Source: Limosilactobacillus coleohominis (GTDB lineage: Bacteria; Bacillota; Bacilli; Lactobacillales; Lactobacillaceae). Taken from it: a stretch of DNA of 36,256 bases. The stretch is from NCBI RefSeq assembly GCF_016901675.1, contig NZ_JACJKU010000007.1:1-36256 (forward strand), written 5' to 3'. Positions within the stretch are counted from its first letter, which is position 1; every line of letters begins with the position of its first letter. Of the stretch, positions 1 to 36,256 are shown one piece after another. The notes below the pieces were generated by a model that saw only the letters and a program-made list of their open reading frames with translations, was not told the origin of the DNA and ran no database searches. The translations under genes and the position numbers were made by a program.

Positions 1-110
1 TGCCCATAAAGGTCCTTCTTTCTAATGGAATGTTGTGACGACACCATTAAAGACCTTTATGGGTTTTTCTGTCCACTAAAATGTTCAACTTAAATTTTAC
101 AATCTGCCAA
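1..110 (-). mobile_element. IS30-like insertion sequence, 5' end (truncated by window edge)
   Basis: On the minus strand the outer end reads TTGGCAGATTG (110 to 100) and starts an imperfect inverted repeat to about 78. It matches the end of the element at the right edge of the window (36147 onward) at roughly 25 of 33 positions. Further in, AAGAAGGA is followed after a short gap by ATG GGC (start codon at 7-5), which I read as the transposase start; the rest of the gene lies outside the window. The family call rests on the right-hand copy, which shows an IS30-type transposase C-terminus. The element sits directly against comEC sequence, so it inserted into that gene. Confidence 0.72.
3..63 (-). 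promoter_or_regulatory. Leader hairpin that hides the transposase start codon
   Basis: A perfect 12-bp inverted repeat (CCCATAAAGGTC at 3-14, GACCTTTATGGG at 52-63) encloses a second 6-bp stem (TAATGG / CCATTA). In the minus-strand transcript the proximal arm contains the ATG of the transposase and the end of its Shine-Dalgarno, so folding would block initiation. Such structures are known in IS10 and IS50, where they stop transposase translation from read-through transcripts entering from outside. Confidence 0.6.
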
Positions 111-1908
111 ATAAATTTAACCCGCATAAATTTTATGAAACGCAAAATATTTTTAATGCTTTTAAAGGAAAAGCCGGAAGTATTAAAACAGTTAATGATT
201 CGAAGATCACCTTTTTGCATGTACAAAGGGCTAAGTTGATACACTATTTTCAAGCTTTTCCTCGTCCGTGTAATTATTTTGTAACCGGTTATTATTAGGG
301 TACAGTGATATCGAAATGAATGAGACCGTAAAAGCGGTTCAGAAAATTGGAATTATTCATTTATTTTGTTTATCGGGATTACACGTCAGCGTGCTATGTT
401 CCCTCGTCAGACAATTACTATCAATATTTAATATTACAAGGGAACGAATTAATCTCATTCAAATAGTTACATTACCTGCTTTTTGGATAATCGGTGGACA
501 ATCGACGAGCTTAACTCGCGCCGTTATCATGCTGGAATTGGGTTTACTTTTCCGCATTGATGGAATTAAAACGCATGATGTTTGGTCTCTAGGATTGCTA
601 ATTCATACTTTTATGGCACCAGGAATACTGCTTAATTTAGGCGGCCAGTTAAGTTATTTATTATCATTTGCATTATGTCGATTTAAGTGGACAAAAATTT
701 GGCGACAGACGGTTGATCTTAATTTAGTTAGTTTACCAGTGTTATTAAATACTACATATCAAGTTCATTATTTAACGACACTTCTAAATTATATTATGAT
801 TCCATTGTTTTCTTGGGTGATTCTTCCAGTAACTCTCTTGTGTGCTGTAATTGGTCCAAGGATCCCATTAATAATGAAAGTATGTAATCAAGGATTAATC
901 GTCCATCAAAAAATAGTTCACTGCTTATCAGAAATTCCCGGATTAATAGTTTTTGGGAAGATGCCTGATTGGTTGTGTATAGGTTTAGTAATCTGTACTT
1001 TAATATGGCGCGAAGGAGAATTTGCACCAACACTTGTGCGAAAGACCATAATTCTGGGTTATATACTTGGATTTTTATGGATTCATTTTCCAATTCATGG
1101 AGAAGTAACCTTTTTTGATATTGGACAAGGTGATAGCATACTAATTCGCGAGCCTTTTAATCGAACGGTTTGTTTAATTGATACTGGTGGTCAATTACAC
1201 TTTAAAACTCCTAGCTGGCAAAAAAGGATTACAACGACTGATGGTTCTCAGAAAATAAGCATTAATTATTTAAAGAGTAAAGGAATCACAACAATTGATG
1301 CTGTTCTGTTAAGTCATAGTGATGAAGATCATATTGGATTTTAAAAAACGATATGTCAAGAAATGAAAGTGAAATCAGTTATCGTTCCGTCGGGAATGGA
1401 ACATTTGACTAAGTTTACTAGGAAAATTCCGTCAGATGTTAATGTTGTACCTGTTACTAATGATGACAGTTTTAGTAACATTCCCTTAAAAATTTTGCAT
1501 CCATCCAAAAAAGGTCGTGGAAAAAATGAAGATTCAATGGTCTTATATGGTCAATTTGGATTGAAAAGCTTTATTTTTATGGGTGATTTGGATCGTCGTG
1601 GCGAACGGCAAGTATTGCAAGATTACCCGAGCTTAAAGGTAAATATAGTAAAATTAGGTCATCATGGTAGTAGAACGTCGAGTGATCCCAATTTTATAAA
1701 ACAATTAGAACCAGAACTGGCAATTATTTCTGCGGGTCGACATAATCGTTATGGTCACCCCAATCAAGAGACTTTGAACACATTGAAAATGGAAAATATT
1801 TCTTAACTCTCAACTCAAAATCAAGGTATGATTAAGTATTGTTATGGCAGTGGTTATGGATATTTTAAAACGCAATTAAAGGGAGATGAGTTTAATTGGA
1901 TGCACTGA
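111..1908 (+). pseudogene. comEC: comEC, decayed DNA-uptake channel gene
   Basis: ComEC is the membrane channel that carries single-stranded DNA into competent cells. The remnant starts at the IS boundary in one frame (reading KFYETQNIFNAFKGKAG) and shifts frame near 280-289. It continues as LLLGYSDIEMNETVKAVQK, the conserved start of the competence domain, through hydrophobic membrane segments and into the metallo-beta-lactamase-like C-terminal domain (DIGQGDSILIRE, LIDTGG, LSHSDEDHIG, VKLGHHGSRTSS). In-frame TAA stops interrupt it at 1342-1344 and 1804-1806, with family-like sequence continuing after each. The natural stop is at 1906-1908, overlapping holA. The N-terminal third is missing. 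With IS truncation, a frameshift and two nonsense codons, this is a pseudogene rather than two short genes, and natural transformation is probably lost unless another copy exists. Confidence 0.9.
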
Positions 1909-2921
1909 CTTTGGAAAAGCAATTAAATAATGCGCCAGCGGCACCAGTTTATTTAGTATTGGGTACTCAATCAGCCATTATTAATAATGTGAAAGAGTCA
2001 TTTACTAAGTTAATTCCTTCTGCAGAACGAGTGATGAATGTTGGTAGTTATGACTTAGAGGAGGAGGGACTAGACGAAGCATTAGATGATGCAATGTCAG
2101 CGCCGTTCTTTGGTGAAAAACGGTTAGTATTTTTAAATAAACCGAATTTTTTAACTACTAACGGTGGTAAATCAAAAGTTAAACAGAATCCTGACCTATT
2201 AAAAAATTATTTGGAGCATCCTCAGCCGACAACAATCCTAGTAATTTTAGCTCCTTATGAAAAACTGGACGGGCGTAAGGCGGTTGTAAAGCAGTTAAGA
2301 AAAAGCGCGGTAGAAGTTGAAGCTCATCCTTTAAAAGAACAAGATGCTAAAGAGATGGTTGAACAGGTCGTTTTAAATGCTGGATTTCATTTTGATGATG
2401 GGGCACTGAATGAGTTAGTAAAGCGTACAAATGCTGATTATAGTTTGATGCTGGCTAACGTAAAGAAATTAATGCTATTGGACTACGAGTCAAAGGAAAT
2501 AGACCAAAAGTCAGTTAGTGAGCTAGTCCCACAAACATTAGATAGTAATATATTTGACCTGGTAACAGCGGTCTTAAGAAAACAACAAGATCATGCACTT
2601 GATCTTTATCAACAGTTGTTAGATAGTCAGCAGCAACCTCTCCAGATCAATGCTGTGTTAGTGAGTCAGTTTAGATTATTATTACAAGTAAAAATTTTGA
2701 GTTCTCGTGGTCTTAGCCAAGGAACATTAGCTAATAAATTAGGTGTTCATCCCTACCGTGTTAAATTAGGTCTTCAAACCGTTAGAAATTTTTCATTAAC
2801 ATCATTGATGAATGCATATTTAGGATTAATTCGGTGTGAAAAAGCATTAAAGACTACGTCTCGGTCACCAGAGTTGCTGTTTCAATTATTTATGTTACAG
2901 TACTCCCAGCAAGTGAGATAA
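1896..2921 (+). CDS. holA: DNA polymerase III delta subunit
   Basis: This 341-aa protein is the delta subunit of the clamp loader, which opens the beta sliding clamp during replication. The N-terminal part (YLVLGTQSAIINNVKESF; later FFGEKRLVFLNKP) has the AAA+-like fold of the HolA/YqeN family, without functional Walker motifs as usual. The C-terminal half is the helical collar domain (residues about 210-341). The start is TTG at 1896, chosen because AAGGGAGATGAG lies just upstream and the next residues match the family N-terminus. It overlaps the last codons of the comEC pseudogene, the standard comEC-holA arrangement. It reads intact despite the decay just upstream. It ends 40 nt before a shared terminator with rpsT. 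Confidence 0.92.
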   Translation: MDALTLEKQLNNAPAAPVYLVLGTQSAIINNVKESFTKLIPSAERVMNVGSYDLEEEGLDEALDDAMSAPFFGEKRLVFLNKPNFLTTNGGKSKVKQNPDLLKNYLEHPQPTTILVILAPYEKLDGRKAVVKQLRKSAVEVEAHPLKEQDAKEMVEQVVLNAGFHFDDGALNELVKRTNADYSLMLANVKKLMLLDYESKEIDQKSVSELVPQTLDSNIFDLVTAVLRKQQDHALDLYQQLLDSQQQPLQINAVLVSQFRLLLQVKILSSRGLSQGTLANKLGVHPYRVKLGLQTVRNFSLTSLMNAYLGLIRCEKALKTTSRSPELLFQLFMLQYSQQVR

Positions 2922-2960
2922 TGAAAAGTAACGGATGAGTTTAAAAAAGATAAAAAGAAA

Positions 2961-2991
2961 AAAGCCGACTAGGATTTTCCTAATCGGCTTT
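2961..2991. terminator. Bidirectional terminator between holA and rpsT
   Basis: Two 14-nt arms (AAAGCCGACTAGGA and TCCTAATCGGCTTT) pair with one mismatch around a TTT loop. There is an A-rich run on the left and a T-rich run on the right, so it can stop both convergent genes. Confidence 0.85.
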
Positions 2992-3008
2992 AGTTTTAAT
3001 TTAACTTA

Positions 3009-3263
3009 TTACTTAGCGTAACGAGCTGAAAGACGTGACTTGTCACGAGCAGCTTTGTTAGCTTTGATAAGTCCCTTAGCGTGAGCGTGATCAATAGCTG
3101 AAATAGCATCCTTGTAAAGCTTGTCAAGGTCACCTTCACCAGCTAACTTAGCCTTGTCGAACTTCTTAATTGCAGTCCGCATAGCGCTCATTTGTGAAGC
3201 GTTACGAGCAGCTGCCTTTTCATTAACACGTACACGTTCAATTGCTGACTTGATAATTGGCAT
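3009..3263 (-). CDS. rpsT: 30S ribosomal protein S20
   Basis: An 84-aa basic helical protein that binds 16S rRNA in the body of the small subunit. The sequence MPIIKSAIERVRVNEKAAARN with AIDHAHAKGLIKANKAARDKSRL near the end is diagnostic of S20. ATG start with CGGAGGTG 8 nt upstream. It is transcribed alone, divergently from rpsO and convergently with holA, from the consensus-like promoter at 3322-3350. The neighbourhood (holA on one side, rpsO on the other) is standard for lactobacilli. Confidence 0.97.
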   Translation of the reverse strand: MPIIKSAIERVRVNEKAAARNASQMSAMRTAIKKFDKAKLAGEGDLDKLYKDAISAIDHAHAKGLIKANKAARDKSRLSARYAK

Positions 3264-3321
3264 GAAATTTCACCTCCGTCCACCTTTTGGTATTGGTTGA
3301 CCAGAATTTTCAACATTTGTC

Positions 3322-3350
3322 ATTATACAGAATCAGCGTTCGTAATGCAA
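3322..3350 (-). promoter_or_regulatory. rpsT promoter
   Basis: On the minus strand TTGCAT (-35, 3350-3345) and a perfect TATAAT (-10, 3327-3322) are separated by 17 bp. The predicted start is near 3315, giving a leader of about 50 nt. Confidence 0.8.
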
Positions 3351-3391
3351 CATTCTAGGCAAAAAGCATCTAACAAAATTTGAAATGATAC

Positions 3392-3420
3392 TTGCGTTTA
3401 GTGTTATTTTCGGGTATATT
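3392..3420 (+). promoter_or_regulatory. rpsO promoter
   Basis: TTGCGT (3392-3397), 17-bp spacer, TATATT (3415-3420). It gives a leader of about 95 nt before rpsO. Confidence 0.7.
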
Positions 3421-3426
3421 AACAAA

Positions 3427-3521
3427 GGTTGTTAAACCAAACCCTCTCTCAGTTTTACGATCCTCACCGACGTTTTACTTAGAGTCGGGCAATTTATAAT
3501 ATGAAAGGTGGGAAAATAGCA
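3427..3521 (+). promoter_or_regulatory. rpsO mRNA leader, possible S15 autoregulation site
   Basis: The leader between promoter and start codon is long for a small ribosomal gene. It contains a CCGAC / GTCGG stem (3467-3471 with 3484-3488) shortly before the ribosome binding site AAAGGTGGG. S15 represses its own translation through leader structures in several bacteria, with different folds in different phyla. I could not match this one to a defined class, so the regulatory role is inference. Confidence 0.35.
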
Positions 3522-3791
3522 ATGGCTATTTCAAAGGAAAAGAAAGACGCACTCATTAAGCAATACGGTACTCATGAAGGTGACACTGGTTCTACTCAAG
3601 TACAAGTTGCTGTTTTGACTGCAGAAATTAACGAATTAAACGCACACTTAAAGGAACACAAGCATGATTACAGTTCCCAACGTGGTTTAATGAAGAAGAT
3701 TGGTCACCGTCGTAATTTGTTAGCTTACTTACGTCGTACTGATTTACCAGCTTACCGTGAATTAATCAAGAGCTTGGGTCTTCGTCGTTAA
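3522..3791 (+). CDS. rpsO: 30S ribosomal protein S15
   Basis: An 89-aa 16S rRNA-binding protein of the small subunit platform. [40 protein letters not shown] and the C-terminal IKSLGLRR are family signatures. An in-frame ATG 21 nt earlier (3501) would add MKGGKIA, but those codons are the ribosome binding site (AAAGGTGGG), so the start is 3522. Monocistronic, between its own promoter and a strong terminator. Confidence 0.97.
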
Positions 3792-3801
3792 TATTCATAT
3801 T

Positions 3802-3834
3802 AAGAACGAGTATTATTACTCGTTCTTTTTTTAT
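3802..3834 (+). terminator. rpsO terminator
   Basis: Perfect 11-bp stem AAGAACGAGTA / TACTCGTTCTT with a TTAT loop, followed by a T run. Confidence 0.92.
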
Positions 3835-3973
3835 ATTTTGAGTTACTTTCATCTTACTTGTATTCTATGTTATTATTTAAAATAAGAAATTAAGTGTTGA
3901 ATATTTTTTCGTTTAGCATCCGGCTGAATGATAGCAAAATTGAATATTCTAATTAGAAATGAAGGAGTACATA

Positions 3974-5752
3974 TTGAGTAAGATTAAAGTTATTCCATTC
4001 GGCGGAGTACGTGAAAATGGTAAAAACATGTACGCTGTCGAAGTTAATGAACAGATTTTTATTTTAGATTGTGGATTGAAGTATCCAGAAAATGAATTAA
4101 TGGGAATTGATGTTGTAATTCCTGACTGGTCGTACTTAAAAGATCATGCAGATCAAATTACTGGTGTTTTCTTAACCCAAGGTCATGCAGATTCAATTGG
4201 AGCACTGCCATACTTTTTAATGGACTTTAGAGTACCTGTGTTTGGGAGTAAGTTAACGGTTGAGTTGGCTAAATTGGCAGTTAAGAATAATAAACAAGTT
4301 AAAAAGTTTAACGATTTTCACGTCGTTGATCCAAACACGGAAATAGACTTTGACGATGTCACAGTTACATTTTTCAGTACTACACACACTATTCCCCAAA
4401 CCTTAGGTGTTGTATTGCACACGGATGAGGGTAATATTGTTTATACTGGTGACTTTAAATTTGATCAAACAGCACGGGATGACTATAAAACCGACCTTTC
4501 CCAATTAGCCAAAATTGGGGACGAGGGTGTGCTTTTATTAATGAGTGACTCTGCTGGGGCAGCTATCACAGGAGCAAGTACACGTGAAAAGGATATTGCA
4601 GAATACATTCGCGATACCTTTGAAAACTATGATGGACGGATTGTTGTAGGTAGTGTAGCGTCTAACATTATGCGTGTTCAACAAATCCTTGATGCTGCGG
4701 TTGCTACCAATCGTAATGTTGTCCTTTCAGGCCGTGATTTAGAACAAATTATCGATACAGCAATGGACCTTGGTAAAATCAAAGTTCCAGATGGTGTTCT
4801 GATTTCAATGAAAGAGGCTAATAAGTTATCACCTGAAGAAGTGGTAATTTTAGTTACTGGTAGAATGGGTGAACCACTGAAAGCATTGAATACCATCGCT
4901 AATGGTGATGATTCTAACATTAAACTTGGGGAACACGATTTAGTGTTTATTACAACAACACCATCATATGCAATGGAGACAATGGAACAGAAGGTTACTG
5001 ATGCACTGTATCGAGCAGGTGCTGATGTGAAATTTATCGCTCAGGATTTGAATCCGTCAGGACACGCTAATCAAAATGATGAGCAATTAATGTTGAATTT
5101 TATGAAGCCAAAGTACTTAATGCCAATTCAGGGTGAGTATCGACTTCTGGACCAGCATGCTATTTTGGCTGAAGAAGTTGGAATTCCACGAGAAAATGTT
5201 TTCCTGATGAATAAAGGTGATGTTCTAACTTTAAAGGACGGCGAGTTCTATTTAGGTGACCATGTAGAAGTTGGTAATACCATGATTGACGGGATCGGTG
5301 TTGGTGACATTGGTAACATTGTGTTGCGGGATCGACGAATTTTGTCTGAAGACGGTATTTTTGTAGTAGTAGCTACTATTGATCGAAAAAACAAGAAAAT
5401 TGTTACTCGTCCACAGATTACATCAAGAGGATTTGTGTTTGTGAAAACCAATCGTCAATTAATGAAGCAGAGTGCTGATTTAGTTGAAAAGGTAATTCAA
5501 GAAGACTTAGATCAAAAAGAGTTTGATTGGAGTCACTTAAAGCAAAATGTTCGAGAAAAATTAAATCGCTTCTTGTTTAATCAAACCAAGAGGCACCCAG
5601 TTATTTTGCCAGTGATTATGGAAATTAACCAACATCCAAAACATAAAAATCACTCCAAGAAAAAGACTGGAAACAAACCTCAAGATCAGGCAAAAAGCCA
5701 AGGATCGAGTCGAAGTAGAGGAAAGAAACATCGTCAAAGTAAAGCTAATTAA
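3974..5752 (+). CDS. rnjB: RNase J family protein, J2-like, with lost metal ligands
   Basis: A 592-aa member of the RNase J family (beta-lactamase fold, beta-CASP domain, C-terminal domain), which matures and degrades mRNA. The start is TTG at 3974 because AAGGAG lies 6 nt upstream; the earlier ATG at 3959 overlaps that site. The metal-binding motif, normally HGHxDH, reads QGHADS (residues 69-74). The conserved HGEYR near residue 390 reads QGEYR. THTIP and YTGDFKFDQT are retained. At least three zinc ligands are therefore replaced, suggesting little or no nuclease activity and a role as partner of a catalytic RNase J1 encoded elsewhere, as known for J1/J2 pairs in Firmicutes. The tail after about residue 555 is lysine-rich, low-complexity and likely RNA-binding. 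Position next to rpsO is usual in lactobacilli. Confidence 0.85.
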   Translation: MSKIKVIPFGGVRENGKNMYAVEVNEQIFILDCGLKYPENELMGIDVVIPDWSYLKDHADQITGVFLTQGHADSIGALPYFLMDFRVPVFGSKLTVELAKLAVKNNKQVKKFNDFHVVDPNTEIDFDDVTVTFFSTTHTIPQTLGVVLHTDEGNIVYTGDFKFDQTARDDYKTDLSQLAKIGDEGVLLLMSDSAGAAITGASTREKDIAEYIRDTFENYDGRIVVGSVASNIMRVQQILDAAVATNRNVVLSGRDLEQIIDTAMDLGKIKVPDGVLISMKEANKLSPEEVVILVTGRMGEPLKALNTIANGDDSNIKLGEHDLVFITTTPSYAMETMEQKVTDALYRAGADVKFIAQDLNPSGHANQNDEQLMLNFMKPKYLMPIQGEYRLLDQHAILAEEVGIPRENVFLMNKGDVLTLKDGEFYLGDHVEVGNTMIDGIGVGDIGNIVLRDRRILSEDGIFVVVATIDRKNKKIVTRPQITSRGFVFVKTNRQLMKQSADLVEKVIQEDLDQKEFDWSHLKQNVREKLNRFLFNQTKRHPVILPVIMEINQHPKHKNHSKKKTGNKPQDQAKSQGSSRSRGKKHRQSKAN

Positions 5753-5762
5753 AAATTGATTT

Positions 5763-5807
5763 AAGAGGACCGTTGACAGATATTACTGTTAGTTGGTCCT
5801 CTTTTTA
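5763..5807 (+). terminator. Terminator after the RNase J gene
   Basis: AAGAGGACC (5763-5771) pairs with GGTCCTCTT (5795-5803). The loop can form a shorter inner ACAG/CTGT stem, and TTTTT overlaps the 3' arm. It lies only 17 nt before the next start codon. Confidence 0.75.
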
Positions 5808-5819
5808 GAGGGATTTATA

Positions 5820-6728
5820 ATGAAGCCAGATATTGAAGAAAAATTTCAACAAGCACAAATCGCTTATGAAAATGGTGATCCCCAAAAAACGGTTAATATC
5901 TTAGAACCTGTTTGTGAGGATCCTGTTTCCATTCAAATAAATGTGTTATATGTTCAGGCACTTTTGAAAGTAAAACAGTATCACCGTGCATACACAGAAG
6001 CTATTAATTATGAATTACAATACTTAAAAAACAGAGAGTATTTTGAAATTTGGATTGATGTTTTATTAGATAACGCACTGTTTATTCCTGCCAGATTGTC
6101 AGTAGTTAATTATCAAAAACTATTCGGGAAAGACCAAGTGGATCATTATTTAAAAATGATCGAGCAAAAAGAGGACTTAGTAGCGAGTGAGCAAGCTAAT
6201 ACTGTTAAACAGAATTTGAAAAACTTTTACCATCTTGGGGACCAACCATCATGGAACCAGCAGCAAGTATTAAATAGCGCAGATCATTTACCACTGTCCC
6301 AATACGTTATAGGAGCGCAATTTATTCTTAGGGATCCGTTCGTCAAGCCGCTAATCAGAGCAACAATTTTAAACACTTTATTAGACTTGCAATATTCAAA
6401 ATCAATTGCTTTTATTTGGATAGATAATGAAGAACATTCAATTATCCCTAATAAAGTTAACGAGAAATCGCGGGAAAAGAAAATAAAAGAGTTGCGGGAA
6501 ATTTTAGAGGAACGCTTGGCTAATGATAATCCAATAGATTATGAAAATTATTCTCAGCAACTACAGATTCAATTACTACTACTTGCACCATTTGAATGTG
6601 ATATTATTACAGATTCAAAAGGGTGGATCGACATTTTAGTGAATAATCCTAAATCTAATCAAGATAATGATGTAGCAATCACTAAAATGAAGAATTGGCA
6701 GCAAAAAATTCAGAGCTCTTTGCTCTAA
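5820..6728 (+). CDS. TPR-like helical protein of unknown function
   Basis: A 302-aa soluble, mostly helical protein. The N-terminal 100 residues look like tetratricopeptide repeats (IEEKFQQAQIAYENGDPQK, then SIQINVLYVQALLKVKQYHR), a fold used for protein-protein contacts. The rest is rich in charged and hydrophobic helices, with no catalytic motif, signal peptide or membrane segment. I chose ATG at 5820; an in-frame GTG at 5793 falls inside the preceding terminator. The ribosome site (AGAGGGA) is weaker than in neighbouring genes. A TPR protein between the RNase J gene and tuf is common in lactobacilli, but I know of no assigned role. Confidence 0.75.
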   Translation: MKPDIEEKFQQAQIAYENGDPQKTVNILEPVCEDPVSIQINVLYVQALLKVKQYHRAYTEAINYELQYLKNREYFEIWIDVLLDNALFIPARLSVVNYQKLFGKDQVDHYLKMIEQKEDLVASEQANTVKQNLKNFYHLGDQPSWNQQQVLNSADHLPLSQYVIGAQFILRDPFVKPLIRATILNTLLDLQYSKSIAFIWIDNEEHSIIPNKVNEKSREKKIKELREILEERLANDNPIDYENYSQQLQIQLLLLAPFECDIITDSKGWIDILVNNPKSNQDNDVAITKMKNWQQKIQSSLL

Positions 6729-6762
6729 AGAACATAAATTTTTGAAAAAAACGCTAAAGCCG

Positions 6763-6791
6763 TTTACAAATTAAAAATGAGCTGATATTAT
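6763..6791 (+). promoter_or_regulatory. tuf promoter
   Basis: TTTACA (6763-6768), 17-bp spacer, TATTAT (6786-6791). It gives an unusually long leader of about 120 nt. Confidence 0.75.
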
Positions 6792-6802
6792 GATTAAGAA
6801 TT

Positions 6803-6844
6803 CTTCTAGGGCGTAATTTAATGCTTTAAATAAAATCCTAGAAG
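6803..6844 (+). promoter_or_regulatory. tuf leader stem-loop
   Basis: CTTCTAGG (6803-6810) and CCTAGAAG (6837-6844) form a perfect 8-bp stem near the 5' end of the tuf transcript. It has no T run, so it is not a terminator; it may stabilise the 5' end. Function is inference. Confidence 0.45.
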
Positions 6845-6919
6845 TAGTACAATTACATCAAGGGTGTGTCGGATTATTCCGGCATTATACTTGTATATTA
6901 TTTCAGGAGGGTTTCATTA

Positions 6920-8110
6920 ATGGCAGAAAAAGAACATTATGAACGTACTAAACCCCATGTAAACATTGGTACTATTGGCCACGTTGACCATGGGAAGACT
7001 ACTTTGACAGCCGCTATCACTAAGGTATTGGCTGAAAAAGGTTTGGCTAAGCAAGAAAAGTTTGAAGATATCGATGCTGCGCCAGAAGAAAAGGAACGTG
7101 GTATCACTATCAACACAGCCCACGTTGAATACGAAACTGAAAAGCGTCACTATGCACACATCGATGCACCTGGACACGCTGACTACGTTAAGAACATGAT
7201 CACTGGTGCTGCACAAATGGATGGTGCTATCTTGGTTGTTGCTGCGGACGATGGTCCTATGCCACAAACTCGTGAACACATTCTTCTTGCTCGTCAGGTT
7301 GGTGTTGAATACATCGTTGTATTCCTTAACAAGTGTGACCTTGTTGACGACGACGAATTGATTGACTTAGTTGAAATGGAAGTTCGTGACTTATTGTCCG
7401 AATACGATTTCCCTGGTGATGATATTCCTGTTGTTCGTGGTTCTGCTTTGAAGGCTCTTCAAGGTGACCCAGAACAAGAAAAGGTTATCCTTCACTTGAT
7501 GGATGTTATTGATGACTACATTCCAACTCCAAAGCGTCCTACTGACAAGCCATTCATGATGCCTGTTGAAGACGTCTTCACTATTACTGGTCGTGGTACT
7601 GTTGCTTCTGGTCGTATTGACCGTGGTACTGTTAAGATCGGTGATGAAGTTGAAATCGTTGGTTTGAAGGACGATGTTCTTAAGTCAACTGTTACTGGTG
7701 TTGAAATGTTCCACAAGACTCTTGACCTTGGTGAAGCCGGAGATAACGTTGGTGTTCTTCTTCGTGGTATTTCACATGATCAAGTTGAACGTGGTCAAGT
7801 TCTTGCAGCACCTGGTTCAATTCAAACTCACAAGAAGTTCAAGGGTGAAGTTTATGTTATGACCAAGGAAGAAGGGGGCCGTCACACTCCATTCTTCTCT
7901 GATTACCAACCACAATTCTACTTCCACACTACTGATGTTACTGGTAAGATTGAATTACCAGATGGTGTAGAAATGGTTATGCCTGGTGATAACGTAACAT
8001 TCACTGTTGAATTACAAAAGCCAGTTGCCCTTGAAAAGGGTCTTAAGTTCACTATTCGTGAAGGTGGACACACTGTTGGTGCCGGTGTGGTATCAGAAGT
8101 GCTTGACTAA
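6920..8110 (+). CDS. tuf: Elongation factor Tu
   Basis: A 396-aa GTPase that delivers aminoacyl-tRNA to the ribosome. G motifs are visible: GHVDHGKTT (P loop), the switch region [21 protein letters not shown] (G3), NKCD (G4) and GSALKAL (G5). Domains 2 and 3 follow ([29 protein letters not shown]). ATG at 6920 follows AGGAGGG by 8 nt; the longer in-frame extension back to 6866 has no ribosome site and no family match. Codon use is strongly biased, as expected for a very highly expressed gene. Own promoter and double terminator, so a single-gene unit. Confidence 0.98.
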
Positions 8111-8157
8111 TTTATTAGTTGACTAATAAAAAGCTCTAGATTTTCTAGAGCTTTTTT
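8111..8157 (+). terminator. Tandem hairpin terminator after tuf
   Basis: A TTTATTAG / CTAATAAA hairpin (8111-8130) is followed at once by AAAAGCTCTAGA / TCTAGAGCTTTT (8129-8155) and a T run. The second is the intrinsic terminator. The first shares its last two A residues with it. Confidence 0.88.
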
Positions 8158-8191
8158 TAGTTGATTAAAACTGAATAATCTAGTGGAGCGG

Positions 8192-8220
8192 TTGAAATTC
8201 CAAGGATCGTAATGTAAAAT
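8192..8220 (+). promoter_or_regulatory. tig promoter
   Basis: TTGAAA (8192-8197), 17-bp spacer, TAAAAT (8215-8220). Confidence 0.65.
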
Positions 8221-8282
8221 TAAAAGGTATGTTATGGTTTATTTAGATAAACTGAAAATTGTATGTTATTGGAGGAAATGAA

Positions 8283-9593
8283 ATGTCAGCAAAATGGGAA
8301 CGCGACAGCGAAGCCAGTAAAGGGACATTAACGTTCGATATTGATGTAGAAACGATTCAAAAGGGAATTGATGATGCTTTTAAGAAGACTCAAAAGCAAA
8401 TCACAGTTCCTGGATTCCGGAAGGGTCACGTTCCACGGGCAATCTTCAACCAAATGTATGGTGAAGAATCTTTGTATCAAGATGCCCTGAACGATGTTCT
8501 CCCAGATGCTTATGAAGCAGCTGTAAAGGAAACCGAAATTGAACCAGTTGATCAACCTCAAATTAGCATTGACAGCATGGAAAAGGGTCAACCTTGGACT
8601 ATTAAAGCTGAAGTTGCTGTTAAGCCTGAAGTTAAATTAGGTGATTACAAGGGTATGTCTGTTTCAAAGCAAGATACAGAAGTATCCGATGCTGACGTTG
8701 ATGCTGAACTTGAAAACAAGCGTCAACAACAAGCAGAATTAGTTCTTAAGGAAGACGAACCTGCTGCTAAGGGCGATACTGTTGTTATTGACTATGTTGG
8801 AACAGTTGACGGTGAGAAGTTTGATGGCGGTTCTGCTGATAACTACTCATTAGAATTAGGTTCTGGTTCATTTATTCCAGGTTTTGAAGATCAATTAATT
8901 GGTCACAAAGCCGATGAAGATGTTAATGTTAAAGTTACCTTCCCTGAAGATTACCATGCTAAGAACTTAGCAGGTAAGGAAGCAGTATTTAACGTTAAAA
9001 TTCATGAAGTTAAGGAAAAGCAACTTCCTGACTTAGACGATGAATTTGCTAAAGATGTTGACGAAGATGTTGATACTTTAGACGAATTGAAGGAAAAGAC
9101 CAAGAAGCAACTTCAAGAACAAAAAGAAGATGCAGCTAAATCTGCTATTGAAGATGAAGCAATTGAAGCAGCGGTTAATAACGCTGAAATTGCTGACATT
9201 CCACAAGCAATGCTTGATCAAGACACTGATCATCAAGTTCAACAATATCTTGCTGGAATGCAACAACAAGGTATTAACCCACAAATGTACTTCCAAATCA
9301 CTGGTTCATCAGAAGATGATTTGAAGAAGCAATTTGCATCTGATGCAGATAAGCGTGTTAAGACTAACCTTGTTCTTGAAGCCATTGTCAAAGATGCTGA
9401 TTTAACAGCTTCTGATGATGACATCAAGAAGGAAATTAGTGATTTAGCTAAGCAATTTGGCATGGAAGAAGATGCTGTTGAAAAGAGCTTGACTAAAGAC
9501 ATGTTAGCCCATGATATTGAAATCAAGAAGGCAGTTGACTTGGTTGCAGATTCTGCTAAGCAAGACAAGCCTGCTAAAAAAGATGACAAGTAA
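8283..9593 (+). CDS. tig: Trigger factor (ribosome-associated chaperone and prolyl isomerase)
   Basis: A 436-aa chaperone that binds the ribosome exit tunnel and shields nascent chains. The N-terminal ribosome-binding domain carries the signature [11 protein letters not shown] (about residues 40-50). The FKBP-type prolyl isomerase domain starts with [20 protein letters not shown] (about 160-180). The acidic, helical C-terminal chaperone domain runs to the end, with a lysine/aspartate-rich tail. ATG at 8283 follows GGAGG by 7 nt; the upstream in-frame TTG at 8259 has no better site. Own promoter and terminator; the tig-clpX order is typical of Firmicutes. Confidence 0.96.
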
Positions 9594-9626
9594 AATCTAA
9601 GATTGTCATTAATTACACTATCCATG

Positions 9627-9667
9627 AAAGGAGTTGTAACAAATCTAGTGTTGCAACCCCTTTTTAT
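9627..9667 (+). terminator. tig terminator
   Basis: AAAGGAGTTGTAACA and TGTTGCAACCCCTTT form a nearly complete 15-bp stem around a 7-nt loop, then TTTTT. Confidence 0.82.
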
Positions 9668-9692
9668 ATAGAATTTATAAGGAGGTTAGCAA

Positions 9693-10943
9693 ATGTTCGA
9701 AGATACGACGGAACAAAATGTTCATTGTTCGTTTTGCGGGAAGTCACAAGATGAAGTAAAAAAGATTGTTGCTGGCCCAGGTGTATACATTTGTAATGAG
9801 TGTGTTGATCTTTGCCAAGAGATCATTAAACAAGAATTGGCGGAAGACAAAGTTAATAATGATACTTTTAAGGTACCAACACCAGCTGAAATAATGAGCC
9901 AATTAAATGATTATGTGATTGGACAGTCCGAAGCCAAGAAGACACTTGCTGTAGCAGTTTATAATCATTACAAACGAGTAAATGCGATGGTTACGGGTGA
10001 TAATAATGATACTGAACTTCAAAAGTCCAATATTGCTGTAATCGGACCGACTGGATCTGGTAAAACATATTTAGCTCAATCTTTGGCACGAATCTTGAAC
10101 GTTCCATTTGCAATTGCAGATGCCACTACATTAACTGAAGCAGGATATGTTGGTGAAGATGTTGAAAATATCATTTTAAAGCTACTACAAGCGGCTGATT
10201 ATGATATCGAAAGAGCAGAAAAAGGCATTATTTATATTGATGAAATAGATAAAATTGCTAAAAAGAGTGAAAATGTCTCAATTACTCGTGATGTTTCTGG
10301 TGAAGGTGTTCAACAAGCATTATTGAAGATCCTTGAAGGAACAATTGCTAATGTACCGCCTCAAGGTGGTCGTAAACATCCACAACAAGAATTTATCCAA
10401 GTGGATACCAAAAATATATTATTTATTGTTGGTGGTGCTTTTGATGGGATTGAGTCAATCGTTAAGGAACGTCTTGGCGATAAAACAATTGGTTTTGGTA
10501 CTGACTCTAAGGAAGCCGATCAAGTTAATGAAAAGAATATTTTGCAGCATGTCATTCCAGAAGATCTCTTAAAATTTGGGTTAATTCCAGAATTTATTGG
10601 ACGTTTACCTGTGATGACAGCTCTTGAAAAGCTTGACGAAGATGATTTAGTTCGAATTTTAACTGAACCGAAGAACGCGTTGGTTAAGCAGTATCAAGAA
10701 CTAATTCGTCTCGATGGAAGCAGTTTACGGTTTACTGATGGAGCATTACGAGAAATGGCCAGGTTAGCAATTGCTAGAAATACTGGGGCTCGTGGATTAC
10801 GCTCAATTATCGAGGAAGTAATGCGTGACGTAATGTTCGATTTACCTAGTCGACAGGATGTCAAAGAAGTAGTAATTGACAAAAATTGCGTTGAAAATCA
10901 TACTGAACCTAAATATGTGATGAATGATAAAAAAACGTCATAA
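9693..10943 (+). CDS. clpX: ATP-dependent Clp protease ATP-binding subunit ClpX
   Basis: A 416-aa AAA+ unfoldase that feeds proteins to ClpP. The N-terminal zinc-binding domain shows [10 protein letters not shown] and ICNECVDLC (four cysteines, residues about 12-40). The AAA+ core has GPTGSGKT (Walker A), [13 protein letters not shown] (Walker B), the pore-loop region [10 protein letters not shown] and sensor motifs. TIGFGTDSK contains the IGF loop that docks on ClpP, so it should work with ClpP encoded elsewhere. ATG follows AAGGAGG by 8 nt. Only 18 nt separate it from ysxC, so the two are probably cotranscribed. Confidence 0.97.
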
Positions 10944-10961
10944 TGATCGTGAGGAATAAAA

Positions 10962-11552
10962 ATGGATGTAAATCAAGTTGACTTAACCATTAGTGCTGTT
11001 CGTGCAGATCAATATCCTACTACAGGCTATCCAGAAATTGCTTTAGTCGGGCGTTCCAATGTTGGTAAGTCTTCCCTCACTAACACTTTAATTAACCGTC
11101 GTAATTTTGCTCATACTTCCAGCCAACCTGGAAAGACACAAACTCTGAACTTTTATGATGTGGAAAACCAGCTCTATTTTGTTGATGTACCTGGTTATGG
11201 TTATGCTAAAGTTTCCAAAAAGCAGCGTGAAGAGTTTGGTCAAATGATTGAACAGTATTTAACGCAGCGTCAACAATTGCGGGGCGTGATATTGCTTGTT
11301 GATGCTCGGCATACGCCAACTGCTGACGATGCTCAGATGTATCAATGGTTAACTTACTATCATTTGCCGGTTTTAGTTGTAGCAACCAAAACTGACAAAG
11401 TTAAACCAAGTCAATACACGAAGGTAATTAAAGAAGTAAAAAATAAACTGCAGTTCGTCAAAGACCAACCATTAATTCTCTTCTCTGCTACGTCTAAGCG
11501 TGGTAAGGATGATGTTTGGCACTGGATTGAAAAGCAAACTGGGGTAAAGTAA
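10962..11552 (+). CDS. ysxC: Ribosome biogenesis GTPase YsxC/YihA
   Basis: A 196-aa GTPase of the EngB family needed for 50S subunit assembly. G motifs: GRSNVGKSS (G1), the switch region with TSSQPGKTQT, DVPGYGYAK (G3), TKTDK (G4) and SATSKRG (G5). ATG at 10962 has GAGG upstream. The pairing clpX-ysxC is conserved in lactobacilli. Its stop TAA shares its last base with the ATG of the next gene, implying translational coupling. Confidence 0.95.
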   Translation: MDVNQVDLTISAVRADQYPTTGYPEIALVGRSNVGKSSLTNTLINRRNFAHTSSQPGKTQTLNFYDVENQLYFVDVPGYGYAKVSKKQREEFGQMIEQYLTQRQQLRGVILLVDARHTPTADDAQMYQWLTYYHLPVLVVATKTDKVKPSQYTKVIKEVKNKLQFVKDQPLILFSATSKRGKDDVWHWIEKQTGVK

Positions 11553-11851
11553 TGGATTTTAATGATTATCAAAAAGCTGCTAAGAGGACACTATATGGTA
11601 ACGAACAAGTGTTAACAAATTGTGCGCTCGGATTAGCAGGTGAAACAGGACAAGTTGTTGATTTAGTGAAGAACTATACCTTTAAAGGGAAAAATTTAGA
11701 TCGAACTGAATTAATTCATGAGATGGGAGACGTACTTTGGTACCTTTCTCAGGTAGCTGAATGGGCAGATATTCCGTTTGATGAAGTTGCTAAAAATAAT
11801 ATTGAAACGTTAAATAAACGTTATCCTCATGGATTTACAATTGAAAATTAA
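11552..11851 (+). CDS. MazG-like nucleotide pyrophosphohydrolase
   Basis: A 99-aa small all-alpha NTP-PPase of the MazG-like family, whose members hydrolyse (d)NTPs to monophosphates and pyrophosphate using a four-acid metal site (ExxE...ExxD). Here the first pair reads E31-T-G-Q34 where the family has ExxE, while E57-M-G-D60 (HEMGDVLWYLS) is intact. One metal ligand is thus conservatively replaced; activity may be reduced or the substrate altered. The gene starts on the last base of ysxC and ends just before a terminator, so it closes the clpX-ysxC operon. The exact substrate is unknown. Confidence 0.85.
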   Translation: MDFNDYQKAAKRTLYGNEQVLTNCALGLAGETGQVVDLVKNYTFKGKNLDRTELIHEMGDVLWYLSQVAEWADIPFDEVAKNNIETLNKRYPHGFTIEN

Positions 11852-11855
11852 ATAA

Positions 11856-11884
11856 AGAGGGCTAGAAATAATCTAGTCCTCTTC
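11856..11884. terminator. Terminator between the MazG-like gene and the 46-aa gene
   Basis: AGAGGGCTAGA / TCTAGTCCTCT stem with one G-T pair and a 5-nt loop. It overlaps the last codons of the convergent small gene, so it probably serves the plus-strand operon. Confidence 0.72.
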
Positions 11885-12013
11885 CTTTTTACTGATTTTC
11901 TTATCATCGTTTTCATGCTTTTTCGATGTTGTCTTTTGTTTTTTCTTTGGATCAATTGCAAAGTTTTCAAATAACTTATCTAATTGGTCACTACGTCGAG
12001 TAACTAATCCCAC
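11873..12013 (-). CDS. Small conserved lactic-acid-bacteria protein (SPJ_0845-like)
   Basis: A 46-aa hydrophilic protein: MGLVTRRSDQLDKLFENFAI, then a lysine/glutamate-rich tail. I start it at GTG 12013 because AAAAGGAG lies 8 nt upstream and the N-terminus then resembles a widespread short protein family of streptococci and lactobacilli. A longer reading to 12088 lacks a ribosome site. No membrane segment or catalytic motif; function unknown. It has its own extended -10 promoter and is convergent with the MazG-like gene. Confidence 0.65.
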   Translation of the reverse strand: MGLVTRRSDQLDKLFENFAIDPKKKQKTTSKKHENDDKKISKKEED

Positions 12014-12053
12014 TATTATCACTCCTTTTTGATATACGTGAATATATAATTTC

Positions 12054-12062
12054 AGTATACCA
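12054..12062 (-). promoter_or_regulatory. Extended -10 promoter of the 46-aa gene
   Basis: TGG-TATACT on the minus strand is a TGn-extended -10; the -35 position (TTAATT) is weak. The start would be about 35 nt before the GTG codon. Confidence 0.5.
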
Positions 12063-12133
12063 CATTCCAATTTCAGAATTAATTGCATATTAAATGAATA
12101 TAATATAAAAATGGTTAAATATATTCAAAAATA

Positions 12134-12162
12134 TTGCATAATAATAAGAATGCCAGTATAAT
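12134..12162 (+). promoter_or_regulatory. Promoter of the ABC ATPase gene
   Basis: TTGCAT (12134-12139), 17-bp spacer, consensus TATAAT (12157-12162) in an AT-rich region. Confidence 0.78.
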
Positions 12163-12196
12163 AATGTCATAAATAGTTAATGACTGGAGAGTAATT

Positions 12197-12943
12197 ATGA
12201 GCGAAGAAGTAATGATTGACATTAAAAATTTAACAAAAAAGTTTGGCAACAATACAATTTTAAAAGATATCAATGGCCAAGTGAAAAAGGGTGAAGTTAT
12301 TTGTATTATCGGACCCTCAGGTGCTGGTAAATCAACATTTTTACGTTGCTTGAACCAACTCGAAAAACCAACGAGTGGTACTGTATCTGTAGAAGGAACA
12401 GAATTAACAGGTTTGAATGAAAAAGGTGTTCAAAAAGTTCGTGAAAAAATGGGCATGGTTTTCCAGAACTTTAACCTGTTTCCAAATAAGACGGTTTTAG
12501 AAAATGTGATGCTTGCTCCTAAAAAGGTTAAGAATGTTTCTGATGAAGAAGCTAAAAATAATGCTCAAAAACTTCTTGATGAAGTAGGCATGGGGGCAAA
12601 AGCAGAGGCGTACCCTGCTAGTTTATCTGGTGGTCAACAACAACGTGTAGCAATTGCACGTGCACTGGCAATGCAACCTGATGTTATGCTTTTTGATGAA
12701 CCTACAAGTGCACTAGACCCAGAAATGGTGGGTGAAGTGTTGAAGGTTATGCAACAATTGGCAAATGATGGGATGACAATGGTGGTCGTTACGCATGAAA
12801 TGGGATTTGCTAAGAATGTTGCCGATCAAATTTGGTTTATGGCTGATGCAGGAATCCAAGAGAAAGCAACACCGGATGAATTCTTTGCACATCCTCAAAC
12901 CGAGCGTGCTAAAGAATTCCTTCAAAAAATTCTCGAGGCATAA
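12197..12943 (+). CDS. Polar amino acid ABC transporter ATP-binding protein (GlnQ-like)
   Basis: A 248-aa ATPase of the PAAT family (GlnQ/ArtM type), which powers import of polar amino acids such as glutamine. Motifs in order: GPSGAGKST (Walker A), VFQNFNLFP (Q loop), [15 protein letters not shown] (signature), [13 protein letters not shown] (Walker B) and VVVTHEM (H loop). ATG at 12197 follows GGAGAG. It is flanked by its own promoter and a strong terminator, with no permease or binding protein beside it, whereas such ATPases usually sit next to a permease or SBP-permease fusion. Its partner must be encoded elsewhere. Substrate cannot be read from the sequence. Confidence 0.9.
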
Positions 12944-12957
12944 AGTCATAAATGAAG

Positions 12958-12991
12958 CTGGTGACCAATGAAACAAGGTCACCAGTTTTTT
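12958..12991 (+). terminator. Terminator of the ABC ATPase gene
   Basis: Perfect 9-bp stem CTGGTGACC / GGTCACCAG with a 10-nt loop, then six T. Confidence 0.92.
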
Positions 12992-13017
12992 GCGTTCATA
13001 CGTTCGGTTGTTATAAA
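12990..13017 (+). promoter_or_regulatory. Candidate uvrC promoter
   Basis: TTGCGT (12990-12995) overlaps the T run of the preceding terminator; TATAAA follows after 16 bp (13012-13017). The spacer holds CGTTCATACGTTCG, a degenerate match to the Gram-positive LexA box, with only its right half conserved. Confidence 0.5.
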
Positions 13018-13052
13018 ATAATAGTTAATATTTATATTCGAGGAGGGGTTGA

Positions 13053-14864
13053 ATGGCAACAGAGTACTTAGAACATAAATTGGCACTACTTCCTGATAAG
13101 CCAGGTTGTTACATTATGAAGAACATTAACGGTCAAATTATCTATGTTGGTAAAGCCAAAAATTTAAAAAACCGGGTTCGTTCATATTTTAAAAGTAGTC
13201 ATACCGGAAAAGTTGCGGCAATGGTATCTGAAGTTGCAGATTTTGAAACGATTGTAACTTCTACCAACAAAGAATCCTTTCTTCTTGAAATTACTTTAAT
13301 TCAAAAACATCAGCCGTATTTTAACATTAAGTTAAAGCGGGGTACCGGATATCCATATATTAAAATTACTAACGAACGTGATCCGCGGATTATGATTACT
13401 GGTCAAGTAAAAAAGGATGGTGCCTATTACTTTGGGCCGTATCCTAATGTTTATGCAGCAGAAGAAACTGTGCACTTTCTTCAAAAGGTTTATCCACTGC
13501 GTCGCTGTAATGGATATCAAGGAAGACCATGTCTTTACTATCATCTAGGTCAATGTTTGGGAGCTTGTTTTAAAGAAGTTCCTCGTAAAAAATATGATCA
13601 ACAAATTAAGCGGATTAAGTCATTTTTAAATGGTAATACGGCGCGAGTGAAGCGCCATCTTACTAGCCAAATGGAGAAAGCTGCCGCTCAAATGGAATAT
13701 GAGCGTGCCGCAGAAATTCGTGACCAGATTCACTACATTGAAGTGACAGTTGAAAAGCAAAAGATTATTTCCAATGACGAAACGCCACGTGATCTGTTTA
13801 ATTTCTACATGGATAAAGGGTGGTTATCAATTCAAATTTTCTTCATTCGTCAAGCCAGATTAATGAAACGTGAGAAGCGCCTTTTCCCAATTGTGGACGA
13901 AGCGGATGAAGAAATGACAAGTTTTATTTTGCAGTTTTATAACCGTCACAATAATATATTGCCTAAGGAAATTTTATTGCCTGCAGGTTTGCCAAATAAG
14001 GAAATCAGTGAAATCCTTGGAGTGCCTGTTCGGACGCCTCAACGTGGTGAAAAAGCGGACCTAATGGCAATGGCGAAGGAAAATGCTCAGTTATCCCTAG
14101 ATGAAAAATTCCGACTTTTAGAGATGGATAAGAGTAAAACAACTGGGGCGATGAAAGAAATTACTGATGCTCTGGGTCTCCCGGCCGGACATAAAATTGA
14201 AGCATTTGACCATTCACATATTCAAGGGGCGGATCCAGTTTCAGCAATGGTAGTTTTTGTAGATGGAGAACCTGCTAAAAAATTGTATCGTAAGTATAAA
14301 CTTAAAACGGTTATTAACCATGCTGATGAAACGGCCAGCACCAAAGAAGTGATTCGTCGACGTTATAGTCGGTTATTAAAAGAAAATAAGCCAATGCCAG
14401 ACATGATCTTTATGGATGGTGGAGACATTCAAATGAACGCCGTCAAAGATGTTTTACAAAACGAACTGGATTTAGATATTCCGGTTGTAGGAATGGTTAA
14501 AAATGATAAGCACCAAACTGCTGATTTATTATTTGGTGATCATGATGAACATGTTAATTTAAATCCCCGGAGCCAAGCTTTTTACTTAGTTCAAAGAATC
14601 CAAGATGAAGTTCACAGATTTGCAATAACATTCCATCGTAAAGTTCATACTAAGCATTCATTAAGCTCACGACTTGATGAAATTAAAGGTGTTGGGCCAC
14701 GGACCCGAACTAAACTGATGAAACAATTCGGCTCCATCTCTAATATTGCACAAGCCTCAGTTGATGATATTCGTGCGCTGGGTATTAACCGGCCAACAGC
14801 ACAACTGATTAAAGTATCGCTTCAAAAGCAAGCCGAAGTTGCTAAGGGAAGTAGTCACGATTAA
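13053..14864 (+). CDS. uvrC: Excinuclease ABC subunit C
   Basis: A 603-aa nuclease of nucleotide excision repair that cuts on both sides of a lesion in the UvrB-DNA complex. The N-terminal GIY-YIG nuclease shows GCYIMKNINGQIIYVGKAKNL (3' incision). A cysteine-rich stretch follows (CNGYQGRPCLYYHLGQCLGAC, residues about 150-170). The UvrB-binding helix pair is near residues 205-225 (QMEKAAAQMEYERAAEIRDQI), then the RNase H-like domain for 5' incision (EAFDHSHIQG; DMIFMDGG) and C-terminal helix-hairpin-helix repeats (LDEIKGVGPRTRTKLMKQFG). ATG follows GAGGAGGGG. Length is normal. It is the first gene of the uvrC-obg-rnz cluster. Confidence 0.97.
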   Translation: MATEYLEHKLALLPDKPGCYIMKNINGQIIYVGKAKNLKNRVRSYFKSSHTGKVAAMVSEVADFETIVTSTNKESFLLEITLIQKHQPYFNIKLKRGTGYPYIKITNERDPRIMITGQVKKDGAYYFGPYPNVYAAEETVHFLQKVYPLRRCNGYQGRPCLYYHLGQCLGACFKEVPRKKYDQQIKRIKSFLNGNTARVKRHLTSQMEKAAAQMEYERAAEIRDQIHYIEVTVEKQKIISNDETPRDLFNFYMDKGWLSIQIFFIRQARLMKREKRLFPIVDEADEEMTSFILQFYNRHNNILPKEILLPAGLPNKEISEILGVPVRTPQRGEKADLMAMAKENAQLSLDEKFRLLEMDKSKTTGAMKEITDALGLPAGHKIEAFDHSHIQGADPVSAMVVFVDGEPAKKLYRKYKLKTVINHADETASTKEVIRRRYSRLLKENKPMPDMIFMDGGDIQMNAVKDVLQNELDLDIPVVGMVKNDKHQTADLLFGDHDEHVNLNPRSQAFYLVQRIQDEVHRFAITFHRKVHTKHSLSSRLDEIKGVGPRTRTKLMKQFGSISNIAQASVDDIRALGINRPTAQLIKVSLQKQAEVAKGSSHD

Positions 14865-14866
14865 CT

Positions 14867-14895
14867 TTGACGGTTGGTTAGTTTTCAAATATACT
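14867..14895 (+). promoter_or_regulatory. obg promoter
   Basis: TTGACG (14867-14872), 17-bp spacer, TATACT (14890-14895), starting right at the uvrC stop. Confidence 0.72.
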
Positions 14896-14926
14896 AAAAT
14901 AATAAGCTAAAGAACGGAGAAATATC

Positions 14927-16240
14927 ATGTCAACATTTGTCGATCAAGTAAAAATTGAAGCCCATGCCGGAAAAGGTGGTAATGGGATGGTAGCATTTCG
15001 TCGAGAAAAATATGTTCCAAATGGTGGACCAGCTGGCGGTGATGGTGGCCGTGGTGGCAGTATCATCTTAAAAGTTGACGAAGGTTTGCGGACGTTAATG
15101 GATTTTCGTTATCATCGTATTTTCAAAGCCAAAAACGGTGGTAATGGCATGAGTAAACAGATGACTGGTGCTGATGCGCAGGATACAGTTATTCCAGTGC
15201 CTCAGGGGACCACTGTACGTGACCTAGATACTGGTGAGATAGTCGGCGATTTAGTAAAAAATGGCGACGAATTAGTAATTGCTAAAGGTGGTCGTGGCGG
15301 TCGTGGCAACATGCGGTTTGCTTCCGCTAAGAATCCAGCTCCTGAGATTGCAGAAAATGGTGAACCAGGAGAAGATCACTATTTAGAACTAGAACTAAAA
15401 ATGTTAGCTGACGTTGGATTAATAGGATATCCATCTGTTGGTAAATCAACGTTATTGTCCGTGGTTACAGGAGCAAAGCCTAAAGTAGCAGCTTATGAGT
15501 TTACAACTCTAGTGCCAAATTTAGGAATGGTTATGCTACCAGACGGACGTGATTTTGCTATGGCTGATATGCCTGGTTTAATTGAGGGTGCTTCTAAGGG
15601 AGTTGGATTAGGACTCCAATTCTTGCGACACATTGAACGAACCAAAGTATTGCTGCATTTAATTGATATGAGTAATGATGATTCTGAACAAGCATTAGAA
15701 CGGTATCGCTCTATTAACCATGAATTGGCTAATTATGATCCAGAATTATTAAAACGCCCCCAGATTATTGTTGCAACTAAAATGGACATGCCAAATGCAG
15801 AGGAAAATTTACAACACTTTAAGGAATTTCTGGCCACTGATGACACACTTCCTGAAGTACCACAAATCTTCCCAATTTCTGCTGTTACTCATGATGGGGT
15901 CGATAAATTAATGCAGGTAACTACTAATGTCTTAGAAAAGACCCCTTCATTTGACAGTGAAAGTCATGATAAAACCGAGATTGTTAAATACGGTCTTAAA
16001 AAGAAAGATGAGAATGAACCTGAATTTCAAATTTCTCGTGATGATGATGGCACATGGGTATTATCCGGTGAAAAATTAGAAAAATTATTTGCAATGACAA
16101 ATATGGATCACGAAGAAAGTCAGTTACGTTTTGCTCGTCAATTAAGACACATGGGAGTGGATGATGCATTACGTGCTAAGGGAATTCAAGATGGCGACCA
16201 AGTACGAATCCAGGATTTTGTATTTGAATTTATTCAGTAG
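14927..16240 (+). CDS. obg: GTPase Obg
   Basis: A 437-aa essential GTPase linked to 50S assembly and stress or ppGpp signalling. The N-terminal glycine-rich Obg fold ([21 protein letters not shown], residues about 15-35, and GGRGGRGN later) is followed by the G domain: GYPSVGKST (G1), DMPGLIEGA (G3) and TKMD (G4). The C-terminal OCT domain (about 355-437) contains [25 protein letters not shown] at 14927 follows a short GGAG site. Twenty nt separate it from rnz, so they are likely cotranscribed. Confidence 0.96.
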
Positions 16241-16260
16241 TTTAGAAAGTTGGCAATAAG

Positions 16261-17196
16261 ATGCAAATTGAATTTTTAGGGACAGGAGCCGGTTCTCCTA
16301 GTAAGCAAAGGAATGTTTCTAGTTTAGCCTTACGGTTACTAGAAGAACGAAATGCGGTCTGGTTATTTGACGTTGGTGAAGCAACACAACATCAAATCTT
16401 GAACACTACTATTCGACCACGAAAAATTGAAAAGATTTTTATCACTCATCTCCATGGCGACCACATTTTTGGGTTGCCAGGGTTATTAAGCTCACGCTCT
16501 TTTCAAGGTGGCACAGAACCGTTAACAATCTATGGACCAGTGGGAGTTAAAGAGTTTGTTCAAACTACATTGCGGATTAGTGAGTCACGGTTAAGCTATC
16601 CAATTAAATTTGTTGAAATTACGGATGATGGAGAAATTTTTAATGATCGAACATTTTCTGTCTATGCTGAGCGATTAGATCACAAAATAACTTGTTTTGG
16701 ATATCGGGTAGTAGAACATGATCATCCAGGTGAACTGCAAGTTGACAAGCTTCGCAAATTGGGAATTCCTTCTGGCCCGGTTTATGGCCAACTAAAAGAA
16801 GGAAAGACAGTAAAACTAGCTGATGGCCGTGTGCTGAATGGTAATGATTTTATTGGGGCTCCACAGAAGGGGCGGATTGTAGCTATTTTAGGTGACACCC
16901 GAAAAACTAAAAATGCCATTGATCTTGCAAACAATGCAGATGTCTTGGTGCATGAAAGTACTTTTGGAAAGGGAGAGTCAAAACTAGCACATAATTATTA
17001 TCATTCTACTAATGTACAGGCTGCTCACATTGCACAAAATGCTCATGTGCATCAGTTGCTTTTGAATCATATCTCGGCTCGATACGTTGGAAAAAAGGCT
17101 TATAATTTAGCTAATCAAGTTCGTGATATATTCCCTAATACGCGGGTTGTTAAAGATTTTGATGTTTATGATATTCCTTTTAAAGGGGGTCATTAA
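16261..17196 (+). CDS. rnz: Ribonuclease Z
   Basis: A 311-aa metallo-beta-lactamase-fold endonuclease that removes the 3' trailer of tRNA precursors lacking an encoded CCA. The zinc motif [15 protein letters not shown] (about residues 60-75) is intact. Further ligands appear in ILGDTRKT and the C-terminal LNHISARY, and the flexible-arm region (about 155-180) is present. The ribosome site is weak. It lies between obg and an SDR gene, with 2 nt to the latter. The tRNA-Ser gene in this window also lacks an encoded CCA, the class of substrate this enzyme acts on. Confidence 0.95.
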
Positions 17197-17198
17197 TC

Positions 17199-18032
17199 AT
17201 GATGAAGAGGTTAAAATCATTACGCTTACTTAGAAACAAAGTTGTTTTGATTACTGGAGGTTCAAGCGGAATTGGTGAACAGTTAGCGCTTGAAGCTGCA
17301 CGACGTGGGGCAATTGTTGTAGTTTGCTCAAGACACCAAGACAAACTAGAAGAGGTTGCTCACAAATGTTTAATCCTTTCTGGGCGTCCATCCTTTGCTT
17401 ATCAGTTGGATGTCACAGACCCTGATCAGATTGATCAAGTCCTTGATAAAGTCCGTCATGAAGTCGGAGAAATTGATGTTCTGGTTAATGCCGCAGGTCT
17501 TGGTGATATGGTACCAGTTGCCAATCAAAGTCGCCGGTCTATGGACACCATGGTTCGGGTTAATCTGTTAGCTACAATGTACTTAAGCCGTTGTGTTGCT
17601 AAGCAAATGATGAATCAGGGATATGGTGCAATTATCAATGTTGGTTCACTAGCTGGTAAATTACCAACGCCGAATAGTGCTGCATATTCAGCTACCAAAG
17701 CGGGTGTTATTCAATTTGATAATATCTTGCGGATGGAAGTAGCAGATTATGGAGTTCAGGTTTTAACAGTTAATCCGGGACCAGTTGCGACACACTTTTT
17801 TGCTCAAGCTGATCCTGATGGCAGTTATCTTTCGCACATCCCTTCATGGATGATTATTAAATCAGACTCATTAGCCAAAACGGTTTGGGACAATGTTGGT
17901 TACAAAACACGTGAAATTAACGTCCCTGGTTATACCACTGCCATTGGTTGGATTTACCAAGTAATGCCTGGAATTGGTGATTGGGCAATTAAAAAATTTT
18001 TCGATTTTCAACAGAATAAAGACTTACTTTAA
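17199..18032 (+). CDS. Short-chain dehydrogenase/reductase, YqjQ-like
   Basis: A 277-aa NAD(P)-dependent oxidoreductase of the classical SDR family. TGGSSGIG (about residues 19-26) binds the dinucleotide, NAAG follows the fourth strand, and the catalytic tetrad is present (N in RVNLLA, S in NVGSLAG, Y and K in YSATK). The C-terminal part is hydrophobic (TTAIGWIYQVMPGIG) and may touch the membrane. A homologue next to rnz is common in Firmicutes. Two tandem ATG codons (17199, 17202) follow AAAGGGGG; either could be used. The substrate is unknown. Confidence 0.88.
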   Translation: MMKRLKSLRLLRNKVVLITGGSSGIGEQLALEAARRGAIVVVCSRHQDKLEEVAHKCLILSGRPSFAYQLDVTDPDQIDQVLDKVRHEVGEIDVLVNAAGLGDMVPVANQSRRSMDTMVRVNLLATMYLSRCVAKQMMNQGYGAIINVGSLAGKLPTPNSAAYSATKAGVIQFDNILRMEVADYGVQVLTVNPGPVATHFFAQADPDGSYLSHIPSWMIIKSDSLAKTVWDNVGYKTREINVPGYTTAIGWIYQVMPGIGDWAIKKFFDFQQNKDLL

Positions 18033-18033
18033 G

Positions 18034-18058
18034 AAGGCCGGGTTTAATTCCTAGCCTT
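18034..18058 (+). terminator. Weak hairpin between the SDR gene and recJ
   Basis: AAGGC / GCCTT (18034-18038 with 18054-18058) with partial inner pairing, then a short T-rich stretch. It may be only a partial terminator, since recJ follows within 25 nt and no separate promoter is obvious. Confidence 0.4.
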
Positions 18059-18080
18059 TCATTTGTTTAGGAGATAATTT

Positions 18081-20393
18081 ATGTTAGATGCAAAATTCAA
18101 CTGGCAGATGATACCTCAACAGCCAGATGAGCAAGTAAAAGAGATTCAGGAGCAATGCCAAATACCCCCAATTTTAGCAAACTTGCTTGTGGCTCGTGGA
18201 TTAACGAATGCTCATGATGCACAATTGTTTTTAAAGTCTCAATTACAACAAATTCAATTACCAAATCAGTTGCATGATATGGAAAAAGCTGTTAAAAGAA
18301 TTCGTAAGTCAATCAATGAAGGACAGAAAATTACGGTTTATGGAGATTATGATGCTGACGGGATGACAGCGACATCAATTATGTTTGAAGCATTAGAAAC
18401 TCTTGGTGCCAATGTTAATTACTATATTCCTAACCGCTTTCGAGATGGATATGGACCAAATCAAAAAGCTTATCAGAAAATTATCGATGATGGTACTAAA
18501 TTAATCATCACAGTTGATAACGGGGTAACTGGGAAAAACGAAGTTGCTTTTGCAAAAGAAAATGATGTTGATGTTGTCATTACGGATCACCACAGTATTC
18601 CTCAAGAATTACCGGATGCAGAAGCAATTGTTCATCCACAGTTTCCAGGTAGTGAGTATTCATTTGGAGATTTATCAGGAGTTGGAGTTGCATTTAAAGT
18701 CGCGTGGGCATTACTAGATGAATTTCCTTCAGAAATGCTGGACTTGGTTGCAATCGGTGAAATAGCTGATCTGGTATCGATGGCAAAAGAGAATCATGCA
18801 CTGGTTAAATTGGGGATTCAACAGCTGCAACAAGGGCTGCGACCAGGGATTCATGCACTTTTGAAGATTGCGGGGGTAGACGAAAGTAATTTAACTAGTC
18901 AAGATATCAGTTTTGCCCTAGCTCCGCGTTTAAATGCTTTAGGAAGAATTGCGGATGGAAATGATGGTGTTAAATTATTAACAACCGTTAGTGAAAATGA
19001 AGCAGATCAATTAGCCCATCAAGTGGACCAATGTAATAAAGAACGGCAACTTTTGGTGGATCAGATTTTTAAAGAAGCAAAGGTAAAGGCTCTGGCCCCT
19101 GATAATTTAACAAGGAAAACATTGTTAATTGTTGGCCATGGCTGGCATCAAGGAGTATTAGGGATTGTTGCTAGCAAAATTGTTGAGGCCACAGGGAAAC
19201 CAACCATAATTGCCAGCGTTAATGATGGGGAGCTAGTTGCTAAGGGCTCTGGACGAAGCGTGGAAGGTTACGATTTATTTGCAGCTCTCGACCCTCATCG
19301 AAAATTAATGACTGCATTTGGTGGTCACGTAATGGCTTGCGGAATGTCATTTATGATCACGCAAGTTCCTGCTATTGCTAAAGTACTGGAAGAAGCGGCT
19401 GATCAGCAGAAACTGGATTTAAATCAAAAACCTAAACTAAGGGTTGCTGGTCGGATTTCTCCAAATGACGTTACGCAAGAGTTATATAATGCAATTCAAA
19501 AATTAGCGCCCTTTGGTCCTGATAATGATGAACCAGTGTTTGAAATTGATACGCCTGAAATTGTGAAGGCTCAACAAATTGGCAATAGTAACCAACATTT
19601 GAAATTTGGCATTAATAGCCAGGGCCAGGTAATTGATGTCTTGGCTTTTAACCATGGTGAACAGTTACATTATTTCGACCCGGGTGCTCAAGTTAAGTTA
19701 GCAGTTAAATTATCTATGAACAATTGGCGTGGCCAGAAACAAGTGCAATTAATGCTTACTGATGGCGAAAGTAGTGGAACTTTAATTTTGGATCAGCGGG
19801 CTAAGCGTTTAGTTCCTTCTATGTTCACGGATCAGGCTGATTATATTGTTTTCAATGATCAACTCAGAAAAAATATTGAAGGAAACACTGCTGGACGAGT
19901 TTTAAATGGTTCTCAACCTGTTAAGGGCACTAATAGTAATGAATTAGTAATTGTAGACGTACCAGAATCTATTGATGAGCTTGTTCATGTTTTACAGTCG
20001 AACAAAGGTGTTAGTGAAGTGAAGTTATATTTATATAACTTTAAAAATGTCCATCATTCTGATTTGCCAACGCGCAAACATTTTGTACGTTTATTTCAAA
20101 CAATTCGTCAGCACGGTCAAATTAATTTAAATAACCAAATGGAGGACTTGAGTAACTATCTACAAATTAGTACAGAACAGTTAATTTTTATGACAAAAGT
20201 GTTTTTAGAACTAAGATTTGTTACAATAAAAAATGGCTTGTTAAATTTAGCATCAAATATTCATAAAGGTGAACTAAAAGAGACCGAAACATATCGTAAG
20301 TATGCTAAGCGTCTTCAAGTTGAACGGGTGCTAATTAAAAGTGATACCAGGTCTTTGAACGAATGGATTCAAAAAAATTTAGGTTCCAATTAA
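18081..20393 (+). CDS. recJ: Single-stranded-DNA exonuclease RecJ
   Basis: A 770-aa 5'-3' exonuclease used in recombination and mismatch or base repair. DHH domain motifs: [30 protein letters not shown] and [12 protein letters not shown]. The DHHA1 domain shows [16 protein letters not shown] and [12 protein letters not shown], followed by an OB-fold region (about 460-560). A roughly 200-residue C-terminal extension typical of lactobacilli ends the protein. ATG at 18081 follows TAGGAG. The 13-nt gap to apt, which has its own AAAGGAG, is the conserved recJ-apt arrangement. Confidence 0.95.
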
Positions 20394-20406
20394 AGGAGAT
20401 TCAATC

Positions 20407-20925
20407 ATGTCTTTGGATTTACATAAATATGTTGTTAGTATTCCTGATTACCCTGAAAAGGGGATCATTTTCCGTGATATTTTGCCATTGATGGCAGATG
20501 GCCAAGCATTCAAACAGGCGACCCATGAGATTGTAGATTATGCTAAAAATAAACACGTAGATATGGTCGTTGGTCCAGAAGCACGTGGCTTTATTGTTGG
20601 TTGCCCTGTCGCATATGCACTTGGTGTTGGCTTTGCCCCAGCTCGTAAAAAAGGAAAGTTACCTCGACCAGCTATTTCTTCAACCTATGATCTTGAATAT
20701 GGAGAAGCAACATTGCAAATGGAAAACGATGCCATCAAACCAGGTCAAAGAGTACTAGTTGTTGATGATTTATTGGCTACTGGTGGTACCATCTCAGCTA
20801 CTATTGATATGGTTGAACGAATGGGTGGTGTCGTAGTTGGCACAGCATTCATTATTGAGTTGAAAGACTTACAAGGTCGTAAAAAAATTGCTGATTACGA
20901 TGTCAAGGCTTTAATGGAATATTAA
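20407..20925 (+). CDS. apt: Adenine phosphoribosyltransferase
   Basis: A 172-aa purine-salvage enzyme converting adenine and PRPP to AMP. The PRPP loop [14 protein letters not shown] (about residues 118-131), [18 protein letters not shown] and KKGKLPRP are family signatures. ATG follows AAAGGAG. Cotranscribed with recJ. Confidence 0.96.
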
Positions 20926-20951
20926 ATATTCAATTTAAGGATGGATTAAAT

Positions 20952-21530
20952 ATGATTATATTAGTTGTTTTTGGTGGATTGATGTTAATTCTGGGGTTAT
21001 TTTACCTCGCTAATTCATGGCAACAATACCGAGAATGGAAATGGGCGACATTTATTGTTCTTGTTAGTTTAGCAGTAACTGTATATGGAGCAATTAATCT
21101 GCCATATTGGCATCACAGTAGTCACAACAATACAACACAACAGACAACTAGTGCTAAAAGTAGTAGTTTATCTTCTTTCTCAAATGGTGGATTACAAACC
21201 CAAGAGAACAAAGAAATGGCAATTCTTCGTCAGATGCAAAAAGCATATGCCAAGATGGGTAATGTTACATTTGACAGCAATACTAAAACATTTCGTATTC
21301 AGCCGAAGGATGGCGATGAATCTAAGGCGATCTCATATGTGATTCAGAACCCCGGACAAGCTGATCAAGTCGGGTGGCCAAACCTTACTAAATCGATTGA
21401 TTCAACTTCAAAGCAGCTCAAAAGTGTGTTAGGGTCGGGATACTCAGTAAGTATCATGAATCCAGATAATAACAATTCAGCAGTTTACACTGCTAAGGAT
21501 GGTAAAGTTACATATAATGCTGTTAAGTAA
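20952..21530 (+). CDS. Membrane-anchored protein of unknown function
   Basis: A 192-aa protein with two hydrophobic helices at the N-terminus (residues about 2-20 and 30-50), then a serine/threonine/asparagine-rich linker (about 55-85) and a roughly 105-residue hydrophilic domain (EMAILRQMQKAYAKMGNVTF onward). The linker composition and helix number suggest the C-terminal domain lies outside the cell. No catalytic motif or lipobox is visible, and I do not recognise the family. The weak ribosome site AAGGATGG precedes the ATG. It follows apt by 26 nt and may be cotranscribed with it. Confidence 0.7.
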   Translation: MIILVVFGGLMLILGLFYLANSWQQYREWKWATFIVLVSLAVTVYGAINLPYWHHSSHNNTTQQTTSAKSSSLSSFSNGGLQTQENKEMAILRQMQKAYAKMGNVTFDSNTKTFRIQPKDGDESKAISYVIQNPGQADQVGWPNLTKSIDSTSKQLKSVLGSGYSVSIMNPDNNNSAVYTAKDGKVTYNAVK

Positions 21531-21564
21531 ACCACGATGGCTTGCTGCTAGTATATGAGGGGAC

Positions 21565-21593
21565 TTGCTCATTATTAGCTAACTTGATATAAT
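21565..21593 (+). promoter_or_regulatory. tRNA-Ser promoter
   Basis: TTGCTC (21565-21570), 17-bp spacer, consensus TATAAT (21588-21593), 11 bp before the mature tRNA. Confidence 0.82.
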
Positions 21594-21604
21594 TACAATG
21601 TTAT

Positions 21605-21693
21605 GGAGAGTTGGCAGAGTGGTAATGCACCGGACTCGAAATCCGGCGAACCCATGTTGAATGGGCGCGCAGGTTCAAATCCTGTACTCTCCT
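21605..21693 (+). tRNA. tRNA-Ser (anticodon CGA), integration target
   Basis: Acceptor arms GGAGAGT / ACTCTCC pair fully. The D stem is GCA/TGC, the anticodon stem CCGGA/TCCGG holds loop CTCGAAA with anticodon CGA, a long class II variable arm has a CCCAT/ATGGG stem, and the T stem is GCAGG/CCTGT. CCA is not encoded. The base after the acceptor stem (position 73) is T, whereas bacterial serine tRNAs usually have G. The 3' end (21681-21694) is the crossover core of the integrated island, which restores an intact gene. Confidence 0.95.
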
Positions 21694-21694
21694 T
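21681..21694 (+). repeat. attL core
   Basis: CCTGTACTCTCCTT, the 3' end of tRNA-Ser, is repeated exactly at 35830-35843. Sequences outside the 14 bp differ, so this is the maximal core of the site-specific insertion. Confidence 0.9.
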
Positions 21695-21722
21695 AAATAG
21701 ATTTCATAGACTTTTAGGAAGT

Positions 21723-21762
21723 TCCCCAAACGTTGTTAAATCAGCATTTGAGGGATTTTTTA
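21723..21762 (+). terminator. Terminator downstream of tRNA-Ser, supplied by the island
   Basis: CCCCAAA and TTTGAGGG pair with one bulge, followed by a T run. It would end the tRNA transcript now that the original terminator (35855-35878) has been displaced. Confidence 0.6.
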
Positions 21763-21794
21763 TTTACTTAAAATGCAGGAATAAGTAAATAAAT

Positions 21795-21832
21795 GTTCTC
21801 AAAGAGTTCTCAAAAATGTATCAATTCTCATG
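21795..21832 (+). repeat. Integrase arm-type sites, left arm
   Basis: GTTCTCAAA at 21795-21803 and GTTCTCAAAA at 21806-21815 repeat with an 11-bp period; a weaker ATTCTCATG follows at 21824. The same pair with the same period occurs at the end of the integrase gene (35735-35755). Paired repeats about 75-100 bp from the core on each side fit the arm sites bound by the integrase N-terminal domain. Confidence 0.65.
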
Positions 21833-21847
21833 TTTCATTGACACGGT

Positions 21848-21873
21848 GGCCACCTTAATTGGTGGTCTTTTTT
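21848..21873 (+). terminator. Plus-strand terminator in the island left end
   Basis: GGCCACC / GGTGGTC stem, 6-nt loop, six T. It faces the minus-strand terminator that follows. Confidence 0.75.
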
Positions 21874-21877
21874 GTAC

Positions 21878-21903
21878 AAAAAAAGGTGCCCAAATCAGGC
21901 ACC
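21878..21903 (-). terminator. Terminator of the arpU-like gene
   Basis: On the minus strand GGTGCC / GGCACC with a 7-nt loop is followed by seven T. It is the last signal of the island's leftward transcription. Confidence 0.85.
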
Positions 21904-21960
21904 CCTCCAAAACATTAACAAAATCAATTTACAATATTTCCTTTGAAAATCAAATAATCA

Positions 21961-22365
21961 TCATTCGTACACCTGGGGCTTTTTCATTTCGTCTAAGAGC
22001 TGATCCATACCATAGTTTTTGGCGAATTCTACTAATGCCCGGTTCTTCATGCTATTAAAGCTACGTAAACTAATGTCATAGCGTTGGCATAGTTGGGGGC
22101 GAGTGTATTTCTTATTGATGATGTACTTATTGATAATGAATCTGTACTTAGAATCTTTAATGTTATCAATGGCATCTTCTACCCGGTGCAATCGCCAACT
22201 AAAATCAGCATGGTTGACGAATTTACTTTCAGTATGGTTTAAGTTGCTGTGAGAACCAGTACCCTCAAATGAGGGACTGGGTAAAAAGTTTATCTGTTTC
22301 AAATCATGCTTAATTCTTGAATAATCTTTTAGCACCTGGCGAATTTCTTTAATATCTTTTCGCAT
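21961..22365 (-). CDS. ArpU/RinA-type late transcription regulator
   Basis: A 134-aa protein resembling the ArpU family of phage late-gene regulators. These sigma-like helical proteins act on the packaging-operon promoter in Gram-positive phages. The C-terminal half contains the recognisable part: RLHRVEDAIDNIKDSKYRFI, then YTRPQLCQRYDISLRSFNSMKNRAL, a helix-turn-helix like sigma region 4. ATG at 22365 is chosen with AAAGGTGG upstream; the earlier GTG (22377) lies within that site. It is the last gene of the island. A terminator lies directly upstream, so its expression may need read-through. Confidence 0.7.
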   Translation of the reverse strand: MRKDIKEIRQVLKDYSRIKHDLKQINFLPSPSFEGTGSHSNLNHTESKFVNHADFSWRLHRVEDAIDNIKDSKYRFIINKYIINKKYTRPQLCQRYDISLRSFNSMKNRALVEFAKNYGMDQLLDEMKKPQVYE

Positions 22366-22401
22366 AATTGTAACCACCTTTACTGTGATTACTGGGTATA
22401 T

Positions 22402-22430
22402 AAGAAAAGCGTCGCAATTAACGACGCCTT
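22402..22430 (-). terminator. Terminator downstream of the head operon and upstream of arpU
   Basis: Minus-strand GCGTCG / CGACGC with flanking A-T/G-T pairs and a 7-nt loop, then TTTTCTT. It can end both the head operon and the candidate RNA at 22402-22619, and lies 37 nt before the arpU-like start. Confidence 0.82.
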
Positions 22431-22619
22431 AATAGTTACGTACAACTCTGCCAGTTGCCTGGTGAGCAAAGCTCTGTAACTTCAGCTATTTTATTTGGAA
22501 ATGGAATAAAGAAATCAATAAATTTAAACAATGCTTGAAAGCACCAACATTCTTTTGCTCGTTTCAACAGATGAACACATTGAAAGATGTTTATGATATA
22601 TTTGTGCTATTTCTAGCAC
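22402..22619 (-). ncRNA. Candidate structured small RNA in the island
   Basis: The 295-bp gap between the connector and arpU-like genes has no credible ORF. It starts with an extended -10 promoter and ends in an intrinsic terminator, giving an RNA of about 215 nt. Minus-strand structures: TGTGCTA-GAAA-TAGCACA at the very 5' end (7-bp stem with GNRA loop, 22620-22603), and near the 3' end a domain closed by GTTAC/GTAAC holding GAGC-TTT-GCTC and CCAG-GCAA-CTGG (another GNRA loop). I match it to no known RNA class. It could instead be a long arpU leader. Confidence 0.5.
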
Positions 22620-22625
22620 ACCTCT

Positions 22626-22634
22626 ATTATAACA
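22626..22634 (-). promoter_or_regulatory. Extended -10 promoter of the candidate RNA
   Basis: Minus-strand TGT-TATAAT, a TGn-extended consensus -10, about 7 nt before the 5' hairpin. The -35 (AGCAAT at about 17 bp) is weak. Confidence 0.55.
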
Positions 22635-22672
22635 CTTATGAATAGTTATTGCTATCCTATGCAATATATGAA

Positions 22673-22975
22673 TTATTGCCAGAATTTCCCTCGTAACTGT
22701 TGAATCAGCGAACGAACTTGATATGGTGTCTTTTTTATGTCAGTAGTTCGATTACTATACCAGAACTGAACTAATAAAATTACAGCTAAATTGAATTTGC
22801 GATTATTAATTAAATCTTCTTCGGGCTGGCCGTCCTTAACTGCATTAGCTACGTAATCCTTAGCTGTGTCAATATATCCTTGAATTAATACATCATCTTC
22901 ATTACCATCAATTCTCAAAGCATTTTTGATGGTATCAACGCTGATTTCTGGTTGATTGTTTATTGTATCTGTCAT
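22673..22975 (-). CDS. Phage head-tail connector protein, gp6-like
   Basis: A 100-aa protein of the phage gp6-like/DNA-packaging connector family, which forms a ring under the portal. ISVDTIKNALRIDGNEDDVLIQGYIDTAKDYV is the characteristic helical N-terminal part; the C-terminal SLIQQLRGKFW is also typical. ATG has AGGAGTG upstream. It follows the capsid gene across a strong hairpin (22998-23034) that may lower its expression relative to the capsid. Confidence 0.82.
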   Translation of the reverse strand: MTDTINNQPEISVDTIKNALRIDGNEDDVLIQGYIDTAKDYVANAVKDGQPEEDLINNRKFNLAVILLVQFWYSNRTTDIKKTPYQVRSLIQQLRGKFWQ

Positions 22976-22997
22976 TTTATATCACTCCTAACAAAAT

Positions 22998-23034
22998 AAG
23001 AGCCTACCCACTCATAACGAATAGGTAGGCTCTT
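22998..23034 (-). terminator. Hairpin between capsid and connector genes
   Basis: Perfect 11-bp stem AAGAGCCTACC / GGTAGGCTCTT. On the minus strand it is followed by ATTTTG, a weak U-tract, so partial termination is likely. Confidence 0.65.
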
Positions 23035-23060
23035 TGAGTTGACTGTTACTATATTATTGG

Positions 23061-24629
23061 CTACTTACCAGCAGGCTTGGTAGCAGAAAGTGAAACGTTA
23101 ATAGCAGCGTCACTTGAAATAGGTTCATAATCAGAACGAACAATGACAGATAATCCTTGGGCGAATTGATCGAACTTGTCCCATTGAGCGGTTACTTGGT
23201 TACGACGGAACACGGCAACGGCTTCGGAAATGTCACCAGCAATCATTGGGAATGAACCGTCAGTATTGTTAGGCATAACCGTATCACTAATCATTACCAC
23301 TGGGGCACCGAATAATGAGAAACCACTAGCAGCGGTAGGGTTTGGTTGTAGTAAGTAACGTCCTTCGCTGTCCTTCAAAGTATCCAGGTAGTTAAATCCA
23401 GACTGGTTGACTAACCACATCTTGTTTAAGGCAGGGTCTAATTCAACATTGAAAATCTTCTTTAAGTCATCGGTAGTAGTGGCATTTTCCTTCTTGAAAG
23501 TATTGCTGGTTAATACCTTCATAATGTTTTGATTGTCGGTATTGTCCACCAGCTTTTGCAGTTGGTTCTTAACTTCGCCCACAATATCAACGGCAGAATC
23601 TTCTACGATTTCATTTGACAGGGCAATCTTACCAGCACGGGTCTTAACGTCAAATTGAACGTCTTCAAACATATTAGCGTCAACGTCCGCAATGTCTGCT
23701 AATTCTTCCTTAGTAGCTAACACAGCGGTGTTGTTACGCTTGGCGATTGGATAATGACCAGAACCAGCAGAAACGGTCTTAACAGTGGCGTATTGAGCCA
23801 GATTATACTTGCTGTTCTTTAACTCTAAGACAGGCGTTACAACTTCTTGTGGAATTACGGCAGTAGCACCGGAAGTTTTCAAACCGTCTCGCATTTCACC
23901 GTGAGAGCGAATAAAGTCTTCAAAACTACGGGTTTCGGTCTTTTCGTTGTTATCAATAATAGTCTTTTCAGTCATCTTCTTGTTTTCCCCCTTGATAAAG
24001 TTTTCATAGGAACGTGTATTAACATTTACATTTTGGTTGTCTGAATTGTCAGCATCTACGTTGGTTGAATCATAAGCAGGTACGGCCACCACAGATACAT
24101 CAAACAGGTCTTTAATCTGATTGATAGTCCGGGTGATATTCCCCTGGTCGTCCTTTTCCCACTTGTCGGAACCATCGTCCACATCAAAACTGAATGAGCA
24201 ACTGTCTAAGTTGCCAGCCTTAACATTGGCGAATACATCGTTGGCGGTAGTAGTGTCTGGCAGGGTGGCATCGAAGTGCAGGCCCTTATCATCTGGGGTC
24301 AGCTTTAAAGTACCAGCCTTAACACTTGCCAGAACTTGTGTATAGTCATGGTCATTGAGCATTAACACATTAGATAAATCCACACCTTTAAGGGCATCCG
24401 GTGATACAACTTCTTTGAATCCTCCTAAATCCTTACTAGGAGTGTTCCAAACAATCGCATATCCAGAGAGCTTTTTAGGGCTGTTTTGAGCCACTTTAGC
24501 AGATTGTGGATTGTTGTCTGATTTATCTTGATTATCGCTGTCTTGTGTTTCTGTGGGAGCCTGTGGTGTAGGTTCTGCTGCTCGCAATTCAGCGTTAATC
24601 GTTAATCGGCGATCTTCCATTATCTTCAT
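23061..24629 (-). CDS. HK97 prohead protease fused to major capsid protein
   Basis: A 522-aa fusion. Residues about 50-190 are a peptidase S78 prohead protease: LSGYAIVWNTPSKDLGG, FKEVVSPDAL, probable catalytic H94 in LNDHD, S145 in SCSFSF, and LFDVSVVAVPAY. Residues about 219-522 are an HK97-fold capsid protein (AVIPQEVVTPVLELK, GHYPIAKRN, VRSDYEPISSDAAI). The linker contains two related motifs, RSYENFIKG (206-214) and RSFEDFIRS. An internal ATG (23975, residue 219) lies 11 nt after AAGGGGG, so free capsid subunits could also be made. The start overlaps the portal gene by 35 nt, with AAAGGA 4 nt upstream of ATG 24629. Separate genes are the usual arrangement, but fusions are known. Confidence 0.88.
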   Translation of the reverse strand: MKIMEDRRLTINAELRAAEPTPQAPTETQDSDNQDKSDNNPQSAKVAQNSPKKLSGYAIVWNTPSKDLGGFKEVVSPDALKGVDLSNVLMLNDHDYTQVLASVKAGTLKLTPDDKGLHFDATLPDTTTANDVFANVKAGNLDSCSFSFDVDDGSDKWEKDDQGNITRTINQIKDLFDVSVVAVPAYDSTNVDADNSDNQNVNVNTRSYENFIKGENKKMTEKTIIDNNEKTETRSFEDFIRSHGEMRDGLKTSGATAVIPQEVVTPVLELKNSKYNLAQYATVKTVSAGSGHYPIAKRNNTAVLATKEELADIADVDANMFEDVQFDVKTRAGKIALSNEIVEDSAVDIVGEVKNQLQKLVDNTDNQNIMKVLTSNTFKKENATTTDDLKKIFNVELDPALNKMWLVNQSGFNYLDTLKDSEGRYLLQPNPTAASGFSLFGAPVVMISDTVMPNNTDGSFPMIAGDISEAVAVFRRNQVTAQWDKFDQFAQGLSVIVRSDYEPISSDAAINVSLSATKPAGK

Positions 24630-25728
24630 TCATTCCTTTCTGTGTATTATCGTTAAAGCTGTCACCATCATTAGTAGGTGGTAGTCCTAACTTGCTACGG
24701 GCTTCATTTCTAGTCAGCAAGCCATTGTTATAACCATCAATTGCCTGTTGCTGAATAGTAGCAGGATCAAGGCTTAACAGCTTATCGGTGTTAAAAGTAA
24801 ACTGTTTACCAAATTTCTTTGATAATTCACTGGTAAAGCAATCAAAGTAGTGTTGCAGGGTACTTTGTAAGTATTGCAGGTTACTTTGTTGCTGGTTGCT
24901 ATGCTCGTTTTCAAGCCCTAACCGCTCAACGGGCAGACCAAATACTTTAGCAATTTGACGAGTAGTCCAGTCATTAGAATTGACTAACTTTAATACGTCC
25001 GTATTAAGTGACAAGTTGCTAACGTCCATAGAATCATCTACCACAACGGTTTTCATTGAGTTAGGCCCGGAATTGGCATCATCGAACTTTTGACGAATGT
25101 TCTTGATACTTTCAGGATTTAAATCAGCTTGATTAACTTTCACAACCGTTGTGCCATGAATACCGTTGTTAAAGAAGTTAAGTAGCAAATTATTACCAGC
25201 ATTCTGTACGCCTAATTCATCTTTCAAAGCATACAAAGGACTTAATCCAGCTACACCGTCAAGGGTGAAATATTTGAAGTGCAGCACCTTATTAGGCGGA
25301 ATCACTCGCTTAATCTTCCCGTTAGGTGAGTAGGTATACTTTAAGAGCCCGGTAATGGTGTCTTGGCTTACAGTCATTTGATTGTTTGGAATAAACTGCA
25401 AATTATGGTTCGGCAGAATTTCGGCGAACGAATTACCATTCAGTAGCATATTGGCAGCCAGAGCGAACTTGAAGTGAAAGCCGTCCATTGTTTCATTAGG
25501 GTTATCATTTATTTCTTTATTGATTACGTCTGTGTCACATAGAACGGGATTTGAAGCTATATCACTAGCAATAATGTTGATCGCTGTAAAAACATCACTA
25601 TTACGTAAGTTAGACGGTGATACATAAGAATATGGATCATCGCTTGAAATACTAACTAACGCATCAAGAACTGGATCACCACTAGTTGCCGTTGTCTTTT
25701 TACTGAACCAGTCATTAAATAAACTCAT
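24595..25728 (-). CDS. Phage portal protein, HK97 family
   Basis: A 377-aa protein of the dodecameric ring through which DNA enters the head. Recognisable features: SPSNLRNSDVFTAINIIASDIAS near the N-terminus, LLLNGNSFAEI, HFKYFTLDGVAGLSPL, NNLLLNFFNNG and AKVFGLPVERLG, followed by a glutamine-rich helix (HSNQQQSNLQYLQSTLQHYF). Length is normal for the smaller HK97-type portals. It follows terL by 19 nt and overlaps the protease-capsid gene. Confidence 0.93.
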   Translation of the reverse strand: MSLFNDWFSKKTTATSGDPVLDALVSISSDDPYSYVSPSNLRNSDVFTAINIIASDIASNPVLCDTDVINKEINDNPNETMDGFHFKFALAANMLLNGNSFAEILPNHNLQFIPNNQMTVSQDTITGLLKYTYSPNGKIKRVIPPNKVLHFKYFTLDGVAGLSPLYALKDELGVQNAGNNLLLNFFNNGIHGTTVVKVNQADLNPESIKNIRQKFDDANSGPNSMKTVVVDDSMDVSNLSLNTDVLKLVNSNDWTTRQIAKVFGLPVERLGLENEHSNQQQSNLQYLQSTLQHYFDCFTSELSKKFGKQFTFNTDKLLSLDPATIQQQAIDGYNNGLLTRNEARSKLGLPPTNDGDSFNDNTQKGMNEDNGRSPIND

Positions 25729-25747
25729 TAATTAATCTCACCACCTT

Positions 25748-27448
25748 TCATTGCATAAACTCTGGACTGGAATAGAAGTCATTGAGCGTCTTACTCTTTT
25801 CTTGGTCATCAAAGTAAGAACGGGCAAAAACATAAGCATTCATAAGAGCCGCTGCTGGATCAATTCGACTGTTAGAGTTACGGCTTTTCTTTTGTAGTTG
25901 CCAGCCGTTGTTATCTTCTTTAATCCGGGCATTAATCATTGAGTAGCGAAGCAGCTGGTTATCGTTATGAATGATTTTCTTTTGAAACAGCTTGTCTCTA
26001 AAATCACGGGTAGGAACATTGAGCGTCAAACTACCTTGTCTTACGGCTCGCATATCCCAGTTAGGCATCTGTTTTTCAATCTTGGTTAAAATATCATTGA
26101 AGTTATAGGGGTCATAACAGATAATCGGTTTCCAGTGGTTCTTATTGCTTAGATTAACTAGGTAATTGAACACATCATCGGTATCAATTACGCCACTTTC
26201 TAGGGTAGTGATAGAACACTCACCACGCTTCTCACCAGCCCGGTAATTGAAGCCGTCTAACTTAATCTTGCGATCTAGGCCATACTTAGTACCTACCCAC
26301 GAATGCGAATCCACGTAAAAACGGCCATCAATTGGAACTATCCAACTAATCGCCGTTAAGTCGTTGGTCTTACTCATATCCACGCCAATATAGACGTCAC
26401 GTCCGGTAGTGTCGGGGGCGTCTATTTCAGTTTTATCCCAGTCGTCAACACTAATATATGAATCATCGGCAGCTTGAAGCCACATATTAAAGTTTTTAGT
26501 TAAGACTGGTATTAAATCATCTTGGGCAATTCCTAAATCAACATCATCTTGAATTTTAGGTTGCATACGCTTCTTAATTGCTGGAATTTCAAAGATAGGA
26601 TTAGCTTTAATCCAGGTTTTAGGATTAGTAACTTCTTTACGGTCGTCTAATTCCCAGATAGCAATAAAATAGCGATCTGCTTGCTTCTTACCAGCTAACA
26701 CATCGCTTAACATCTTATATTCAGTGTACATAGGAACATTTAAATCCAGCCCACTGGTTGAAATAATTAGTAACAAGCTGTTAGGTTCCTGTGCTTGACC
26801 AGATTTCAGCACATCATAAACTTTTCTATCCTTAGCAGCGGCGTATTCATCAAGAATAATGGTAGTACCGGCGTAACCATCAAGGGTATTGGTGTCACTA
26901 GCAAGGGCAGTGGCGAAACTATCGGTCGGCAGATCAGTAATCCGTTCTTTTTGCACCTTAATTCGGTGACGGACTAGACGGCTAGTCTTTTGAACCTGTC
27001 TAAGACTACTGGAAAGCATATTATAGCCCAGCTTAGCTTGTTTCAGTGCATTTGAGACGAATAGGACTTGGCGGTTCTTAGCTGGTTTGTTTTCCATCAT
27101 CAAGCCAATAGAGGCTAGGGAAGCAGCTAGGTAAGTTTTACCAGACTTACGTGCCATTGACACCATACCCTGTGTATAACGTCGCTCGCCCGTTCCCTTT
27201 ACTCGCCAGCCGTATAACTCGCTTACTATCCATTCCTGGTATTCGGCTAGGTGAAACTTACCACCATCGGTTAATGGCAACATCTGGACAAATTGGCAGG
27301 CTTTACGGGCCATCTTCTCATCATAGTAGAAGGGGAAGCCGTCACTCTTTGAACGCTCTAAATCACGCTTGTAGCGCTCACAGGCTAGGCGTATCTTCTT
27401 GCCAGCTACGATCTTGCCAGATAATACATCATCAACGTATTTAATCAC
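25748..27448 (-). CDS. Phage terminase large subunit
   Basis: A 566-aa packaging motor. The N-terminal ATPase shows SMARKSGKTYLAA (Walker A-like, about residues 95-107) and TIILDEYAA (Walker B plus catalytic glutamate). The C-terminal RNase H-fold nuclease shows GVDMSKTNDLTA and a terminal acidic site in RIDPAAALMNA. It belongs to the Terminase_1 group that pairs with P27-type small subunits and HNH proteins in cos-packaging phages. The start overlaps the terS stop by 4 nt (ATGA type), so the two are translationally coupled. The reading frame is full length with key residues intact. Confidence 0.94.
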   Translation of the reverse strand: MIKYVDDVLSGKIVAGKKIRLACERYKRDLERSKSDGFPFYYDEKMARKACQFVQMLPLTDGGKFHLAEYQEWIVSELYGWRVKGTGERRYTQGMVSMARKSGKTYLAASLASIGLMMENKPAKNRQVLFVSNALKQAKLGYNMLSSSLRQVQKTSRLVRHRIKVQKERITDLPTDSFATALASDTNTLDGYAGTTIILDEYAAAKDRKVYDVLKSGQAQEPNSLLLIISTSGLDLNVPMYTEYKMLSDVLAGKKQADRYFIAIWELDDRKEVTNPKTWIKANPIFEIPAIKKRMQPKIQDDVDLGIAQDDLIPVLTKNFNMWLQAADDSYISVDDWDKTEIDAPDTTGRDVYIGVDMSKTNDLTAISWIVPIDGRFYVDSHSWVGTKYGLDRKIKLDGFNYRAGEKRGECSITTLESGVIDTDDVFNYLVNLSNKNHWKPIICYDPYNFNDILTKIEKQMPNWDMRAVRQGSLTLNVPTRDFRDKLFQKKIIHNDNQLLRYSMINARIKEDNNGWQLQKKSRNSNSRIDPAAALMNAYVFARSYFDDQEKSKTLNDFYSSPEFMQ

Positions 27449-27933
27449 CCGGCATCATCTTCTAAGAAGGCAGCAAACGGGTCTTCGGGGTCTTGTTGCT
27501 TTACCTTCTGGTTCTCTAACTTGGCCCGGCTGCTAATGTTCAGTCCGAAGTCACTAGCAATGGCACGCATATTCTTAATGGCCTTGTCTTGCATATTGAA
27601 GTATGGATTGATCTTCTTAGTGCCTTGCGAAGTCATGACACACAAGCCATCTTGAAGGATATACTTTTGGCAGGTGTGGACTGTCTGTGCTAGGACACAG
27701 TAATTAATTAATTGGCTACGGTCTAGGTTGCTTGCTGGTGTTTCCTTTTTGAGCAGGGGCACGATCTTTTGCCATTCCTTACGGGCGTAACCGTGTAACT
27801 CTTCGGGCACTGTTTCATCAATTGAATCATAGTTTTTTTTAAGGTTATTCTGGACTTCTTCACGATCTGCTAACTGATCTTTCGTCCAATGGCCTCTTAA
27901 CTTTTCTACTGGTTTAATTTTTGCTCCAGCCAT
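27445..27933 (-). CDS. Phage terminase small subunit, P27 family
   Basis: A 162-aa DNA-recognition subunit of the terminase. Family features: GHWTKDQLADREEVQ, VPEELHGYARKEWQKIVPLL, LINYCVLAQTVHTCQ and FGLNISSRAKL. In satellites this protein gives specificity for the satellite's own DNA. ATG follows AAGGTGGTG. It opens the packaging/head operon, about 80 nt downstream of a promoter with a terminator hairpin in between (27953-27992). Confidence 0.9.
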   Translation of the reverse strand: MAGAKIKPVEKLRGHWTKDQLADREEVQNNLKKNYDSIDETVPEELHGYARKEWQKIVPLLKKETPASNLDRSQLINYCVLAQTVHTCQKYILQDGLCVMTSQGTKKINPYFNMQDKAIKNMRAIASDFGLNISSRAKLENQKVKQQDPEDPFAAFLEDDAG

Positions 27934-27952
27934 ACATTCACCACCTTAGTTA

Positions 27953-27992
27953 TATAAAAAATAGCCAATAGACGAACATCTAATGGCTATTT
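27953..27992 (-). terminator. Leader terminator (attenuator) upstream of terS
   Basis: On the minus strand AAATAGCCA / TGGCTATTT with an inner TAGA/TCTA stem is followed by TTTTTTAT. It lies between the predicted transcription start (about 28013) and terS, so basal transcripts would stop before the packaging genes. One ACGAACA box lies in its loop. Confidence 0.7.
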
Positions 27993-28161
27993 ATACCCAG
28001 TAATCTTTATTATACGAACATTATACCTTTTTTAACTCAAAAAGGCAAGTCAATGTTAGTATTTTTACGAACATTGCCACTTAAATTTAAGGCTAATAAT
28101 CGGCAATTACAAAATTCTAAAAAACACGAACAATAATTGATTATATAGTCATATTGTTCGT
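27972..28161. repeat. Five ACGAACA boxes around the terS promoter
   Basis: ACGAACA occurs at 27972, 28014, 28067 and 28126 (plus) and at 28155-28161 (as TGTTCGT). The last two form a perfect 10-bp inverted repeat, ACGAACAATA / TATTGTTCGT, with a 16-bp AT-rich spacer. Chance expectation in this gap is far below one. One box touches the -10 of the terS promoter. Likely binding sites for an island or helper regulator. Confidence 0.6.
28020..28048 (-). promoter_or_regulatory. Promoter of the packaging/head operon
   Basis: Minus-strand TTGCCT (28048-28043), 17-bp spacer, TATAAT (28025-28020). Confidence 0.72.
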
Positions 28162-28221
28162 ACATGACGAGAAAAAACTATTAAAAATGGATTTTTACAA
28201 AAAGGAATGTGAATGTGTCGC

Positions 28222-28250
28222 TCTTTTCGCCGTCATACCAGCCCCCCTAA
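28222..28250. other. GC-rich island, candidate cos site
   Basis: A short GC-rich stretch (CGCCGTC, then CCAGCCCCCCT) stands out in an AT-rich intergenic region between the HNH and terS genes. In HNH/P27 cos-type phages the cohesive-end site often lies near these genes. Assignment is by position and composition only. Confidence 0.3.
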
Positions 28251-28254
28251 ACAA

Positions 28255-28285
28255 TAAAAAAGCCGAACGGTATTTCACGTTCAGC
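28255..28285 (-). terminator. Terminator after HNH and small membrane protein genes
   Basis: Minus-strand GCTGAACG / CGTTCGGC (one G-T pair), 8-nt loop, then TTTTTTA. Confidence 0.85.
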
Positions 28286-28305
28286 AATTTCAAATTTTAT
28301 TTTGA

Positions 28306-28488
28306 TTAGAATAGCAATTCAATAAACTTCACTAGCAGCCAAAGTAAGAAGATAAACATAACTAGTAACAATAGGTGTAACTTGAAGACTATCCAATAGG
28401 CAAATGTAAAGCCGATTAAAAGTACAATCAAAAAGAATATAACTACAAACCAGTTGCTATCTTTAAACCTATTCCATTTGTCTTTCAT
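28306..28488 (-). CDS. Small two-helix membrane protein
   Basis: A 60-aa protein that is charged at the start (MKDKWNRFKDSNW) and almost entirely hydrophobic after that, enough for two transmembrane helices. ATG 28488 is chosen because AGGAGA lies 7 nt upstream; it overlaps the HNH gene end by 20 nt in another frame. Size and topology resemble holins or superinfection-exclusion proteins, but no lysin accompanies it and the family is not recognised. Confidence 0.6.
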   Translation of the reverse strand: MKDKWNRFKDSNWFVVIFFLIVLLIGFTFAYWIVFKLHLLLLVMFIFLLWLLVKFIELLF

Positions 28489-28906
28489 GTTGTTGTCTCC
28501 TATATTTAGCTTGCCTTGTCTTTCGGTTGTGACAAGCATAGCATAATGTTTGTAGATTGTCTTGGTCTAGTCGTTTGCTCCAGTCATCTCTTAGCTCAAC
28601 AATATGGTCTACTAGATCACCTTTACGATATATTCCGTTTGCTTCACAGCTAACACATAACGGGTGCATCATTAACCAATGGTGACTTAGTTTCTTCCAT
28701 GCTGTCGAACGATAGAAACGTTGGTACTTACCTTCATGCTTACTGGTTATTCGCTTATAGTAGATAGCTTTATTAATCTTGTGTCGTTCCTGTTTATCTG
28801 CTCGTTTAATCGGCTTACGGTATTCATGTTCATTACAATAGCGCTGGTCATATGGTATTAACTTCATACAACCAGGGTGATTGCATAGGTGTCTTGGTTT
28901 ACTCAC
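28469..28906 (-). CDS. HNH endonuclease of the packaging module
   Basis: A 145-aa protein. The N-terminus is a zinc-ribbon-like segment (CNHPGCMKLIPYDQRYCNEH). The C-terminal HNH nuclease shows HPLCVSCEANG, DHIVELRDD, NLQTLCYACHNRKT with four cysteines and the catalytic DH. In many Gram-positive siphophages such a protein sits next to the terminase genes and is needed for cos cleavage. GTG start with GGAGATG upstream. It is separated from terS by the membrane protein gene, a terminator and the regulated packaging promoter. Confidence 0.88.
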   Translation of the reverse strand: MSKPRHLCNHPGCMKLIPYDQRYCNEHEYRKPIKRADKQERHKINKAIYYKRITSKHEGKYQRFYRSTAWKKLSHHWLMMHPLCVSCEANGIYRKGDLVDHIVELRDDWSKRLDQDNLQTLCYACHNRKTRQAKYRRQQHERQME

Positions 28907-28980
28907 GTTATCATCTCCATTCAGAGTAATCTTAATGATTAACTATCCGTCTAATTATTTTTCGTTTCGTCTGAGAGCAA

Positions 28981-29012
28981 AATAAAAAGGGCACTGTATC
29001 AAGCAGTACCCT
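28981..29012 (-). terminator. Terminator after the head-closure gene
   Basis: Minus-strand AGGGTACTG / CAGTGCCCT with one T-G pair and a 7-nt loop, then TTTTTATTTT. It separates the replication operon from the HNH gene. Confidence 0.85.
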
Positions 29013-29018
29013 ATATTA

Positions 29019-29366
29019 TTATGAATTATTACTTAATCCACTTTTATCTTGAAGTGTTACCAGGTCGAAGGCGTTAAGTCTATCATCGCTGTTGATAGCA
29101 ATAATCTTGTATTCATGATCTTTGTACTTAGCACTTAGTTTCTTATTAACATCTGGATTGTGTCTAATTGCCAATACTAAATCAGCGTTGACGTGTGTTC
29201 CTAGATTATCAAATGTTTGGGTCTGGGTATTGGTGTATTCTCCACACCAAACGGTAGTTAGTGGCTTGAATGTTTCGTGACCACCGCTAATGGTATCATC
29301 TTCTACGAAGTCATATGTCCCAAACTCAACCCGTTGTTTCATTCGTGTAATATCATAATTAAGCAC
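29019..29366 (-). CDS. Head-closure (head-tail joining) protein, SPP1 gp16-like
   Basis: A 115-aa protein matching the phage head-tail joining family: MKQRVEFGTYDF near the start, an ETFKPLTTVWCGEY segment, NADLVLAIRHNPDVNKKL, and DHEYKIIAINSDDRLNAFD. Such proteins form the last ring below the connector and receive the tail. GTG at 29366 overlaps the stop of the preceding gene by one base. Its location is odd: it is upstream of HNH and the terminase genes, at the end of the replication operon, rather than after the connector as in siphophages. For a satellite using foreign tails this protein would be the interface. Confidence 0.78.
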   Translation of the reverse strand: MLNYDITRMKQRVEFGTYDFVEDDTISGGHETFKPLTTVWCGEYTNTQTQTFDNLGTHVNADLVLAIRHNPDVNKKLSAKYKDHEYKIIAINSDDRLNAFDLVTLQDKSGLSNNS

Positions 29367-29575
29367 TACTTATCACCGTCCTTATAAATAAGTTGTCCGT
29401 TGGCGTCTATTATTTGTTCGTTTCTTAAAAAGTTCCATACGTCCATAAGTTTAATAGGCTTAAATGTTGTATCTTTTAGTTCTCGGTACTTTTTAATCGT
29501 ATAACTTAAATCAATTATCTTGCTTCCCATGCTATCCTTCTTTTCTGTGTGAGCGCCCACAATGGCACGCTTCAT
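29366..29575 (-). CDS. Small protein of unknown function
   Basis: A 69-aa mixed-charge soluble protein (IDLSYTIKKYRELKDTTFKP; IKLMDVWNFLRNEQIIDANG). The ATG at 29575 has AAGGCGG rather far upstream; an internal ATG at 29530 has AAGAAGGA 4 nt before it and may be the real start, giving 54 aa. Coupled to the head-closure gene by a one-base overlap. No motif recognised. Confidence 0.55.
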   Translation of the reverse strand: MKRAIVGAHTEKKDSMGSKIIDLSYTIKKYRELKDTTFKPIKLMDVWNFLRNEQIIDANGQLIYKDGDK

Positions 29576-29581
29576 TTATGC

Positions 29582-29798
29582 TACCGTGCCGCCTTGAATC
29601 GTTGTCATAGCAATGTTTATGGCAATAACTGTACGGTACGGTAAAAACTAAAAACATTTACTAGGTAACTTACTCTTACAACCCTTACAAGGTCACTCTT
29701 TATATACCGTCCTACCGTCCTTAATAGAGTGTTATCCCTACTGTATCAAGGGGTTAAAGGTAGGACGGTAGAAAAGATAAACCGTCCTTAACTGTCCT
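29582..29798. other. Repeat-rich intergenic region, candidate replication origin
   Basis: This gap holds many copies of a TACCGTCCT-like word: 29582 (TACCGTGCC), 29632-29643 (TACGGTACGGTA, tandem inverse), 29705 and 29713 (exact, 8-bp step), 29762-29770 (inverse), 29780 and 29790 (variants). TACCGTCCTACC (29705-29716) and GGTAGGACGGTA (29759-29770) form a perfect 12-bp inverted repeat around an AT-rich centre. It lies directly after the helicase gene, where SaPI-type islands have their iteron-containing origin. Confidence 0.6.
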
Positions 29799-29801
29799 AA
29801 T

Positions 29802-31442
29802 TCAAACACGTTTATATCCTTTATGTTCTTTGCCGAACAGCTTGCAATGGTTACTCTTTTTCCATTCGGGGTCGCCATCAAATACCATTGCAATCTTAGT
29901 GGTTAGTGAATTCTGGCCACCTCTAGCAATTTCTTTATCGGTTTGATTAAAGGCAACCTGTAATAATTCTGAATTAGTAAATGACTTCATCTTGTGTAAA
30001 TCCTCTTTAGCAATAATTGTTCTAACGTTATCGCTATCTTTACTTTGAGTAACATAAGCATATACGCCTTCATCTCTAACTCGTTTCCAATATTCCCTCC
30101 GTTGAAAGATTGAAAATTCGTCCCAGTCAATTGGAACCAGCAGGTTAGCATATTCCTTCATAAGGTTAGCTTGCATATCAAGAGTATTAGCTTCGGCTTG
30201 CTTTTGTTGAGCTGTTACTCGCATTGACTTGCTTAACATTAACGGGTGCCCGTTGTCATACAAAGTCTTTGCTTCGGCTAGCACCTGTAAAATCTCTGAA
30301 TTGTTGTAATCACCAGGCCGTGGTGACTTCTTGGTAGCTCGCTTAATTTCACAGTGAATAGGGAAGAAACGGCGGTTCCCAGTTAGATCGTGTAAATACT
30401 CTGTCCGGTTGACAGTACCAATAAATACATTTTTCCGTGGGTGATCTTCATTGATAGTGCCGTACGGGGAACGATAGCTGTCGCTTGTTGCGGTAACAAA
30501 AGATTTTGTCCGGGAAATAGAAGTCTCATTCATTGCTTCTAGTTCGCCAATTTCAATCAACCATTTTGCATGGACCTTGATTAAATCGTCTTTACGGACA
30601 CCCATTGTCATAAGCGAATCATCAAAGTATTTAGGTTCTGACAGTAAAGAAATAAGAGAACTCTTACCAATTCCCTGGGCACCATCAATTACCGGTACCA
30701 TGTCAAACTTGACCCCTGGATTATAAGCACGGGCAACCAGTCCAGTTAGCCATGTTTCTGTGACCGCTTTAACATAATCGTTGTTGTCAGCTCCTAGGTA
30801 ATCAATAAAGAAGGTTGCTGCCCGTTTTTTACCGTCCCATTTGACGCTTTCAATTCGTTGTTTTACTGGATTGTATGAATTGTTAAGGGCTGCTAGTTTG
30901 ATACCAGCTAGAACGGTTTGAGTTGAAGGGGTATAGCGATAATAACGTTCGATATTGTCAGTTAGTTGGTTAGTAAATTTATCGTCAACTGGTACATAGC
31001 TATTAGGCTTAGGATCTTTTCGATATTCAGCTTGTTCAGTAAATTGGTTCCAACGAAGCAACCCACTGTAATGGCTATCCCTAGTTAGGATTAAACGGAC
31101 GTTTTCTCGTGACTTTGCATTGATAGCGCCATTCTTTGAAGTTAGCATATTGTCCCTTACTTCTTGCTTAGAATCCGGCCGAATGCCTAATGCTATTTGA
31201 TCGGTTAGTCCTAGAATTAGCAGGGCTTTATAATCTGAATTAGCCATTTCAAGGCTTTTAACGTCTTTGAGAACGTCAGCGCCAAATATAGCTGCTTCTT
31301 TCTTTGAATACTCGTCTAGCAGCATATCTTCAATTTTGTTCGCAAGCTCTGCGCTTTTTGAATTAGAAGAGAATCGGTAACTGAATGCTTTAATTTCTTT
31401 TTTTAGTGCTTGAAGTTGTTCTTCAATATTTTCATCACTCAT
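29802..31442 (-). CDS. VapE/VirE-family replication helicase
   Basis: A 546-aa protein of the virulence-associated E family, superfamily 3-like AAA+ helicases found in PICIs and prophages. The N-terminal 170 residues are a helical accessory region. Then IDGAQGIGKSSLISLL (Walker A, about residues 250-265), KWLIEIGELEAM (Walker B), VFIGTVNRTEYL (sensor 1) and LTGNRRFFPIHC (arginine finger). The C-terminal part could be a winged-helix DNA-binding region. ATG directly follows the primase stop; AAGGGGG 12 nt upstream is the only site. With the primase it would replicate the excised island, and the repeat-rich region downstream is the likely template signal. Confidence 0.88.
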   Translation of the reverse strand: MSDENIEEQLQALKKEIKAFSYRFSSNSKSAELANKIEDMLLDEYSKKEAAIFGADVLKDVKSLEMANSDYKALLILGLTDQIALGIRPDSKQEVRDNMLTSKNGAINAKSRENVRLILTRDSHYSGLLRWNQFTEQAEYRKDPKPNSYVPVDDKFTNQLTDNIERYYRYTPSTQTVLAGIKLAALNNSYNPVKQRIESVKWDGKKRAATFFIDYLGADNNDYVKAVTETWLTGLVARAYNPGVKFDMVPVIDGAQGIGKSSLISLLSEPKYFDDSLMTMGVRKDDLIKVHAKWLIEIGELEAMNETSISRTKSFVTATSDSYRSPYGTINEDHPRKNVFIGTVNRTEYLHDLTGNRRFFPIHCEIKRATKKSPRPGDYNNSEILQVLAEAKTLYDNGHPLMLSKSMRVTAQQKQAEANTLDMQANLMKEYANLLVPIDWDEFSIFQRREYWKRVRDEGVYAYVTQSKDSDNVRTIIAKEDLHKMKSFTNSELLQVAFNQTDKEIARGGQNSLTTKIAMVFDGDPEWKKSNHCKLFGKEHKGYKRV

Positions 31443-32453
31443 TTATTCAATGACCCCCTTTACGATAATCTTTGGCTGACGTTTCTTCCAACTGTTAAAC
31501 TGTGCAGATTTATAGTTAATTGCGTTTTGAATGGTTATATCGCCATACGTAAAAGTACCAGTTTGTCGATCCCACTTAGGCCTGTATAGTTGTGTCTGTC
31601 GGAAAATCTCGTCCATTAACTGGGGGTCGCATCTGGTCCAGTAGGCTAGCATATTGCAGCAGCTCTGATCTTCGGCACTGTGGTCGAAGTCAAATACCTT
31701 GTGGGCTTGTGCTTCTCTTGTGCTGTCAAAGACTGGTACATCAAGCCAATTGCGAAGACGCTTGTTATCACCAGTATTGCTGTCAAGGATTGCTTGCATT
31801 ATTCGCTTAGCAGCAGGTGAAAGCTGTTGATGGTGTTTAATCTGGACAGGCTTAGCGTCCACATTGGCTTTCTGTTCTAATTCTTGGCCGAATACCAGTT
31901 GGTAGAGTTGTGACCACCTTTCCTGGCCAATTGTGGTTATATGTGACGTTTCATCATTTAGGCAGTTACCAGTTAAGGCTACGAATCTTTTATCATGGTA
32001 AAGTTCACGGCTCTTGTTGTTGGTGTATTCATCTTTAACCTTTTTGTATTGACCGAAGTTAGTTACGGAATCATCTATTCTAAAAATGAAATGTAATCCA
32101 GATTGTGACGTGGACACCTCACAGTAGGTGTTGTCTAGTAAGAAGAGAATCTGGTCAATCAGATTGACCTCACCTAACTTGTGTTCGGCGATTGTGTCGG
32201 TAATATCGTCTAAGTCCAGCAGGCACCAACTATCACCTAGAAAGTAGGCCGGGCCACCATATTGATTAGGTTGTGCATGGTAAGTCTGGCGAACTTCATT
32301 AAACGAACACCATGTTGATGGATCATTGCTTTTCGCATTCTGTCCTTGAATAGGATTCCAAGGAATCTTGTTAATCCGGTCGCTATTGACGACACGTTTC
32401 CATAACCCCCAACGGTTGAAACGGCCCATTTCACTTGGTAGGTAAACAGTCAT
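31443..32453 (-). CDS. AEP-type primase-polymerase
   Basis: A 336-aa protein with features of the archaeo-eukaryotic primase superfamily (NrS-1/phage primpol-like). The N-terminal NRWGLWKRV and KIPWNPIQGQNAKSNDPSTW segment is typical. Catalytic acids are in CLLDLDDI (motif I), then STSQSGLHFIF (motif II, SxxGxH) and RELYHDKRFVALTG (motif III). The C-terminal part (about 205-300) is helical and may contact the helicase. It overlaps the upstream 88-aa gene by 4 nt and directly abuts vapE, so the two work as a pair comparable to SaPI pri-rep. Confidence 0.85.
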   Translation of the reverse strand: MTVYLPSEMGRFNRWGLWKRVVNSDRINKIPWNPIQGQNAKSNDPSTWCSFNEVRQTYHAQPNQYGGPAYFLGDSWCLLDLDDITDTIAEHKLGEVNLIDQILFLLDNTYCEVSTSQSGLHFIFRIDDSVTNFGQYKKVKDEYTNNKSRELYHDKRFVALTGNCLNDETSHITTIGQERWSQLYQLVFGQELEQKANVDAKPVQIKHHQQLSPAAKRIMQAILDSNTGDNKRLRNWLDVPVFDSTREAQAHKVFDFDHSAEDQSCCNMLAYWTRCDPQLMDEIFRQTQLYRPKWDRQTGTFTYGDITIQNAINYKSAQFNSWKKRQPKIIVKGVIE

Positions 32454-32716
32454 TGCTGATCACCCGTTTCTACTTGGTCTAAAACGTTATTTTTTAATTG
32501 TTCTTTTAGTGCCCAAACCAACGACTGAATTGCCGCCTTATCTCGGCGAAGCTCATATGCTGTCATTTCGGCTTTTTCTATTGGATAATTGTCATTTTCA
32601 TCGTCTGGCACATATTGCAATGTTTGATCAAGCGTATCTTCTAAAGCGTTAATTAACCCCAACTCAAAATGAGCATTAAAACTTACTTGGTCTAAATCAA
32701 TTTTTGTCTTTTTCAT
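32450..32716 (-). CDS. Small acidic protein of the replication operon, unknown function
   Basis: An 88-aa acidic helical protein (LINALEDTLDQTLQYVPDDEND; DKAAIQSLVWALKEQLKNNV). ATG has GGAGGG upstream and the stop overlaps the primase start by 4 nt, so coupling suggests a replication or regulatory accessory role. No family recognised. Confidence 0.7.
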   Translation of the reverse strand: MKKTKIDLDQVSFNAHFELGLINALEDTLDQTLQYVPDDENDNYPIEKAEMTAYELRRDKAAIQSLVWALKEQLKNNVLDQVETGDQQ

Positions 32717-32744
32717 TTAAATTTTCCCTCCGTTTTGGTATAAT
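32716..32744 (+). promoter_or_regulatory. Plus-strand extended -10 promoter inside the replication operon
   Basis: TTTAAA (32716-32721), then TGG-TATAAT (32736-32744). It points against the operon, toward the stem-loop that starts within 5 nt of the -10. Confidence 0.5.
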
Positions 32745-32748
32745 GAAG

Positions 32749-32818
32749 GGGAATTCAATAAAGTTAGGCGGTGTATTGTTGGTTGGTCAGCAATACGCTT
32801 TTTCTTTATTAAATTCCC
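32749..32818. ncRNA. Long stem-loop, candidate antisense RNA or structural signal
   Basis: GGGAATT-C-AATAAAG (32749-32763) pairs with CTTTATT-A-AATTCCC (32804-32818), 14 pairs with one mismatch. Inside, GTGTATTG/CAATACGC forms an 8-bp stem with loop TTGGTTGGTCAG. The plus-strand promoter just left would start transcription at the first stem base, giving a compact RNA of about 70 nt, but there is no clear terminator. Alternatively it acts in the minus-strand operon leader or as a replication signal. Confidence 0.45.
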
Positions 32819-32833
32819 TATGAAACTTAGTCG

Positions 32834-33037
32834 TTACAGTGAATCGGTCGCCAAACTATCTTCACTGTCAACGGCTTTTTTATTATGCAAATTTCTTGCA
32901 CGAATTAAATCATTCATTGCCTCATCAAATAACTGCTTGTCCGTAAGTTCAACACCATTAATGGTGACAACTCCCCGGCCTTGCAAAGCCATAATAGTTT
33001 CTACCGCATCTTGCAGTAGTTGATTACGAATGCTCAT
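32834..33037 (-). CDS. Small protein of unknown function
   Basis: A 67-aa protein (MSIRNQLLQDAVETIMALQG; GVELTDKQLFDEAMNDLIRARN). GGAG lies 11 nt upstream of the ATG. Helical, no membrane segment, no recognised family. Third gene of the leftward operon. Confidence 0.6.
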   Translation of the reverse strand: MSIRNQLLQDAVETIMALQGRGVVTINGVELTDKQLFDEAMNDLIRARNLHNKKAVDSEDSLATDSL

Positions 33038-33052
33038 TAATAAATCGTCTCC

Positions 33053-33184
33053 TTAAAAACACAAATACCAAATTTCAAACAATACAAACATAAATGGCTG
33101 CAATGATACCAGCCAGACCCAAAAGCGATCAGCTTCGGGAGCCGCCCAATATTCCAACAACTTACGATCAATGGTTTGTAGCAT
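33053..33184 (-). CDS. Very short aromatic-rich protein, probably membrane-associated
   Basis: A 43-aa ORF. ATG at 33184 has GGGAGATG upstream. The start is polar (MLQTIDRKLLEYWAAPEADR), then a tryptophan/phenylalanine-rich hydrophobic segment of about 23 residues (FWVWLVSLQPFMFVLFEIWY) that could span or lie on the membrane. It fills the gap between the excisionase-like gene and the next small gene with tight spacing. No family recognised. Confidence 0.5.
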   Translation of the reverse strand: MLQTIDRKLLEYWAAPEADRFWVWLVSLQPFMFVLFEIWYLCF

Positions 33185-33197
33185 TTAATTCATCTCC

Positions 33198-33213
33198 CAA
33201 CATATCCCCCGTG
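33198..33213 (+). repeat. 16-bp direct repeat, copy 1
   Basis: CAACATATCCCCCGTG, identical to 34566-34581. This copy lies just past the stop of the excisionase-like gene and before the 43-aa gene. Confidence 0.7.
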
Positions 33214-33222
33214 CCAGGTTGA

Positions 33223-33495
33223 TTACTTAGTAGCCATGAACTTATCTAGCTCATTCCGATTGAAACGATAAACTTTGCCGACACGCTTGAATGGAATTAA
33301 GTCATCAGCTAACCATTCGTTAAGTGTGTGGTTTGAAATTCCTAAGTATTTACAAGTCTGTTTCTTATCTAGGTATAGAGGAACATTGACCTGTGAAACA
33401 CTAGCTTGAGCCTTAGCAGCCGTATCATATACAGATTTGATAATCGCATCTTGAATCGGCTTCGGTAGGCTGATTTCAGTCTTAATGGATTCCAT
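33223..33495 (-). CDS. Excisionase/AlpA-like helix-turn-helix protein
   Basis: A 90-aa protein with a MerR-type DNA-binding (HTH_17) domain: YLDKKQTCKYLGISNHTLNEWLADDLIPFKRVGKVYRFNRNELDKFM. Proteins of this class act as excisionases or as AlpA-type activators in islands. ATG at 33495 follows AGGAGG by 8 nt; the GTG upstream lies in that site. It is the first leftward gene, divergent from the repressor, the usual place for the first derepressed gene of a satellite. Confidence 0.78.
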   Translation of the reverse strand: MESIKTEISLPKPIQDAIIKSVYDTAAKAQASVSQVNVPLYLDKKQTCKYLGISNHTLNEWLADDLIPFKRVGKVYRFNRNELDKFMATK

Positions 33496-33513
33496 GTTGC
33501 TCACCTCCTTTTT

Positions 33514-33630
33514 ATGATTATTCAGTTCTTATTTACTGATTAATCATAATTTTCAATTATAATAATACACCATAGGCAAAAGAATGCAATAAAAAATCAC
33601 CAATTAACCATAAAATTATGAAAAATCAGT
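33514..33630. promoter_or_regulatory. Operators between the divergent regulators
   Basis: Three related sites: ATGATTATTCAGT (33514-33526, inverse), ACTGATTAATCAT (33535-33547) and its inverse relative at 33618-33630 (ACTGATTTTTCAT on the minus strand). The common core is TGA-N4-TCA, with TCATAATTTT continuing in two of them. They flank the leftward promoter and the probable repressor promoter, as expected for the island repressor. Confidence 0.6.
33562..33589 (-). promoter_or_regulatory. Main leftward promoter of the island
   Basis: Minus-strand TTGCAT (33589-33584), 16-bp spacer, TATTAT (33567-33562); a second TATAAT overlaps downstream. It drives the excisionase-like and replication genes. 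Confidence 0.6.
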
Positions 33631-33691
33631 GAAAAATGACCTCTTATGATGATATGATTATGTTAGTGCCAAAAAGGAGGTGAGCACTTCA

Positions 33692-34378
33692 ATGCTTGCA
33701 AACAGATTAAAAGTTTTAGTTGCTGAACGGGGGTTAATGGTAAAGGACGTCATTGAAAACACAGGAATATCTAGGAATGTATTATCAAATATGATTAACA
33801 ACCCCTTTGCTAACGTCTCCAATTCAAACCTTGACATTCTTTGTAATTATTTTGATGTTAAACCAAATGATTTTTATGATTATCTACCTTGGATTTTTAA
33901 ATTTGAATATGATTGCAATGTTCTTTCTTCTGTTCCTAGCTCAATTAATGAATTTAATAAGCAAAAAGGGACTTTCGGAATAACTGTAAAATCAGCCGGA
34001 AAATCTTTGACAGAACCTTATCTAATACATTTTAAATACAACGATATTTCAGATGACGACAGAAAAGAATCATTCGTAGAAATGACTGGTGTACCTGATT
34101 TTGAAGTTAGTTTTACTCCAGAAGAAGGAAAACAAATCGATCAAATTTATTCGGAAATGTCTCCATTTTTTAAGCACTGGTTTCAGTCTGCTATAAAGAC
34201 CAACGCTATCTTGTTTTTAAATGATATGCTAAAGCACTTTGGTTTAAAGTTAAAGCATCATAGTTCTTCAGTTGAAGTTACTTTTTATAGTGGCACGTTT
34301 GAAAATGGCGATATAAATTCAACCCTAAAAGAATTATTCAGCTTTACAACGAGTGTAAAGTCAGATGATTCTAAGTAG
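33692..34378 (+). CDS. Island repressor (XRE-type HTH, no LexA-like protease domain)
   Basis: A 228-aa regulator. Residues 1-65 are an XRE helix-turn-helix (LANRLKVLVAERGLMVKDVI, TGISRNVLSNMINN, LDILCNYFDVKPNDFY). The remaining 160 residues are of unrecognised fold and show no S24 peptidase motif or catalytic Ser/Lys pair. It is therefore unlikely to be cleaved in the SOS response and more likely to be released by binding a helper-phage protein, as Stl-type repressors are. ATG at 33692 follows AGGAGGTG; the GTG at 33680 lies inside that site. The ribosome-site region shares the 16-mer AAAAAGGAGGTGAGCA with the divergent gene. Confidence 0.78.
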   Translation: MLANRLKVLVAERGLMVKDVIENTGISRNVLSNMINNPFANVSNSNLDILCNYFDVKPNDFYDYLPWIFKFEYDCNVLSSVPSSINEFNKQKGTFGITVKSAGKSLTEPYLIHFKYNDISDDDRKESFVEMTGVPDFEVSFTPEEGKQIDQIYSEMSPFFKHWFQSAIKTNAILFLNDMLKHFGLKLKHHSSSVEVTFYSGTFENGDINSTLKELFSFTTSVKSDDSK

Positions 34379-34438
34379 TCTGTGATCGCTGCTTAAGATT
34401 GATAATTACAAACGAGGCCAATTAAATTGACCTCAAAC

Positions 34439-34523
34439 TTCGTGGTCGTTCTGAACGACTACGAAAATGGTTTCTAAATCAATCTAATGGATTTAAAACA
34501 GGTCGTTCTGAACGACTTGTTTT
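34439..34523. repeat. Two hairpins with an identical 15-bp core between repressor and int
   Basis: GTCGTTCTGAACGAC occurs at 34445-34459 and 34502-34516. The flanks differ but each pairs with itself: TTCGTG/TACGAA in the first, AAAACAG/TTGTTTT in the second. This yields 12- and 13-bp stems with a CTG loop. The second is followed by a weak T-rich tail. Possible roles are terminators after the repressor gene, or protein-binding dyads controlling int. Confidence 0.6.
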
Positions 34524-34565
34524 AGTTCCTTATCATTCAAATGGATAACGAATTATTCACCCTCT

Positions 34566-34581
34566 CAACATATCCCCCGTG
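34566..34581 (+). repeat. 16-bp direct repeat, copy 2
   Basis: CAACATATCCCCCGTG, 36 nt before the int start; identical to 33198-33213. Both copies are followed by a pyrimidine and CA. Confidence 0.7.
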
Positions 34582-34616
34582 TCAATGAATCGCACGAAAG
34601 AGAGGGAAAATATAGA

Positions 34617-35759
34617 ATGGCTTCATATTATAAGGACAAAAACGCTAAGGGACAGACAATCTGGTATGTGAAGTACCGCAAGGCCGATGGTAGGCTAACT
34701 ACTAAACGGAGCTTCAAAACGAAGTCAGCAGCTCAAAAGTGGTACCGTGAATATCAAGTTGATGTTGACCATTACGGCAAGGCGCTGAATGTTAGAATCA
34801 CATTTGAAGAAGTCTACAATAAATGGTGGCCTGCCTATGATAAGAGTGTGGTCGATACCACTGCTCATAAGACTAAACAGATATTTAATAATCATATCTT
34901 GCCAGCCCTGGGCAACTATCGAATCAATGACATTAACGTTTCAATCTTGCAACGTCTGGTTAATCACTGGAACCAGATTTTGGTGAAGAATGATTGCCAG
35001 CTTTACACCAACCTGGTATTACGCCGGGCGGTTCAGTTAGGTTATATTCATGTAAACCCTATGGACAGTGTAATCAAGCCAAAGAAAAAAGCCCGTGCTT
35101 CCACCAATAACTTTTTCAGTCAAGATGAATTTACGGACTTTCTCAAATATCTAAGAGCAGATTATGAAGATGATAATCCCCGTGCTTTTATGATGTTATG
35201 GTTAGCGGCTGCCACAGGAATGAGACGGGGCGAAGTGCTTGGTTTAGAATGGAACTGTGTTGACTTGAAGAATCACACCATTAATATCAAGCGCTCATTG
35301 AAACGGTCTACACACGCTTATCTTGGTTCGCCAAAGAATCATTCTTCAATCAGAACAATTGCTATTGATGAAACAACGGCCAATTATTTACAACGGTGGA
35401 AGAAGCAGCAGCATAGTATTTTGAAGTATTTTAACTTTGACACCTATAAGACGAAGGGGCAATTGGTCTTCTCTACGTACAGGGCCAATAAAGCCTTACC
35501 GGAACCAACGGCCGATAAGTATATCAACCAGCTAACCAGCAAGCACGGCATGAAACACGTAACGTTTCACGGCTTGCGGCATACCCACGCTACTTTACTG
35601 GTTGAGAACAATACCAACGTTAAGTCAGTTTCAGAACGGTTAGGCCACTCGTCAATGGAAACGACTTTGAGAATTTACGTCAATAACGATAAACGTCCTA
35701 ATCATAAGGTAGCAGATAACTTCGGGAAGTTAATGTTCTCAAAAAGTTCTCAAAAGTAG
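34617..35759 (+). CDS. int: Tyrosine site-specific integrase
   Basis: A 380-aa recombinase that inserts the island at tRNA-Ser. The N-terminal arm-binding domain (ASYYKDKNAKGQTIWYVKYRKA) precedes a SAM-like core-binding domain (about 60-150). The catalytic domain has the arginine in ATGMRRGEVLGL, a lysine in SPKNHSSIRT, HGLRHTHATLL (H-x-x-R), LGHSS and the nucleophile tyrosine in TTLRIYVNND. ATG follows GAGAGGG. The 3' end of the gene contains the tandem GTTCTCAAA repeats and lies 71 bp from attR, so coding sequence and arm site overlap. Intact. Confidence 0.95.
   Translation: MASYYKDKNAKGQTIWYVKYRKADGRLTTKRSFKTKSAAQKWYREYQVDVDHYGKALNVRITFEEVYNKWWPAYDKSVVDTTAHKTKQIFNNHILPALGNYRINDINVSILQRLVNHWNQILVKNDCQLYTNLVLRRAVQLGYIHVNPMDSVIKPKKKARASTNNFFSQDEFTDFLKYLRADYEDDNPRAFMMLWLAAATGMRRGEVLGLEWNCVDLKNHTINIKRSLKRSTHAYLGSPKNHSSIRTIAIDETTANYLQRWKKQQHSILKYFNFDTYKTKGQLVFSTYRANKALPEPTADKYINQLTSKHGMKHVTFHGLRHTHATLLVENNTNVKSVSERLGHSSMETTLRIYVNNDKRPNHKVADNFGKLMFSKSSQK
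35735..35755 (+). repeat. Integrase arm-type sites, right arm
   Basis: GTTCTCAAA (35735-35743) and GTTCTCAAAA (35746-35755), 11-bp period, inside the last codons of int; same pair as at 21795-21815. Confidence 0.65.
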
Positions 35760-35829
35760 GTTATTAATATAGGAAGGGGCTTGCTAAAAGCCTATTATAA
35801 AGGGGAAAAAGCGGGTTTGTTATATATTA

Positions 35830-35843
35830 CCTGTACTCTCCTT
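35830..35843 (+). repeat. attR core
   Basis: CCTGTACTCTCCTT, exact copy of the tRNA-Ser 3' end at 21681-21694. The sequence to its right is the original chromosomal flank. Confidence 0.9.
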
Positions 35844-35854
35844 TTTTATGTTTG

Positions 35855-35883
35855 AAAGGCCTTGATATCAAGGCCTTTTACTT
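35855..35883 (+). terminator. Displaced original tRNA-Ser terminator
   Basis: A perfect 24-bp palindrome (AAAGGCCTTGAT and its complement) followed by TTTTACTTTT, 11 bp beyond attR. Before insertion it would have lain immediately after tRNA-Ser. Confidence 0.8.
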
Positions 35884-35888
35884 TTGCC

Positions 35889-35905
35889 CGTGCAACATTC
35901 GTGCA
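35889..35905 (+). repeat. Tandem CGTGCA pair, possible arm-site scar of another integrase
   Basis: CGTGCAACATT followed by CGTGCAC, period 11 bp. Same spacing as the resident integrase arm sites but a different word. Confidence 0.4.
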
Positions 35906-35939
35906 CTTTTCTTTCATAAAAGAATTCTAAAAAAATATT

Positions 35940-35980
35940 AACCCTGGAAGATTTAATATGATAGACTTTCGGGGTTTTAT
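35940..35980 (+). terminator. Hairpin downstream of attR
   Basis: AACCCTGGAAG pairs fully (with G-T pairs) to CTTTCGGGGTT, then TTTATATTTC. No gene precedes it; probably a leftover of an earlier insertion. Confidence 0.5.
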
Positions 35981-35999
35981 ATTTCTTTAAAATTCTAAA

Positions 36000-36056
36000 G
36001 TTGGCACACATTTGGCACACAAAAAATCAGCAGACCGTGCACCAGAAGTGGTCTGC
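36000..36056. repeat. Tandem TTGGCACAC pair and hairpin, remnant of another integrated element
   Basis: TTGGCACAC at 36001-36009 and 36012-36020 (11-bp period) resembles the 3' ends and arm sites of other tRNA-targeting integrases. GCAGACC / GGTCTGC (36030-36036, 36050-36056) then forms a terminator-like stem with a T run on the minus strand. The region 35844-36146 holds no gene. Confidence 0.45.
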
Positions 36057-36146
36057 CAAAATGATTATAGTATTTCCTTCTTTGATATTGATTTTAAACA
36101 ATGCTATACTCATCGATAGCCAAATTTGACCTAAATATATTTGAAC

Positions 36147-36256
36147 TTGGCAGATTGCAAGAAATAAGTTAACAATTATCATGTAAGTTTCTAAAAAAGA
36201 CTTCAATTGGTGTTTGCCAATTTAAACATTTCATTGGTCTCGAATTAAGCCACCAA
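36147..36256 (-). mobile_element. IS30-family insertion sequence, 3' end (truncated by window edge)
   Basis: The end reads TTGGCAGATTGCAAG from 36147 inward, matching the element end at 110-78. The transposase 3' end lies inside it on the minus strand. Confidence 0.8.
36169..36255 (-). CDS. IS30-family transposase, C-terminal 28 residues
   Basis: The partial reading frame gives WWLNSRPMKCLNWQTPIEVF and ends RNLHDNC before TAA at 36171-36169. The N-x-RPMKCLNW-x-TP motif followed by a short tail is the typical end of IS30 DDE transposases. The rest lies beyond the window. Confidence 0.85.
   Translation of the reverse strand, partial: WWLNSRPMKCLNWQTPIEVFFRNLHDNC

Follow-up and report, generated by a model that had tools for sequence, protein, structure and literature searches.

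The gap between the HNH endonuclease gene and terS of a 14.2 kb satellite in Limosilactobacillus coleohominis (contig NZ_JACJKU010000007.1; the window, i.e. the whole stretch analysed, comprises 36,256 nt) appears to hold a cos and late-control region in which a short leader RNA and an ArpU-like protein may form a double-negative switch for the packaging genes, with lineage-specific control by the host purine repressor PurR; for this circuit as a whole, we estimate a probability of roughly 0.55. Transcription from the promoter at 28048-28020 would yield a leader ending at a terminator (27992-27953), and since the leader stops there, the default product would be an RNA of ~60 nt. The open 5' portion of this leader (28005-27992) would pair with arpU mRNA just 5' of its ribosome-binding site (22400-22387), and the terminated leader would most likely keep arpU translation low by acting as an antisense small RNA. 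ArpU, in turn, would activate or antiterminate the terS promoter; with the leader RNA repressing arpU and ArpU opening terS, the arrangement would amount to a double-negative switch for the late genes. A candidate host PurR operator at 28161-28126, located between cos and the promoter, would add purine (PRPP/ppGpp) control in this lineage. The leader terminator and the pairing of the leader with arpU are, from the comparisons below, better founded and more general than the PurR operator.

Judged from its genes, the element is a capsid-forming, PICI-like satellite. It spans positions 21681-35843 and is bounded by 14-bp direct repeats (CCTGTACTCTCCTT), one of which (21681) is located at the 3' end of a tRNA gene (21605-21693) and the other at 35830; the individual features described below are all on the minus strand, unless stated otherwise. 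Between 21.6 and 35.8 kb, it encodes an integrase, a Cro/CI-type repressor, an excisionase-like HTH protein, a primase, a helicase, head-closure protein Hc1, an HNH endonuclease, TerS, TerL, a portal protein, a fused protease/major head protein, head-tail adaptor Ad1 and the ArpU-like regulator. Integrase and repressor genes at one end, a primase/helicase and its own packaging and capsid genes represent a layout which we take to be that of a capsid-forming PICI. Among the 20 island-region ORFs searched, several of which were without any match, no PHROGs match to a tail or lysis gene was obtained. Capsid-forming PICIs, to our understanding, share int, repressor, primase-helicase, HNH, cos and a terS-terL-portal-capsid-connector set, likewise lack tail and lysis genes, and are mobilised by a helper from which they obtain tails; the difference is the late switch proposed here. 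Named close relatives of the element were found in L. viscerum and L. avistercoris. A satellite fragment with a nearly identical terS (L007, DVNI01000053.1) is filed under a Candidatus Avacidaminococcus MAG, possibly as a result of a binning error.

The region under study is delimited by the HNH endonuclease gene (28469-28906; phrog_144, 5.4e-35; PF01844), which lies upstream of cos, and by terS (27445-27933; phrog_83, 1.4e-38; PF05119). A terminator scan placed a terminator-like hairpin at the junction of orf77 and cos (28262-28285), followed by a G-run element (GGGGGGCTGG..., 28230-28247) and the probable cosN core. A similar G-run was seen by eye 5' of terS in many distant relatives, which share the order G-run, GAGCG.CACA and ACTTTT...AAAATCCC between HNH and terS. 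Staphylococcus phage PVL carries an annotated 9-nt cos (CGGAGCAGA) at the corresponding site before terS, and by homology to it, cosN of the window is probably located near 28204-28225.

The first-pass annotation had proposed that a promoter fires into a leader terminator ahead of terS and that this promoter region represents a dedicated late-gene switch, with five ACGAACA boxes at its heart. The switch reading was supported: the terminator was found to be conserved, with 28 different stems, and to track arpU; the boxes, in contrast, had been misread as its central component. Neither cos nor the leader-arpU complementarity featured in that annotation. The promoter was recovered at the proposed position, with a -35 hexamer TTGCCT (28043-28048; promoter scan and relatives), a 17-bp spacer and a -10 hexamer TATAAT (28020-28025), matching at 10/12 positions and predicting a transcription start at ~28013. 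A second -10-like element (TATAATAA, 28007-28014) lies at this predicted start. As the promoter scan as a whole was no better than chance (44 promoters found, 42.3 expected), support for the promoter derives from conservation. Of the 67 arpU-bearing elements (from the best 80 of 158), 66 have a TATAATA 5' of the stem, as in the second -10-like element.

The leader terminator (27953-27992) was likewise found as described, consisting of a stem-loop at 27992-27959 with one of the boxes (box E) in its loop, followed by a U-tract (-16.4 kcal/mol; z=-2.8; 3 of 200 shuffles equally good). It was recognized by folding and conservation, and was not listed by a simple terminator scan of the window. In a sample of 29 representative terS leaders selected by us, a T-run hairpin folding at -12.8 kcal/mol or better was present before terS in all seven close relatives and in 11 of 22 distant relatives, and for these 18 hairpin-bearing leaders at most 1 of 30 shuffles was as good. 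The core that is widespread comprises the promoter and the leader terminator, together with the second TATAATA.

The presumed regulator is encoded by the last of the listed genes, arpU (21961-22365; phrog_248, 8e-21), for which the ATG at 22365 was taken as the start, the ORF listing beginning at a GTG at 22377. Its score against the ArpU family model TIGR01637 (35.6 bits) is below the curated cut-off of 43.1, for which reason the protein is referred to as ArpU-like only. The predicted structure (mean pLDDT 76.6) exhibits a C-terminal helix-turn-helix weakly resembling sigma region 4 (best Foldseek E value 0.34; no Foldseek match at 0.001), a likeness that does not separate an activator from an antiterminator role.

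To the extent that arpU could be detected, its presence and that of the leader terminator coincided. In a set of elements obtained by a head-protein profile scan (best 80 of 158, duplicates removed), a leader terminator, defined as a hairpin of -10 kcal/mol or better, was present in 67 of 67 distinct arpU-bearing elements, and in 0 of 19 elements without an arpU gene detectable by tblastn. The latter group comprises L039, L040, L043, L121, L221 and L238-L251, each with at least 1.2 kb of sequence downstream of the head genes; the 14 elements L238-L251 extend 10-11 kb downstream of terS, gave no arpU match at E <= 1e-3, and have no leader hairpin reaching -10 kcal/mol, the best values being -9.6 and -9.3. 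Loci ending 15-168 bases after Ad1 (L124, L126, L127 and L130) or at a contig end (L252) were left out of the arpU-less group, as were loci without terS (L174, L203 and L213) from the set, while the terminator count omits L161 (contig starting at terS) and L206 and L207 (contigs ending before arpU). No p-value is attached to this association, because the set contains groups of close relatives and diverged arpU genes may have been missed by tblastn; related elements occur on both sides of it (e.g. L240-L244; L039, L040 and L247), so the counts are not independent. In L207 (1521-1645), the terS leader is devoid of a hairpin and its terS and head genes resemble those of the terminator-bearing group.

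The 14 nt preceding the leader terminator (anti-arpU element GATTACTGGGTATA, 27992-28005) were shown to be the exact reverse complement of a stretch in the arpU 5'UTR (TATACCCAGTAATC, 22387-22400), which lies just 5' of the probable ribosome-binding site. A duplex of 14-20 bp was found in 64 of 66 usable arpU-bearing elements (from the best 80 of 158), even though in other elements both sequences differ from those of the window. The two true misses, L156 and L157, have arpU and the terminator without a duplex; L161 and L231 (arpU match partial and mis-anchored) were omitted from the duplex count, L231 being kept for the terminator count.

For comparison of the two sides, 58 distant elements were aligned, each side separately and with six window-family rows excluded, resulting in 26 distinct segment pairs. 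Their 15 core columns (3-17) contained no mispair and two gap cells, and mispairs in the flanking columns 1, 2 and 18 occurred in 17, 7 and 6 of the 26 pairs, respectively. When partners were redealt over columns 2-17, as few non-pairing cells were obtained in 1.25% of 2000 shuffles. In the 24 gap-free pairs, from which L162, L170 and L227 (two gapped segment pairs) are excluded, 360 of 360 cells pair while 9 of the 15 columns vary, compared with 7-66% pairing in slid controls. The observed paired percentage was matched by 2 of 500 shuffles and the number of two-sided pairs by 223 of 500; two-sided covariation in the distant set was confined to one column (G-C to A-U, 3 sequences), and the strength of the comparison therefore lies in GU-compatible variation and not in double changes. 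Further matched changes between the window family and the distant set were noted by eye. Hybrid energies calculated without the terminator arm had a median z of -4.65, with none of 100 shuffles as good in 60 of 66 elements. This restriction to the stretch before the stem was chosen after RNAduplex with the whole leader had given weaker z-scores (-0.3 to -5.3, 14 elements), a weakening that in our opinion arises from participation of the terminator arm. For the element itself, the mean probability of being unpaired was 0.73 in the leader and 0.46 in the arpU 5'UTR.

Collectively, these sequence comparisons render leader-arpU pairing well supported, and the conserved complementarity near the ribosome-binding site of a target mRNA is of the kind known for trans-acting antisense small RNAs. 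Alternatively, the element at the terS leader and the arpU 5'UTR could be an inverted DNA site for ArpU or another regulator, with RNA pairing being incidental. Inverted copies at both genes, the predicted helix-turn-helix of ArpU, weakly sigma region 4-like, and the co-occurrence of arpU with the leader would suit such a site. The copies nevertheless differ within elements, with every difference in the 15 core columns being GU-compatible, and they lie downstream of the predicted start and beside the ribosome-binding site, which is odd for an activator. Protein sites need not differ only in ways tolerated by GU pairing, and we therefore prefer RNA pairing and consider a DNA site unlikely.

In the proposed switch, the anti-arpU element would sit in the leader released by termination, and the arpU element would follow arpU's own terminator-like hairpin with its T-rich tail (22402-22430; terminator scan and relatives). 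As the pairing is located 5' of the Shine-Dalgarno sequence and not on it, the sign of its effect is uncertain; activation instead of repression, or pairing inside one long late mRNA, are possible within the same frame. In the window family, the arpU 5'UTR also includes a stretch of ~75 nt that is strongly conserved and looks like a structured RNA, with a terminator-like hairpin after it (window 22490-22406, minus strand); this region is less alike in L010, and an Rfam search gave no family at gathering score for it.

Terminator-like hairpins are not limited to the leader. In the window and its close relatives, they were found (no shuffle control applied) at the Hc1/HNH junction in 6/6, at the head protein/Ad1 junction in 7/7 and at the Ad1/arpU junction in 7/7, the window positions being 29012-28988, 23034-22998 and 22430-22406, respectively; this density of junction hairpins suggests that late transcription is antiterminated. 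The same hairpins could be taken to mean that the leader hairpin is a mere insulator or weak attenuator, with terS expressed through leaky read-through, and that the inverted pair of boxes upstream of the promoter (boxes A and B) is itself a hairpin, its arms being able to pair (-11.9 kcal/mol in the window) ahead of a T-run. We regard this as improbable, as the leader hairpin lies downstream of a conserved promoter and tracks arpU, and the core and 30-bp spacing of A-B are fixed while the flanks change.

Such an organization resembles the late promoter pR'-tR' of phage lambda, where Q antiterminates transcription and where a -10-like element at the start site and a leader terminator are present. 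The satellite shares the promoter, the start-site -10-like element, the leader terminator and further terminator-like hairpins between late genes, and so has the Q-type layout, in layout only. It differs in that its leader base-pairs with the presumed regulator's mRNA and in that no Q homologue was identified, no Q-family protein being named among the island proteins searched; an unrelated antiterminator could conceivably be encoded. With the ArpU/RinA/LtrC late activators (phi13 Ltr, TP901-1 Alt), as described in PMC13123087, the satellite has in common a small phage-encoded regulator of the packaging operon and a sigma-A type promoter at the start of the late genes. Compared with these systems, the satellite is without a repeat array just 5' of the -35, its promoter lies after cos, and it has the leader terminator and the element complementary to arpU mRNA.

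All five ACGAACA boxes reported by the first-pass annotation are present, at 27972, 28014, 28067 and 28126 on the plus strand and at 28155 on the minus strand, and contribute five of the 12 exact copies in the whole window (4.5 expected from shuffles). Their described arrangement was also recovered: boxes A and B (28126-28161) form an inverted repeat with arms of 9 bp each, box D (TGTTCGT, exact 7-mer, 28014-28020) abuts the -10, and box E (27978-27972) lies in the terminator loop; box C is an exact TGTTCGT at 28067-28073. None of C, D and E has a proper partner box, the nearest approach for C being a weak CCGATT 31 bp upstream (pair score 9.7 bits). Conservation of the boxes, which the annotation had expected, was partial. 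Among seven distinct close relatives (window counted), box D is exact in six and box E in five, and five carry an A-B type pair scoring 25 bits or more; box D reads TATTCGT in L008, and box E reads TATTCGT in L008 and TGTTCGC in L007. A motif search across the wider set of terS relatives showed the exact 7-mer to be rare upstream of terS.

Boxes A-C are under constraint when aligned sequences are compared, being identical to those of L011 at 21/21 positions (57/112 outside the boxes) and to those of L041 at 20/21 (57/112 outside), although L011 and L041 are almost the same sequence in this region and so do not constitute two independent tests. In the comparison with L042 (21/21 in the boxes, 97/107 outside), the difference was not significant. 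Box spacing (29/59/53/42) is identical in L042 and L011. Boxes D and E lie inside a block that is almost invariant throughout, and their conservation accordingly says nothing special about the boxes.

The notion that all five boxes make up a single motif dedicated to late genes was not supported; A-B resemble a host PurR operator and occur in only some lineages. Of the binders suggested for the boxes, the island repressor and the ArpU-like protein fit poorly. For the island CI repressor, the cI gene of the window has no tblastn match in L041, L042 and L010, and L041 and L042 retain boxes A and B. Helper late-regulator boxes were rejected for the exact form of the A-B dyad, which was found in no helper prophage among 50 genus genomes, its four places there being three satellites and the region upstream of a guanine-deaminase-like host gene. 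LexA, whose dyad differs in spacing from A-B, was likewise rejected for A-B on account of that spacing, although L007 contains CGAACAATTGTTCG; replication-origin iterons were rejected as the 226-bp gap next to the helicase gene contains no exact box.

The ArpU-like activator itself could bind the boxes as repeats, in the manner of Alt/Ltr proteins, and Ltr proteins are indeed described as binding repeats upstream of late promoters in PMC13123087. Near-identical ArpU proteins are encoded by L010 and L011, however, of which only L011 has boxes A-C, only 4 of 68 arpU-bearing rows (from the best 80 of 158) have a PurBox pair scoring 20 bits or more, and a single box lies within the zone from -76 to -32 named for Alt in the same paper; we thus consider ArpU binding to the boxes highly unlikely. 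About as little credence is given to the boxes being cosB-like TerS binding sites next to cosN. Several copies are indeed placed over 190 bp between probable cosN and terS, and lambda cosB likewise lies between cosN and terS, yet L008 and L010, with TerS identities of 95% and 98%, respectively, are both devoid of A-C, and A-B match the chromosomal operators of purE, permease and guanine-deaminase-like genes with the same spacing.

We favour the reading of A-B as a candidate host PurR operator, which they look like in core, spacing and score. A PurBox matrix was built from eight host pairs (six upstream of purE, one of a purC-like ORF and one of a permease-like ORF, both of these ORFs being named by eye; the window pair was excluded), for which the training pairs scored 25.5-31.9 bits. 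The A-B pair scored 28.0 bits, the next best site in the 36 kb scored 17.0, and 2.18 Mb of Markov random sequence contained no pair of at least 20 bits. A pair scoring 23 bits or more was present at each of the ten purE loci examined (six of these being in the training set), and in purE upstream regions of the genus, inverted CGAA/TTCG boxes are 30 or 31 bp apart, the distance in the window (CGAA to TTCG) being 30 bp. A strict dyad search of 50 genus genomes returned five places, i.e. three satellites, the guanine-deaminase-like gene and an NCS2/xanthine-permease-like gene, and its reversed control in the same genomes returned none; both host genes score under the equivalog/subfamily cut-offs of their best models, the permease being above the NCS2_1 cut-off. 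A looser dyad pattern was not enriched in the host genome (7 versus 7 in the control).

The host encodes a Bacillus-type PurR (NCBIfam TIGR01743, 337 bits; cut-off 258.7). According to PMC8789054, Bacillus PurBoxes are 14-bp boxes with a central CGAA, a 16-17 bp spacer and AT-rich flanks, and PurR has PRPP as inducer and ppGpp as anti-inducer. A-B correspond to such operators in having two inverted boxes with central CGAA/TTCG, cores 30 bp apart (30-31 bp in the definition, equivalent here to a 16-bp spacer) and AT-rich flanks. Bacillus-type operators adjoin purine genes, whereas A-B lie in a mobile satellite, between cos and the packaging promoter and ~77 bp upstream of its -35. From this match, PurR may be predicted to bind A-B.

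PurBox pairs of at least 20 bits are missing from L008 and L010 and from 72 of 79 distinct rows. In a distant lineage (L121 and L124-L126; TerS ~38% identical to that of the window), a 29-bit pair is located just before the TATAAT upstream of terS, and its sisters L127-L130 have no pair of at least 18 bits. This distribution, with the pair present in some lineages and missing in L008, L010 and L127-L130, suggests that the operator is a lineage-specific addition that comes and goes.

How Gram-positive satellites time expression of the capsid and packaging genes that they carry is, to our knowledge, largely an open question, and a limited search of the open-access literature returned no description of a late switch of this kind. 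We tentatively suggest, with the odds still against it, that a widespread family of Lactobacillaceae satellites times packaging by a bistable RNA-protein switch, in which the aborted leader would serve as a small RNA against the mRNA of the element's own late activator or antiterminator and to which some lineages would have added a host PurR operator. If true, a precise circuit would be built from two base-pairing stretches of ~15 nt, one terminator and one regulator; packaging would also respond to the purine state of the host in lineages with the operator, which would constitute the first link between a host purine repressor and phage-satellite packaging, as far as the open-access literature was searched.

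A second PurR-bearing satellite family, encountered in a viral scan (L083 and 12 similar loci), was rejected, since by eye its dyad, located after an SPP1-like portal gene, resembled a hairpin followed by a T-run; in L083 (2380), L093 (11481), L113 (8823) and 10 similar phage loci, the CGAAC dyad reads as a hairpin/T-run near the end of that gene. Two AT-rich contigs of 14-15 kb with terL and portal genes (L105:6515 and L108:4548) have a 27.5-bit PurBox-like dyad right before a TATAAT and the packaging genes. A dyad was also observed upstream of a small ORF and an HNH gene in L097 (3916) and L133-L137; in L135, both arms carry a matched change (GCGAAC/GTTCGC), so that this dyad could be a hairpin and not a PurR site. 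As they may be hairpins, the dyads before HNH or packaging genes in L087/L097 and L105/L108 are leads only. In the same phage group as L097, an integrase-like gene (phrog_216, 186 aa; L097:4093-4653) was found just upstream of the HNH operon.
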